A stretch of 64,000 bases of DNA. Source: an uncultured Verrucomicrobia subdivision 3 bacterium. Its GTDB lineage: Bacteria; Verrucomicrobiota; Verrucomicrobiia; Limisphaerales; UBA11358. Numbering within the stretch: the stretch's first letter is position 1; each line of letters starts with the position of its first letter. The DNA lies in assembly GCA_903918885.1 (NCBI GenBank), contig CAIXFY010000073.1, positions 1 through 64,000 on the forward strand. The letters are read 5' to 3'. The notes below the pieces were generated by a model. That model worked only from the letters and a program-made list of their open reading frames with translations, searched no databases and had not been told where the DNA came from. Of the stretch, positions 1 through 64,000 are shown one piece after another. Position numbers and translations under genes: made by a program.

Positions 1-127
1 CAACTGCCACCTGCTACACAACCGCCAGACACCGAAAATCATCAATGTTTACTCGGTTTTTAAACCGGACAGTAGTGATAGTGATTATTAACTATGTGGT
101 ATAAAGTGTGCTATTCTTACTTAACCT

Positions 128-523
128 GTGAAGATTAAATCATCAAGTTGGCGGTTGAGTGCGACATCGCCGTCGACCGCATTCACACTTGTTGAAATTA
201 TGATAGTGGTTTTGATTCTTGGAATTGTTCTGGCCATTGCGATTCCAAATTATGTTCGACAACGCGCCTCAGCCCAAGCAAACACCTGTATCAGTAACCT
301 TCTAAAAATTGAAAGCGCAGCCGCGCAATTTGCGTTGGAAAAAGGCAAAAAAAATGGCGATTTGATAAATTATCCAGACGATCTAAAGCCTTACATTAAA
401 CTCACAAGCGCAGGGGAAATTCCAGCGTGCCCGGCAAGCGGAGTTTACTCCATATCGCTCGTTGGCACAAATCCGGCTTGCTCTTTGGGCACTTTGGTAA
501 CCCCGCCTCATTTGATGCCGTAG
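128..523 (+). CDS. type IV pilin-like / pseudopilin protein (prepilin N-terminal methylation motif)
   Basis: FTLVEIMIVVLILGIVLAIAIPNY prepilin motif; GTG start. Confidence 0.8.
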   Translation: MKIKSSSWRLSATSPSTAFTLVEIMIVVLILGIVLAIAIPNYVRQRASAQANTCISNLLKIESAAAQFALEKGKKNGDLINYPDDLKPYIKLTSAGEIPACPASGVYSISLVGTNPACSLGTLVTPPHLMP

Positions 524-549
524 AGATTCATCACAACCCCAATTCGGTT

Positions 550-1338
550 TTACTTCAATTTGTTATACTTGGCCACAGTTTTGCGCAAGGTGGAGCGCGG
601 AATAAATCTCCCCAATTGCACCAGCAGAAAGTTTCCTTTTCCCGGAACTCTCAAACAATCACCAGCGCGGAAAGCCTGCCAGCCTGCGCCAGCCACTTCT
701 TCAGAGGACATTTTGGCGACCTGCGTAATTCGAGCTTGGTAGGCACGCGCTACTTTTGAAAAATTGGTTTCCGTTGGCCCCGGACAAAGATTTGTGACAC
801 ACACACCCGTGCCGCGTAGCTCTTCGTGAAGCGCTTCGGAAAGCGATAGCACGAACGCCTTGCTCGCGTAATAAACCGCCATGTTCGGCCCCGGCAAAAA
901 CCCGGCAACCGAACCGACGTTTAGGATGCCGCCTTGCTTACGTTGAATCATGCCCGGCAGAAATAATCCGGTTAGTGCCGTCAGCGCCGCAATGTTGACC
1001 TGAATAATTTCGAGTTGATGAAGTAGTGGCAATTCTGCGAAAACGCCATGTAATCCAAAGCCAGCGTTGTTAACCAAAACATCTACCGTCAACCCCGTCC
1101 TGCCCACCTGTGCAAAAATTTCTGATGGCGACTCCGGTTTGGTCAAATCTGCTGTGATGACGTGAACAGTGATTTTGTATTCACAGCGCAATTCGTCGGC
1201 AAGCTTTTCTAACGCGCCAGAATTGCGCGCGACGAGAATCAAATTTGACTTGTCCGCCGCAAAACATTTTGCCAGTTCCAAGCCGATGCCGGAGGACGCG
1301 CCGGTGACAAGGACTGTTTCAGGGCTCACCGGTTTCAT
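550..1338 (-). CDS. SDR-family short-chain dehydrogenase/reductase
   Basis: TGASSGIGLELA, NNAG, YYASKAF motifs. Confidence 0.92.
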   Translation of the reverse strand: MKPVSPETVLVTGASSGIGLELAKCFAADKSNLILVARNSGALEKLADELRCEYKITVHVITADLTKPESPSEIFAQVGRTGLTVDVLVNNAGFGLHGVFAELPLLHQLEIIQVNIAALTALTGLFLPGMIQRKQGGILNVGSVAGFLPGPNMAVYYASKAFVLSLSEALHEELRGTGVCVTNLCPGPTETNFSKVARAYQARITQVAKMSSEEVAGAGWQAFRAGDCLRVPGKGNFLLVQLGRFIPRSTLRKTVAKYNKLK

Positions 1339-1347
1339 CGGCTGATT

Positions 1348-2644
1348 TCAGCGATTGCCGCAACCGAACCGCTCGGTCAGCGGCCAATACACGAAGAAGG
1401 ATTTGCCGATGACGTATTTTTCGGGAATGGCACCCCAAAAACGCGAGTCCAAGCTATTGCAGGTATTGTCACCCATTGGCATACAGCCGTCGGATGGCAC
1501 TTCATAAACCGTATCTTGGTCGGGAAATATCGGCAGAAATCCGAATTTATATGCCTGCGCAACCGCGCCATTAATGTGACCCGACCACTGGCTTTGCTGC
1601 GGCGGCTCGGCGGGATTGAAGCCGTAAACTCTTTCAAAATGCGGCGTCGAGGCATCGAGACGCTGTCCGTTGATGCGCAGATGGCGGTCGTCGCCTATGC
1701 TGACCTTTTCGCCCGGCAACGCCACGAGCCGTTTGATGTAAAACTGATCGGCGGGAATGTGATACTGATCACGCTTGTCTTCGGGAATGCCCTCCGTTTC
1801 AAAGACAATCGTGTCGCCACGGTAAGGCTTGCGGAAATTATACGACATCCGATCCACGAACAAATGGTCGCCAGCGCTCATCCGCAACTTGATGATGTCA
1901 TCACCCTTGTGAAACACACGGCCGGGGAAAATTCCCGCGCGATAGGCCAGCGGATCAATGCCACCCTGGGATTCACCGAAATCCGGCGGGAACCAGAGCG
2001 TATGTTCGACGCCGCCTAGCATGTAGGTTTGTTTGAGGGTGAAGATGAGAAAACGCGTGGCCGGGCCGACTTCAATGGCGCCATCCATGTCGGCCACGAT
2101 GTGAAGATAGGAATTGCCTTGAAACCATTCTTTGATGCGCTGCCAGCCAGACGGAATGATCATGGACTTGGCCGCTCGTGATTGCTTAGCAAACTCAGCC
2201 CGAGCCAAATCCTCCTGCCCAAATCGCAGCGCTTCCCATGTATGTGCATAATCTGGATAAGCGTTAACACCAAACAACGTCGGCTGCATTGAGCCAGTCG
2301 GAATCTTGAACGGCTGAATAAAAAAAGTGCGGATAGCCATCGCCACTGCCAGCGCAACAAGCAACACCTCCACATTTTCACGCCACGCCGCATGCGGATA
2401 CGGCTTGAGATTTTTTTCGGCGGCAAATTGCAATTCTTCCGCCTTGATGCGGATGGCGCCAATGTTGCCACCAGCCATCGCCGTTCGCAGATTGTTCTCC
2501 GCCGTCAGCACCGCCGCGACGGCTTGCGGCGAGAGGACGTCCCGCTGCGCTGCGAGTAGGCGACGGTAGTGTTTGCTCACCGCCGTCGCCTCGCGAACGG
2601 TTTTGGAAAGGAACCAGCGCAAAATGGTCATAGATAATTCCATG
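1348..2644 (-). CDS. lepB: signal peptidase I with a large internal insertion (track ORF start trimmed to MELSM...)
   Basis: PTGSMQPTL, GDHLFVDR, FYIKRLVALPGE, MGDNTCNSLDSRFWG motifs. Confidence 0.9.
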
Positions 2645-2671
2645 CTCTGACGGATTCGTAAGCGTTTCCGT

Positions 2672-2869
2672 TCATTTGAATTTGATTTTTTTCGGTAGAA
2701 ACAAAAGGCCAATGCCGCCAATGATGAGCATAAGTCCGACCGGGCCGAGCTTAATCCACGGAAAGCCGCCCGTCGGCTGGCCTTGTGACTTTAACGCCAT
2801 GATGGTCAGGAAAAGCCCCAGTGGAACCATCACAAAACCGAGCACGCGATAGATTTTGTTCTTGGTCAT
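2672..2869 (-). CDS. small two-TM membrane protein between lepA and lepB
   Basis: 65 aa with two hydrophobic segments, co-oriented with lepA and lepB; overlaps only the implausible N-terminal extension of the lepB track ORF. Confidence 0.65.
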   Translation of the reverse strand: MTKNKIYRVLGFVMVPLGLFLTIMALKSQGQPTGGFPWIKLGPVGLMLIIGGIGLLFLPKKIKFK

Positions 2870-2876
2870 ATTTAGT

Positions 2877-4667
2877 TTACGCCTTGAGCACTTCGATGAA
2901 GGCTTCCTGCGGGATGTTGACGTTGCCGATAGATTTCATGCGCTTTTTGCCCTCTTTCTGTTTCTCGAGCAGCTTGCGTTTGCGCGAGACGTCGCCGCCG
3001 TAACATTTCGCGGTCACGTCTTTGCGGAAGGCGCTGATGACTTCGGACGCCACAATCTTGCCGCCGATGGCCGCCTGAATCTTCACTTGAAATTGCTGGC
3101 GCGGTATAACCTCTTTCAATTTCTCCGCGAGTGAGCGTCCCCTGCCCTCCGCCTTCGTGCGGTGCACGATGCACGAGAACGCGTCCATCGGTTCGGTGTT
3201 CACCAGCATGTCGAGCTTCACCATGTCGCTCTCCATGTATTCATCGGTCTCGTAATCCATCGAGCCAAAACCGCGCGTGATGCTTTTGATGCGGTCATGG
3301 AAATCAATCAGGATCTCGTTTAGCGGAATCAAGCTCGTCAACATGACGCGCCGTTGATCGAGCGTCTCGGTGTGATCCACGTTGCCGCGCTTCTCGGAAA
3401 TCAGCGCCATCATGTCGCCGATGTTTTCGTTCGGACAGATCACGAAAGCTTTCACCATCGGCTCTTCGATTTTCGCGATATACGTCACGTCCGGCATGAA
3501 CGCCGGATTATCCACTTCTTTCATCGTGCCGTCCGACATCGTGACCTTGTAGACCACGCTCGGATACGTCGCGATGATGTCCATGTCGTATTCGCGGCGC
3601 AAACGCTCTTGAACAATCTCCAAATGCAGCAAGCCGAGAAAGCCACAGCGAAAGCCGAAACCGAGCGCCACCGACGTTTCCGAGGAATACACGAACGCCG
3701 AATCGTTGAGCTTCAGTTTCCCCATGGATTGTTTCAACTGTTCATAGTCCGCCGTGTTGATCGGGTAAATACCGCTGAACACCATCGGATGAATCTCCTT
3801 AAAACCCGGCAACACCGAGGAAGGATTCCGCGCGTCGGTGATCGTGTCGCCCATCTTCACGTCCGCCGCGCTCTTGATGTTCGCCGTCATGTAGCCGGTC
3901 TCGCCGACTTCCAATTTTTCGCGGATGTAAGGCTTCGGATTAAAGCTGCCGACTTCCTTCACCTCGACGTTCCGGCCGGAGTGCAACAGTTTTACCATCA
4001 TGCCCGGCTTGATCTCGCCGTTGAAGACGCGCACATGCGTCACGACGCCTTTGTAAGTATCGAAATACGAATCAAACGCCAGCGCCTGCAAACTCTTTTC
4101 GCCCGTCGGCTTCGGCGGCGGCACGCGTTCGACGATGGCTTCGAGAATATCCTGAATGCCGATGCCTTGTTTTGCGCTGCACGGAATCGCCCACTCGCTG
4201 GGAATCGCCAAAACGTCTTCGAGCTGCTGCTTCGCCTGCGGCACGTTCGCGTGACCGAGATCAATTTTGTTGATAACGGGAATAATCGTGAGATTCAACT
4301 TCGCCGCGAGATGGTAATTGGCAACGGTCTGCGCCTCGACGCCTTGGGCGGCATCGATCACCAGCAACGCGCCTTCGCACGCGCTCAAGCTGCGGGAAAC
4401 TTCATACGCGAAATCCACATGCCCCGGCGTATCAATCAGGTTCAGTTCATACGTCTCGCCGTTCTTGGCCGTGTAAAGCATCGTCACCGGATGCGCCTTG
4501 ATCGTGATGCCGCGTTCTTTCTCCAGATCCATCGCGTCGAGCAACTGCTCCGACATGTCGCGCGTGGCGATGGTGCCGGTCATGTGCAGGAGCCGGTCGG
4601 AGAGCGTAGTCTTCCCGTGGTCAATGTGGGCGATGATGCTGAAATTGCGTATGTGTGCGGCGTCCAT
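2877..4667 (-). CDS. lepA: elongation factor 4 (LepA)
   Basis: RNFSIIAHIDHGKTTLSDRLL, DTPGHVDF, NKIDL; full-length 596 aa. Confidence 0.97.
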   Translation of the reverse strand: MDAAHIRNFSIIAHIDHGKTTLSDRLLHMTGTIATRDMSEQLLDAMDLEKERGITIKAHPVTMLYTAKNGETYELNLIDTPGHVDFAYEVSRSLSACEGALLVIDAAQGVEAQTVANYHLAAKLNLTIIPVINKIDLGHANVPQAKQQLEDVLAIPSEWAIPCSAKQGIGIQDILEAIVERVPPPKPTGEKSLQALAFDSYFDTYKGVVTHVRVFNGEIKPGMMVKLLHSGRNVEVKEVGSFNPKPYIREKLEVGETGYMTANIKSAADVKMGDTITDARNPSSVLPGFKEIHPMVFSGIYPINTADYEQLKQSMGKLKLNDSAFVYSSETSVALGFGFRCGFLGLLHLEIVQERLRREYDMDIIATYPSVVYKVTMSDGTMKEVDNPAFMPDVTYIAKIEEPMVKAFVICPNENIGDMMALISEKRGNVDHTETLDQRRVMLTSLIPLNEILIDFHDRIKSITRGFGSMDYETDEYMESDMVKLDMLVNTEPMDAFSCIVHRTKAEGRGRSLAEKLKEVIPRQQFQVKIQAAIGGKIVASEVISAFRKDVTAKCYGGDVSRKRKLLEKQKEGKKRMKSIGNVNIPQEAFIEVLKA

Positions 4668-4759
4668 TTACAAAAAAAACGAAAGCGGATAAAAACCGCC
4701 AATCGAGCGCCGTAGAATAACTGGAAAGCGCTTGAAGAAAAGGAAATTTGACCATGCAT

Positions 4760-5551
4760 CTATTCGTGACTGAAGCTCACTTCGCTGAATTTTATCCGGC
4801 TCCGGTCAATCTGATGCGCTTGATAGTAGGCCTCCCATTTCTTGCTGTCCGTAGTGTGGCCACCTGTGACGACATCCAAGGCCTGTAAATAATCACCAAA
4901 CTTGAAGTAGATGTTTTTACCCAAATCCTTAATCTGCGTTCGACCGGTCGTCTGGTGCCTTTTTGTTTGGCTCTCAACCATGACCGTCACCGCGCCACCG
5001 TCAAGGTCAATGGCTAGCCGGAAGCTTTCGCCGGACTTGATTTGCGCCAGCGGCGTCATCGTTTCCTTGCCATTGGTTCCCAAAATTCTGACCAGCACAT
5101 CAAAGACGCCATCGCCATTCACACCATTGAATGCGCCGAACTCCTTGGTGTCCTGAATGTAGACTTTCAATTCAGTGTCGAGGCTTTCCACATGATATTG
5201 CGCTACGATTGTCTTGCCACCTACAGGCAGCAGCGGCGTAATCGTCGCGGAAAAATGATCTTTCGTCGCGCCTACGGAACGGCGCAAGACATCAATCACC
5301 TTGACCTCATTACGATAACCGTGGCCGTTGCCGGAATTAAATTTGGAATCCATCGCGCTGAACACAAGTGTGCCATCATCATTGGTCGGGTAAGGATTAT
5401 CACCTTCCACCGCAAAAATGGATTTTAGATACGTCTGCGAAACGGGACGGTTGGTGACGATATCACTAAAAGCCGTTGCCGAAAGTAGACACAACGACGC
5501 AAATAGAAATCCCGGTGCAAAAAAAATTGGACGACGGCGCGCGGCGAACAT
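4760..5551 (-). CDS. secreted polysaccharide lyase family 7-like (alginate lyase-like) protein
   Basis: signal peptide; RNEVKV, QYHVES and YFKFGDYLQ resemble PL7 RxELR, Q(I/V)H and YFKAGxYxQ motifs. Confidence 0.55.
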   Translation of the reverse strand: MFAARRRPIFFAPGFLFASLCLLSATAFSDIVTNRPVSQTYLKSIFAVEGDNPYPTNDDGTLVFSAMDSKFNSGNGHGYRNEVKVIDVLRRSVGATKDHFSATITPLLPVGGKTIVAQYHVESLDTELKVYIQDTKEFGAFNGVNGDGVFDVLVRILGTNGKETMTPLAQIKSGESFRLAIDLDGGAVTVMVESQTKRHQTTGRTQIKDLGKNIYFKFGDYLQALDVVTGGHTTDSKKWEAYYQAHQIDRSRIKFSEVSFSHE

Positions 5552-5570
5552 ATTAGGCCAGATCAAAGAT

Positions 5571-6065
5571 TCAGTGTAACAGACTGAAGAAACAGATTTC
5601 TCGCTCAAAGCTCGGCGTGGAATCTGAGGCGTGTATCATGTTGAACAAAAACTTGTCGTCGCCCGGTTGCTGGAATTTCAGGCGATGCGGCGCATTGGCT
5701 TCCTCCGCGCCTGCCCAGAAATCGCCGCGGATCGTCCCCTGCTCCGCCTGCCACGGACGTGTCTTGCCCACGGCGGTGCGCACTTTTTGAATCGCATCTG
5801 CACCACGCAGGTGAATGACCTTCACCGGACCGTGCGCCATGTATTTGGAAGTTCCTTCGAGACAAGGCGGACGATCGCCAATGGCGGGGAAATAAAACTC
5901 ACGCCATTTTTCCTCCGGCAAATTTTTTCCACCCGCCAGCGTGGCTTCGGCAATCACCGTTAAACCCAAGCCCTTGATGCGCGCCTCCACCAGTTCGTTG
6001 AGATTCCGCCAAAAAGAATCCGGTTTGAGAATCACGAGCGTATTTTCCACTGGGTTTTGCGACAT
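5571..6065 (-). CDS. ndk: nucleoside diphosphate kinase
   Basis: NTLVILKPDSF, GTIRGDFW and catalytic NMIHASDS; start trimmed to MSQNPVEN. Confidence 0.88.
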   Translation of the reverse strand: MSQNPVENTLVILKPDSFWRNLNELVEARIKGLGLTVIAEATLAGGKNLPEEKWREFYFPAIGDRPPCLEGTSKYMAHGPVKVIHLRGADAIQKVRTAVGKTRPWQAEQGTIRGDFWAGAEEANAPHRLKFQQPGDDKFLFNMIHASDSTPSFEREICFFSLLH

Positions 6066-6225
6066 AATTTCGGCAATCAATTTGCGCCGAAGAATAGTGG
6101 GAACGCCTATTAAGAAAAGGAAATTTACACGCACCAGCACACTGGAAAATCTTTTTTAAAAATTCTTTGAACAAACTTTAACCCAGCCGGTCTATTTAAT
6201 CGTTAGGTCATGGGTTTGGGTTGAA

Positions 6226-6268
6226 GCGTCTGACTTTTAATGGGTTTTAAGTCAGACGCTTTTTCTTT
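6226..6268 (+). terminator. Rho-independent terminator-like hairpin, plus orientation
   Basis: GCGTCTGACTT / AAGTCAGACGC perfect 11-bp stem followed by TTTTTCTTT. Confidence 0.75.
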
Positions 6269-6299
6269 GACCAAGGTTCTGTGCCGCGAACCCTAGGGT

Positions 6300-6431
6300 T
6301 TAATGCCGCCGGTTTTGATAGAGACAGAAAACCACCACTAGCCCACCCATGAAGATTCCAACCGCCAGCGTCCAAACCAGAACGATTGCTTTCTTGCGCT
6401 GCTGCCATGGCGCCTGATGTGGAAAACACAA
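6300..6431 (-). CDS. possible 43-aa single-TM protein (TTG start), absent from ORF track
   Basis: hand translation: (M/L)CFPHQAPWQQRKKAIVLVWTLAVGIFMGGLVVVFCLYQNRRH*. Confidence 0.35.
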   Translation of the reverse strand: MCFPHQAPWQQRKKAIVLVWTLAVGIFMGGLVVVFCLYQNRRH

Positions 6432-6543
6432 CTTCCCAAGTAAGTTGATAATTGAAAATCTATTTTCGATTCAATCATTCTGACTTGCCCGCTGCCCATG
6501 TCCACAACATAAACTCATCGCGTAAAATTGTAACATCGTCCGT

Positions 6544-9500
6544 TTATGCGAGACGCATTTTCAGGATGAGATCCTTGCTCTCCAGTGCATCGCCATTCTG
6601 CACACAGATTTCATCCACCACGCCAGCGGCGGGTGCGTAGATGGTCGTCTGCATCTTCATGGCTTCGAGCGTGAGGAGCTTGTCGCCCTTCGCCACCTTC
6701 GCGCCCACGCTGACGGCGAGCGCGGTGACGAGTCCGGGAATCGGCGCGCCGACTTCGTTCGGTTTGGCCGAATCCGCCTTCTGTCGCGCCTTGATCGTCG
6801 GCTTGGCGGAACGATCCACGATGGCCAACTGCCGCGTCATGCCGTTCAACTCGAAATTAATCGCGCGCTTGCCCTCGGCATCCACCGCCCCGATGTTGAC
6901 GAGTCGGATGAACAGCGTTTTGCCTGACTCGATCTCCACGGAAATTTCCTGGCCGGGCTTCATCCCATAGAAAAACGCCGGCGTGGGGAGCGCGGAAAGA
7001 TCGCCGAAGGTATTTTCATTCTTGGTGAAGGCGGCGAACACTTCCGGATACATGATGTGGCTGAACACATCGTCGTCCGTCGCTTCGCGCTTGAGCTTGG
7101 CCGAAAGTTCTTCGGCAATTTTTTTGAAATTGAGCGGTTTCAACGATTCACCGGGACGACCTTTCAACGGCTTGCGGTCACCGAGAATGACGTGCTGCAG
7201 TTTCTTCGGCCAGCCGCCCATCGGTTGACCGAGGCCGCCGCTGATCATATCAATGACCGATTCAGGAAACGGCGTTGCTCCCGGTTCGAGATTCAAAACA
7301 TCCGCCGGCTTGATACCACGCGTGACCAGAAACATTGTCATATCGCCAACGACCTTGCTGCTGGGCGTCACCTTCACGATATCGCCGAAAAGCTGGTTGA
7401 CCTCCGCGTAAGTCCGCGCGATTTCCGGCCAACGATGCGCGAGGCCCATCGAGGCGGCCTGTTCTTTCAGGTTGGTGAACTGGCCGCCGGGCATTTCGTG
7501 CAGATACACTTCCGCGCTGCCGGACTTCGGCGACGTGTCGAACGGCGCGTAGTAGCCGCGCACCTGTTCCCAGTAATCGGCAAACTCATTCAGCGCATCC
7601 AAATCCAAACCCGTGTCGCGTTTGGTGAATTGCAGCGCGGCCACGATGGAATTCAAGTTAGGCTGGCTCGTCGAACCGCTCATTGAGGCAATCGCCAAGT
7701 CGGCAATATCCACGCCCGCTTCCGCTGCACTCAACACGCTCGCCGCCGCGATGCCGCTGGTGTCGTGCGTGTGGAAATGGATCGGTATGCCAATCTCTTC
7801 CTTCAATGCCTTCACCAGCGCACTCGCCGCCGCCGGTTTGCAAAGGCCGGCCATGTCTTTGATGGCCAGAATGTGCGCGCCCATCTTTTCTAATTCCTTC
7901 GCCAGCTTGACGTAATACTTGAGTGAATATTTATCGCGCGCCGGATCAAGGATGTTGCCCGTATAACAAATCGCCGCCTCGCAAATGGCGTGCGTCTCCT
8001 GCACCGCATCCATCGCGACAGTGAGATTCGGCAGATAATTCAGCGAATCAAAAATGCGGAAAATATCCATGCCGCTTGCCGCCGCGTGTTTCACAAAACC
8101 GGAAACGGCGTTGTCGGGATAATTGGAATAACCCACGGCGTTCGAGCCGCGAAAAAGCATCTGGAAACAAATGTTTGGCACGCGGGCGCGCAAGTCGCGC
8201 AAGCGCTGCCACGGGTCTTCGTGCAGGAAGCGCATCGACGTGTCAAACGTTGCCCCGCCCCACATCTCCATACTGAACAAGTTGGGCGTGCGCCGCGCCA
8301 CCGCGTCCGCCACGGCCAGCATGTCGTAACCACGCAGCCGCGTCGCGAAGAGCGATTGATGCGCGTCGCGGAAAGTCGTGTCGGTCACCAGCAACTGCTT
8401 TTGCTTCAGCGTCCACTCGGCGAACTTCTTCGGCCCGAGTTCGAGCAGCAACTGACGCGTCCCTTTTGGCGCGACCTGCTTGCGGTCATGCGTGGGAATG
8501 CGCGCAACGGTGAAATTTTCCTTCGGCACAAAACCCTTGGCCTGCGGATTGCCGTTCACCGACACGTCGCCGATGAAGTTCAGCAATTTGGTCGCGCGAT
8601 CGCGTTTGACCTTGAGCTTGAATAGTTCCGGAGTGGTATCAATCAGCGTCGTCGAAGCCTGGCCCGACTTGAAAACGTCGTTGTGAATGACGTTTTCCAA
8701 AAATGGAATGTTCGTCTTCACGCCGCGAATTCGGAACTCACGCAGCGCGCGATCCATGCGCTGTAGCGCGGCGTCAAAGGTCTGCGCGCTCACCGTGAGC
8801 TTGACGAGGAGCGAATCGTAAAATGGCGTGACCACCGCGCCGCCGTAGCCCATGCCGCCGTCGAGGCGCACGCCGAAACCGCCGGCGCTGCGATACGTCA
8901 GGATGCGGCCGTAGTCGGGTTGAAATTTATTTTCCGGATCTTCCGTCGTGATGCGGCATTGCACGGCGTAACCGTTGCGCGGAATGTCTTCCTGCGCCGG
9001 AATGCCGACTTCCTTGCCGTGCATCGGTTTGCCGTCGGCGATGAGAATCTGCGAGCGCACGAGGTCGAGACCGGTGATGACTTCCGTGACCGTGTGTTCG
9101 ACCTGAATGCGCGGGTTCATCTCGATGAAAAACCATTCCTTCGTGTCCTGATCGTAAAGAAATTCCACCGTGCCGGCGTTGTCGTATTTGATTTCGCGAC
9201 AAAGTTTCACCGCCGCCTCGCACAATTCGGCGCGCACGTTGCGATCCAAATCCACGCTCGGCGCGATTTCGATAACCTTCTGATGCCGCCGTTGCACGGA
9301 ACAATCGCGTTCGTGCAAGTGAACCACCTTGCCGTGTTTGTCGCCAAGAATTTGCACCTCGATGTGCTTCGCGCGCGGAATATAGCGTTCCAGAAACACC
9401 GCTGGATTGCCGAAGGCGCGACCCGCCTCGCCCTGCGCCTCGTCCAATAAATCCGCGAGATCACCCGGCTTGTGGACGACGCGCATCCCGCGTCCGCCGC

Positions 9501-10014
9501 CGCCAAAGGCGGCTTTGATGATGAGCGGGAAACCAATCTGCTTGGCAACCTTCAACGCCTCGGCGCGATCTTCGATGGGGTCTTCCGTGCCCGGCAACAC
9601 CGGCACGTTCACTTTTTGTGCGAGCGCACGCGCGGCAGTCTTGTCGCCCATGTTCTTCAACAAATCCACGCGCGGCCCGACGAAAATTATTCCCGCCTCT
9701 TCGCACGCCTGCGCAAACGCCGCGTTCTCGGAAAGAAAACCGTAGCCGGGATGAATGAAGTCCACGCCCTTTTCCTTCGCCAGCGCGATGATGCTGGGGA
9801 TGTCGAGATACGCGCCGACCGGCCCTTTGCCCTCGCCGACGAGATAGGCTTCGTCCGCCTTGAAACGATGAATGGCCAGCCGGTCTTCCTGCGCGTAGAT
9901 GGCGACCGTGCGGAGGCCGAGTTCCGTCGCCGCGCGAAAAACGCGGATGGCAATCTCGCTGCGGTTGGCAACGAGCAGTTTTCTTTGGCGGACAGGTGCG
10001 ATGTTGGAACTCAT
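6544..10014 (-). CDS. pyc: pyruvate carboxylase
   Basis: biotin carboxylase domain, carboxyltransferase domain (TDTTFRDAHQSLFATRLR) and biotinyl motif LEAMKMQ; about 1150 aa. Confidence 0.96.
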   Translation of the reverse strand: MSSNIAPVRQRKLLVANRSEIAIRVFRAATELGLRTVAIYAQEDRLAIHRFKADEAYLVGEGKGPVGAYLDIPSIIALAKEKGVDFIHPGYGFLSENAAFAQACEEAGIIFVGPRVDLLKNMGDKTAARALAQKVNVPVLPGTEDPIEDRAEALKVAKQIGFPLIIKAAFGGGGRGMRVVHKPGDLADLLDEAQGEAGRAFGNPAVFLERYIPRAKHIEVQILGDKHGKVVHLHERDCSVQRRHQKVIEIAPSVDLDRNVRAELCEAAVKLCREIKYDNAGTVEFLYDQDTKEWFFIEMNPRIQVEHTVTEVITGLDLVRSQILIADGKPMHGKEVGIPAQEDIPRNGYAVQCRITTEDPENKFQPDYGRILTYRSAGGFGVRLDGGMGYGGAVVTPFYDSLLVKLTVSAQTFDAALQRMDRALREFRIRGVKTNIPFLENVIHNDVFKSGQASTTLIDTTPELFKLKVKRDRATKLLNFIGDVSVNGNPQAKGFVPKENFTVARIPTHDRKQVAPKGTRQLLLELGPKKFAEWTLKQKQLLVTDTTFRDAHQSLFATRLRGYDMLAVADAVARRTPNLFSMEMWGGATFDTSMRFLHEDPWQRLRDLRARVPNICFQMLFRGSNAVGYSNYPDNAVSGFVKHAAASGMDIFRIFDSLNYLPNLTVAMDAVQETHAICEAAICYTGNILDPARDKYSLKYYVKLAKELEKMGAHILAIKDMAGLCKPAAASALVKALKEEIGIPIHFHTHDTSGIAAASVLSAAEAGVDIADLAIASMSGSTSQPNLNSIVAALQFTKRDTGLDLDALNEFADYWEQVRGYYAPFDTSPKSGSAEVYLHEMPGGQFTNLKEQAASMGLAHRWPEIARTYAEVNQLFGDIVKVTPSSKVVGDMTMFLVTRGIKPADVLNLEPGATPFPESVIDMISGGLGQPMGGWPKKLQHVILGDRKPLKGRPGESLKPLNFKKIAEELSAKLKREATDDDVFSHIMYPEVFAAFTKNENTFGDLSALPTPAFFYGMKPGQEISVEIESGKTLFIRLVNIGAVDAEGKRAINFELNGMTRQLAIVDRSAKPTIKARQKADSAKPNEVGAPIPGLVTALAVSVGAKVAKGDKLLTLEAMKMQTTIYAPAAGVVDEICVQNGDALESKDLILKMRLA

Positions 10015-10084
10015 AAATTCAGGCGCAGATGAAAGCGGAAATTGGTCTGGCAATCAATCTGAGAATCATTTTTCCAAGGTGTTT

Positions 10085-10603
10085 TCATTTTGTTTTGGAG
10101 TTCAAATTCAAACTCAGTTTCCGCCCGCGTTGACGCGATTCATCCGCCAATTTCTTCTTAAACGCTAGAACTTGACTGCGAATTTTCTCTTCACTTGCGC
10201 CCAAAATTGAAACCGCCAGCAGCCCCGCATTTTTCGCTCCGCCGATGGCCACGGTGGCCACGGGAATTCCTCCGGGCATTTGCACGATGGACAAAAGTGA
10301 ATCAAGCCCCTTCAAACTTTTGCTTTCCACTGGCACGCCGATAACTGGCAGCGGCGTGTGGCTAGCGACCATGCCCGGCAAATGCGCCGCGCCACCCGCG
10401 CCGGCGATGATGACGCGCAACCCACGCTTGTGCGCCGACTTGGCGTAACGCGCCATGTCGTCTGGCGTCCGATGTGCGGAAACCACGCGGACTTCGCATG
10501 GAACTTTGAATTCCATGCAGACCTTGTAAGCTGCCTCCATCGTCGGCCAGTCGGAATCGCTGCCCATGATAATGCCGACGAGCGGCGTAATTTTTTCTTT
10601 CAT
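10085..10603 (-). CDS. purE: N5-CAIR mutase
   Basis: [35 protein letters not shown]. Confidence 0.96.
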
Positions 10604-11796
10604 GCTTTTGTTCCAAAATAAATTTCCCGAGCTGCTCGTTCGGCAATAGCCAGCCCTTCTTCGAGCGAATTTTCCAGCACTGTGATATGTCCCATCTTGC
10701 GCCCCGCGCCACTCATCATTTTTCCGTAGATGTGGACGCGTGCTCCCGTCATTCGCAACACCCGCTCCAGCCCTAGCGGTTGGCCGGGCGCTTTTTCCGT
10801 GCCAAGCAGGTTCACCATTACTGCCGTCGGCGCGAGCATCAATGGATTACCCAGCGGCCAGCCGAGCACGGCACGGACGTGGTTCTCGAACTGCGAACAG
10901 TCACACGCTTCGATGGTGTAATGGCCTGAATTGTGGACGCGCGGCGCAAGTTCGTTGACAGCTAGATTGCCATCCGCAGTCAAAAACATTTCAACCCCAA
11001 AGCTGCCAACACCGCCCACGGCTTCAACCGCTCGCTTGGCCAGCGCTGATGCACGCTTTGCTAAATCGTCGGGAATCGATGCCGGTGCCTTCACGATGTG
11101 GCAGACGTGATTCCGCTGAATCGTCTCAACAACCGGATAAACCGCCGTCGCGCCATCGCGTCCTCGCGTGACGATAACCGCGAGTTCTTTGACGAATGGA
11201 AAGAACGCCTCAATTAACAAATCATTCTTTCCACCACCGAGCGCTTGCCAGCCGGAGGGAACATCGGTTTCCGAGCGCAGCGTGAAATTTCCCTTGCCGT
11301 CGTAGCCGTTGCGGCGCGTTTTCAAAACCATCGGCCAGCCGAAATCTTTTGCGGCAGTCAAAATTTCTTCCGGCGAATTCACCGCGCGGAAATTCGGAAC
11401 GGCAAGTCCGGCGGCTTGCAGCGCGGATTTTTGTTTAAACTTGTCCTGGGTGATGGCGATGCACGCAGCCCCGGGAAAAACCTTGTGACCTTCCTTCTCC
11501 AAAACTTCGAGGGCGGCCGCGTCCACGAATTCATTTTCGAGCGTCACCACGTCGCAACTCTGGGCAAAGCGCCGTAGCGTGTCCTCGTCACTCCAGTCGC
11601 CGATGATGCAGTCCGGAGACAACCTGGCCGCCGGGCTGAATTCGTTTTGTTCCAAGACCACGACCTCGCAACCGAGCGGCAAGGCAGCAATCGCCGTCAT
11701 GCGCGCCAGCTGGCCGCCGCCGATGATGCCGAGCCGCACCGGGAAATTTTTCGGCGCGGCGATTTTTTGAATTTCAGAATCGTAAGTTTCGTGCAT
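10600..11796 (-). CDS. purK: N5-CAIR synthetase
   Basis: [15 protein letters not shown]-grasp core, [18 protein letters not shown]. Confidence 0.96.
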
Positions 11797-11804
11797 GGCA
11801 GATT

Positions 11805-14285
11805 TCAGATTGATTCGTCGGCAAAACGATTTCCGACGAAACGGTAAATTTTTTTGCCCGCGTCTTCCATCGCAAACAAGTTCACCCAGCCGTTTTCAAT
11901 CAACTCACGCACGCCCGGCTGTTTCGCGATGATGCGTTCGATGGCGCTGCGCTCGGCCTCTATGAAAACACTCAGCCGCAGCGGCTCGTGCATCCAGCGC
12001 GTGCCGTCGTGGACGGATTGCAGCGGTAGGCCGGACTGCAAATCGCCGCCGTTGCCCTGCCAAACGCCGAATGTGCCGACGACATTGTGCAACACCTTGT
12101 TCCCGCTGCCGAAGAGCCGGTTGTTCACCGTCGAGCCGTAGTATTGCAAATTAATCCAGCTCGCCACGACCATCGGCGCGACCATGATGAGTTCCAACGT
12201 GGATTTCTCCGGGTCGAGCTGCGCGTTGTAATTGTGCAGAAAGGTTCTGCCGCCGAGGCTCAAACCTTTCGTCCGCTCGCGTGGCGCGGCGATGAACGCG
12301 GCGTTGTTTGCCAAGCCCCATTCTGGCCGCACCTGCGCCCAATCGCGGCTGCGCGCAAAGACTTTTTCGTCCAACTCCGCTTCCGGCACATCGCCGAGGC
12401 CGAGCGACGCCGCGCGTTCGTGCCGCGATTTTTTGGACGCGGCGGCGAGCCAGATTTTGATTTTATCCAGTTCCGCCGACTGGCTCACAGAAAGAGCTTC
12501 ATCTTCGTAAATTAAAATCTCATCCGTGGTCGTGTTGTGCAAACCGGCGAGAAAAACCGTTTCGGCGGGAATATAAATTCCCTGTGATTTCAACCCTCCG
12601 CGAACCGCAGGCTGGTTCAAAATGTCCGCCGCGACGCGCGCGTTGGCGTCGCCGGCGTGACCGCCGCACGCGCCGCAATCCAACGCCGAGCCGTAGGGAT
12701 TATTCGCCGTCGCGCTGCCGTGACCGCAGATCAAAACCACTTTTGCAAAATCGGCCACCAGCCCCATATTTTTCAACGCGAACGCGGCCAGCGCAATTTG
12801 GTCGGCTGGCGCGATGCCCGTTTCCAAATCGTGACCGTGTGTTCCGTTGCAGCAAACTTCGCGTTCGATTTTCGGCGCAAACTTTCCGCCGCGCGCCGCG
12901 AAGGCGGATTCCGCCCCGCCCAGCGCAAGCGAATCCTGCGCGAGCTTCACGCCGAACCATAGCCCCGCCGTTTCGACGAACGAGAAGCACGAGATGGCAG
13001 AGGTCTTGAACGAGTTCCACGCGCCGTTGACGGTCTGGCGGAAGTTCATTTCCCGCAACAGCGCGGTCTCGCCGCCTGCCGCCGCACCACGCAGCGACTC
13101 GCGCACTTTGATTTTGGGCGTCAGCAGCACCGGGCATTGCGCGCCGCCGGTTGGCTGACCGAATTTCAAATACTCAATCGTCATGCCAAAAAATCCGGCG
13201 AAGCCGATGGTCTCGACCTCGTCCGACTGTGCCTCCAGCGACCGCCGGAAAATTTCCGACCGGACATCAATGCAGAAAACCGCCTGCAACGATTTTTGCC
13301 CGGGCGCGGCAGTTTTGGATGAATGATTTTTCAGGTTCGCGATCAATTCAGATTGGTAGCCGTGTTCCAAAGCCAGTTGCGCGACATAACGCGCGATTAA
13401 ATCTGGCACAACATTTTCGTTTTCCCGTTCCAGCTTGCCAAAAGTAGTTTTCCATGCGGATAAGTTTTTCTCGCCGCCAAACTGGTTCAGCAACGCGAAA
13501 TCATAGACGAGCCGGATAGCGAGTAGTTGCGCCAGCGAGTCGTCGGTTTGGCCGACCATGCTCTTTTCACGCACGAGAAACTTAACATAGCTGCTCCAGC
13601 CGGGAACGCTCATCAGTTGCCGATGCAGAAAATTCGGCTGCGAAGTTTCCGGCGCGCCGAGTATTTTGAGCGCACTCTGGATGAATTCAAAATGGTCGTC
13701 GGGCAGCGCGGCCACGAACTCGCGGAAATTTTTCAACCCGGTCATTTCGGCGTTGGCATCGAGTTGCGCGGCCTGTTTCCATGCAGCAAACAAACCGAGA
13801 TTCCGCCACGGCATCCGCCACGAGGACTGGCCCTGGTCAAAATAGGCCGAGCACCATTTGGAAATTTCCTCGACCACGAACGCCGCCCAATCGCTGCCGC
13901 TCTGCGCGTCCAGAAAATCGGCGAAAGTAAAAACGCGCGCCGCAGCGTTTTGTGTTGAGGAAGCCGCAAGTGCACTTTTCAGCGCGGCGAGATTGGCGAA
14001 ATTAATTTCCTCCGACAAATCCGCCGGCAGATTTTCCCCGGCCAGTTTGACCGCCGCTTGAAAATCCTTTTCCTGAATCCGTCCACTGGAAATCCGCGCA
14101 CGATAAAATTCCGCCGACTCCAGCATTTCTCCGTGGCCGACCTGTTGAATCAGTTTCGCCGCCGCGACAAAATGCCGGTCGCTCAAGCCGACAAACGGAT
14201 TCACCGCGACAAAATTCTTTAACGTCCACAACGGCGGAATCCGTTTGCATGCGGACTGGACTAGGTTTTTGATGGGTTCATTCAT
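11805..14285 (-). CDS. dabA: DabA-type inorganic carbon accumulation subunit (DUF2309 family)
   Basis: AVFCIDVRSE and CGHGSATANNPYGSALDCGACGG carbonic-anhydrase-like Zn motifs; true start MNEPIKNLVQ; the upstream part of the 1138-aa track ORF is dabB read in the wrong frame. Confidence 0.92.
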   Translation of the reverse strand: MNEPIKNLVQSACKRIPPLWTLKNFVAVNPFVGLSDRHFVAAAKLIQQVGHGEMLESAEFYRARISSGRIQEKDFQAAVKLAGENLPADLSEEINFANLAALKSALAASSTQNAAARVFTFADFLDAQSGSDWAAFVVEEISKWCSAYFDQGQSSWRMPWRNLGLFAAWKQAAQLDANAEMTGLKNFREFVAALPDDHFEFIQSALKILGAPETSQPNFLHRQLMSVPGWSSYVKFLVREKSMVGQTDDSLAQLLAIRLVYDFALLNQFGGEKNLSAWKTTFGKLERENENVVPDLIARYVAQLALEHGYQSELIANLKNHSSKTAAPGQKSLQAVFCIDVRSEIFRRSLEAQSDEVETIGFAGFFGMTIEYLKFGQPTGGAQCPVLLTPKIKVRESLRGAAAGGETALLREMNFRQTVNGAWNSFKTSAISCFSFVETAGLWFGVKLAQDSLALGGAESAFAARGGKFAPKIEREVCCNGTHGHDLETGIAPADQIALAAFALKNMGLVADFAKVVLICGHGSATANNPYGSALDCGACGGHAGDANARVAADILNQPAVRGGLKSQGIYIPAETVFLAGLHNTTTDEILIYEDEALSVSQSAELDKIKIWLAAASKKSRHERAASLGLGDVPEAELDEKVFARSRDWAQVRPEWGLANNAAFIAAPRERTKGLSLGGRTFLHNYNAQLDPEKSTLELIMVAPMVVASWINLQYYGSTVNNRLFGSGNKVLHNVVGTFGVWQGNGGDLQSGLPLQSVHDGTRWMHEPLRLSVFIEAERSAIERIIAKQPGVRELIENGWVNLFAMEDAGKKIYRFVGNRFADESI

Positions 14286-14290
14286 TGCGA

Positions 14291-15892
14291 TTATTTTTTT
14301 ATCGGCCAGACTGCTGCGACCAACCGGTTGGCGAGCGTGTTGAAATAAAATCCGTTGCGCGCGTGGACATAAATTGCCTGAAAAAACGGGCGGTTCGTCC
14401 ACGCAGGCAATTCCGTCTGCACGATCAGCACGAGCAAAAACAACGCGAGCAGTGTCGCGATCAAAACAATTCCCGGCCACGAGTTGAGTTGCGAATTGAC
14501 CCACTCGTTTTGTCCGATGAGCTGGCCGAAGATTTTGTGTAACGCAAAATATATGACGACGATGACGCCGCCGAAAATTCCGCCGAATACCGCGAGCTTG
14601 AGGTTGAGCGATTGGCTCCACAAATTCCAGAGCGCGTAGGCGAGCGCCATCGCGAAAGTGCAACCGAGTGTGAAGAGCGCGGGTTCGTGCCGGTAATCCA
14701 CGCCGAAAATCCACGCGCAACCGAGCGCGAGCGCGATGGCCGTGACGAACGCGGCGACAAGCGTGAGCGGATGCGCGTTGGGTTTTTCCGTTGGCGTCCA
14801 CGCGGATTTTGCCAGGCTCACGATGCTGCCGGACGACAGAAACGCGTGCGCCTTGTAAAGCGAATGCGCCACGAGGTGCAAAACCGCGAGGCCGAACGCA
14901 CCGAGGCCGCATTCGAGCATCATGAAACCCATTTGCGCGACAGTGGAAAACGCGAGCGACCGTTTCACGCTCGCGTGCGTGAGCATGACGAGCGACGCGA
15001 AGAGCGCCGTGAACGCGCCAAACAGCGCGAGAGTGGAGAGCGCCGCCGGCGAAAGCGTGACGAGCGGATTCAACCGGATGATGAGAAAGCCGCCGGCATT
15101 GATGATGCCCGCGTGCATCAGCGCGGACACGGGCGTCGGCGTTTCCATCGTGTCGGGCAACCAACTGTGAAACGGAAACTGCGCGGATTTCAACATAGCA
15201 CCCGCGACAAGCAGGAAACAAATGGCGTTGATTTCGAGACTGCCGGTGGTCGCGCCGGATTTGTGCAATTCATTTGCGGCGTTGAACAGAGCGGAGAAAT
15301 TCCAAGCGTGAAACGTGTCGTGAACCAAAATGATCACGGCGATCATGCAGGCATCACCGAGGCGGCTGATGATGAATTTTTTCCGAGCCGCGAGCACCGC
15401 GCCAGGACGGTTTGGATAAAACAGCAGCAGTTGGTGCAGGCATAGACTCGTCGCGCACCACGCCAGCGCGAACTGAACGAGGTTGCCGGAAATCACGATG
15501 GCTAGCACCGAGCCGCCGGTGAGGCACAGCCATTTGGTGAAGCGTCCCTGCGCCGCGTCGCCCGCGAGATAGTTGACGGAGTAACGTGCAATGACCGCGA
15601 TCAAAAAGGAAACCAGCACCAGCAGCACGGCGGACAAGTTGTCGAAATAGATTCCCAGATGAAAATCGCCGGCGATTGGCAATTCCACGTCCGCAGCGCC
15701 GTTCAAAAGTAATCTAGCGGTGGCCAGCAATGCGAAAGCAAAGGCGGCAAGCGAAATGATGGCGCCCGCCTGGGCAGTGCGGATTCCATTTTGCCTGAGT
15801 AATGATTCGGGCAGGAAGCCGAAGGTAATCAGCGCAAACGAGCCGCTGGCTGCGAGCGTGGCGGTCAGAATTTGATGAATTGTGTTGGTCAT
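14291..15892 (-). CDS. dabB: DabB-type, NuoL/MrpA-like proton-conducting membrane subunit
   Basis: proton-conducting transporter motifs (FPFHSWLPDTMETPTPVSALMHAGIINAGGFL) directly upstream of dabA. Confidence 0.92.
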   Translation of the reverse strand: MTNTIHQILTATLAASGSFALITFGFLPESLLRQNGIRTAQAGAIISLAAFAFALLATARLLLNGAADVELPIAGDFHLGIYFDNLSAVLLVLVSFLIAVIARYSVNYLAGDAAQGRFTKWLCLTGGSVLAIVISGNLVQFALAWCATSLCLHQLLLFYPNRPGAVLAARKKFIISRLGDACMIAVIILVHDTFHAWNFSALFNAANELHKSGATTGSLEINAICFLLVAGAMLKSAQFPFHSWLPDTMETPTPVSALMHAGIINAGGFLIIRLNPLVTLSPAALSTLALFGAFTALFASLVMLTHASVKRSLAFSTVAQMGFMMLECGLGAFGLAVLHLVAHSLYKAHAFLSSGSIVSLAKSAWTPTEKPNAHPLTLVAAFVTAIALALGCAWIFGVDYRHEPALFTLGCTFAMALAYALWNLWSQSLNLKLAVFGGIFGGVIVVIYFALHKIFGQLIGQNEWVNSQLNSWPGIVLIATLLALFLLVLIVQTELPAWTNRPFFQAIYVHARNGFYFNTLANRLVAAVWPIKK

Positions 15893-15945
15893 TGTGTCTA
15901 GTTACAACGTTAAAAGTTTAACTATCTTTTCGAATTCGTAAAAAT

Positions 15946-15980
15946 AGATTGTTTATATCATGTTAATCGCTTATTCCGAT
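15946..15980. promoter_or_regulatory. candidate operator, copy A: AGATTGTT-N19-ATTCCGAT
   Basis: matches copy B at 20557-20591 with identical spacing; contains ATCGC-N5-CCGAT; sits upstream of dabB. Confidence 0.5.
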
Positions 15981-16296
15981 GATAGATGATTGTTTCGAGA
16001 ATGTTTTAGCACGCCAACACACGTCAGAATTTCGGCTTTCTACGCTGAGTTTTATGACATGGACGCGAGATGGCTTTACCGCCTCGAGCTAATGGGGGGG
16101 GGATACACTGGTTTCAGAGTCATAATTTATTTGGGTAAATAAAATCAGAATGAGACTTCGACAAAACGCCTGAATCGCTTATTATATTGGGGCATCCCAG
16201 TATCCAAGAATGTTAGATATAAAATCGAAATTTCCAAACCCTGCATCGCTGACTGAGACGACGAACGGTGTAGGCGACTGCGGCTTGTGAACTCAA

Positions 16297-19200
16297 ATGA
16301 AATCCTGTGCAGGTAAAATAATTTTAATTGCAGCTTTGGCCTTTGCTGTTGGCCACGTTCGAGCCGCTTCGATTTCCAATGTGACGTTTACGAACGTCGC
16401 GGACAGCTCACCCCCTACCAACAATCTTACGGCGGTTGGCACGCAGGATTGGGAGATTTACTCGGACAACACCCCACCAACGACCTACGACCATAAGTTT
16501 GGCGGCAAAAGCATCGCCATGAGCGCTCCGGTAACGGCCTTGCCTGCCATATTTGAAGTGCTTGGTTCGGCCACCGTCCGGTCAAAAACGGCGTTCACTT
16601 GGACGGACGGAACGACGACTGGCGTCGTGACCGCGAACAACGTGGATGACTGCGGTTTCAAATATAGTGGCACCAATGCCACCGTAGGCTACGGAACGAA
16701 TTACGAAACCATAATCTTCGTTCCCGGCGACACCAACCCGCACACGATTCATCTTTATGGCTATTTTGCGAATAATGTAAACGGTTCTTTGCAGTTCACG
16801 GCTTCGCTTGCCGGGGCAACCACGAGCGTCACCAATCCGCCCACTGTGCTGGGCGATTTTGATTACAGCCTCACATTTCAGGCGGATCATGGCAGCGATG
16901 CGCTGGCGGTCGTTTTCACCTTTCAGAAGACAAACACCAGCACAAGCATCATGGCTGCGGCAGTTCAGGCGGCGGCCATGAGCGGGACGCCACCGGGGGT
17001 GCCGGTGGTGAACTGGCGAGTAGTGCCAGAAGATACGAATTACCCGACGAGCGAGGTCATTGTGGCGGGGGTGGCGATTGGCGACCCGAATTTTCAGAAT
17101 CCGCTGCCGTCAAATCCCTCGAATCAGGATTGCACGGCGACTTTTCAGGAAGCGATTGACCTGATGTCGGCGGCGGGCGGCGGCACGGTGTTTGTGCCAC
17201 CGGGACATTATATGTTCACGAACAGTCTGACGCTGGACGACGGCGTGATTTTGCGTGGGCGATGGGAATTACCAGGCTCGAATCAGCCGGTGGTGGGAAC
17301 AATTTTAGACATTTATGCCACGAACGCGGCGGCGTTTATTACCGGCTCGGGAGCGGAATGCGGTGTGCGCGATCTGGCGTTCTGGTATCCGCAGCAGAAC
17401 GCGACGAACCAGGTGCCCTATCCCTACACGCTCGTGAATCCTAATGGCGGGCTGCAAACCATTGAAAACATCACGCTGGTCAATTCCTATCTCGGACTCA
17501 ATCTTTATAAATGCTCTTTTGAATGTGTGCGGGGCGTGTATGGCACAGCGCTGACGACGGGAGTTTTTATTGATGCGGGCCATGCGGTGCCGCGTTTCGA
17601 TGACATCCATTTCTCACCGGATTACTGGGCGTGGTCGAAGTTGACGAACGCGCCGACGAATAGCATTGCCAAGGCGGCTCTGGCGGCCTTCATGCTGACC
17701 AATGGCATCGGCGTGGATATGCGGGAAGTGGACGGCACCTATGTGCAAAACATTACCATTTCCGGCTACAACTACGGCATCCGGTTTGCGCGCGGAGCGA
17801 GCGGCGATAACGCAGGTGGCCCGGAATTTTTCAACGTGCTGGTAACCAACTGCACCGAGGCGTTACGGTTTGATTCGACCAAGGGATTGCAAGCGTTTGG
17901 TTGCACGTTTATCGGCACGACGAACGGCTATGGGATTCACCGGTTAGCCGACCGGGGTGGAGATTTTTTCAACTGCACTATTTCGGGTGGTGCCGCTGCG
18001 TTGCTAGGCGATTCTACTAACGCCGCCATATATGTCATGAACCTACAGAGTTGCCTACTCACCGGGGTGGTCAACATCGGAGGGAACAATGCGGCGTTGC
18101 AATTGATCAGTTCATCGTTCACCGGCACTGGCACCAACGTCATCCTCAATCCCGGGGTCAATCAGGCTTTGATTTGCGGCGGCACGAATACTGGATCGGC
18201 GAATGTGTTGAACAACAGCGGCGCCGGTGCTGGGCAGGTATTGATTACGAATGGTCTGCCGCTGACGCCGCTACCCTATTTTCCGACGAGCTATCCCAAG
18301 ACGCGTAAGCCGGACAAGGTGGCGTTGTTCAACGTGACGAGCACGAATTTTGCGGGCGGCGCCAAGGGGAACGGCGTGACGAATGACACGGCGGCCATTC
18401 AGGCGGCAATTTTCGCCGCGCAAACGAACGGCGGCGGAATTGTGTTTTTCCCCGCTGGAACGTATCTGGTGACTTCGAACCTGATGGTGACCAATGGCGT
18501 GGAATTGCGCGGCATCTTTGGTGGTCGGCATGGGAACGGCAATCTGGGGAGCTTGTTGGAAATCAATGTGGGCGCGGGTAGTTCCAACGGCACGCCATTC
18601 ATCACGCTGGGCGACCGCTGCGGCATCCGAGGGATGAACTTCGATTATCCGAATCAGAACTGGCAATTGGGAACGCAGATTCCTTATCCGTATATGATCC
18701 GGTGTCAGGGAGTGACGAATTACGTGGTGGATTGCTGCGTTGGCGATGTCTATCAGGGAGTGGACTTGAACGGCGCGAAGACGGCGCTGGTGGATTATTG
18801 TTTTTTTGGTGGACTGGTCAACACCTACATCGCTCGAAACGGAGCGACGGACTGCCTGATCCAGAATTCCCATATCAAACCGCTGCAATGGTGGCTGAAC
18901 GCCAATGCCCCGCCAACCGGGGACTATCCGGCCAGCGTCATCGCCAGCACCGAGAACACCTTCATTGCGGCGGACTGCACGAACCTGACGATTTATTCCA
19001 TCTTCAACCATGCGGCGCACACCCTGTTCACGCTGCGCGGCGGAACGGGACAGGCGCTGATGCTTGGCGGCGAGGAATTGCAACGCGGTTATGTGCTCGA
19101 ATCAAATGCCCCGGCAGCGGCGGGAACATATAATTTCATCGGTTGCGGCGCGAACGTGAGTCAATTGGGAGATCAAAAGGGCTGCTACGGCTTTTGGTTG

Positions 19201-20499
19201 CAGACCAACTTCACCGGCACGGTGTCGCCGGTGTCCACCGGCATTTCTGATGCCACGGCGGACTACGATGTGCGGGTGGACAATGCGGCCGCCCGATTTG
19301 TGGCCAATGACATTAGCTTTGGCCAAGGACGCGGCATCTGCAATATCCGAGCTGCCGGCCAAGTGCAAATCAACAACGCAAGCCTGAATGAGTTGTTCAG
19401 TCTGGATGTGCCCGCCGGCGGATCGTTTACCGCTTCGCAATCCATCATGCCCCCAATGCCCTATGTCTCGCAGGCCGGGATTTTGGGCTATACAAATTGC
19501 ATCATCAACAACAGTTTTATCGCAGCCGATATGAATGAAACGCCTTATCGTCCGGTGGGGATGACGGTGGTGACGAACAATCTAGTGCCGATTTTGGTGG
19601 ATGTATTTCCAACGTTGGGGCAGACCCGGGATCCGACGGTGAGAGACTTGATCGGTTGGCATTTGGCGAGCGGGAGTAATTTTAATTTTCATGTGACCAG
19701 TCCGGGTTATGCCAACGGTGCCAGAACCAACGTGACCATTGGCATGTATTACTTGGAAGACACGGACGGCAGCATCACCGTGACCTATGACAGCACGAAC
19801 GGGCCGAAGCCCGGTGCCACCTATCTGCTGGCTGCAGCGAATGCGAGATGGACTAGCCAAAGTTTCTCGGTCACAGACGCGCGATTTTCTGGAACGAACG
19901 GCGTGGACATCAGCATCACCGCGAGCAACTGCGACCCGGTGTTCCTTTATGTTTATGTTCAATCCAGCTATCTCGGATTACCGCCGCAGTTGGTGACGCC
20001 GCCGGTGGCGCAATTCACTGGCACGCCGACCAACGGGACGCGGCCGCTGGCAGTGACGTTCACAGATAATTCCACCGGGAGCATCACCAATTTGCTCTGG
20101 AACTTTGGGGATAGCCAAACCACGAACACGATTGGCGGCGCGGTGGTGTCGCATAGTTACACCAATGCGGGCAGTTACACGGTGAGTTTGGTGGCCAGCG
20201 GTTCGGCTGGCAGCAGCACGAACACCAAGACCAGTTATATCACCGTGAACGTGCCAGCCTCGCCAAACATCGGCAGCATTAGTGTGAGTGGCAACACGAA
20301 CGTGGTGTTGACGGGCACGGGTGGTCCGACGAACGGCACATATTATTACTGGGTGCGGAGTTCAACCAACCTCACCCTGCCGTTGATCAACTGGAGTATG
20401 GTTTCGACGAACCTGTTCAATGCCGACGGCAGCTTCAGCAATGCGCTGCCCTTGAATCCAGGCAGCCCGCAGCAGTTCTACCGACTGCAACTGCCGTGA
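16297..20499 (+). CDS. giant secreted protein: two pectate-lyase-like beta-helix regions plus a PKD domain
   Basis: signal peptide; ATFQEAIDLMSAAGGGTVFVPPGHY and AAIQAAIFAAQTNGGGIVFFPAGTY; PKD repeat LWNFGDSQTTNT...VSHSYTNAGSYTVSL. Confidence 0.8.
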   Translation: MKSCAGKIILIAALAFAVGHVRAASISNVTFTNVADSSPPTNNLTAVGTQDWEIYSDNTPPTTYDHKFGGKSIAMSAPVTALPAIFEVLGSATVRSKTAFTWTDGTTTGVVTANNVDDCGFKYSGTNATVGYGTNYETIIFVPGDTNPHTIHLYGYFANNVNGSLQFTASLAGATTSVTNPPTVLGDFDYSLTFQADHGSDALAVVFTFQKTNTSTSIMAAAVQAAAMSGTPPGVPVVNWRVVPEDTNYPTSEVIVAGVAIGDPNFQNPLPSNPSNQDCTATFQEAIDLMSAAGGGTVFVPPGHYMFTNSLTLDDGVILRGRWELPGSNQPVVGTILDIYATNAAAFITGSGAECGVRDLAFWYPQQNATNQVPYPYTLVNPNGGLQTIENITLVNSYLGLNLYKCSFECVRGVYGTALTTGVFIDAGHAVPRFDDIHFSPDYWAWSKLTNAPTNSIAKAALAAFMLTNGIGVDMREVDGTYVQNITISGYNYGIRFARGASGDNAGGPEFFNVLVTNCTEALRFDSTKGLQAFGCTFIGTTNGYGIHRLADRGGDFFNCTISGGAAALLGDSTNAAIYVMNLQSCLLTGVVNIGGNNAALQLISSSFTGTGTNVILNPGVNQALICGGTNTGSANVLNNSGAGAGQVLITNGLPLTPLPYFPTSYPKTRKPDKVALFNVTSTNFAGGAKGNGVTNDTAAIQAAIFAAQTNGGGIVFFPAGTYLVTSNLMVTNGVELRGIFGGRHGNGNLGSLLEINVGAGSSNGTPFITLGDRCGIRGMNFDYPNQNWQLGTQIPYPYMIRCQGVTNYVVDCCVGDVYQGVDLNGAKTALVDYCFFGGLVNTYIARNGATDCLIQNSHIKPLQWWLNANAPPTGDYPASVIASTENTFIAADCTNLTIYSIFNHAAHTLFTLRGGTGQALMLGGEELQRGYVLESNAPAAAGTYNFIGCGANVSQLGDQKGCYGFWLQTNFTGTVSPVSTGISDATADYDVRVDNAAARFVANDISFGQGRGICNIRAAGQVQINNASLNELFSLDVPAGGSFTASQSIMPPMPYVSQAGILGYTNCIINNSFIAADMNETPYRPVGMTVVTNNLVPILVDVFPTLGQTRDPTVRDLIGWHLASGSNFNFHVTSPGYANGARTNVTIGMYYLEDTDGSITVTYDSTNGPKPGATYLLAAANARWTSQSFSVTDARFSGTNGVDISITASNCDPVFLYVYVQSSYLGLPPQLVTPPVAQFTGTPTNGTRPLAVTFTDNSTGSITNLLWNFGDSQTTNTIGGAVVSHSYTNAGSYTVSLVASGSAGSSTNTKTSYITVNVPASPNIGSISVSGNTNVVLTGTGGPTNGTYYYWVRSSTNLTLPLINWSMVSTNLFNADGSFSNALPLNPGSPQQFYRLQLP

Positions 20500-20556
20500 A
20501 TCAATTTTAGTCCAAACCGCGTAATTAAAACCGACTCACACATATTTCGAAAAATT

Positions 20557-20591
20557 AGATTGTTGTTAATTATTTTATCGGCTATTCCGAT
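20557..20591. promoter_or_regulatory. candidate operator, copy B: AGATTGTT-N19-ATTCCGAT
   Basis: contains perfect ATCGG-CTATT-CCGAT inverted repeat; ends 3 nt before the LysR start codon. Confidence 0.5.
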
Positions 20592-20594
20592 ATT

Positions 20595-21524
20595 ATGAAT
20601 TCGGCGTTTGAAAATCCCGAGTGGTTGAACTACCACCATTTGCGACATTTCTGGATGATTGCCCGCCATCGCAGCATGACCAAGGCGGCGGCGAAGTTAA
20701 AAATCTCGCAATCCACCTTGAGCGAGCAGCTCGCGGAACTCGAAGGCTGGCTTGGCCAGCAGCTCTTCGATCGACGCGGACGCGAGTTGCACCTAACCGA
20801 TGCCGGACGCGTCGCACTAGAACACGCCGAGACCATTTTTACGACCGGCCACGAACTCATCACGCGCTTTCGGCAGTCAGGTGAAACGCGGCAACGCGTT
20901 TTGCGTATCGGCGCGGTTGGGCCGCTCTCGAAAAATTTGCAGTTTGATTTCATTCAGCCGATTCTCGCCGACACGCGCACGAAAGTTGTCGTCGTGGCCG
21001 GTGCCCTGGACGAACTCACGCGGCAGTTGCACGAACACAAAGTGGATTTAGTGCTCTCAAACATTCCACTCCGAGCCGATCAGGAGCAAAACGTCTTCAA
21101 CCATCTGCTCGGCGAAGTGCCGGTGTTTCTCGTCGGTGGTAAAAAATTAAAATTATCGCCGGGAAAATTTCCGAAGTTTTTGAAAGACGTTCCGCTCTTC
21201 TTGCCCAGCCGTCAGAGCGATGTGCGGGCGGACTTTGATTTGATTCTCGCCAACGCCGGCATCGAACCGTTTGTTCATGCGGAAGTGGACGACATGGCGC
21301 TGCTGCGCCTCCTCGCGTTGTCTGGTGAAGGCTTGGCGCTGGTTTCCAAAATCGTGGTCGAACGCGAACTGCAATCCAGCAAGATTAAATTCATGGAGCG
21401 TGTGCCGGGGCTGACGGAAAAATACTACGCGCTCACCGTCCGCAAGCGTTTCGCCAATGCCTGGCTCGGTGAAATCGTCGAAGACTTCCGGCGGCGGTTG
21501 CGTGAATTGGCGGGCAAAGGTTAG
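20595..21524 (+). CDS. LysR-family transcriptional regulator, NhaR-like
   Basis: N-terminal HTH LNYHHLRHFWMIARHRSMTKAAAKLKISQSTLSEQLAELE; LysR substrate-binding domain. Confidence 0.9.
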   Translation: MNSAFENPEWLNYHHLRHFWMIARHRSMTKAAAKLKISQSTLSEQLAELEGWLGQQLFDRRGRELHLTDAGRVALEHAETIFTTGHELITRFRQSGETRQRVLRIGAVGPLSKNLQFDFIQPILADTRTKVVVVAGALDELTRQLHEHKVDLVLSNIPLRADQEQNVFNHLLGEVPVFLVGGKKLKLSPGKFPKFLKDVPLFLPSRQSDVRADFDLILANAGIEPFVHAEVDDMALLRLLALSGEGLALVSKIVVERELQSSKIKFMERVPGLTEKYYALTVRKRFANAWLGEIVEDFRRRLRELAGKG

Positions 21525-21607
21525 GTAACGGGTTCTTGATTACCTGAAGAAAAATCAAAGCCGCTTCGCCAGCATCCCGCTGCTGACAAAATTCTTCGCG
21601 GTGTCGT

Positions 21608-23902
21608 TCACAACCCCATCTTGGCCACCGCCGCAGCCAGTTGCTCTTCGGTGAATGGCTTGTCCAAAAAGCTCACCCGACCCAATTTTTTAAATTCGCC
21701 TGCCGTGAAGTCATCCGCCCGCCCGCTGGAGACCACGACGGGTATGTTCGGTAGTTTCTGCCGCAGTGCGCGGATGAACGCCAGTCCGTCCATCTGCGGC
21801 ATGTGTAAATCGGTGATGACGCCGCGCAGTTCGGCGTGGTGCTCAGCCGCCTGTTTCAGCCCTTCCTCGCCGTCGGCGGCAACAAACACCTTGAAATTCA
21901 TCCGCTGTAAAAGCGCCTGTGCTACTTCCCGCACGCCGGGTTCGTCATCTACGAGCAGGATGGTTTCGCCATTGCCACGAATTTTCACCGTTGGCTTGAC
22001 CAGACGTTCAGTGTCGCCGGCGACGACGGCGGCTGGCAGATAGACCGTGAAGGTTGAGCCTTGGCCGGGCTGTGAATACACTTTCAAGAAGCCATCGTGT
22101 CCCTTCACGATGCCCATGACGGTGGAAAGCCCCAATCCAGTGCCCTTGTCCTGGGCTTTGGTGGTGAAGAAAGGTTCAAAAATCCGATCCTGAATTTCCG
22201 GCGGCATGCCGGTGCCAGTGTCGCTTACACGAAGCAATAAATAGTTGCCGGACTTAGCTTCGGGGATGGAACTAGCTTGAGTGGCGTCCAACGTTACCGG
22301 TTGTGCTGACAACATCAGCGTGCCACCTTGCGGCATAGCATCGCGGGCGTTGACGCAGAGGTTCATGAGCACCTGATGCAACTGCGTGGCGTCGCCCATG
22401 ACGTTGGGAAGTTTGGGATCACACTTGACGAGAATCTCGATGTTCTTGGGGAAGCTGCCCTGCATCAGGTTTTCCATTTCCTTGATTAATCGGGCGGGTT
22501 GCAAGACGACTCGCTCGCCGACCGCGCCCCGGGCAAAGTTCAACAATTGCCGCACCATGTCGGCGCAGCGCTTGGTCCGGGCCTCCACCATCTCCAGCAT
22601 TTGCGACTCTTCGGGATACTGCATCCGCAGCATTCCCAAACTCATCATGATCGGCGCCAGCGCATTGTTCAGGTCATGGGCGATGCCGCCGGCCAGCGTG
22701 CCGATGGATTCCATCCGCTGCGCGCGCAGGACTTGGCGCTCATGCTGCTGGCGTTCGCTGAGGTCGTGCACGGTGGCAAAGTTAAATTCCTCGCCGCCGA
22801 TGTAGACATAGTTGGCGCTGACCTCGACGGGGAAGATGCGGCCGTCCTTCGTGCGATGGCGGGTTTGGCGTCGGATGCTGCCGCGCCGCTTCAAATCTTC
22901 AAAGAATGTTTTCCAAAGCTCAGGCTGGTAATCCGGATTGAGGGCGAAAACATCTAGGGTTAGCATTTCTTCGCGGGTATAGCCACGATCCGCACAGGCG
23001 GCCGTGTTGGCGTAAAGGATGCGGCCCGCCCGGCTGACCCAAAAAATACTGTCACCGGCATGCTCCACGCTAAAGCTCATCTTTTCCAAATCTCTTTGCG
23101 CAGAAGCCACCTGCCCGGCCATGTTATCAAACGCCGCCCCGATTTCCGCCAACTCGTCTTTTCCCTGCAAGTCAGCGCGGGCATTAAGGTCGCCCAAGGC
23201 AAATTGCCGGGAGGCATCGATCAAAGTCCCCACCCGGCGGCTGATGACTAAATAAAAAAACACGACGAACAGTCCAGCCATGCCCGCCATCGGAACTGCA
23301 AATTGGGCAATCTGCCATTTGACCCGCGTTCGCGCCGCCAGCTTGCGGGCAAGTAAATCGCGCCCGATGACATAGCCGCCAATGCGTTTGTATTGCAACT
23401 GGCCTTGCGTCACGCCCAGCGCCACCGGGTAAAAGGCAACGGCATACGTCCGGTGTGCATCGAATGTGATGCTGCCCAGCCGGCTGTCACGAACAGTCTT
23501 TTCCATTTTGGCAAAATCTAATCCCTTGTGATTTTGCTCGATTTCATTACATCGCTGCGCCAGCGTTTGACCGACCCGGTAACGTTTCCCTGCCGCAAGA
23601 ATCACACTATGCTCATCAATCAGTGCCTGCACTTCGACTTCCAAATCGGTGCTTTTTTCGTTTAGATCCTGCTGAATTTGCTCCAGCCGGTTGATGGACA
23701 GCAAATATTCAATTGAACGTTGCAGGGAGGTGGCTTCCATCGTCATGGCCGCGATGACGTCACGTTCAATTTGGGCGTCCGCCAGTCTGACCTGTTGAAC
23801 ATAGGAGCAAATCGCCACCACCACCGTAAAAATAAAAACCGCGCCCGGCACCCAGTAGCGCAGCGGCAGATGAGGAAGAATGATAAATTTACGGCTACGC
23901 AT
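21608..23902 (-). CDS. hybrid sensor histidine kinase (TM-sensor-TM, HAMP, PAS, HisKA, HATPase, receiver)
   Basis: GGIAHDLNNALAPI H-box, DTGTGMP, GTGLGLSTV, receiver LLVDDEPGV...ITDLHMPQMDG. Confidence 0.94.
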   Translation of the reverse strand: MRSRKFIILPHLPLRYWVPGAVFIFTVVVAICSYVQQVRLADAQIERDVIAAMTMEATSLQRSIEYLLSINRLEQIQQDLNEKSTDLEVEVQALIDEHSVILAAGKRYRVGQTLAQRCNEIEQNHKGLDFAKMEKTVRDSRLGSITFDAHRTYAVAFYPVALGVTQGQLQYKRIGGYVIGRDLLARKLAARTRVKWQIAQFAVPMAGMAGLFVVFFYLVISRRVGTLIDASRQFALGDLNARADLQGKDELAEIGAAFDNMAGQVASAQRDLEKMSFSVEHAGDSIFWVSRAGRILYANTAACADRGYTREEMLTLDVFALNPDYQPELWKTFFEDLKRRGSIRRQTRHRTKDGRIFPVEVSANYVYIGGEEFNFATVHDLSERQQHERQVLRAQRMESIGTLAGGIAHDLNNALAPIMMSLGMLRMQYPEESQMLEMVEARTKRCADMVRQLLNFARGAVGERVVLQPARLIKEMENLMQGSFPKNIEILVKCDPKLPNVMGDATQLHQVLMNLCVNARDAMPQGGTLMLSAQPVTLDATQASSIPEAKSGNYLLLRVSDTGTGMPPEIQDRIFEPFFTTKAQDKGTGLGLSTVMGIVKGHDGFLKVYSQPGQGSTFTVYLPAAVVAGDTERLVKPTVKIRGNGETILLVDDEPGVREVAQALLQRMNFKVFVAADGEEGLKQAAEHHAELRGVITDLHMPQMDGLAFIRALRQKLPNIPVVVSSGRADDFTAGEFKKLGRVSFLDKPFTEEQLAAAVAKMGL

Positions 23903-23908
23903 GGCGAA

Positions 23909-24910
23909 TCACTTTTCCAAATTGATTTGCTCCAATGCGCTGCCATCAATCAGTTGGCTTAAGTCGGGTGACCGCTCCAATACGCCCTGCCCCACCATCA
24001 CCGCACTGAGTTTTTTGGCTGATTCAAGCAGGGCCGGAGGATTGCCGCACAACAGGCGCCGATTTTCCGCCAGATTGACCAGCGTCATCAACTGATAACT
24101 GTTGCTGAGTTGTTCCGGGGAGAGTCCCAGCCGGACGCAGGAATAACGGTTGGCAATGTCGGGGGAAATTTTCTGATAAACCTGCGCCTTGAAGACGGCT
24201 TGCAGAATGTTTTTTACCGCGTCGGAATTTTCCCTCAAAAACGCCTGTCGCATCACCAGCACATCCACAATTTCCCCGGGAATTTGCGCGCTGCTGAATA
24301 AAATATTCGCCCCCTTGGCCAACAGACGGCTGCGCACCGGCTCAAACGTCACCACCGCATCCATCTTTGCGTAGAGGAAAACTCTTTCATGCTCGTCCAA
24401 CTGGCTGGCCACCAGCGTCACATCCTTCGGCTTTAATCCCGCAGATTCCAGCGCCCGCGCCAGCACAAAGCAGCCCAGTGCCGTGGGTTCGTAGGCCACG
24501 CGGTGTCCGCGCAAATCCGCCATGTTCGTGATGCCCGGACGCCCCAGCACCACATCCGCGCCGAGCGAAGTATCCAACACCAGCACCACGCGGACATCGG
24601 GCATGTCCTTTGATAATTCAATCGCTTCATCCAGCGTCATCGCGGCGACTTCGATGGTGTTGTTGCGGAACGCCCGGAGAACTTGGGTGGACGAGGTGTA
24701 GTTGAGAAACCGATATCGATCGACTTTGAGATAGTTAAGGTCTTCCGTCAGCGCCAACGGTTCATAGCCCGGCCACGGAATGTATCCGATGCGTATCTGC
24801 GGCGGCGAACCCGAATCACAACCCGCGCTCAATAAAGCCATTGCGGCGCCCAAAGCCAGGCAAAAATATCGGCTGGCGGACAAGTAACTCATGCCGACAA
24901 ATTGCTTCAT
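23909..24910 (-). CDS. lipoprotein periplasmic binding protein, NMT1/SsuA/ThiY-like
   Basis: lipobox LLSAGC; IRIGYIPWPGYEPLALTEDL; DLRGHRVAYEPTALG. Confidence 0.85.
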   Translation of the reverse strand: MKQFVGMSYLSASRYFCLALGAAMALLSAGCDSGSPPQIRIGYIPWPGYEPLALTEDLNYLKVDRYRFLNYTSSTQVLRAFRNNTIEVAAMTLDEAIELSKDMPDVRVVLVLDTSLGADVVLGRPGITNMADLRGHRVAYEPTALGCFVLARALESAGLKPKDVTLVASQLDEHERVFLYAKMDAVVTFEPVRSRLLAKGANILFSSAQIPGEIVDVLVMRQAFLRENSDAVKNILQAVFKAQVYQKISPDIANRYSCVRLGLSPEQLSNSYQLMTLVNLAENRRLLCGNPPALLESAKKLSAVMVGQGVLERSPDLSQLIDGSALEQINLEK

Positions 24911-25135
24911 CGTTCAACGAAATGCGATAAAAAACTCCCGTGCCGCCTCCGTTTACACCCAGTTCAGCAAATCAAGACAAGTTCATCCGCAAATGTTCAC
25001 CGCTTCCAAGCCCGACTGGTGCGGCGAGCGTCCCCGCGAACCGACTCGTTAGCAGCTGCGCCCTACCTTCCAGCGCGCACGGAGTCACGCGCCCCACCGC
25101 TGGTTCAAACATAAATCAGCAAAGAAATTTTTGTT

Positions 25136-25374
25136 CCGGGCAATGGCCGGCGGGCTTTCGCGATGGAAGGTGTGCTCCCGACCGGAAAACCATTGCCCGG
25201 TTGCGATCCGGTTCCAACCGGTCGCAAAGCCTCATTGGCACATACGCCAAATTGGGCGGCGCAGCAGCGCCGCCCTACCACCCAATGTGTTTTGAGGTTG
25301 TTATGAATCTGTCCCTTGGTGGCCCCACCGCTAGGTGGTCAGGTGGCCATGGGCGGGGCGAAGGAAACAGATTC
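25136..25374. repeat. cluster of four consecutive inverted repeats (REP/BIME-like structured intergenic)
   Basis: CCGGGCAATGG/CCATTGCCCGG; TTGCGA-T-CCGGTT/AACCGGTCGCAA; GGCGGCGC-AGCA-GCGCCGCC; AATCTGT...ACAGATT. Confidence 0.7.
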
Positions 25375-25472
25375 ACGCGGCTGCAGAAACCATGGCAAAA
25401 CGGGTTGCCAATGCGCAATGAATTGAAGAAAATGCATCAGCCTGTTCAACAATTGCTGAACTCCAATTGCCT

Positions 25473-25859
25473 ATGAAAAAATGTTTAACCTGCGTCGCCG
25501 CCGTCCTGCTTGGACTTTGCTTTCTGGCGGCCAGTATTCCCGTTCTGTTCAACCTCATCACTCCGCCGCCGATGCCGGAAGGCACGCCCCCCGCGCATTT
25601 CATGGCGGCATGTTGGCCGACGGGCTACATGAAGTTCGTGAAGTTGTTCGAGTTCGTCGGCGCCATCATCGTGATGATTCCGCGCCTGCGCAATATCGGC
25701 CTGCTGCTGCTCGGCCCGGTCATCGTGAACATCATCGCGTTCCACGTGCTGATTGACGCCCCGCAGCATCTCCTCAACCCGATGCTGGACGTCATCATCG
25801 TCTGCGCGCTCTATCTGCTGTGGGATGCGCGCAAAAAATTCTCCGGCCTGCTCAACTGA
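25473..25859 (+). CDS. DoxX-like small integral membrane protein
   Basis: four hydrophobic segments; FVKLFEFVGAIIVMIPRLRNIGLLLLGPVIVNI. Confidence 0.65.
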   Translation: MKKCLTCVAAVLLGLCFLAASIPVLFNLITPPPMPEGTPPAHFMAACWPTGYMKFVKLFEFVGAIIVMIPRLRNIGLLLLGPVIVNIIAFHVLIDAPQHLLNPMLDVIIVCALYLLWDARKKFSGLLN

Positions 25860-25877
25860 CTTAACGAAAGGAAAATT

Positions 25878-26402
25878 ATGCTGCCCATCCTCCTCGCGCT
25901 CGCCTTCATCGCAATCATTTTCATCATCGTCATCGCCGGGCGACCGGATGAATTCACCGTCACGCGGGCGGCGAACATCTCCGCGCCGCCGGAAAAGATT
26001 TTCCCGCACGTCAACGACCTGCACCAGTGGGAGGCGTGGTCGCCGTGGGCCAAGCTCGACCCGAACTCGAAAAGCACCTTTTCCGGTGCGGATGCCGGCG
26101 CGGGCGCGGCGATGGCCTGGGAAGGCAACAACAAGGTTGGCACGGGGAAAATGACCATCACGGAAAGCCAGCCCAGCGGGTTGATCCGTTTCCGGCTCGA
26201 TTTTCAAAAGCCGATGCAGGCCACCAACACGGCGGAATTCACGTTCCGGCCCGAAGGCGGACAGACCGTCGTCACGTGGAGCATGACCGGCAAAAGCAAT
26301 TTCGTGGGCAAAATATTCGGCCTGTTCATGGACTGCGAAAAGATGATTGGCGGCCAGTTTGAAAAGGGGTTGGCCAGCCTGAAGTCTTTGACTGAAAAAT
26401 GA
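25878..26402 (+). CDS. SRPBCC-family (START-like/polyketide cyclase-like) protein
   Basis: N-terminal TM; VTRAANISAPPEKIFPHVNDLHQWEAWSPW. Confidence 0.85.
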   Translation: MLPILLALAFIAIIFIIVIAGRPDEFTVTRAANISAPPEKIFPHVNDLHQWEAWSPWAKLDPNSKSTFSGADAGAGAAMAWEGNNKVGTGKMTITESQPSGLIRFRLDFQKPMQATNTAEFTFRPEGGQTVVTWSMTGKSNFVGKIFGLFMDCEKMIGGQFEKGLASLKSLTEK

Positions 26403-26405
26403 ATT

Positions 26406-26459
26406 TGGTAGGGCGGCCGCTGCTGCAGCGCCCGGCTGACCCGCAGGTCAGCCCTACCA
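26406..26459. repeat. palindromic repeat with nested stems
   Basis: outer TGGTAGGG/CCCTACCA; inner GGCTGACC-CGCA-GGTCAGCC. Confidence 0.65.
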
Positions 26460-26505
26460 CCGACGATTTCGTCCACGCCAACCCGTCAAGGTTAAAGGCG
26501 GCTTG

Positions 26506-28839
26506 TCACTGGGTTTGCAAACGGTAAAAACGTAGAGGTGTTCCGGGCGCAATCGGCAGCGCATTGCTGAAACTTCCATCTAGGTTGAAGACGTTGGTGC
26601 TCGCCCAACTCCACAGGCTTAAGGGCAGCGCCAGGTTTGTCGTGCTGCGGATCCAGTAGGGCAAGTTACCGTTGATTACGCCAGCGTTGCCGCTCAGCAT
26701 CACATTCGTCTGCCCGATAGAATTAACCGAGATCGCAGGCGGTGCGCTGGTGAAATGCGGCGTCAGGCTCAAGTAACTGGAACTAACCAGCAGGCTATCC
26801 GCTTGAACCATCAAGCGATAGTAGGTTTGCAGGCCGTTTGTTGCAATGGCATTGGTTACATAACTCAAGATGCCGCCAGTCACGTTGGTTCCTGTGACGG
26901 CATAATTGGTATTAGTCCAGTTAGCGAGATTGCTGGAAGATTGGACACTGTAAATTAAATTGGCATTATCACACCGCTTGGGATAGACAAACAGGAGAGT
27001 TCCATTCGTGTAGATCAAGGTTGGTGCTGTTCCGGTGTCCAGATTGTTGGTTGGGTTGCCACCTAGGGCATACTCCATCAGGTTAGCCAAGCCGTCGCCA
27101 TCATAATCATTTGTCGGGGAACCAATCAGGGCGGTGCCGCCATACGAAGCAGTCCAATAGACATACTGCGCCAAGGTCAAATCCGGCGGAACCGTGGAAC
27201 CAGTCACTATATCCAATTGAGGGGAACTGGCCCTCCAGGAGCTATTAGTATTTGACGCGCCGGTTCCGACCACAATCTTGTAGCCGTTCTGGAGCAAAAA
27301 CTCTGAATTATAAGCACATCCTCCATAGGTGGAGCCATAGTTGGAGTCCCAATACTGCACTGTCACCTGGTTGCCGCTCGGATCGTAAATCACGAAGTCG
27401 CTTGAAGCGCTTGCGAGATAATTGGCAAAGTTAAAACTCGTCAGAAACAGCCTTCCCGTCGAAAGGTTGGAAGTGCTAAAAGTATAGACCAAAGCCTCGT
27501 TGGTGCCGTTCAAGGTGTTTGCGTTGTCACCCGGGTTGATTGCGGTTGAGTCAACTCCGAGATTGAACTGAAAGACGCCGATTTTCCCGGCTGGCAGCGA
27601 GTTCAAGTAGCTGCCAAAACCGTTGGTCAGTAGGGCCGCCTGCGCGGTGTTGCCAGACCAATTCATCACGCTAGACACGGTGAAGGAAAAACTGTCGCCT
27701 GCTCCCATGGCGCCGGCTCCGGTAAAGGCTCCACTCGTCGTGCCAGCCGTGCCGGTGACGGTGGGATTCGTGTTGTTCAAGCTTGAAAGCGTCCAGGTTT
27801 TGGTGGCCGTGTTGGCGCTGTCGCCGTTGACAACCAAAACATCACCCGTATGCACCATGAACGGCTCGGCTCCATCCTGATTGCTGAAGGCTGATTCCTG
27901 ACCATTGGACACGGAGGTGACCGCATAAAAATAATTGCTCCCGACAATGACCGTCGTGTCATTATAGTTGGTGTCCGTCACATTGGCGGCAATCAGTTGA
28001 TAATTTGTCAAACTACCCGTGGTATTCCGATAAACCTTATAACTGATGCCTGCCGTGTTGGCGGAGTTGGCTGACCAGTTCAAGTTCACCAAGCCTTCCC
28101 CGCCCAAGGCATCCAAATTTGAAGGCGGAAACACAGTCACCGGGCTGCTCGGCGGGGTGCCGGTCATCGCGGCGGCATTGATGCCCGCAGTGGCGATCCG
28201 CCCTTCCGTGGGGGAGGTTTTTGAAAAAGTGAAAATCACCGTGAGCGCATTGGTGGGTTGATCCGCTTGAAACTGCACGCTGTAATCAAAATCCCCCAGC
28301 GCCGTCGGTGGATTGATTACCGTGCTGGCCGCCCCGGCCAGCGAATTGGAGAACTGAAGCTTCAACGCGTAGGAACTGCCACAATAGCCATAAAGATGAA
28401 CGGTGTGCTGATTGGTATCCCCCGGCACAAAGGTGATCGTCTCATAATTCACACCGTAGGCCACGGTAGCTGTATTGGCGTAGTAAAATCCATTGTCGGT
28501 GGGGTTATTGGACATTCCCGCCGAATCCGGCGCCCCATCCGTCCAGGTAAAAGTTTGAGCGCTTCTATTATTACTGTTGGGGACGCAGGGCGACACAATT
28601 ACCGGCGCCGCCATGGTGATGCTGACGCCATTCTGTTTCTCTTCGGTGATCTTGGTGATGCTCCCGCCGCCATAGATCTGCCAATCCTGCACACCGATCG
28701 TCGTCAGGTTCCAGTTTGGCGGGGTGGAATCCGAAACGGAGGAATAGGTCGGCGTGCCAATCGAGGCGGCGGGAGCGTGATTCAGTCCGCCCACGGTCAC
28801 CGCCATAATGTAAATGAATGCACGAAATTGAGGGTTCAT
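26506..28839 (-). CDS. large secreted multidomain protein (FN3-like, calcium-binding NDYDGDGL segment)
   Basis: signal peptide; FN3-like region; NDYDGDGLANLMEYALGGNP; N- and C-termini homologous to 16297-20499. Confidence 0.75.
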   Translation of the reverse strand: MNPQFRAFIYIMAVTVGGLNHAPAASIGTPTYSSVSDSTPPNWNLTTIGVQDWQIYGGGSITKITEEKQNGVSITMAAPVIVSPCVPNSNNRSAQTFTWTDGAPDSAGMSNNPTDNGFYYANTATVAYGVNYETITFVPGDTNQHTVHLYGYCGSSYALKLQFSNSLAGAASTVINPPTALGDFDYSVQFQADQPTNALTVIFTFSKTSPTEGRIATAGINAAAMTGTPPSSPVTVFPPSNLDALGGEGLVNLNWSANSANTAGISYKVYRNTTGSLTNYQLIAANVTDTNYNDTTVIVGSNYFYAVTSVSNGQESAFSNQDGAEPFMVHTGDVLVVNGDSANTATKTWTLSSLNNTNPTVTGTAGTTSGAFTGAGAMGAGDSFSFTVSSVMNWSGNTAQAALLTNGFGSYLNSLPAGKIGVFQFNLGVDSTAINPGDNANTLNGTNEALVYTFSTSNLSTGRLFLTSFNFANYLASASSDFVIYDPSGNQVTVQYWDSNYGSTYGGCAYNSEFLLQNGYKIVVGTGASNTNSSWRASSPQLDIVTGSTVPPDLTLAQYVYWTASYGGTALIGSPTNDYDGDGLANLMEYALGGNPTNNLDTGTAPTLIYTNGTLLFVYPKRCDNANLIYSVQSSSNLANWTNTNYAVTGTNVTGGILSYVTNAIATNGLQTYYRLMVQADSLLVSSSYLSLTPHFTSAPPAISVNSIGQTNVMLSGNAGVINGNLPYWIRSTTNLALPLSLWSWASTNVFNLDGSFSNALPIAPGTPLRFYRLQTQ

Positions 28840-28876
28840 TTGAGGTTTAGTTTGGCCTTGCCGGTTTGCTGGGTGG

Positions 28877-29710
28877 TTATTGATCAGCGGTTAAAAGCCC
28901 AATGTCTTTCAAAAACTGCTCGGTAACGACGCAGGCATGCGGTTCAAATTGGGCACCCAGCCAATAGTTGTGACCTTGATTCTTTTTCTGCCAGAACCGG
29001 GCGTCATCTCCCATCATTCTCATGGCGACCAGAAGCTTGTCGGATCCAGTCTTCCATGAATCCACTTCCCCGCAAAGAAACCGAATCGGAGGCAACCGGT
29101 TGGTCACGGAATAGTAGGCCAGCACGCCTGCGGGATCAGTTGTTGAGCTGTCGAAGGCCGGACTGAAGAGCACGAGCGCCTTGACGCGGGTGCTCAAGGA
29201 GGTCACGTCATTCGTATTGTTATGGATGTAATCAACCTGGGAAAGGGTGGAGATATGGGCCCCAGCCGAATCGCCACCGACGATGATCATGTTCGTGTTG
29301 ATGCCCAGCATGGCGTGGTTGATCTTGACCCAGCGAATAACCGTTTTGGCGTCTTGCACACAAATGGTCTTGATCGTAACCCCGTAAATAGGGTTTGTTG
29401 GATTCACATAATTTTCATTCGTGTAATTCAACCGGTAATTGGCGGTAACGGCCACCAGTCCGCGATTGGCGAAATAATTGCAGACGTCATTAAACTGGCT
29501 CTTGTCACCCCCGGTCCAGCCGCCCCCGTGAAATAGAACCATGCAGGTTCGCAAATCATTGCTGCTCCACCCATTCGGGTAATACACCGTCAAAGCTTGC
29601 TGGGTGGAATTTGTCCCATAAACAGCATAAATAAAATCCTGGGTGGTCACAGCGGCCAGCGCCTTGGTCGCAAGCAAGAATACGAAGGCTGCATTGATCC
29701 ATATTTTCAT
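28877..29710 (-). CDS. secreted alpha/beta hydrolase (carboxylesterase/BD-FAE-like)
   Basis: FHGGGWTGGDKSQF oxyanion motif, GGDSAGAH nucleophile elbow, signal peptide. Confidence 0.88.
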   Translation of the reverse strand: MKIWINAAFVFLLATKALAAVTTQDFIYAVYGTNSTQQALTVYYPNGWSSNDLRTCMVLFHGGGWTGGDKSQFNDVCNYFANRGLVAVTANYRLNYTNENYVNPTNPIYGVTIKTICVQDAKTVIRWVKINHAMLGINTNMIIVGGDSAGAHISTLSQVDYIHNNTNDVTSLSTRVKALVLFSPAFDSSTTDPAGVLAYYSVTNRLPPIRFLCGEVDSWKTGSDKLLVAMRMMGDDARFWQKKNQGHNYWLGAQFEPHACVVTEQFLKDIGLLTADQ

Positions 29711-29920
29711 AGTTTTCTTTGACTCGTATAATTTCACTGGAATTTTCTTTCCCTAGAGGCGCCGCGAAGCGCCTTGTCCAGAAACACACCCAGTCAAGCT
29801 CGATAGTGCGGGGGCGGTAGGTTCTGGGCATTGGTAAAGTTAGCTGTTTATCTTATAGCTGTCCAATCCGACTGCGTCAAATTGTCAACCTGATGAAACA
29901 CCCTAACGGAGGATTCGTCA

Positions 29921-30040
29921 ATGGATGCAAACGTAAGTTTTTTGGCCAGTCAAAAACCAGCAAACCCACAGTCAGTAAAAGTTTCAGTAAAACATAAGCC
30001 AACGGCTTCCCAAAAAGTTCCAGACATTATCATTATTTGA
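29921..30040 (+). CDS. possible 39-aa small protein, absent from ORF track
   Basis: GGAGG Shine-Dalgarno 8 nt before ATG; MDANVSFLASQKPANPQSVKVSVKHKPTASQKVPDIIII*. Confidence 0.35.
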   Translation: MDANVSFLASQKPANPQSVKVSVKHKPTASQKVPDIIII

Positions 30041-30188
30041 AATATTAGTAAAATGCGTTAATATCCCCTGTAAATACGGGGGGTTTGAGTCCGAGTTTAT
30101 AACCCTTCACCCTCACCCTCTCCGCATCTGGAATGATGAAGGCAAAAGGCTGAATTAAGAATCGCCATACGCCCCACTACCCGGCTTG

Positions 30189-31853
30189 TCACTGGGCAAA
30201 GGAGGCAACCGTTGTGCGGACGGTGCGATAAAACCGCGCGGTGTTCGTCGGGGCGGCTCCGGAGTCAATGACCGTGGTGAGAATGGCATTGGTTGCGGCC
30301 AAGAGGATGGCGTTGGTCGTCCAGTTCGCGCTGTTAAGATTCGTCTTGGTGAGCAACACATAAGAACCACCTTCGACACTGCTCCAAGTCAGGGTGATGG
30401 TGCCATTGGCGCTGTTCACGGAAGGCGCTTTCAGGACTTCCTGCAAATTGGTTCCACCCAGAAAATAATTGGTGATTCCACTGGTGGGAACCGTCACGCC
30501 TTGGGCGCTGCCACTTTTGGTTCCGAAATATTGCTTGCCCAGCAGGTAGGGAAAGACCGGGTTGCCGGCAGCATCAATGGCCACAAAATAAGCATAAGTG
30601 CCGTTGGTAAAGTCCGGCGTGACGCAAGTCCGGCCGTTGTATTGATCCAGATCAAAATCAATGCCCGGTTGATAATTGGTGCCGGTGAGAGCGTTGGTGC
30701 GGTCGCCCAGATAATCGTAATCTCCGATGTAACGGCCGAGCGAATAAGTCGCTGCGCTGGGGCCGGTGCTGGTGTAGCTGGTGGCCGGGCCGTAGAGGGA
30801 CGAGGTAAGATTGTAATCGTTGTTCACGCCGGCGACATAGGTGAACCCCTCGGCAATGGCGGCCCACTTGGGCAGCGTCGTGCGGCCAAGGGTATTGGTG
30901 GTGAGATCCGTAACGCCGTAGGTCGCGGCGTTTGCCGAGTTGCGCAGGATGAATCCGCTACGCATTCGGGTCACGGGACTGGCGGGGTTGGTCGGATTCG
31001 AGTAGCCATACGGCCCGTAAATCGGGTAGCCGTCAAACGACCATCCCAAAATGGGCGAGTGATGCAGATTTGAAGTGTCCTCGGTGTAGAGGTAATTATT
31101 GTTGGTCGGATTATAGGTTGCCTGCATGTTGTCGCCGAGTTGATAGCGCAGCGCCTTTGGCTCCGCGTGATAGTGATATTGTCCGTTGAGGCCGGGTTGA
31201 TGCGCAAAGCCGGGGTCGAACGTCACCACCTCTACGGCCAACGCATCCCGCCACCACGGGTGGGTGGTTCCCGTGGAGCCCATCGCATCGCTGCCCGTGA
31301 CCGCCGGCGAGTTCGCCGTCTGCACAAATCCAAACGCATCGCCTAAGTCGTAAATTCCCACGCCATTGACCATCAAACCAATCAAGCCACCTTGGTGCGT
31401 CGTCTTGCTGGTCGGAACCGTGCCCGGCTTGAGTGGAAAGCTGACGGTGTAATTTTGCGAGAGCGGCCAAAATCCGAACAAGCCGCCCTTGCCATTGAGA
31501 AACGGCCCCATCGTGTAGGAAGCAAACCCGCTGGAGTTGATGTAGACGTTGTTCGCATCATAGCGGATCTTCTGCACATCGGAATACGCCGGCAAATACT
31601 GGCTGGCCGGCAAATTTGTGGTCGTGTTATTGGTGCTATTATTGTTGGGCACGCCCGAGGTGGGCCAGGTCGTCACCGGATTGACGTTCTGGGTGCCGGT
31701 CGTATTGGTGGCCGTCTGGATGACGCGGGCATACTCCGTGGAATACATCGTAAACCATGAGGTGAGAATTGGATTCGCCAGCGCGCTCACCGCGCACAGC
31801 CAGCCGCCAGCGATGATGAATCTTGTTGAGAGTGTGAATTTAAGCTTCATCAA
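30189..31853 (-). CDS. secreted YHYH-domain protein
   Basis: NGQYHYHAEPKAL, HHSPILGWSFDGYPIYGPYGY; signal peptide. Confidence 0.85.
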   Translation of the reverse strand: MMKLKFTLSTRFIIAGGWLCAVSALANPILTSWFTMYSTEYARVIQTATNTTGTQNVNPVTTWPTSGVPNNNSTNNTTTNLPASQYLPAYSDVQKIRYDANNVYINSSGFASYTMGPFLNGKGGLFGFWPLSQNYTVSFPLKPGTVPTSKTTHQGGLIGLMVNGVGIYDLGDAFGFVQTANSPAVTGSDAMGSTGTTHPWWRDALAVEVVTFDPGFAHQPGLNGQYHYHAEPKALRYQLGDNMQATYNPTNNNYLYTEDTSNLHHSPILGWSFDGYPIYGPYGYSNPTNPASPVTRMRSGFILRNSANAATYGVTDLTTNTLGRTTLPKWAAIAEGFTYVAGVNNDYNLTSSLYGPATSYTSTGPSAATYSLGRYIGDYDYLGDRTNALTGTNYQPGIDFDLDQYNGRTCVTPDFTNGTYAYFVAIDAAGNPVFPYLLGKQYFGTKSGSAQGVTVPTSGITNYFLGGTNLQEVLKAPSVNSANGTITLTWSSVEGGSYVLLTKTNLNSANWTTNAILLAATNAILTTVIDSGAAPTNTARFYRTVRTTVASFAQ

Positions 31854-32069
31854 AACAGCTCGGGTCGGGGTGTAAATTGCTTTTGTATCGCGGGCAAATG
31901 TATTCGTTTAAATGAATTGAAGAAAAAATATGCCGCAAAATTTTGTTCGAACTAACTATGCATCAGACGGCAAAAATGTCTTGTCGGATGATATGAGGAC
32001 AGACGTTAGCGAACCATCTAGCTTAAGCTAAACAGCCATGGTTACGCCGAACGATAAAACTCCGTTGGT

Positions 32070-32948
32070 TCACCCGCGTTTGGCTGTCAGTTGCCGTTTC
32101 AGCGCCAGCAATTCCTTCCGCCGCGATTTGTCCGGTGCGGGATAACTCATCTTCAAGCCGTTCAAGGCGTCGAGGACGATTTCCGAGATGATGATGCGCG
32201 CGTTCCGCTTGTCGTCCGCCGGCACCACGAACCATGGCGCGTGTTCCGTGCTGGTGGCGGAGAGGCAATCTTCGTAGGCGGATTGGTATTGCTTCCAAAA
32301 GCCGCGCTCGGCCAGGTCAAAGCGGCTGAACTTCCAGTTGCGCGCCGGGTCCTCGATGCGCTTGAGGAACCGCCGCCGCTGCTCCTCCTTGGAGAGGTGC
32401 AGAAAAAATTTCAGGACGCGCGTGCCGTTGCGGTAAAGGTGCTTTTCCAAATCGTTGATGGAGCGGTAGCGGTGTTCCCAGAATTTTTCGTCGCCGGCCA
32501 GTTCGGCCGGCAGCAACTGGCCGCGCTGGATTTCCGGATGCACTTTCACGATGAGCACCTCCTCGTAATAGGAGCGGTTGAAGATGCCGATGCGGCCGCG
32601 TTCCGGCAGGCAGCGGGTGGTGCGCCAGAGAAAATCGTGCGCCAGTTCCTCGGCGCTCGGATGCTTGAAGCTGTAGACCTGACAGCCCTGCGGGTTGACG
32701 CCGGACATGACGTGCTTGATCGCGCCGTCCTTGCCCGCCGCGTCCATCGCCTGAAAGATGAGCAGCAGCGAATAGCGGTTGTGTGCGTAAAGCAAACCCT
32801 GCCGCTCGGTCAGGGCCTTGAGGTGTCCGGCCTGAATCTTTTCGTAATCCTCCTCGGACCGGTAGAAAGGCTTTACCTTGGTCGGCAGCCGCTTGAGCCG
32901 GACGTTGGCGCCCTCGCGCACGCGAAAGGTTTTGACGGGGATTTTCAT
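32070..32948 (-). CDS. ppk2: polyphosphate kinase 2 family protein
   Basis: [50 protein letters not shown]. Confidence 0.93.
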
Positions 32949-33046
32949 GCGTCACTTTTAGTTCACGCCGGAGGTTAAAGAAAGGAGAATCCGGCCGCGC
33001 GCCGGTTCTGCTTGGCAAGCGCGCGTTTCACTGGTTAGTTGGTCAC

Positions 33047-34453
33047 ATGCAACCGGTGCTCGATTACCTGAAACAAAACCAAGCGCGCTTCGTCGCGGAG
33101 CTGTGCGACTACCTGCGCTTCGCCAGCGTCTCGGCGCAGCCGCAGCACAAGAAGGATTTGCTCGCCTGCGCGAAATGGCTCGTCGCGCACTGCCAAAAAA
33201 TCGGCCTCGATGCGCGCCTCTGCCAAACGGCGGGACATCCCATCGTCATCGCCAAAACAAAAAAAACGGCGGCTCGCAAGGGACTGCGCGCCCTACCCAA
33301 GCCGCACTACATGGTCTATGGCCATTACGACGTGCAACCGCCGGAACCGCTGGAACTCTGGACCACGCCGCCGTTCGAGCCGCGTATCGCCGGCCGAAAT
33401 CTTTTCGCGCGCGGCAGCACCGACAACAAGGGACAAAACTTCGCGCACCTCAAGGCGGTTGAGGCGTATCTGAAAGCCGGCACGCCCCTGCCCTGCGATT
33501 TGACTTTCGTGCTGGAAGGCGAGGAGGAAGTCGGGAGCAAGAATTTGTCCGCGTTTCTCAAGGCGCATCGCCAGGAACTCGCATGCGAGGCCATCGTGGT
33601 TTCGGACACGGGCATGCCCGCGCCGAACTGTCCGGCGCTCACCTACGCGTTGCGCGGCATCATCGCGTTTGAAATCACGCTGCACGGGCCGGCGCGCGAT
33701 TTGCACTCAGGCATCTTCGGCGGCGCGGTGGAAAATCCGGCGATGGCGCTCGCGCAACTGCTGGCGAAGGCGCGCGATGAAAACGGCCGCGTGAAAATTC
33801 CCGGCTTCTACGACGGCGTCGCGCCGCTCTCGAAATACGAGCGCGAACAAATCAAACGCTATCCGCTTTCCGATGGCGGCTTGAAGAAACTGCTCGGCGC
33901 GCCGCAACTGTTCGGCGAGCGTGGTTTCTCAGCGACAGAGCAGCGCAGCTCGCGGCCTACGTTTGAAATCAACGGCCTGACGAGCGGCTATCAGGGTGAA
34001 GGCAGCAAGACGATTGTTCCTTCCTGGGCGCGAGCCAAAATCACCTGCCGACTCGTGCCGAATCAAAAGCCGGAACACGTGCGCAAAATCGTCTGCGCGT
34101 GGCTGAAGAAGAATTGTCCGCCGACGGTGCGGCTGGAAATCGCCGCCGGCCACGGCGCGGAAGCCTACATGGTTTCCCCCACCAGCGAAGCCGCGCAAGC
34201 CGCGCTGCGCGCGCTAGAAAAGGCGTTCGGCACGAAGCCGATTCTGATGCGCGAAGGCGGCTCGATTCCCATCGTGAACGAGTTCAAAAAGGTTCTCGGT
34301 GCGGACACGCTGCTGCTGGGCATCGGTTTGCCGGACGACAACGCGCATTCGCCGGACGAAAAATTTAACTTGGATTGCTTCGAGAACGGCCAGCGCATGA
34401 GCGCGTTTCTGTGGCGGGAACTGACCGCCCCGGCGCAACGACCGCGTAAATAG
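33047..34453 (+). CDS. M20-family dipeptidase/metallopeptidase
   Basis: YGHYDVQPPEPLELW, RGSTDNKGQ, LEGEEEVGS, REGGSIPIV. Confidence 0.93.
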   Translation: MQPVLDYLKQNQARFVAELCDYLRFASVSAQPQHKKDLLACAKWLVAHCQKIGLDARLCQTAGHPIVIAKTKKTAARKGLRALPKPHYMVYGHYDVQPPEPLELWTTPPFEPRIAGRNLFARGSTDNKGQNFAHLKAVEAYLKAGTPLPCDLTFVLEGEEEVGSKNLSAFLKAHRQELACEAIVVSDTGMPAPNCPALTYALRGIIAFEITLHGPARDLHSGIFGGAVENPAMALAQLLAKARDENGRVKIPGFYDGVAPLSKYEREQIKRYPLSDGGLKKLLGAPQLFGERGFSATEQRSSRPTFEINGLTSGYQGEGSKTIVPSWARAKITCRLVPNQKPEHVRKIVCAWLKKNCPPTVRLEIAAGHGAEAYMVSPTSEAAQAALRALEKAFGTKPILMREGGSIPIVNEFKKVLGADTLLLGIGLPDDNAHSPDEKFNLDCFENGQRMSAFLWRELTAPAQRPRK

Positions 34454-34460
34454 TCAACGC

Positions 34461-34916
34461 TTACGGATTTTTCAGGCGAAAGAAGAGATTGCCGGTGGGA
34501 TTAACCAGATTCAGGTAATTCGTTCCGTTGTTCGTTGTAATGTTACTGCTGGCAGACCAATTAACGACGGGTGTAGTCAGGTTGTCATTTTGAACCACGT
34601 TCCAGCCGGAAACATTCTGCCAGTAGATAGTGACGGTGTTGCCAACATGGCTGACATAAAGCGTCGGTGCGCCGGGCGTTTGCACGACGGAAATCAGCGC
34701 CCAGAACCCGCCGGTGACGGAATAATTTCCTCCACTCATTGCGCCAATCGCATCTGGCTGACCGATGGTTCCGTTTATGTTGTAAGTTCCATTCGTGCTC
34801 GTGCCGCCGCCGCCAGAAATTTTATACCAGTCCACGGAATAACTTTGGGCAACGGCGGTATAACTGGAGACCAATACCAGCCAGCCGCAAATAAAGAAAA
34901 TCAGTTTCATATCCAA
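34461..34916 (-). CDS. small secreted protein
   Basis: signal peptide; DWYKISGGGGTSTNGTYNINGTIGQPDAIGAMSGGNYSVTGGFW; C-terminal FFRLKNP. Confidence 0.7.
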   Translation of the reverse strand: MDMKLIFFICGWLVLVSSYTAVAQSYSVDWYKISGGGGTSTNGTYNINGTIGQPDAIGAMSGGNYSVTGGFWALISVVQTPGAPTLYVSHVGNTVTIYWQNVSGWNVVQNDNLTTPVVNWSASSNITTNNGTNYLNLVNPTGNLFFRLKNP

Positions 34917-34925
34917 ATAAAAAAA

Positions 34926-35270
34926 TCACGCCGAACGAATCATGGTCAGCAGCATCTTGAAGCGCGTGATCGCTTTGAGCGCGTGCGGCTGGCCGGCGGG
35001 CAATAAAATCATCTCGCCGCCGCGAACCTGATGCGCCTGGCCGGAAATGGTAATTTCCGCGTGACCTTCCAGCACTTGCACCAGCGCGTCAAACGGCGCG
35101 GTGTGTTCGCTCAAACCTTCGCCTTCAGCAAACGCAAACAACGTCACCGTGCCGGTTGGTCGTTTGAGAATTTCCCGGCTAACGACGGCACCGTCCTGAT
35201 AACTGACGTATTCCGCCGTGGATTTCACCTGCGCGGGAAGCAGTCCTTTGAGGTTCAAAGCGGTGTTCAT
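34926..35270 (-). CDS. cupin-domain protein
   Basis: GLSEHTAPFDALVQVLEGHAEITISGQAHQVRGGEMILLPAGQPHALKA; start trimmed to MNTALNLKG. Confidence 0.9.
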   Translation of the reverse strand: MNTALNLKGLLPAQVKSTAEYVSYQDGAVVSREILKRPTGTVTLFAFAEGEGLSEHTAPFDALVQVLEGHAEITISGQAHQVRGGEMILLPAGQPHALKAITRFKMLLTMIRSA

Positions 35271-35518
35271 GATTGGGGCGGTGCCATTTCGCCGATGAAC
35301 CAGTTTTCCACTTTCGCTCGCGCCCACGGCGTTTTGCGCAGGAAGGTGAGGCTGGATTTGACGGTGGGATTGAACATGAAACAACGGATGGGAATGCGCC
35401 GGCTCATTTCGCCCCAGCCATGCCGTTGCACGAGCTGGTTGAGAATCGTCTCCAGCGTGATGCCATGCAACGGATCGCGCGGATGAACGGGCGGAGTTTT
35501 GACAACGGGTTCAGACAT
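35267..35518 (-). CDS. VF530/DUF2132-family protein
   Basis: DPLHGITLETILNQLVQRHGWGEMSRRIPIRCF...KSSLTFLRKTPWAR. Confidence 0.85.
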   Translation of the reverse strand: MSEPVVKTPPVHPRDPLHGITLETILNQLVQRHGWGEMSRRIPIRCFMFNPTVKSSLTFLRKTPWARAKVENWFIGEMAPPQS

Positions 35519-35564
35519 AAAGCCAGCGTAGGGCGGAACAAATTTTAGGCAATGTCAAAGTCGT

Positions 35565-36155
35565 TCAAGCAGTCCAAGCCGCCAGTTCCGCACGCAATTG
35601 TTCCACCGGCAAGCCGACGACATTGCTGAACGAGCCGGAAATTTCGGAAATAATCTTTTCGCCGCCTTCCTGAATCGCATAGGCGCCAGCTTTATCCAGC
35701 GGATTGATTTGCTGGAGGTAATCACGAATTTGTTTCTCGGTGAGCGGATGGAATAACACATCCGTGCTGACGGCAAAAATGCGCTCGCGATGCGCCCGCA
35801 GGTGCATCAGACAAACGCCGGTGACCACCTGATGATGCCGGCCTTGCAAACGCGCAATCATCCGGCGCGCTTCGGCTAGGTTGCGTGGCTTGCCGAGGAT
35901 TTCATTATCCACAAACACCAGCGTGTCCGCGCCAAGAACGAGCGCATCGGGAATTTTCTTAGCCACAGCGCGCGCCTTGCGGTGGGCGTTGAGCTGGCAG
36001 ACTTCCAGCGGAGACAGGTGTTCGTGCGCGACCTCCTCGACAGCGGCGGGCAGCACGCGGAATTTGACCGGCAACAACTTCAGCAAGTCCACGCGGCGAG
36101 GCGACGCCGAAGCCAGAATGAGCGGCGGCAATTTCACAATCCCAGCATACCCCAA
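35565..36155 (-). CDS. maf: Maf-like nucleotide pyrophosphatase
   Basis: LILASASPRRVDLL, LGADTLVFVDNEILGKP. Confidence 0.93.
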   Translation of the reverse strand: MGYAGIVKLPPLILASASPRRVDLLKLLPVKFRVLPAAVEEVAHEHLSPLEVCQLNAHRKARAVAKKIPDALVLGADTLVFVDNEILGKPRNLAEARRMIARLQGRHHQVVTGVCLMHLRAHRERIFAVSTDVLFHPLTEKQIRDYLQQINPLDKAGAYAIQEGGEKIISEISGSFSNVVGLPVEQLRAELAAWTA

Positions 36156-36221
36156 TCTCCCAAACTGTCGAGCCGGCGAATTTGGCGTGCGTCAAACACC
36201 GATTTCCGCTAATCCATTGCC

Positions 36222-36761
36222 ATGCAAAACGACCGGCATCCGGCTAATCTCGCGCTCATCGGCTTCATGGGCACGGGCAAGACCACCGTTGGTCGACTCG
36301 TCGCCGAGGCGTTGCATTTTGATTTTTTCGACACCGACGAACTCATCCAGTCGCACACCGGAAAAAGTATTACCGAAATTTTTGCGCAGGACGGCGAGCC
36401 CGCCTTCCGCGAACTGGAACGGCAGGTTGTTCACGAACTTTCAAGCAAAACCAAAACTGTCATTTCCACCGGCGGGGGCTTGCCCACCAACCCGGAGAAT
36501 CTCGCGCTGCTGAAATCATTTTGTCTCGTCGCCTGCCTCTGGTCAGCGCCGGAAAAAATCTGGGAACGCGTCCGCAACCAGTCGCATCGCCCCCTGCTCC
36601 ACGATGCCGACCCACAGAAGAAAATCCGCGAACTCCTTGCCGCGCGCGAACCATTCTACAAGCAGGCCGATGTGCTGGTGAATGTTGATCTCCGCAATGT
36701 GCGCGAGGTCGTGCAGCAGATGGTCGTGCAGTTCAAGCTCGCGACGCGCGAGCGGCGATGA
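36222..36761 (+). CDS. aroK: shikimate kinase
   Basis: ALIGFMGTGKTTVGRLVAEAL, DTDELIQ, STGGGLP. Confidence 0.93.
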   Translation: MQNDRHPANLALIGFMGTGKTTVGRLVAEALHFDFFDTDELIQSHTGKSITEIFAQDGEPAFRELERQVVHELSSKTKTVISTGGGLPTNPENLALLKSFCLVACLWSAPEKIWERVRNQSHRPLLHDADPQKKIRELLAAREPFYKQADVLVNVDLRNVREVVQQMVVQFKLATRERR

Positions 36762-37786
36762 AAGAGCTGCTCCGCCAGCGGGCGCGCGAACTCGCCTTCG
36801 ACGACTGCCGTTTCACCACCGCCGCGCCGCCCGCCAGCGCGCCGCAGTTTCAAAAGTGGCTGGGCGAAAAACAAAACGGTGAAATGACGTGGATCGAACG
36901 CAACGCGGAAAAACGGGTAGATTTGCAAAAGATTTTGCCCGGCGCGAAAAGCGTCATCTGTCTCGCAGTAAGCTACCAAGTCAAGGATTCAGAAGTCAGA
37001 AGTCAGAAGTCAAAGGTCGGTCAGGTGGCTCGTTACGCGCAATTTGCCGATTACCATGATGTGTTGGCGGATAGGTTGAAAACACTGGCTGCGTTTGCCA
37101 ATTCCTTGGCCGACTGCAAAGTCCTTTGGTATGTGGACACCGGGCCGGTTTTGGAACGCGACTTGGCCCAGCGAGCGGGACTTGGCTTTGTCGGCAAGCA
37201 CACGAACCTCATCAGCCGTCGGTTTGGTAACTGGATATTTCTCGCCGAGATTTTGACGACACTGGATCTGGAACCGGACACGCCGGAGAAAAATCATTGC
37301 GGGAGTTGCACCCGCTGCCTCACCTCCTGCCCGACCAACGCGATCACCGCGCCATTCACGCTTGATGCGCGGAAATGCATTTCGTATCTCACCATTGAAC
37401 TGAAGGGTTCCATCCCGGTTGAATTTCGCCGTGCCATCGGCAACCGCATTTACGGATGCGATGATTGTCTATCGGCTTGTCCCTGGAACCGGTTCGCGCG
37501 CGAAGGAAGCATGATGAAGCCGCACGAACGAACGGATTTGGCGCAGCCCGATTTGCTGGAACTGCTGCGGCTGGATGACAATGGCTTTAACAAGAAATTC
37601 TCTGGCACGCCCATGCTGCGGACGAAGCGGCGCGGGGTTTTACGGAATGTTTGTGTGGCATTGGGAAATGTTGGCGATGAATCCGCGCTGCCGGCCTTGG
37701 AGAAGGCAACACGCGACCACGAACCGCTGATTACCGAGCACGCCCGCTGGGCGATGGAAGAAATTACATCTCGCTGCCGGAAATAA
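36758..37786 (+). CDS. queG: epoxyqueuosine reductase
   Basis: two 4Fe-4S motifs HCGSCTRCLTSCPTNAI and GCDDCLSACPWNRFA. Confidence 0.93.
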   Translation: MKELLRQRARELAFDDCRFTTAAPPASAPQFQKWLGEKQNGEMTWIERNAEKRVDLQKILPGAKSVICLAVSYQVKDSEVRSQKSKVGQVARYAQFADYHDVLADRLKTLAAFANSLADCKVLWYVDTGPVLERDLAQRAGLGFVGKHTNLISRRFGNWIFLAEILTTLDLEPDTPEKNHCGSCTRCLTSCPTNAITAPFTLDARKCISYLTIELKGSIPVEFRRAIGNRIYGCDDCLSACPWNRFAREGSMMKPHERTDLAQPDLLELLRLDDNGFNKKFSGTPMLRTKRRGVLRNVCVALGNVGDESALPALEKATRDHEPLITEHARWAMEEITSRCRK

Positions 37787-37788
37787 AA

Positions 37789-38391
37789 TTACTCTGGCAT
37801 CGCCTTCAACTGATCGCACGAACACGGAACGGAAGCGCCGCCCATGGAAGCACGGATTTTTTTGATGTCGTCAGCGCTGACGGCAGAAGCTTTATTACCC
37901 CACGAACCGCGGATGTAGGTTAGCACCGCCGCCAAGCTGTCGTCGGGCAGTGCCGCACCCATTGCGGCCATGGCCATGTTCCAGTCTTTGCCGGCAACTT
38001 GAATCGGCCCATTAACGCCCGCGAGTGGAATGTGCGCCAGCCGATTAAATCCCTTGGCGACGACCCATTCGGAACCGGCCAGCGCCGGGGCCTGTCCCGG
38101 TTTACCCAAACCATCCGAGCCGTGACAGATGCCGCAGACGCTTTCGTAAACCGCTTTTCCCTTCGCGAGCGCCGCGGCTTCACCAGATTGCGGCTGGTAG
38201 GCGGAAAGTTTTTCACCGCTTGCATAGGGCGCGTAAACTTTTGGATCAAACCAGCCGCTGTGCTGGTCAAAGTAATAGCCACCAACAAACAAAATCACCA
38301 GCGCGGCCACGATAATCCACATCGGCGCAGCGGAACGCGTGGCGGTCGGTTCGCCGTTCGAAGCGGAACAGGAGGAGTTTTCGCAGCTCAT
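37789..38391 (-). CDS. membrane-anchored c-type cytochrome (single CXXCH)
   Basis: MSCENSS... TM...WYFDQHSGW-like segment, SVCGICHGSDGLG; paralog of 55705-56628. Confidence 0.88.
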   Translation of the reverse strand: MSCENSSCSASNGEPTATRSAAPMWIIVAALVILFVGGYYFDQHSGWFDPKVYAPYASGEKLSAYQPQSGEAAALAKGKAVYESVCGICHGSDGLGKPGQAPALAGSEWVVAKGFNRLAHIPLAGVNGPIQVAGKDWNMAMAAMGAALPDDSLAAVLTYIRGSWGNKASAVSADDIKKIRASMGGASVPCSCDQLKAMPE

Positions 38392-38392
38392 T

Positions 38393-39275
38393 TTACTTGG
38401 TGGGAATAATCGGTGTAAACGGCGCTTCGTAAAGCGGCACATTCGACTTGAGGCTAACGAGATAGGCTGCGAGTTCTTTGGCTTCCGCCGTCGGCACAAC
38501 TTCAAATCCATCCGCCGGTTCAAATTCCTTTGGCAATACCAGCGCCTCGGGCGCGGGCTGTGCGCCGATTTTTTGCACCGTGAACAAATATCGGAAGGCG
38601 GGCATCGTGGAATTTTTCACTAGCGAACGCGGCGCGTAAAGATGCTGCAACTGCCAGTTCACATCCGGCGCGCGGACGCCAATGTTGGCGAGATCAGGAC
38701 CGGCGCGGAGGCTGCCGAGTTGCACCGGCGTGTCGTATAGATAATCCGCTGCCACGCTCTGACGGGAACCCCAACCACGGGCGATGTCCACACCAGTGGC
38801 GACAATCCGGGTTTCGGATTTTACGCCAACTGATTTCAGACGATCGGCCATTTCAGCGGCGATGTCTTTGTCGGTGCCGCGCCACAAGGTTTTTGGCAGT
38901 CCGCCGTTCCAATCTTTCAAGTTGGCGTTAAGCGAATTTTTGTATAGCGCGAGTTCCGGCAGTTCGGAGAGGGATTTGACGAAGTCCGCAAAATCCACCG
39001 GCTTGTGAACACCCAAATCCGTCAAAGTAATTTCCGTGGCCACATCTCGTTGCCGGACTTGTTGGCTGTGGCAGGCGGCGCAACCGTTGGCGCGATACAC
39101 CTGCGCGCCCAGAGTGGCCTCGCCCGTGCGCTGGAGCGGATAGATGTCGGTGGATTGGAGGACAATGGTCTGCTTCGCGCCGCCAAGTTGTTGGAAGGGT
39201 GCATAAACCAGACTGAGCCACGATGCGCCAAGCGCTACGAATGCGGTAGTGAAAATAGAAACCCCAGTCTTCATA
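38393..39275 (-). CDS. cbb3-type oxidase subunit II-like cytochrome c
   Basis: YPLQRTGEATLGAQVYRANGCAACHSQQVRQRD. Confidence 0.85.
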
Positions 39276-40707
39276 ATTTCACCTCCGTGCTTTCCAACGG
39301 CGCGGTGACGGCGGCGATGAGTTGTTTGAGCAGACCAATTTTCCAGTGAATCGTCATGACAAAAATATTCAGCAACAGGCACAGCGCACCAAGCAGAATT
39401 AATAACTGGCCGGTAGTGCTGATACGCAGGAATTTCAAGGCTACGGCACTAGCTTCAGCGAACGGGACGTTGGCATGGTGTAGCTTCATCCCCTGCTCCA
39501 CGCCACCGATGATGAGCGGAAGCACATAGAGCAGCACACCACTCGCAAGGAGAAAAAAGCTGACTTTAGCGAGTTTGGGAAACGGCAAATCTTTTTCCAT
39601 CACCCGCGGCAGGATTTCATAAATCGCGCCGCAGAAAATCATTGTCGCGAAGCCGAGCAATTGCCATTGCGTTACGCCGAAATTGAACCAGGTAAAATCC
39701 AACACGCGGGCGTAACGCGGACAAAATTCGCTGACATATAAAACGCTAGAAACCACAAAGCCCAGCATGCCGAATTTTATGAAGCAGAACGGCCCACCTT
39801 TGCAGGAGACGCCAGCACCACAGGCAGACTTCTTCACCACCAGCGCCAGCGCGAGAACCGGAAGTATGGCCAGAGCTGCGGCCACGCTGCTCACCGTCGG
39901 CAGCCATGCCGGAACTGGCGCGCTTTGTGGAATACCAACCCACGATCCAAAAAATACGAGCGTCAAAAAGCCAAACAGCGCGTAGCCGTAACCGGTGAGC
40001 GGACGCCCGGAAATTTTCGGCAGGAAATAAAACGCAACGCCAACGCCGACGAGCGTAAGCCAGACGAAAATTAAATTATTCGCAAACCACCAACCGATGA
40101 TGGGTTGCACCACGCCGCGTGGCAAATGGTTGAATGGGAGCAACAAATTCGCCGTCGAATAGATCCACGGAAACCACAACAGCGCGGCAAACAAGAACCA
40201 GTGCGACGGAAACAATTCGCGCGCTTTGCGCAAGCCGAAAGTGGCTACCGCCGTGATGGCAATCAGCAGAAATGCCGCAAACAAAAGCACAGCGGCGACG
40301 CGCGGATATTCCAGCCAAGTCTGCCCGGTGCTTTCACCGGTCAAAATTGCGACTGTGCCAATTAGCACGCCGAGATGCCAAAGATGTGCGGCGGCAACGG
40401 GAACAATCGGCAGCGCGAGCGGCGACTGGCTCAAGCGCGAAAAAATCCACAGCATCACGCCGAGCGCCGCTGGCATGGCAAAACCGTAAAGCAGCAGGTC
40501 ATTGGCCGCCGCCTGCGCTCGCCCAAAAGTCAGAAACGGGCAATCCGCAAACATATCCGGCTTGTGAAAAGTCATCACCGCAGCAGTGCCCAGCGCGAGA
40601 CCGGCGACAAGCCACAACGCCGCTCCGCCAAACAGGGCGAGCAACGGAACGCGGCACGAGGCGTCAATCTCGCTGGCGCAAAAAGTTTTATTCTCGGTCG
40701 GGTTCAT
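39271..40707 (-). CDS. cbb3-type cytochrome oxidase subunit I-like
   Basis: multi-TM; HLPRGVVQPIIGWWFANNLIFVWLT; LWHLGVLIG. Confidence 0.87.
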   Translation of the reverse strand: MNPTENKTFCASEIDASCRVPLLALFGGAALWLVAGLALGTAAVMTFHKPDMFADCPFLTFGRAQAAANDLLLYGFAMPAALGVMLWIFSRLSQSPLALPIVPVAAAHLWHLGVLIGTVAILTGESTGQTWLEYPRVAAVLLFAAFLLIAITAVATFGLRKARELFPSHWFLFAALLWFPWIYSTANLLLPFNHLPRGVVQPIIGWWFANNLIFVWLTLVGVGVAFYFLPKISGRPLTGYGYALFGFLTLVFFGSWVGIPQSAPVPAWLPTVSSVAAALAILPVLALALVVKKSACGAGVSCKGGPFCFIKFGMLGFVVSSVLYVSEFCPRYARVLDFTWFNFGVTQWQLLGFATMIFCGAIYEILPRVMEKDLPFPKLAKVSFFLLASGVLLYVLPLIIGGVEQGMKLHHANVPFAEASAVALKFLRISTTGQLLILLGALCLLLNIFVMTIHWKIGLLKQLIAAVTAPLESTEVKL

Positions 40708-41036
40708 TCAAAAGATTCGGTCTTGACCGGCGCGGTGGCTTTTTCGAGGCGCATATTCAGATCAGCGCGGCCGTCGGCGACGATTTTCATCGCCGTCTCA
40801 ATCGGCAGGCGAACGGTGTTGTGCTTTGCGTCAAGCATGGTGACGGTGGTCAAAGATTGTTCTTCCTCCGCACGAATTTCCGCCAACGCCTTCGTGCGTT
40901 CTATCGCGCGGCCCGCGTCAATCGCGGGGGCGACAACCAAAAGTTTCAAGCCCAGCGACAGCGCGGCGAAAACCACGCTGACCGCTAGAAAACCAACAGC
41001 AGCGGCGGACGCCCGGTTAATGCTTTGCAGATTCAT
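40704..41036 (-). CDS. small membrane protein between actF and oxidase genes
   Basis: one N-terminal TM; overlaps the neighbouring genes by 4 nt on each side. Confidence 0.7.
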   Translation of the reverse strand: MNLQSINRASAAAVGFLAVSVVFAALSLGLKLLVVAPAIDAGRAIERTKALAEIRAEEEQSLTTVTMLDAKHNTVRLPIETAMKIVADGRADLNMRLEKATAPVKTESFE

Positions 41037-42286
41037 TCAACACCTCCGTCTTTGGCTAAAGTCAAATCGCGAACCACATTCTGGCTCACGCCCATGGCCT
41101 CGAGCAGGCGCGGGTCGCGCTGTGGATATGGCGGATTGGAGTTAAATTTGCAGATGAAAATTTTTGCGAGGAATCCACCCATGAGCATCAGAATGCCGAG
41201 CGGCAGCCAAATCCATTTAAGATGATAGCCGTCGTTGTGCAACGCGGGAAAAATGTTGAACGCAAGATCCGCCGCGTGCATCGCCCAGATCCAAAGGCAG
41301 AGCGGGATGATGACCTTAAAATTCATTTTTAATTTTTCCGGCAGCAAAATGAAGAACGGCACGAAGCATTTTCCAAAAATCAAAATCAGGCTCAACCACC
41401 ACCAGTTGCCGTTTTCGCGGATGAGATACCAGAATGTTTCCTCCGGCACGTTCGCGTTCCACACAACGAAGTATTGCGCGAACTCGGTGTAGGCCGTCAA
41501 CAGGGTGAAGCCAAGCATCAACACGCCGATGAAGTAAAAATAATTTTTCTGCAACACGGCAGCGAGCGTTCCCTGCCGCATCAAAATCGCGGCGATGACG
41601 TAGACCGTCGCCAGCCCGACCCATGCGCAACTGGAGAAAAAATAGACGCCGTGCATGGCGGAGAACCACTGGTATTGCAGTGATTTCATCCACAACACGC
41701 CGGACGCGGAAAGTGTCAGCGCGAAGGCAACGATGCCAAAGCCGGAATAAAATCGGAGCTTCCGCGTGCATTCAGCAGAGCCAGTTTTGTCCTGATTGAG
41801 CGACCAGCGGCTCAATTGCGACGAGAGTAGCCACCAGATGGCAAAAATAATCGCCGACGTGATGATGAAGCCAGAACAGGTGAACACGGGAAGCTTTGCC
41901 GCGACCAGATTGTTCGTAGCCGGGTCAAGCGTAAGCCATGAATAAATTTTCTTGGCAAGAATCAAGACGGGTAAAAATAAAATGGCCAGCCAAGGAAAAA
42001 GCAGCGACGCAAGGTGTTCGCAGAAGCGGCGGATGCCGACCGACCAACCAGCGTCGGTCAGGTGATGCACTATCACGAGGAACAAAGCGCCGAGCGCAAT
42101 GCTGTAATAAAACATGAACGCCATCAGCCACGAGAATCCAAATTCACGAAGGTCATTGTGCTTCCAGCTCAACAACGCGCCGAGCAGCGTCAGAAATCCG
42201 CCGATGACAATCAGGACAACCGGCAGTGCGCGCCAACCGGACAAGTCCAGCGGCGGCTGATGGTTTTTTTCGTCGTGCGAACTCAT
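41033..42286 (-). CDS. actF: alternative complex III subunit ActF (quinol:cytochrome c oxidoreductase membrane subunit)
   Basis: multi-TM protein in ACIII gene order. Confidence 0.85.
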   Translation of the reverse strand: MSSHDEKNHQPPLDLSGWRALPVVLIVIGGFLTLLGALLSWKHNDLREFGFSWLMAFMFYYSIALGALFLVIVHHLTDAGWSVGIRRFCEHLASLLFPWLAILFLPVLILAKKIYSWLTLDPATNNLVAAKLPVFTCSGFIITSAIIFAIWWLLSSQLSRWSLNQDKTGSAECTRKLRFYSGFGIVAFALTLSASGVLWMKSLQYQWFSAMHGVYFFSSCAWVGLATVYVIAAILMRQGTLAAVLQKNYFYFIGVLMLGFTLLTAYTEFAQYFVVWNANVPEETFWYLIRENGNWWWLSLILIFGKCFVPFFILLPEKLKMNFKVIIPLCLWIWAMHAADLAFNIFPALHNDGYHLKWIWLPLGILMLMGGFLAKIFICKFNSNPPYPQRDPRLLEAMGVSQNVVRDLTLAKDGGVE

Positions 42287-42287
42287 G

Positions 42288-42947
42288 TTATTTCTTCAAG
42301 GCGGCCTGCTGTTCCGGCGTCAGGTCATCAACGGTGCCGAGGCGACTCAATTGCAATGCGCGCAGGTAGGCGATGATCGACCAGCGGTCTTCGGTTGCGA
42401 CCAGCGGACCGGCCGCGCCCATCGTGCCCTTGCCGTGGGTGATGGTGTTGAAAATCTCGCCGTCGGCCAGCTTGATAATGCGCGCGTCGTGCAGATTCGC
42501 TACGGACGGCATGACGCCAAGCTTCTTGGTGATACCGTTGCCGTCGCCGAGTTTTCCGTGGCAGGGCGCGCAGTAAATGTCAAAGCGTTCACGTCCCCGC
42601 TGGATTAGTTCGAGATTCACAACGAGCGGATTTGTTTCGACAAAATTCGTCGTGCCGGAAATTTTCCCAGTGTTCACCGGTGAATCTTCAAAGCGATAAA
42701 CTTCGCCATTTACCGTTTCAATCGGCTGGCTGCGGGCAATCGTGCCGTCCGGCGGCAATTGCGAGCTGACGCCGTTCGCGAAAAAGTGATTCGGCTCCTG
42801 CGGACGCAGTTTCGCTTGGCGATCCATATCCGGGAATAGTTCCATTGGCGGTTTGCGCGATAGTTTGCCCTGCAAGCCAAGCGTTCCGTAAAGCACGCCG
42901 CCGAGGGCTGCGCCAATCAATAAAAATGAAATCGCAATACGGATCAT
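42288..42947 (-). CDS. actE: alternative complex III subunit ActE, monoheme cytochrome c
   Basis: DIYCAPCHGKLGDGNG; gene order. Confidence 0.87.
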   Translation of the reverse strand: MIRIAISFLLIGAALGGVLYGTLGLQGKLSRKPPMELFPDMDRQAKLRPQEPNHFFANGVSSQLPPDGTIARSQPIETVNGEVYRFEDSPVNTGKISGTTNFVETNPLVVNLELIQRGRERFDIYCAPCHGKLGDGNGITKKLGVMPSVANLHDARIIKLADGEIFNTITHGKGTMGAAGPLVATEDRWSIIAYLRALQLSRLGTVDDLTPEQQAALKK

Positions 42948-43483
42948 TCGACGTCCTCCACGATTTCGACGTGCGTGCCGCCGAGCGATTCGAGAAACGA
43001 TTTGGTTTCCGTGGCGCAGAATTTTTCATCTTGCGCGCCGATGAGGAGGATAAATTTATCGCGCGAGACGAGTTCAAAGCGTTTTTTATCCAGCAGCGGA
43101 TGGTGCAGGCGCGGCAACTGGTTGAGGCCGAGCATCCCGATGAGCGCACCCAACGCGCCACCCATGATGAGCATGATGTAGGCGGGCACAAAGGTCATCG
43201 GCACACTGAACATCGGTTTGCCGCCGACGATGAGGGGATAATCAAACGCGTTCGCAAACCAGATCAGACCGACGACGTTGAGGAACATGAACGCACCGCC
43301 CGCGAGCGCCACCCAGCCGACGAGCGAGTTGCCGAGTTTCATGACTTGATCCATGCCGTGAATCGGAAACGGCGTGAACGCATCCCAACGACGATAGCCG
43401 GCGTCGCGGACTTTTTCCGCCGCGTGTAAAATCGCTGCGGGCGAATCAAATTCTGCCATGAGACCGTAAACTTTTTCGCTCAT
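42944..43483 (-). CDS. actD: alternative complex III subunit ActD (DUF3341)
   Basis: GLMAEFDSPAAILHAAEKVRDAGYRRWDAFTPFPIHGMDQ. Confidence 0.92.
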   Translation of the reverse strand: MSEKVYGLMAEFDSPAAILHAAEKVRDAGYRRWDAFTPFPIHGMDQVMKLGNSLVGWVALAGGAFMFLNVVGLIWFANAFDYPLIVGGKPMFSVPMTFVPAYIMLIMGGALGALIGMLGLNQLPRLHHPLLDKKRFELVSRDKFILLIGAQDEKFCATETKSFLESLGGTHVEIVEDVE

Positions 43484-44913
43484 TGGTGGTCTCCTTTCTG
43501 CGCGCCACCCAACGGATGGTGCGGGTCGGCTTCGGGCATCACGCCTTTGACTTCAGCAATAGCAATCATCGGCAGGAATTTCACGAACAACAGATACAGC
43601 ATGAAGAACGCGCCGAGCGTGCCGATGTAAAGTCCCACATCCCAAATCGTCGGCATATATTTACCCCAGTTCGCCGGGAGAAATTCCTGATACAACGAGC
43701 CGACGACGATGACGAAGCGTTCGCTCCACATGCCGATGTTGATTAGCACGCCGATGATAAACAACGCCGCGAGGCTCGAACGGATTTTTTTGAACCAAAG
43801 CAATTGTGTCACGCAGACGTTGATACCGATGAGCGTCCAACCGAGATACAAATAAGTGTGACCGAACAGGCGATGACCGAACACCCAGCGTTCGTAGGTG
43901 TCGCCGCTATACCAGGCGATGAAAAATTCCTGCAAGTAGATGTAGTCAATGATGAGGCCAGCTACGAGCGCGAGCTTGGCCACTTTATCCATGTGCGACA
44001 TCGTGATGACTTTTTCCAGGCTGCACCATTTGCGCAGCGGCACGAGAATCACCAGCATCATGCCGAAGCCGCAGAACACCGCGCCGATGACGAAGTAGAG
44101 CGGGAAAATCGTCGCGTGCCAGCCCGCAATCTGCGAGGCGCAAAAGTCCAGACCGACGATGGAACTCACGGTGAACACGAGCAGCGTGCACAAGCCGCAG
44201 AGGACGACATAGGCTTTTTCGTAATTATGCCATTGCCGCGCCGAACCAGTCCAACCCATCGCCAGCGCCGTGAAAATGGTTTTACGCACGCGCGTCGTCG
44301 CCCGGTCGCGGAACACGGCGAAGTCAGGTATCATGCCCATGAACCAAAACAGCGTTGAAACCGTCAGATAGGTGTTCACGGCGAACACGTCCCACATGAG
44401 CGGCGATTTGAACTGCGGCCAGTTGCCGTTGGAATTTGGAATTGGAAACATGAACCAGTCGAACCACGCGCGACCGACGTGAATCGCCGGATACAATCCC
44501 GCCATCATCACGGAGAAAACTGTCATTGCCTCGGCCATACGGCCAATCGTTGTGCGCCAATGCTGCTTCGTCAAAAACAACAGCGCGGAAATCAACGTGC
44601 CGGCGTGCGCGACACCGACCCACCAGATGAAATTCACAATATCCAAGCCCCACATCACCGGATGATTGTTGCCCCAGACACCGACACCCGTGAAGACCTG
44701 ATAAAACAGGCACGTCGGAAAAATCACCGTTGCCGCGAACGCCGCGGGAATAAATAAAATCCACCACCAGCGCGGGGTCTTGCCTTCGGCGAATTCCGAG
44801 AGCTTGTCCGTCAGCGCGCCGAGACTTGGCTTGCCTTCGACAACGGGCGCGCGTCGCAGTTCTGCGGGCGGCGCGAGCCGTTTCAATTCTTCAATGTTCA
44901 GGGAGTCAGCCAT
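43480..44913 (-). CDS. actC: alternative complex III subunit ActC (NrfD-like)
   Basis: NrfD-like multi-TM, gene order. Confidence 0.92.
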   Translation of the reverse strand: MADSLNIEELKRLAPPAELRRAPVVEGKPSLGALTDKLSEFAEGKTPRWWWILFIPAAFAATVIFPTCLFYQVFTGVGVWGNNHPVMWGLDIVNFIWWVGVAHAGTLISALLFLTKQHWRTTIGRMAEAMTVFSVMMAGLYPAIHVGRAWFDWFMFPIPNSNGNWPQFKSPLMWDVFAVNTYLTVSTLFWFMGMIPDFAVFRDRATTRVRKTIFTALAMGWTGSARQWHNYEKAYVVLCGLCTLLVFTVSSIVGLDFCASQIAGWHATIFPLYFVIGAVFCGFGMMLVILVPLRKWCSLEKVITMSHMDKVAKLALVAGLIIDYIYLQEFFIAWYSGDTYERWVFGHRLFGHTYLYLGWTLIGINVCVTQLLWFKKIRSSLAALFIIGVLINIGMWSERFVIVVGSLYQEFLPANWGKYMPTIWDVGLYIGTLGAFFMLYLLFVKFLPMIAIAEVKGVMPEADPHHPLGGAQKGDHQ

Positions 44914-47900
44914 TAGCTGTTTCCTTTCGGGGTGAGACTCTGGCTCTCAAATTCTTCCGTGCTGAACGGGTCATGATAATCCGGCATCGCAGGATTCGGA
45001 TTGCGAACGCGCGCAAGATAGGTCGTGCGCGGTTTCGTCAGCAGGTTGCCGAGGACGGAATAATTCAACGGCGACAATTTCAATTTCGAGACCGAACTGT
45101 TCGCGTCGCTGACATCGCCGAACACAATCGCGCCCGCCGGACACGCCTGCTGGCACGCGGTCTTCGGAATTGTTCCCGCCGCCTCAGACAAGCGAACGTT
45201 GTCGCTCGCGCCAGCCTTTGCCTTCTGGGAAATTTTTGCGTGCTCGATGCGCTGCGTGCAATAAGTGCATTTCTCCATGACGCCGCGCATACGCACCGTC
45301 ACGTCGGGATTCTTGCTCAACTTGATCAAATCCCATTCGTCTTCCGAGCGCATCCCGCTGTCCGGATTTTTCCACCAACGGAGCAAATCCCAAACGCCAT
45401 CCGTCTTGTGCGTGAGTGTCGTGGAATAAATTGTTCCCTTCAGCTCCGTCAACGGACGCTTGTTATAATCGAGGAAATTGAAACGGCGGACCTTGTAAGG
45501 ACAATTGTTCGAGCAATAGCGCGTGCCGATGCAACGGTTATAGGCCATCACGTTCAAACCCTCCTGATCGTGGACGGTCGCAGCCACGGGGCAAACGCTT
45601 TCGCACGGCGCGGATTCGCATTGCTGGCAAAGCATCGGCTGGTTCACCGCCTGCACATCGTCAATCCACTCGGCGAACTGCTGGTTCTCGTCCGTCTGGT
45701 TCATGTCGGCCGACAGCGAGAAGCGGCTGGAATTATTTTTGCGTTTCGGATCGCTCGTGAAATAGCGGTCAATGCGCATCCAGTGCATCTCGCGGCCGCG
45801 CAACACCTGATCCTTGCCGACAATCGGAATATTGTTTTCACTCTGACACGCGACGACGCAAGTGCCGCAGCCGACGCACGCGTTCAAGTCCACCGTCATG
45901 CCCCACTGGTGCAACGCCGTCTTCTTCGCCTCGTCGAGCGGGTTCGCATAAAGCGACTGAACCACGGGCGGCTCGACGCCATGAAATTTTTCCTGCGCGA
46001 ACTCCGGCTCTTTGAGAAATTCTTCGAGGTTCGCCTCGCGCACCGCCGGACGACCTTCCATGGACCAATGATGCTGCGTGCAAGCGAGAACGTGCGTCTC
46101 GCCGGTTTTTTTGATCGTTGCACCGTTCTCGATATATTTACCGGAGAAAATTTTGTAGGCATTGAAGCCGACGCTGTTGCCGACCCGCCCTGCCCGTTCG
46201 CGACCGTAACCGAGCGCGAGGCCGAGCGAATAATCCGCCATGCCCGGCTGCGTCCAAATCGGACCTTTGACGCTCTTGCCGTTCAACGAAATTTCAACAA
46301 TGTCGCCGTTCGCCACGCCAAGTTCACGCGCGGTTTTGCGGCTGATGAGCACCGCGTTGTCCCACGTCATCTTCGTGACGGGATCGGGCAATTCCTGCAT
46401 CCAGCCGTTGTTTGCGTAACGACCATCGTCCACTTTGGAATCGCGGTAGAAGATGACTTCGAGATTGCTGCCGGAAGTGGCGACGGATTGAACCGCAGGC
46501 ACAGCCGCCTGAAACGACAGCGTTTCTGATTTGCCCGCTGTGCCGTTGGCAAAACCGTTGAATAAAAATTTCTTCCAGTCTTCCTCGGAACCGCCAAACG
46601 TGCCACGCACGATTTCGTGGGCGCTGGTCGGCGACTCGCCAGCGACGCGCGCCAGAAATTCCAATTCCGGCAAGCCACCAAACAAAGGCTGAATCAACGG
46701 CTGAACGGCAACCACGGTTCCGTCGCTAGTCGTGGCGTCGCTCCATGATTCTAAATAATGCGCCGCCGGAAAATTCCAGTCGCACTTTTGCGCCGTCTCA
46801 TCTTCGTAGTAGCCAAGGCGGACAACATTCTTCGGCTTCGCCGTCGCGGTCAAATGGTAAACCGGATTGCCGCCGAGAACCACCAGCGTGTCGATTGCAT
46901 CCAGATCGAAACCTTCGAGGCCGGTGGCCACGGCGTTCGTTGGAATAAGTCCCACCGTGTTGCCAATCGAATCGAGCAAAGAATTAATCGTGTGTGCGAG
47001 CAAATGGACTTCAAGTGGCTGGCGCTGGCCAGCAACGACCAAAACTTTTCCCGCATTCGCAACCAGATCCTTAGCACATTCTGAAACCCAATTTGAATCT
47101 ACGCCTTCAATATTACATTGCGCAGATTGGCCGAGTGGATTGCCGGTCTCATGCAAATGAGAAAGCATTGTGGAAATAGCTTTTGCAATCTCAAAAATCC
47201 TGCTCGCAGGAACTCGCAAGCGATGATCCGCACTCGCGCCCGTCAACGTGAACAATGATTCCACCGCGTAAAGCCGGCTCATCCCCTGCTCTGCCTTGCG
47301 ACCGGCGGCAAACTTGCGGATGTGATTGTGCGAATCATCTTCGCCACCGAGAAAATCGCAATCCAGCGACAGAATGACTTTCGCCTTGTCGAAATTAAAA
47401 ACCGGCTTCACCGATTGGCCGAACGCCTGCGTGGCCGCGCGCTGATGGATGCCGGAATCAATCGCGTCGTAGGTGAACCATTTTGATTTCGGAAATTTGT
47501 CCGCGATGATTTTTTGCAGACGCGCGCGGGACGGCGAGGTGCTGCTTTCGGCGAGAAAGGCCAAACCTTCGCCGGAGTTCGCCGCGAATTTCTTGGAAAG
47601 TTCGTCGAGGAAACCTAAAGCCTCTTCGCGGGAAACCACTTTGCCATCGTGCTTGAAATGGCGGGCGCGGTCGGGGTCGTAAAGGTCGAGAATGGAAGCT
47701 TGCGCGTAACGGTCGGTGCTCCCATTGCTGCCGGGATAAAGTGAATTGCCCTCGATTTTTACCGGACGGCCTTCGTAGGATTTGACCACCAGCGGAATCG
47801 CGCCGATGCGCGTGGGCATGGCGGTCGCAAAGTATTGCACGTCGCCAAAGGTATAATTCTCCGGCTGTTTGCCAAAGGGTTCAAGCTTCTCTTCAGGACG

Positions 47901-48125
47901 ACGGCAGCCCGCGCCGAGAGTCGCGATGCCGGCGAACGCAAACGACGCCGACATGATCTTGAGAAAATTCCGGCGGCTCTGGCCGTCTTCCACCAATTCA
48001 CTCGCGCCCACGGGAAATTCCCGGTGCAACCAGTCCTTGAACTCCGGCTGGTCAGCCAGTTCATCCAGACTGCGCCAGTAACGGCGGCCATTTGCGGGCG
48101 TTGAATTGGTTGGATTTGAATTCAT
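44913..48125 (-). CDS. actB: alternative complex III subunit ActB (molybdopterin-like/Fe-S fusion, TAT signal)
   Basis: SRRNFLKIMSASFAF; NACVGCGTCVVACQSENNIP, CQQCESAPCESVCPVAAT, CIGTRYCSNNCPYKVRRFN. Confidence 0.92.
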   Translation of the reverse strand: MNSNPTNSTPANGRRYWRSLDELADQPEFKDWLHREFPVGASELVEDGQSRRNFLKIMSASFAFAGIATLGAGCRRPEEKLEPFGKQPENYTFGDVQYFATAMPTRIGAIPLVVKSYEGRPVKIEGNSLYPGSNGSTDRYAQASILDLYDPDRARHFKHDGKVVSREEALGFLDELSKKFAANSGEGLAFLAESSTSPSRARLQKIIADKFPKSKWFTYDAIDSGIHQRAATQAFGQSVKPVFNFDKAKVILSLDCDFLGGEDDSHNHIRKFAAGRKAEQGMSRLYAVESLFTLTGASADHRLRVPASRIFEIAKAISTMLSHLHETGNPLGQSAQCNIEGVDSNWVSECAKDLVANAGKVLVVAGQRQPLEVHLLAHTINSLLDSIGNTVGLIPTNAVATGLEGFDLDAIDTLVVLGGNPVYHLTATAKPKNVVRLGYYEDETAQKCDWNFPAAHYLESWSDATTSDGTVVAVQPLIQPLFGGLPELEFLARVAGESPTSAHEIVRGTFGGSEEDWKKFLFNGFANGTAGKSETLSFQAAVPAVQSVATSGSNLEVIFYRDSKVDDGRYANNGWMQELPDPVTKMTWDNAVLISRKTARELGVANGDIVEISLNGKSVKGPIWTQPGMADYSLGLALGYGRERAGRVGNSVGFNAYKIFSGKYIENGATIKKTGETHVLACTQHHWSMEGRPAVREANLEEFLKEPEFAQEKFHGVEPPVVQSLYANPLDEAKKTALHQWGMTVDLNACVGCGTCVVACQSENNIPIVGKDQVLRGREMHWMRIDRYFTSDPKRKNNSSRFSLSADMNQTDENQQFAEWIDDVQAVNQPMLCQQCESAPCESVCPVAATVHDQEGLNVMAYNRCIGTRYCSNNCPYKVRRFNFLDYNKRPLTELKGTIYSTTLTHKTDGVWDLLRWWKNPDSGMRSEDEWDLIKLSKNPDVTVRMRGVMEKCTYCTQRIEHAKISQKAKAGASDNVRLSEAAGTIPKTACQQACPAGAIVFGDVSDANSSVSKLKLSPLNYSVLGNLLTKPRTTYLARVRNPNPAMPDYHDPFSTEEFESQSLTPKGNS

Positions 48126-48787
48126 TAGCGGTGACAAGCCGAGCAGCTCGTGAGGGATTCGACTTTCCAATCGTGAACGAACTTTTTCCCGTTCACATCC
48201 TGTAAGTGTTCCGCTTCGGCGGCGTTGGTGCTCCATTGCCAATCCAGCTTCGTGACTTTGTCGGTCGGACGGATATTCGCTGCCGGATTGCGATGACAGT
48301 CGAGACAGAAACTCATGCTGAACGATTTATCGTGGCGAACCTCGTCCATCTGGTCAACGCGACCGTGGCATTTCACGCAACTAATGCCACGATCCACATG
48401 CACCGAGTGGTTGAAATAAACGTAGTCGGGAACTTTATGCACCTGCACCCATGGAATCGGCGTGTTGTTCGCCGCACTGTCGCGGACAATGGCAAGGCGC
48501 GGGTCATCTTTCAGCACGAGGCTGTGGCAATTCATGCAAGTCGAAGCGCCGGGCAAATTGGCAAACCAGGATTTCTCCACGCCATTGTGGCAATAGCGAC
48601 AATCCACACCAAGTTGCCCCGCATGGATGTTATGCGAAAACGGCACAGGCTGCACGGGTTGATAGCCAGCGCGCGTGTATTTAGGAGTGAGATAAATCGT
48701 CACCGCCGGCACGATGGCAGCACCAGCCAGTGCGGCAACAACGCCTAGCACAAGCGGCAAACTATTTGTCCACTTCGGAAAAATCAC
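48125..48787 (-). CDS. actA: alternative complex III subunit ActA, pentaheme cytochrome c
   Basis: five CXXCH motifs: CRYCH, CMNCH, CVKCH, CLDCH, CSACH. Confidence 0.92.
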   Translation of the reverse strand: MIFPKWTNSLPLVLGVVAALAGAAIVPAVTIYLTPKYTRAGYQPVQPVPFSHNIHAGQLGVDCRYCHNGVEKSWFANLPGASTCMNCHSLVLKDDPRLAIVRDSAANNTPIPWVQVHKVPDYVYFNHSVHVDRGISCVKCHGRVDQMDEVRHDKSFSMSFCLDCHRNPAANIRPTDKVTKLDWQWSTNAAEAEHLQDVNGKKFVHDWKVESLTSCSACHR

Positions 48788-49032
48788 TGCTACAAAAGAT
48801 TAAAAATCCAACCGAGCAAAAATTGTTGCGAACGCCGCAAACTTGAGCGCATTTATTTAACAACTGTCTGCCACGTCCGCAAGAAAAGTTTGTGAAAAAT
48901 TTCACTTGAAGCGTTCTGGTAGCTGAATCACACCTTACTGTTACGGTAAAAAACCGTCGCTGATTTTACCTTTCGAACAAATGTGAAAATAAAACAAACC
49001 GTAAACCAACTGCCATAGAAACTATCTAAAGA

Positions 49033-49107
49033 TGGCTCCAGAGGTAGGACTTGAACCTACAACCACACGGTTAACAGCCGCGTGCTCTACCATTGAGCTA
49101 CTCTGGA
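49033..49107 (-). tRNA. tRNA-Asn (anticodon GTT), CCA encoded
   Basis: TCCAGAGTAGCTCAATGGTAGAGCACGCGGCTGTTAACCGTGTGGTTGTAGGTTCAAGTCCTACCTCTGGAGCCA cloverleaf. Confidence 0.95.
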
Positions 49108-49161
49108 ACGCAAACGGGCGTGAAATCTACAAACACAGACTCGTATCGTCAAATTGTTTCG

Positions 49162-50013
49162 TCAGACTTTTTGACAACGCGGGCAGAAAAAAGTGCTGCG
49201 CGCCGCCTGCACCATCCGTTTGATGGACGAACCACATTCGGAGCAGGGTTTTCCGGCGCGATTGTATACACGCAACCGTTCCTCGTAATAATCCAGCGCG
49301 TCCGCCGCACGGCCAAAATAAAACAGGCCATCCGTTTTTCCCGCCGAAAAATTTAATGGAACCGTGCTTCCACAATCAATCGCCTCAGCCAGAACTTCAC
49401 GGATGCAACGCAATAAATTTTTCACCTGCTTCGAGGTCAGTTTATTGGCCGCCAGTCTCGGCGAAATGCCGGCACGGAATAGCGCCTCACTCCCATAAAT
49501 ATTGCCCACGCCGGCGATCAGCGACTGTTCGAGCAGTTTCACCTTCACCGGTTGTCGCGAGCGTTTGAGTTCTTGCCGGAATATTTCCGGCGTTAATTTC
49601 TCATCCCATGGCTCTGGCCCGAGTTTTTCAATCGCTGCCAGCGCCAAGGTCATCCGGCCAAAGTAGCGCGTGTCTTCGTAGATGAAGTTGTTTGCCCCCA
49701 AATTCAAAACCACCGCCGCGTGCTTCGGCAACGGATCGTTTTTCGGCGCGAGAAACATTTTTCCCGTCATGCCGAGATGGCCGAGCAGGTGGATTTTTTT
49801 GCGAGAACTTTTTTGCCGCAGTTCAAACAACATGTATTTTCCGCGCCGTTCCAGATTCAGAAATTTTGCGCCCAAAAGATTCCGATTGAAGCTGGCTACG
49901 GAAGTCGGTTGCAAAACTTTTGACCGTCGCACCTCGACGGCGCGGATGGTTTTGCCGGCCAGCAGCGGACGCAAATGCCGCGCCAGCACTTCGACTTCGG
50001 GGAGTTCGGGCAT
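49162..50013 (-). CDS. mutM: formamidopyrimidine-DNA glycosylase
   Basis: PELPEVEVLARHLRP; C-terminal zinc finger CSECGSSIKR...TFFCPRCQ. Confidence 0.96.
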   Translation of the reverse strand: MPELPEVEVLARHLRPLLAGKTIRAVEVRRSKVLQPTSVASFNRNLLGAKFLNLERRGKYMLFELRQKSSRKKIHLLGHLGMTGKMFLAPKNDPLPKHAAVVLNLGANNFIYEDTRYFGRMTLALAAIEKLGPEPWDEKLTPEIFRQELKRSRQPVKVKLLEQSLIAGVGNIYGSEALFRAGISPRLAANKLTSKQVKNLLRCIREVLAEAIDCGSTVPLNFSAGKTDGLFYFGRAADALDYYEERLRVYNRAGKPCSECGSSIKRMVQAARSTFFCPRCQKV

Positions 50014-50014
50014 C

Positions 50015-50800
<786 letters not shown>

Positions 50801-50811
50801 TCAAACCAAAG

Positions 50812-51390
50812 TCAGTTCAACCGTTCGATGTGCAGATCGGCGCGAACCACATTGCCGTCCGCCGGCGAAACAAACACCTCGCCGATTTCCATGATGACAT
50901 CCGGCTTGCCGAGCTTGGCCGCCCACAACCGCACGCGCCAGGCAAGTCCATCGTCCGTGCGGGACAAGCGGAGCTGGGTGTTTTTTAAGGTGAACGGCGA
51001 AAGCAATTGCAGTCCGGTAGCAACTTTGATGGCTTCGCTTGAATCCACCTTCACCTTTTTGAAATCAATGACATCTGCCTCCTTGCCACTGCCAAAAACT
51101 TTCCAAGGCCGTGTGACATCAAGCTTCAAGCCCGATCCAAATTTCACTTCGACCACCTTTGAGCGTGCATCCGAATCAAAATAGGCGACCGTCCACAGGC
51201 TTGGCGTGAGGCTGGCGATGGACTTATCCGAATAAATTTCCAGCACTTTGTCTTTACTCGGCTCACCGACAAAGCGGTTGCCTTCTTTGGCTAGTTGAAA
51301 TGCCGTCGGCTCCGGGGAAGCAAACACCGAGAACGCGCCGACACATGAAAAGATTACCGCAACCACACCAAGAATGATTTTGTTGTTCAT
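50812..51390 (-). CDS. secreted hypothetical protein
   Basis: signal peptide and intact 192-aa ORF; no family recognised. Confidence 0.7.
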   Translation of the reverse strand: MNNKIILGVVAVIFSCVGAFSVFASPEPTAFQLAKEGNRFVGEPSKDKVLEIYSDKSIASLTPSLWTVAYFDSDARSKVVEVKFGSGLKLDVTRPWKVFGSGKEADVIDFKKVKVDSSEAIKVATGLQLLSPFTLKNTQLRLSRTDDGLAWRVRLWAAKLGKPDVIMEIGEVFVSPADGNVVRADLHIERLN

Positions 51391-51454
51391 AAAATTTTTA
51401 AAACCCCACCGTTTTCAGTCGGCAGTTTAGCATCCTCCGTTCAATTCGTCGCCA

Positions 51455-51486
51455 AAATAAAAAAGGCGTCCAGTAAAGGACGCCTT
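51455..51486 (-). terminator. Rho-independent terminator downstream of tsf
   Basis: minus strand: AAGGCGTCC-TTTACT-GGACGCCTT-TTTTATTTT. Confidence 0.9.
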
Positions 51487-51504
51487 GAAAAATCTGCTGA
51501 AGGA

Positions 51505-52350
51505 TTACGCAGCGCCTTCGCCCACCTGAAAGCGGACGAATTTACGGATAACAACTTCATCGCCCAACTGCTTACTGATTTGCGCGACGTGTTCTTTCAC
51601 ACTGACTTCGGAATTGCGCTTCACGAAGCCCTGATCCACGAGGCAGTAGGTCTGGAAGAATTTGTCCAGCACGCCGGCGAGAATTTTTTCCATCGCGGCG
51701 GCGGGCTTGCCCTTCAAGCGGTCGGAGTTCGCGGCAATCTCGCGTTCCTTGGCGATGATTTCGGGCGCAACCTGCTCGCGGGAAACCGTATGCGGAAAAC
51801 CGGCGGCGATTTGCAGCGTGATGTCTTTGACGAGCTGCTTGAATTCATCTTTGGCCGTGGTTTCGGCCTTGCCGCAGCCGATTTCGACAAGCACGCCAAC
51901 CTTGGCGCCGGTGTGGATGTAAGCGGCTACCGCGCCGTTGCCGGAAACTTCGAGACGCGCGTTACGGGCGAACTTGATGTTCTCGCCCATCTTGCCAACG
52001 GCAGCTTCGCGGTCGGCTTCGAGGTTCACGTTCGGATCGGCGGCGATTTTCTTGGCCATTTCATCAGCAAAGGCACGGAACGCCTCGTTGCGCGCGACGA
52101 AATCGGTTTCGCAATTCACTTCCAGCAACACGCCGGACTTGCCGCCGGGCGCGATGTATTGGGCAACGACGCCTTCGCGGGCGTCACGCGTCGCTTTCTT
52201 GGCGGCACTGGCCGCACCGGATTTGCGGAGCAAATCCACAGCGGCCTCGATGCTTCCCTGCGCTTCGACGAGCGCCTTTTTGCATTCCATCATGCCAACG
52301 CCCGTCATCTCGCGGAGCTTGGCGACATTTGCAGCAGTGATTTCAGCCAT
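51505..52350 (-). CDS. tsf: elongation factor Ts
   Basis: AANVAKLREMTGVGMMECKKALVEA; NCETDFVARNEAF. Confidence 0.97.
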   Translation of the reverse strand: MAEITAANVAKLREMTGVGMMECKKALVEAQGSIEAAVDLLRKSGAASAAKKATRDAREGVVAQYIAPGGKSGVLLEVNCETDFVARNEAFRAFADEMAKKIAADPNVNLEADREAAVGKMGENIKFARNARLEVSGNGAVAAYIHTGAKVGVLVEIGCGKAETTAKDEFKQLVKDITLQIAAGFPHTVSREQVAPEIIAKEREIAANSDRLKGKPAAAMEKILAGVLDKFFQTYCLVDQGFVKRNSEVSVKEHVAQISKQLGDEVVIRKFVRFQVGEGAA

Positions 52351-52378
52351 AATATTTATTCGTTGAAAATTAAAAGGA

Positions 52379-52407
52379 GGCGGACGGAAACAGAATTCCC
52401 GTCCGCC
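52379..52407 (-). promoter_or_regulatory. hairpin between rpsB and tsf (possible attenuator)
   Basis: 9-bp perfect stem GGCGGACGG/CCGTCCGCC followed on the transcript by TCCTTTTAATTTT. Confidence 0.5.
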
Positions 52408-52419
52408 AGTTAAACAGGA

Positions 52420-53169
52420 TTAGGCAGCGACCGGAGCGGCAGCCGGGGCGGCATCTTCGTTCACGCGGCGGGATTTCTTGGATTCAAATTCCGCGCGGGC
52501 TTGCGTGATGGCGGCAGAAACCGCACCAAGAATGAGGCGCACAGAACGAATCGCGTCGTCGTTCGCAGCAATCGGATACTGCGCGTCTTCGGGATCGCTG
52601 TTCGTATCAGCAAGCGCCACGACCGGGATACCCAGCGTCTTGGCTTCGGCAACGGCATTGTGTTCGCGCTTGGTGTCCACCACGAAGAGCGCGGCGGGCA
52701 TTTTGTCCAGGTCGCGGAGGCCGTCGAAATATTTGTTCAAGCGCGCACCTTCGCGGCGGATGACGGCCTGTTCCTGCTTAACGTAATCATTGATGCCGCC
52801 GTCGGCTTCCATCTTCTCAATTTCTTTGAGGCGCTTGATGGAGGATTTGACGGTAGCGTAGTTGGTGAGCGTGCCGCCGAGCCAACGTTCAGTCACGAAC
52901 ATCTGGCCGGTTTCCTTGGCGGTAGCCTTGACGCATTCCTGCGCCTGCTTTTTAGTGCCAACGAATAAAATTTTTCCACCTTTGCGGACGGTGTTGGTAA
53001 GGAAGTTTAAAGCCGCATTCAACTGCGCTTCGGTCTTGCTCAAATCAATGATGTGAATGCCATTGCGCGCATCAAAGATGAACGGCTTCATCTTCGGATT
53101 CCAGCGCTTGGTTTGATGTCCGAAATGGACGCCCGCTTCCAACAGTTCTTTAACTCCGATTGTGCTCAT
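52420..53169 (-). CDS. rpsB: 30S ribosomal protein S2
   Basis: LLEAGVHFGHQTKRWNPKMKPFIF; GTKKQAQE. Confidence 0.97.
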   Translation of the reverse strand: MSTIGVKELLEAGVHFGHQTKRWNPKMKPFIFDARNGIHIIDLSKTEAQLNAALNFLTNTVRKGGKILFVGTKKQAQECVKATAKETGQMFVTERWLGGTLTNYATVKSSIKRLKEIEKMEADGGINDYVKQEQAVIRREGARLNKYFDGLRDLDKMPAALFVVDTKREHNAVAEAKTLGIPVVALADTNSDPEDAQYPIAANDDAIRSVRLILGAVSAAITQARAEFESKKSRRVNEDAAPAAAPVAA

Positions 53170-53196
53170 GTTTACAATTTTCCTTTGGTTTCACCC

Positions 53197-53315
53197 CGGA
53201 TTCATCCGAAGCATCCTGCGGAACACAGGATTTTTGTTTGGTGTTGTTATGGCCGCCCGACTTCACACGAAGACAGATTTTAGGCCGTTTACCTTGCAGG
53301 ATTTAAAGCTGCAAG
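53197..53315 (-). promoter_or_regulatory. structured rpsB 5' leader (three small hairpins)
   Basis: CTTGCAG-N9-CTGCAAG; ATCCTG-N7-CAGGAT; CGGA-TTCA-TCCG. Confidence 0.4.
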
Positions 53316-53492
53316 AGCCGCAAACCATAGCAGAAAAACCGGCGGTGGCAATGCCTAATTCTACCCGCACCCAACGAAACCCAATATGACCACCGAACAA
53401 ATATTGTCTTTGTTTTTAGCAATATAGGGTTAGCGTCAATTGTCGCCCACCGGATACTCTTTAATATATTTTTAATCCTAATCATTATTTTT

Positions 53493-53807
53493 ATGAAACA
53501 CGCGCTGACCTCACGAACCATTACCAACCTCACCTTCGCGATGACTATTATGCTCACCTTGTGCGGCGTAGTCGTCACTGCGAGTGCGGACGATGCCAAG
53601 ACCGCCGCACCCAAAGCCGCCAAGAAACTCACCGGCGCTGAACTTTACGCCATCAACTGCAACCGCTGCCATCAGGAGCGCTACCCAACGGAATTTACCG
53701 CCAGCCAGTGGTCAACACTCATCACCCACATGCGAGTGCGCGCCCAGTTGCCCGCCAGTCAGGCCAAAGAGATTTTGAAATACATGAAGGAAGAAGCCGG
53801 CAACTAA
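53493..53807 (+). CDS. small monoheme cytochrome c
   Basis: signal peptide, INCNRCHQE heme motif. Confidence 0.8.
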   Translation: MKHALTSRTITNLTFAMTIMLTLCGVVVTASADDAKTAAPKAAKKLTGAELYAINCNRCHQERYPTEFTASQWSTLITHMRVRAQLPASQAKEILKYMKEEAGN

Positions 53808-53839
53808 ACGACCCGACATCAAATCTAATAAAAATTTCT

Positions 53840-55171
53840 ATGAATAAAAATTTAAACAACCGCATTTTGGGAAGTGCTGCCGCCTGCTTTGTTTTGGGAT
53901 TGGCCGCCACGCCGCAATCTCCTGCCGCCGTCAGCGATGAAGATTTCAATGCGCTTAAAAATATGGTGCAGCAATTGCAACAGGCGCACGATCAAGATCA
54001 ACAGCAGATCCAAAAGCTCCAGCAGCAGCTAGGCGACACGCAAGGCGTGGCCAACAACGCCGCCGAAAAAGCCAACTCGCTTGCCGCGCCGGGACGGAGC
54101 GCGCTGCACAACTTCACCATGGTTGGCGATGCGGAAATCCAATACGGCAAAACTTTCGGCAACAATTCGAAGAACGGACTTTTTCTTGCCGACTTCGCGC
54201 CGATTTTCCTGTTTCAAGCCAACGAGAAAGTTTTGTTTGAAGCCGGCTTTGATATCACGGTTCAAAACGGGGTCGGGCCGGGACCTTTGAATGGCGGCGG
54301 TTCGCCCATTGGCACACACGCCTCTGGAAGTTCCACCGCGATTGGCATGAGCTTCGGACAGTTGGATTATCTCTTCAACGACTACATCACTTTCGTGGGC
54401 GGTTACATGCTGCTGCCGCTCGGCACTTACAGCGAACGCGCGGCTGGTATGTTGAATAAAATCCCCGATGATCCGTTGGGACGTGAATTTCTCCCCGGCG
54501 CGGGCGCGGGTGTGCAATTGCGCGGAGCGATTCCGATTGGCCAGTCCGGTCAGGCGCTGACTTACGCGGTTTATGGCGCGAACGGACCGAGTTCAGCCGA
54601 CGGGACAGCGGCAAACGGCCAACTGGATTTGGGTGGCAATGTCGGCATCAACTCCGACGGTTCCACCGGCAATCTTCACTCCGCTCCCAGTGGCGGCGCG
54701 CGCATCGGCTGGTTTGTGCCGTGGGGCGGCGCGCACAAGGATTTAGAAATCGGCCTTTCCGGTCAGCGCGGGGTCTGGGATGACGCCGGGGATTATTATT
54801 GGTCCGCCGCGGTGCTGGATGCGTCATTGCACATCGGCCCTAATTTTGAACTCAAAGGCGAATACATCAATAGTTGGACCGAAACCTCCGACAGCGGCAT
54901 GCTGCATCCGTGGGCGCTCTGGGGACAGGCCGGTTACAAGCTCGTCGGTTTGAATCTGGATATGCCCATCGTCAATGACATCGAACTCGTCGGCCGCTTC
55001 GACACGGAAGACGACGCGCAAGGCACGAAGACGGATCGTTACACGCTTGGCTACATCTATTACCTCACCAACACCCTGCTGTTCGAGGGCGACTACGAAT
55101 TCATCCACAGCACCGGGCCAAACGCGTTGCCGCCGAACTTTCTCGTGCTGCAACTTTCCTACGGATTCTAA
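53840..55171 (+). CDS. outer-membrane porin-like beta-barrel with N-terminal coiled coil
   Basis: signal peptide; coiled coil MVQQLQQAHDQDQQQIQKLQQQL; beta-rich body; C-terminal VLQLSYGF; start trimmed to MNKNLNNR. Confidence 0.8.
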   Translation: MNKNLNNRILGSAAACFVLGLAATPQSPAAVSDEDFNALKNMVQQLQQAHDQDQQQIQKLQQQLGDTQGVANNAAEKANSLAAPGRSALHNFTMVGDAEIQYGKTFGNNSKNGLFLADFAPIFLFQANEKVLFEAGFDITVQNGVGPGPLNGGGSPIGTHASGSSTAIGMSFGQLDYLFNDYITFVGGYMLLPLGTYSERAAGMLNKIPDDPLGREFLPGAGAGVQLRGAIPIGQSGQALTYAVYGANGPSSADGTAANGQLDLGGNVGINSDGSTGNLHSAPSGGARIGWFVPWGGAHKDLEIGLSGQRGVWDDAGDYYWSAAVLDASLHIGPNFELKGEYINSWTETSDSGMLHPWALWGQAGYKLVGLNLDMPIVNDIELVGRFDTEDDAQGTKTDRYTLGYIYYLTNTLLFEGDYEFIHSTGPNALPPNFLVLQLSYGF

Positions 55172-55188
55172 AACTAAATTAATTGACC

Positions 55189-55662
55189 ATGAAAAAGACA
55201 TTTTTCCTCCGCACCCTGTTGTTCACCGCGACCGCGCTTGCCCTGTGCTGGGCGAGCGCGGCCCGCGCGGAAGACGAGCTGGACGCCGCTACTAAGGCGC
55301 GCATTGAAAAATTCGAGCATGGCCCGGCCAGCATTGATGTCTCCAAGTATCCGCAAGGCATCAAGGACAACTACGAAGTGTTCAGCCAGAAATGCACCCA
55401 GTGCCACAAGTTAAGCCGCCCGGTCAACTGCGATTACGCCATGCCCGATGAATGGTCACGCTACGTCAAGCGCATGATGCGCAAACCCGGTTCGGGCATC
55501 TCCAGCTCTGAGGCAAAGCAGATTTTTGAATTCCTTACCTACGATTCCAGCATCCGCAAAAAGGCATTGCTCGACGAGAAGCTCGCCGCCGCCAAGCCCG
55601 AAGATAAAGCTGCCGCCGAGGCGAAAATCAAGGAAGTCCACGACAAATACGACGGCAAATAA
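55189..55662 (+). CDS. monoheme cytochrome c
   Basis: signal peptide, QKCTQCHKLSRP. Confidence 0.85.
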   Translation: MKKTFFLRTLLFTATALALCWASAARAEDELDAATKARIEKFEHGPASIDVSKYPQGIKDNYEVFSQKCTQCHKLSRPVNCDYAMPDEWSRYVKRMMRKPGSGISSSEAKQIFEFLTYDSSIRKKALLDEKLAAAKPEDKAAAEAKIKEVHDKYDGK

Positions 55663-55704
55663 TCCGTTCGCCGCCAGTCAATTTTTTAAGGCCAGAACAC
55701 GCTC

Positions 55705-56628
55705 ATGCCCGACATGAACGACGAACCCAGTTGTTGCCAATCTTCCAATCCCGAAGCGACTGCCACCAAAGCGGCGGTTCCGGTTTGGATTATTGTCTTC
55801 ATGCTCGTGGTGCTGTTCATCGGCGGCTGGTATTTCGACCAGCACAGCGGCTGGGGCGATAAAAATCTCTACGCTCCCTACAGCTCGGCCGAACAACTCG
55901 CCGCGTTTCAGCCGCAGTCCGGCGATGCCGCTTTTGCCGCCAAAGGTAAAGCCGTTTACGAAAGCGTCTGTGGAATCTGCCACAGCAGCGACGGACTCGG
56001 CAAAGCGGGTCAAGCCCCGCCGCTCGCGGGTTCTGAATGGGTCGCAAAAGATGTCATCTCGCTCGCACGCGTGCCGCTCGTAGGCTTAAATGGCCCGATT
56101 CAAGTCGCCGGCCACGATTGGAATCTCGCGATGGCGCCGATGGGAGCGGGACTTTCCGACGCCGACTTGGCCGCGGTGCTGACTTATATCCGCACCGCTT
56201 GGGGAAACAAAAGCAATCCGGTTTCTGAAGTTGACGTGAAAGCCGCACGCGCCGCCATCAGCGGTAACCAGCCTTCCGCCGCCGATCTCGCCAAGCTGAC
56301 ACCGGTAGAACGGGGACATTTGGTCTTCAAAAAATATGGCTGTTTCAACTGCCACGGTGAAGACGGTAAAGGTGGCGTGACCAACCTAAACGCCAAGACC
56401 GCCGAGCTGGTGCCGAGCTTGATTTACGTTGCCGACGGTTACAACAAAGCCGAGCTCATCGCCTTTATCAGCCGCGGTGAACGCGTGATTCCACGCAAGA
56501 ATCCGAACGGCCCCGAGCCGCCACATTTCATGCCCAAGTGGGGTGGCGTGGTGAATCCAGATGAGATGAGCGACATCGCCGAGTTTCTTTTCAGCCTGAA
56601 ACCCAAGGGCGACAAGCTGGATTTTTAA
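55705..56628 (+). CDS. membrane-anchored diheme cytochrome c
   Basis: TM + SVCGICHSSD and YGCFNCHGEDGKGG. Confidence 0.9.
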   Translation: MPDMNDEPSCCQSSNPEATATKAAVPVWIIVFMLVVLFIGGWYFDQHSGWGDKNLYAPYSSAEQLAAFQPQSGDAAFAAKGKAVYESVCGICHSSDGLGKAGQAPPLAGSEWVAKDVISLARVPLVGLNGPIQVAGHDWNLAMAPMGAGLSDADLAAVLTYIRTAWGNKSNPVSEVDVKAARAAISGNQPSAADLAKLTPVERGHLVFKKYGCFNCHGEDGKGGVTNLNAKTAELVPSLIYVADGYNKAELIAFISRGERVIPRKNPNGPEPPHFMPKWGGVVNPDEMSDIAEFLFSLKPKGDKLDF

Positions 56629-57476
56629 ACGACAAATTCCAATTCCTGCCGGTGCGGAATCAGTCCGCGCTCAAACGCAAGGCCGAGGAAACGACGGATG
56701 GATTCCCTGCCCTTGTCGCCGTAATCCAGCGTCCAGTGGTTGACATACATCCCGACAAATTTATCGGCCAGGTCGCGGCCCATGTCACGGGCGTATTGCA
56801 ACGCGTGCTGCACGGCTTCCGGACGATGATCCAGGCTGAACTGGATGCTCGCAGTGAGCGTGTCAGAAATCTTTTTACGCGTGGCGAGGTCAAATTTCTT
56901 GTTGATGACGTTGCCACCGAGCGGCAGCGGCAAACCGTTATTTTCTTTTCCCCACCAAACACCGAGGTCTTCGCACAAGACCAACTTCTCATTTTGGAAT
57001 GTGAGCTGACCTTCGTGAATGATGAGACCGACTTCCGCCACATCATTTTTTACCGCCGCAAAAATCTGGTCGAATGGCACGACGACGTAATTGAATTCCT
57101 TCGCCGACTTACCGAGCCAGAGTTGCAGCGCCAAAAACGCGCTGGTCATGGTTCCCGGCACAGCGATTTTTTTCTTCGCAATTTCTTCGCGGGAGAATTT
57201 CTGTTTGGCCACGAGCATCGGGCCGTAGCCGTCGCCCATGCTCGCGCCGCTCGGCAGCAGCGCATACTTGTCGGAGACGTAGGCGTAGGCGTGGATGCTG
57301 ACAGCGGTGATGTCCAGTTCGCCGCGCGTGGCGCGCTCGTTCAGCGTCTGAATGTCCTGCAGGATGTGTTGAAAATTAAAACCGTGCGTCGGAATCAAAT
57401 CCTTCGCGAGCGCGTAAAACATGAAGGCATCGTCCGGGTCGGGCGAGTGGCCGAGGGTCAAGGTCGTCGTTTGCAC
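56625..57476 (-). CDS. mqnD: 1,4-dihydroxy-6-naphthoate synthase (futalosine menaquinone pathway)
   Basis: LGHSPDPDDAFMFYAL; VSIHAYAYVSDKYALLPSGASMGDGYGP. Confidence 0.92.
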   Translation of the reverse strand: MQTTTLTLGHSPDPDDAFMFYALAKDLIPTHGFNFQHILQDIQTLNERATRGELDITAVSIHAYAYVSDKYALLPSGASMGDGYGPMLVAKQKFSREEIAKKKIAVPGTMTSAFLALQLWLGKSAKEFNYVVVPFDQIFAAVKNDVAEVGLIIHEGQLTFQNEKLVLCEDLGVWWGKENNGLPLPLGGNVINKKFDLATRKKISDTLTASIQFSLDHRPEAVQHALQYARDMGRDLADKFVGMYVNHWTLDYGDKGRESIRRFLGLAFERGLIPHRQELEFVV

Positions 57477-58026
57477 CGTCGGAAATTATACCAAGCAGCA
57501 CGGGCTGTCACGACGAGAAGATTAATGTATGAGAGTGACGCCATGATATTTTGGTTACACGCACGCGCCAGCAGATTCAGCCGGAGTCGGCCGCCACCTC
57601 CTTACTGATGCGCGGCTCAAACTTCAGGCAAACCAAACGGGCGCGTGCGTTGTGTTCTTCCTCACCTAACGAGATCCGAGCAGTTAGCCATTTCCCCGGT
57701 CGGCATTAATCTCAACCTCGTTTTTCGTCCAAAACCACAACTCAACGCAGACCTCATAGCAATGGCGATGCCAAGCCGCAAAGCTCAATATTTTCAATGA
57801 ATGGCTGCACACGAACAACGCCCACCAAAACACTCTGTAGAAATTTTTCCAAAGCGCACAAAAAAATTCCTTAGCCAAGACTTCTAAAAATGGATTTGGC
57901 TTTAATTCCAAGAGCAAGCAAACATACTCTTTTGTATCTAGCTTCGGTCAAAATACGTCTAGGCGATTAATAAATTCATACAGCAAGACAAGGCACTTGA
58001 AGCCGCACAGCTTGAAACACAACTTT

Positions 58027-59103
58027 ATGCCGGGTAGTAAAACCATATTTTATTTGGCGGCGGCTGGCCTAATGGTAATTAACGTAGGCTGTTCGCCCAG
58101 CGAAGCCAGCAAGTCGCCAGCAGCTGCGCCGGTGCTCACCGCCAAGGCGGTGGCAAAGAACCTGCCGGTGCGCATTGAACCGTCACCGGTTGGCCATGTC
58201 ATGCCGATTTTGAGCGTCACCATCCGATCGCAAATCGGTGGACTCATTAGCGCGGTAAAATTTTCGGAAGGTCAGGAAGTCAGAAAGGGCGACCTCCTGT
58301 TCACCATTGACCCGCGTCCATCGCAGGCGCAACTGGCGCACGATCAGGCGCAACTGGCAAATGCACAAATTCAATTCGACCGTGAACAAAAATTATTTGC
58401 CGACAAACTGATTTCCCAAGATGAATTCGATACCAGCAAATCCGCACGCGATGCGCTGGTCGCAACGGTCCAGGCCGACAAACTCAATTTGGAATACTGC
58501 GAAATCCGCGCGCCGATTGACGGGCGCACTGGCGGGTTACAATTCCACGAGGGCAACGTCGTGAAATCACCGGACGATGTGCTACTAACCATCAACCAGA
58601 TTCAACCAATCTACGCAGCTTTTGCAGTCGCAGAACGGTATCTGCCGGAGGTCCAAAAGCAGATGCGCGCTCACACGGTCAACGTCACCGCCAGTTTTGA
58701 AAGCATGGTCGGCGAGCCTCCGCGCGGCGAACTCTCCTTTGTGGATAATTCCGTTGACCCGACGACTGGGACCATTTTACTCAAGGCGACTTTTCCCAAC
58801 ACCGATGGCCGATTGTGGCCGGGGCAGTTTGTGCAAATCGCCCTCCAGTTGGACGAATTAACGAACGCCGTGGTGATTCCATCGCAAGCCGTGCAAACCG
58901 GACAGAATGGCCAGTTTGTGTTCATTGTGAAAACAGACAAAACGGTTGAAGCCCGCCCAGTGAAACCGGGTGTTACGGTCAACGGTGAAACGTCTATTTT
59001 ATCCGGCTTGAGCTTGGGCGAAACCGTCGTGACCGACGGACAACTCCGCCTCGCGCCGGGCGTGGCGGTGAGCGACAAAACCTCGGCGGCAAAAACGCCA
59101 TGA
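58027..59103 (+). CDS. RND efflux periplasmic adaptor (MFP)
   Basis: IRSQIGGLISAVKFSEGQEVRKGDLLFTIDPRP lipoyl-like domain; RAPIDGRTG. Confidence 0.92.
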   Translation: MPGSKTIFYLAAAGLMVINVGCSPSEASKSPAAAPVLTAKAVAKNLPVRIEPSPVGHVMPILSVTIRSQIGGLISAVKFSEGQEVRKGDLLFTIDPRPSQAQLAHDQAQLANAQIQFDREQKLFADKLISQDEFDTSKSARDALVATVQADKLNLEYCEIRAPIDGRTGGLQFHEGNVVKSPDDVLLTINQIQPIYAAFAVAERYLPEVQKQMRAHTVNVTASFESMVGEPPRGELSFVDNSVDPTTGTILLKATFPNTDGRLWPGQFVQIALQLDELTNAVVIPSQAVQTGQNGQFVFIVKTDKTVEARPVKPGVTVNGETSILSGLSLGETVVTDGQLRLAPGVAVSDKTSAAKTP

Positions 59104-62100
59104 GCGTTTCGGGAATTTTCATCCGCCGCCCCGTGATGACCACGCTGGTAATGGCGGGGATTCTGCTGTTCGGCGTCTTCGGCTTCCACCTGCTGCCGGT
59201 GAGCGATTTGCCGAGCGTGGATTTTCCGACGATCCAAGTCACGGCCAACGTGTCCGGCGCGAGTCCGTCCACGATGGCGTCCTCGGTCGCGACGCCGCTG
59301 GAAAAGCAATTTTCCACCATCGCCGGCGTGGACTCGATGACCTCCATCAGCGCGCTGGGCGTTTCGCAGATCACAATCCAATTCGCGCTGGATCGCAACA
59401 TTGACGGCGCGGCGCAGGACGTGCAGGCGGCCATCACGCGCGCGTCCCGGCAACTGCCGCCGGATTTGCCGTCGCCGCCAACTTATCAAAAGGTCAACCC
59501 CGCCGACACGCCGGTTTATTTTCTCGCGTTGACCTCCTCCACGCTGCCGCTTTCGACGGTGGACGACTACGCGGAAAATCTCCTCGCGCAGCGCATCTCG
59601 ATGATTGACGGCGTCGCGCAGGTCGGCCTGTTCGGGCCGCAGCAGTTTGCCGTGCACGTGCAGGCGGATCCGAACAAGCTCGCCGCCTACGGCCTCGGCA
59701 TTGACACCGTGGCGCAGGCGGTCGCCGCCGGCAACGTGAACCAGCCACTCGGCACGCTTTACGGCCGGCATCAGGCGTTCACGATCCAGGCGAACGGGCA
59801 GTTGAAAAACGCCGCCGCCTTTCGCCCGCTCATCGTCGCGTATCGCAACGGCAATCCGGTGCGGCTTCAGGAAGTGGCCAACGTCATTGACAGCGTGCAG
59901 AACGACAAGGCCGCCGCGTGGTTCAGCGGCACGCGCGGCGTCATCCTCGCCGTGCAGCGCCAGCCGGGCGTGAACACGGTCGCGGTCGTGGACGCCATCA
60001 AGAAGCAACTCCCGACGCTGCGGGCGCAGATTCCGGCGGCGGTGAACATTGACGAACTCTTCGACCGTTCGCAGGGTATCCGCCACTCCGTCCGCGACGT
60101 GGAACGGACATTGATACTGACCGTCTGCCTCGTGGTAATGGTGATTTTCGTTTTCCTGCGCAACATTTCCGCGACCGTCATTCCCAGCCTTGCGCTGCCG
60201 TTGTCCATCGTCGGCACGTTCGCGGCGATGAATTTTTTCGGCTACAGCCTCGATAATCTTTCGCTGATGGCGCTCACACTGTCTGTCGGCTTCGTCGTGG
60301 ACGACGCCATCGTGATGCTCGAAAACATCGTGCGCCACATGGAAAACGGCGAGCCGCCGATGGCCGCGGCGTTGCTCGGCGCGAAGGAAATCGGCTTCAC
60401 CATCATTTCGATGACGCTGTCGCTTTCGGCGGTGTTCATCCCAGTGCTGTTCATGAGCGGGTTGCTCGGCCGGCTGCTGCACGAATTCGCTGTGACCATC
60501 ATCTGCGCGGTGCTGATTTCCGGTTTCGTGTCGCTCTCGCTCACGCCGATGATGTGCAGCCGGTTCGTCCATTCCGTGCGCGGGGAAAAGCACGGCGGGC
60601 TTTACTACGCGTTTGAAAAATTCTTCGAGGGCTTGCGCGCGGCCTATGAACGCACGCTGCGGCTGGCGATGAAACATCGCCGTGTCACGCTCGGCGTCGC
60701 GCTGGCGACGTTCGCGGCCACGGTGGTTTTGTTCTACCTGATTCCCAAGGGCTTTTTCCCCGACGAGGACACCAACCAGATTTTCTGCATCACCGAAGGC
60801 GCGCAGGACATCTCGTTTGACGCGATGAAGGCGCACCAGTTGCAGGCGGCGAAAATCGTTGCGGCCAACACCAATGTCGCGGCCTATATGTCCGCCATCG
60901 GCCTCGGCGGTTCCACCATCAGCGGCAACAACGGCCGCATTTTCATGCGGCTGAAGGACCGTTCGGAGCGCCGGCAAAGCGCCAATGAAATCATCCAGGA
61001 CTTGCGGAAACAATTCGCGCAGATTCCCGGCTTCAACGTGTTTCTCCAAAACCCGCCGCTCATCCGCGTCGGCGGCATGCTTTCGAAGACGCTGTATCAA
61101 TTCAGCCTGCAGGACACCGACACGCAGGAACTGTTCCAGTGGGCGCCGGTGTTGCGCGCCAAGCTTGCGGAACACAAGGACGTCTTTCAGGATGTGACCA
61201 GCGATTTGCAAATCGCCAGCCCGCAGGTGGTCGTGACAATTGACCGCGACAAGGCCGCCGCGCTCGGCGTGACCGCCAAGCAGATTGAGACAGGCCTTTA
61301 CGACGCGTTCGGTTCTGGGCAAATCTCGACGATTTACGGCGACCTCGCGGAATACTGGGTAATCTTCGAGGTGCTACCAGAATTTCAGCGCGACCCGGAC
61401 GCGCTCGGCCGGCTCTACATCACCAGCGCGAGTGGCAAGCTCGTGCCGTTGAGTGCCGTTGCGAAATTTTCTCGCAGTGTCGGGCCGATGACCATTTCGC
61501 ACATCGGCCAGTTGCCGGCGGTCACGGTGTCGTTCAACCTCGCGCCCGGCGTCGCGCTCGGCACGGCGGTGGACAAAATCCGCGAACTCCAGAGCGAACT
61601 GCATCTGCCTGCGACCATCACCGCGAGCTTCCAGGGTTCAGCCGCCATCTTCCAATCCTCGCTGACCGGCCTCGGCTTCCTGTTGCTCATGTCCATTCTC
61701 GTGATTTACATCATCCTCGGAATTCTCTACGAAAGCTTCATTCATCCGCTGACGATTTTGTCTGGCCTGCCCTCGGCGGGTTTCGGCGCGCTGCTTACGC
61801 TGATGCTGTTCCGCCTCGACCTGAACATCTACGGCTTCGTCGGCCTCATCATGCTCGTGGGCATCGTGAAGAAGAACGCCATCATGATAATTGATTTTGC
61901 CATTGAGGCGCAGCATAACGGCAAAAAACCTTACGACGCGATTTTTGAAGGCTGCATTTTACGCTTCCGCCCCATCATGATGACCACGATGTGCGCGCTG
62001 ATGGCGTCGCTGCCGATTTCGCTCGGCCTCGGCGCTGGCGGCGAATCTCGTCGTGCACTCGGCCTAACGGTCACCGGCGGTCTAATTGTGTCGCAGGCCT

Positions 62101-62180
62101 TGACGCTTTTTATCACGCCCGTGATTTACCTTTATCTCGAACGGCTGCAACAGTGGTTTCAGCGCGACAGGACGATTTAG
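59100..62180 (+). CDS. RND-family (HAE1) efflux transporter
   Basis: FIRRPVMTTLVMAGILLFG; SLMALTLSVGFVVDDAIVMLENI; 1026 aa. Confidence 0.95.
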   Translation: MSVSGIFIRRPVMTTLVMAGILLFGVFGFHLLPVSDLPSVDFPTIQVTANVSGASPSTMASSVATPLEKQFSTIAGVDSMTSISALGVSQITIQFALDRNIDGAAQDVQAAITRASRQLPPDLPSPPTYQKVNPADTPVYFLALTSSTLPLSTVDDYAENLLAQRISMIDGVAQVGLFGPQQFAVHVQADPNKLAAYGLGIDTVAQAVAAGNVNQPLGTLYGRHQAFTIQANGQLKNAAAFRPLIVAYRNGNPVRLQEVANVIDSVQNDKAAAWFSGTRGVILAVQRQPGVNTVAVVDAIKKQLPTLRAQIPAAVNIDELFDRSQGIRHSVRDVERTLILTVCLVVMVIFVFLRNISATVIPSLALPLSIVGTFAAMNFFGYSLDNLSLMALTLSVGFVVDDAIVMLENIVRHMENGEPPMAAALLGAKEIGFTIISMTLSLSAVFIPVLFMSGLLGRLLHEFAVTIICAVLISGFVSLSLTPMMCSRFVHSVRGEKHGGLYYAFEKFFEGLRAAYERTLRLAMKHRRVTLGVALATFAATVVLFYLIPKGFFPDEDTNQIFCITEGAQDISFDAMKAHQLQAAKIVAANTNVAAYMSAIGLGGSTISGNNGRIFMRLKDRSERRQSANEIIQDLRKQFAQIPGFNVFLQNPPLIRVGGMLSKTLYQFSLQDTDTQELFQWAPVLRAKLAEHKDVFQDVTSDLQIASPQVVVTIDRDKAAALGVTAKQIETGLYDAFGSGQISTIYGDLAEYWVIFEVLPEFQRDPDALGRLYITSASGKLVPLSAVAKFSRSVGPMTISHIGQLPAVTVSFNLAPGVALGTAVDKIRELQSELHLPATITASFQGSAAIFQSSLTGLGFLLLMSILVIYIILGILYESFIHPLTILSGLPSAGFGALLTLMLFRLDLNIYGFVGLIMLVGIVKKNAIMIIDFAIEAQHNGKKPYDAIFEGCILRFRPIMMTTMCALMASLPISLGLGAGGESRRALGLTVTGGLIVSQALTLFITPVIYLYLERLQQWFQRDRTI

Positions 62181-62377
62181 AAAATTGACTCGGATTTGCA
62201 ATGGTCTGCGACTCTGGGTTTCCAGCGATGTCTTGATGCGCCTGGCCCACGGATTCTGCCCAGCTAGCACGGTTCAAGCCGGCAATCCCTTGTGACATGG
62301 TTGAAACCATTGGGGAACGAGCGCAGAGGCTTATACTGCCGGGAGTTGTGACGGTTTGAATTAAACACAAATTGATG

Positions 62378-62400
62378 TTCGATTCCGACTCCCGCCTCCA
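62378..62400 (+). repeat. tRNA 3'-end fragment (T-arm + acceptor + CCA), candidate attachment site
   Basis: TTCGATTCCGACTCCCGCCTCCA without a recognisable 5' tRNA body upstream. Confidence 0.6.
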
Positions 62401-62615
62401 AATCCAAGCTGTTAAAATACAGCTATTTGCAGAATCCAGAGGAGGCAAGTGCCAGTGAAAGTGCCAGTGAAATTACTATCGGGGTAGAACCTTTGCACCA
62501 CCCCGGAACCAACCGGCAACCACTGGGAATGACGGGATTATCCGCCCGTTTTGTGTAGCTGATACACCACCAGCCACGCGCCTTCGCATAGCTTCGGACA
62601 AAAAAGTCTGAACCT

Positions 62616-63638
62616 ATGAAACGTCGTTTTATTCTCTACCGCCGGAAACGCGGCGGCATGTTTTACCTCGAAGACACCCAGTCAAAAAAACAGGAAAGTC
62701 TTCACACCAAGAATCGCGCCGATGCGGTGTCCGTGCTAAACGCCCGCAATGAATCCACGCGCCAGCCCCAACTGAACCTTCAGATTGCCAAAGCGTATCT
62801 GTCAGGAACCGATTCCAGCGTCACCACCCGGACCTGGCAGACCGCCATTGAATCCCTCACCAACTCCAAGTCGGGAGCCAATCAACACCGCTGGCGGATA
62901 GTGGCCCGCGACAAGGCGTTTGCGCCACTGCTTCCGCGCGTCATCATTGAGACGCCGGGCGAACTGCTGTTGACCGTAATGCAGACGGGCACGGTGTCCA
63001 CCAATGTCTATCTCCGCCGGCTGCATAACTTCTGCGTGGATATGAACTGGCTGCCGTGGCCGCTCGTCCCGAAACGCCAATGGCCGGCGGTGAAGTTCAA
63101 GGAGAAGCGCGCCATCACGCTCGAAGAGCATCAGAAAATCATCGCCGCCGAAGTGAACCCCGAACGCAAAGCACTGTATCAGTTATGCTGGCACCTGGGC
63201 GCGAGCCAGGGCGACATTGCGAACTTGAAAGGCGAAGATGTGGACTGGCAAAACGGCACGGTTAGCTTTACGCGCAAAAAGACCGGCGTGGCGGTGCTGG
63301 TTCATCTGGGCCACGAGGCGCTGAATGTATTCAAAGACCTGCCATCTGAAGGAATGTTATTTCCGTATCTCGCCAGTGTGCGGGCCGGCGACCGCGCCAC
63401 CGAATTCGGCCAGCGTTGCCGCCGGCTGGGTATTACTGGTGTGACGCTCCACAGTTATAGATACGCTTGGGCCGAACGCGCCAAAACTGTTGGCTACCCC
63501 GAACGGTTCGCACAGGAGGCGTTGGGGCATAACAGCAAAGCCGTGCATCGCGCCTACGCGAAACGGGCACTGATGAAACTTCCGTCACTGGAGGAATACG
63601 AACAACGGGCCACGACGGTGGCCGAAACAGCCGCGTGA
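62616..63638 (+). CDS. tyrosine recombinase/integrase
   Basis: [10 protein letters not shown] (HxxR), [17 protein letters not shown] (LGH...Y); core-binding domain. Confidence 0.88.
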
Positions 63639-63660
63639 AAACCGCCATCATCAATACATT

Positions 63661-63945
63661 ATGAACTCAATTTCAATCGAAGTTTTGAAGCTGACGCTGC
63701 CTGTGCTCCAGTTTCTGGATCGGCTGATTTTGGAACATGGCGTTTATCTTTACATGGTTTGCGTGTGGCTGTCGCCGCTCCTGATCATCTGGATACTCAA
63801 GGGCGGGTTTTGGCGAAAATCGTCGCGCCCGCCTCCCATTGTGGTCGTGACGAAATCAGAGCCACCACCGGTTCCGCCGAAGCTACCGAGGGTCAGCGTC
63901 AGAAGCGATCATTCAAACCATGACGGGCAGACATTCACCGCCTGA
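63661..63945 (+). CDS. small membrane protein downstream of integrase
   Basis: [23 protein letters not shown] and Pro-rich tail; co-oriented. Confidence 0.5.
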
Positions 63946-64000
63946 TTACAGCCCCATTCTTTTTCTGCTGGCGGGCGTTCTTGTCGTGCCAGAACTGGCG
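63920..64000 (+). CDS. partial ORF running off the window end ([27 protein letters not shown]...)
   Basis: overlaps the upstream ORF end by 26 nt; hydrophobic N-terminus; no stop before the window end. Confidence 0.35.

Follow-up and report, generated by a model that had tools for sequence, protein, structure and literature searches.

The window analysed here is a 64,000-nucleotide stretch of DNA from a Verrucomicrobia subdivision 3-type MAG (2.46 Mb, 91% complete; labelled G000). Five consecutive genes, all intact, lie on its minus strand in the order dabB (14291-15892), dabA (11805-14285, ATG start), purK (10600-11796), purE (10085-10603) and pyc (6544-10014, ATG start). Their very short junctions, already described in the initial annotation and borne out by gene calls and Pfam, measure 5 nt for dabB/dabA, 8 nt for dabA/purK, a 4-nt overlap for purK/purE and 70 nt for purE/pyc, the last shrinking to 31 nt with an alternative TTG start of pyc at 10053. 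A listed TTG reading frame (11805-15221) is dabA extended upstream into dabB, and nothing more. Consensus scans gave promoter-like matches no more numerous than in shuffles and 33 terminator-like matches, mostly within genes, against 24.8 ± 5.1 in shuffles.

From the Pfam and PDB comparisons, the identities of the five products are clear. DabB is the NuoL-like membrane subunit of DabAB, with DabB2 (9rd0_B, 287 bits) as its best PDB match. DabA, the Zn-containing subunit, matches PF10070 over the full length of the model (1-747 of 747, 888 bits); its best PDB match is DabA2 of the solved DAB2 pump (9rd0_A), and alignment with DabA2 (9rd0) places its putative Zn ligands in the motifs CIDVRSE (C338, D340), GHGS (H522) and CGAC (C537). 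PurK, an N5-CAIR synthase by Pfam, is the single PurK found in G000. PurE is a class I N5-CAIR mutase by Pfam and by PDB comparison (205 bits to class I 3lp6 versus 43 bits to class II 3rg8), and no second PurE was found in G000 apart from weak, partial, LarB-like AIRC matches. Pyc (1156 aa, Pfam) carries biotin carboxylase, carboxyltransferase and biotin domains in one chain (BC-CT-BCCP) with an EAMKM biotin site, and matches PDB 2qf7 over its full length (1371 bits). Both PurK and pyruvate carboxylase consume HCO3- and ATP.

Beyond dabB lies the gene of a LysR-type regulator (lysR, 20595-21524, plus strand, 309 aa), recognised by tblastn (89% identity to the LysR facing dabB in congener G018), by the PF00126/PF03466 domains of a relative's protein and by LysR matches in the PDB; the match to CbbR (5y2v) is not the best one and spans residues 13-109 only. 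In most relatives lysR is divergent from dabB and beside it. In the window the two are split by a 4.2-kb plus-strand gene (16297-20499) for a 1400-aa pectate-lyase-like/PKD protein (Pfam), which was probably inserted, since lysR and the inorganic-carbon gene adjoin in nearly all relatives.

Alignment of the relatives' intergenic regions gave a conserved putative operator, ATCGGAATAACCGAT-N7-ATAGAAACAATCTAT, of 37 bp, with two T-N11-A palindromes and boxes 22 bp apart. This alignment, a weight-matrix scan and a pattern search of 80 genomes point to a predicted two-box LysR operator in the window, ATCGGAATAAGCGAT-N7-ATATAAACAATCTAT, upstream of dabB (15944-15980, minus strand), and to a second copy, weaker and partly decayed, directly upstream of lysR (20555-20591, minus strand), as if the putative site had been duplicated upon separation of lysR and dabB. 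The regulator gene and the operator did not figure in the initial annotation.

Recurrence of the block and exchange of its pump

DabA is present in 47 of the 320 genomes of the order, and a neighbourhood survey of the kind proposed in the initial annotation found purK/purE or ppc, the gene of the HCO3- enzyme PEP carboxylase (PMC10880623), adjoining dab in several families. The possibility raised there, that the order might occur in one genome only, does not hold: congener G009 has the identical five genes dabB-dabA-purK-purE-pyc and congener G018 the six-gene version dabB-dabA-ppc-purK-purE-pyc. Other arrangements are dabB-dabA-ppc-purK-purE (G243, and also G005, where ppc is broken by a contig end and both halves fit this order), dab-purK-purE (G032, and G160 from another family), dab-ppc (G227 and G281) and lysR flanked by purK-purE on one side and dabB-dabA on the other (G054 and G085). 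Outside the order but within the same class, G684, of another family, has dabB-dabA-purE-purK, and G506 has purE beside lysR-dabB-dabA..purK. Remnants were also seen: in G232, which has lost dab, the C-terminal part of dabA survives upstream of a broken ppc, with purK-purE next in line, and a residual purK lies between dabA and ppc in G087. The dab-purK and dab-ppc adjacencies each occur in four families, and pyc is the last operon gene also in G009, G018, G028 and G007. Since the gene set recurs in independent genomes, chance, chimera and assembly artefact were rejected as sources of the gene order. Many dab loci (for example in G012, G033 and G152) consist of lysR-dabBA alone, with no adjoining carboxylase.

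SbtA is a Na+/HCO3- transporter unrelated to DabAB, and SbtB is its PII-like partner. In four dab-free congeners (G028, G029, G235 and G007), a divergent LysR, 84-87% identical to the dab-associated LysR, faces SbtA-SbtB, in some cases preceded by a beta-carbonic anhydrase (beta-CA), and then purK-purE, with pyc ending the operon in two of them (G028 and G007); in G007, contig ends interrupt purK and purE-pyc therefore sits on a second contig. G056, from another family, shows the same layout. About 50 of the 320 genomes of the order encode SbtA, and among the loci examined across it, sbtAB has purK and/or purE as neighbours in 16 genomes (10 families) and has ppc as a neighbour in 5 genomes (3 families). 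Further gene orders include CA-sbtAB-purKE and purKE-sbtAB, and a purK remnant precedes sbtA in G092 and, in another copy, in G167. Under a random-placement null with a 6-kb neighbourhood, the per-family counts for dab and sbt neighbours have P values from about 3 × 10−5 to 1 × 10−20, although this null is crude and its P values do not model horizontal spread. Because relatives place an unrelated bicarbonate pump in this very position, the pairing of pump and enzymes looks functional, not accidental.

The 37-bp operator is common to dab and sbt operons. When its pattern was searched in 80 whole genomes, 24 sites were found in 22 genomes, all of them at dab or sbt loci as judged against the mapped neighbourhoods of both, while the reversed control pattern gave zero sites in the same 80 genomes. 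Control of other genes by this operator was rejected, as no site lay away from dab or sbt loci in these genomes. Since every site is at such a locus, the operator marks a narrow, probably single-target regulon.

These comparisons bear on whether purKE and pyc merely landed by a transferred dab cassette, through chance or hitchhiking and with no functional link. The spread of a mobile cassette would not require selection for coupling between pump and enzymes, purK is missing from many dab loci, and PurK-purE pairs are common operons anyway. The PurK tree, in which sequences linked to dab and to sbt are intermingled (G009 with G029, for example), also mixes families, with G160 and G056 falling inside the group of the genus, which suggests horizontal spread of one block. 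Hitchhiking would nevertheless have to account for two non-homologous pumps and three HCO3- enzymes that occur in several gene orders and in many families, with one operator serving both pump types; already strained by the pump swap, it appears very unlikely.

A role of DabAB in ion/pH homeostasis or energy coupling through its NuoL-like subunit, and not in carbon supply, might be suggested by the NuoL/Mrp-like nature of DabB and by the TerC, Na+/Ca2+ exchanger or voltage-gated-channel genes near some sbt loci. However, DabA aligns with DabA2 and keeps the metal-site motifs, and the partner in the swap, SbtA-SbtB, is a bicarbonate transporter with a PII-like protein, so that such a role is extremely improbable.

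PurK, carbonic anhydrase and RuBisCO among the relatives

Of the 49 genomes of the genus, all 13 with a pump (9/9 with dab and 4/4 with sbt) encode PurK, versus 3 of the 36 others, one of these three pump-less genomes keeping a dabA remnant; the Fisher p of 2 × 10−9 treats genomes as unrelated and is inflated by their kinship. Independent pairs on an rpoB tree, where G006 sits on a long, unreliable branch, stand at 2-3 to 0 in the expected direction and are too few (p 0.25). PEPC is found in 7 of the 13 pump genomes versus 4 of the 36 others.

Every member of the genus has an AIRC-family match, in three of them only of the weak LarB-like type, and at least 18 members have a class I-type PurE within about 1.5 kb of a beta-CA on the same contig (class checked for G004). 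Assignment of this CA-linked PurE to class II was rejected, as it is class I by sequence. According to a review (PMC10880623), PurE can draw on HCO3- through PurK when CO2 is low, and genomes with PurE alone are presumed to require high CO2. The review ties purK/purE to autotroph genomes, whereas here PurK goes with a linked pump inside a single genus; and, set against its scheme of low- and high-CO2 AIR carboxylation, many PurK-less members of the genus have PurE beside a beta-CA. A search of G000 gave no beta-CA match and no beta-CA-linked PurE. Unlike G000, most pump genomes encode a beta-CA, and the pump is thus not their only HCO3- source.

The missing beta-CA match in G000, when most relatives have one, raises the question of whether the pump is simply a general replacement for carbonic anhydrase, with purK, purE and pyc sharing its transcript merely as growth genes and supply not matched to them. 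Free HCO3- is not channelled, and DabAB and CA can stand in for one another in S. aureus and E. coli (PMC6689103) and also in C. necator (PMC9894237). Such a replacement is possible but rather unlikely, since other pump genomes retain a beta-CA, some sbt versions have a CA within the same operon, and the partners are repeatedly HCO3- users (PurK, PEPC and Pyc), not random growth genes.

The initial annotation had seen no RuBisCO gene in the window, and this holds for the G000 genome, in which a PF00016 search gave no match for the large subunit. PF00016 matches were obtained in 10 of the 42 pump-bearing relatives tested and look RuBisCO-like: the one representative run against the PDB scores best with the RuBisCO-like protein 3nwr (425 bits versus ≤195 for others). 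RuBisCO as a hidden bicarbonate consumer was therefore rejected.

A probable operon of bicarbonate supply and demand in a heterotroph

Taken together, the locus is quite likely a LysR-controlled operon of inorganic-carbon supply and demand in a freshwater heterotroph. DabAB, by its presumed transport activity, would drive CO2/HCO3- uptake and build up cytoplasmic HCO3-, which PurK (with PurE) and Pyc, plus PEP carboxylase in relatives, would spend on purines and oxaloacetate. LysR would bind the two-box operator and turn on pump and carboxylases together, most likely when CO2 is scarce; we infer that the block is co-transcribed and that bicarbonate can become limiting. The initial annotation had proposed that bicarbonate is delivered to biosynthesis and not to RuBisCO. 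That destination gains from the third HCO3- enzyme (ppc) in the relatives' operon, from the replacement of DabAB by SbtA-SbtB in the same slot facing a similar divergent LysR, from the way PurK follows the pump in the genus, and from the searches, which gave no genuine RuBisCO. Free bicarbonate does not have to go to these enzymes exclusively, however: it is probably the whole cell that the pump supplies, G000 having no detectable beta-CA.

A wider reading seems to us evenly balanced between holding and failing: heterotrophic Verrucomicrobiota may have a dedicated, LysR-switched "bicarbonate economy" module, in which one slot takes one or the other of two unrelated HCO3- pumps and HCO3- enzymes in varying combinations (PurK/PurE, PEPC, Pyc) are tied to it by a single-target operator; this module would decide between making purines from HCO3- (pump plus PurK) and using a PurK-less PurE beside carbonic anhydrase.

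Inorganic-carbon pumps are mostly treated in connection with photosynthesis or autotrophy. In the present case, a genome pairs such a pump with the bicarbonate-using steps of ordinary biosynthesis, and the exchange of pumps provides a natural control. The reactions that limit heterotrophs at low CO2 thereby become testable by genetics, the 37-bp operator offers a sequence marker for the regulon, PurK presence tracks carbon supply among close relatives, and the arrangement suggests that freshwater Verrucomicrobiota experience CO2 limitation.

Each part of the system is already known, as is the proposal, made in Staphylococcus, that DabAB feeds the carboxylations of a heterotroph (PMC6689103); a nutritional need for HCO3- in general has been argued as well (PMC9894237). 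In the open-access literature searched, we found no published report of dab or sbt adjoining purK, and the operon of pump plus consumers, the exchange of DabAB and SbtAB at one slot, their shared operator and the PurK-pump link within a genus appear to be undescribed there. Like the DabAB/DAC pumps of autotrophs (Halothiobacillus DAB2, PDB 9rd0), the present pump has two subunits, the metal-site motifs and a divergent LysR, a LysR gene being found beside dab in Proteobacteria as well; unlike them, it occurs where no RuBisCO was found, and its operon runs on into purK-purE-pyc (or ppc), not into carbon-fixation genes. The SbtA-SbtB transporter of cyanobacteria has its counterpart in the sister genomes, where SbtA and a PII-like SbtB, sometimes with a beta-CA, occupy this locus, but in Verrucomicrobiota with no detected RuBisCO proper and beside purKE or ppc. 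A further likeness is to MpsAB, the DabAB homologue of the heterotroph S. aureus (PMC6689103, PMC8552792 and PMC8567241), on which this bacterium depends at the CO2 level of air; work with mutants led to the proposal that it supplies Pyc, ACC and purine carboxylation (PMC6689103). The passages searched mention no carboxylase gene as part of the mpsAB operon; in the present case, the consuming enzymes are encoded in the same block as the pump, dab and sbt operons share one operator, and DabAB is exchanged for SbtAB among relatives.

AIR carboxylation and carbonic anhydrase in the genus

At least 18 members of the window's genus have a PurE gene with a beta-carbonic anhydrase gene no more than about 1.5 kb away, as seen in G004 (contig C359, locus L136), G009 (C44), G243 (C382), G005 (C79), G240 (C182) and others. 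PurK was undetectable in many of the genus genomes with this arrangement, and the one carbonic anhydrase-linked PurE checked (G004) is class I by sequence. The pairing is an apparent alternative route for AIR carboxylation.

Remnants and neighbours of the pump loci

Gene remnants were found at L063 (8189-8386), L164 (4801-5028), L165 (4844-5071) and L092 (10913-11041), namely purK next to dabA-ppc or sbtA, and dabA next to ppc-purK. These remnants indicate that genes of the module have been gained and lost repeatedly.

In the window, lysR is separated from dabB by a gene (16297-20499) for a 1400-aa pectate-lyase-like/PKD protein, with a copy of the predicted LysR operator remaining on either side. 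Genomes of two separate families have a PAPS-reductase-domain gene (L028, 2360-3328; L060, 10556-11455) next to the dab operon, after dabA in G054 and between lysR and dabB in G227. Genes for TerC, Na+/Ca2+ exchanger, CNNM or voltage-gated-channel-like proteins adjoin some sbt loci (L148, L158, L180, L091), perhaps reflecting sodium management for the Na+-dependent SbtA; in G240, TerC is also found upstream of purK.

Other features of the window and its relatives

A near-perfect inverted repeat (AAGCGTCTGACTT/AAGTCAGACGCTT, window 6225-6266), lacking a clear T-run, lies between pyc and ndk and is a possible hairpin ending the operon. At window 43480-48242, an NrfD-like membrane protein adjoins a 1109-aa protein with 4Fe-4S domains; the two look similar to a portion of an alternative complex III-type module. 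Several relatives (L194, L195, L196, L198, L199, L200) encode a RuBisCO family member, whose nearest PDB match, for the one compared, is the RuBisCO-like 3nwr.
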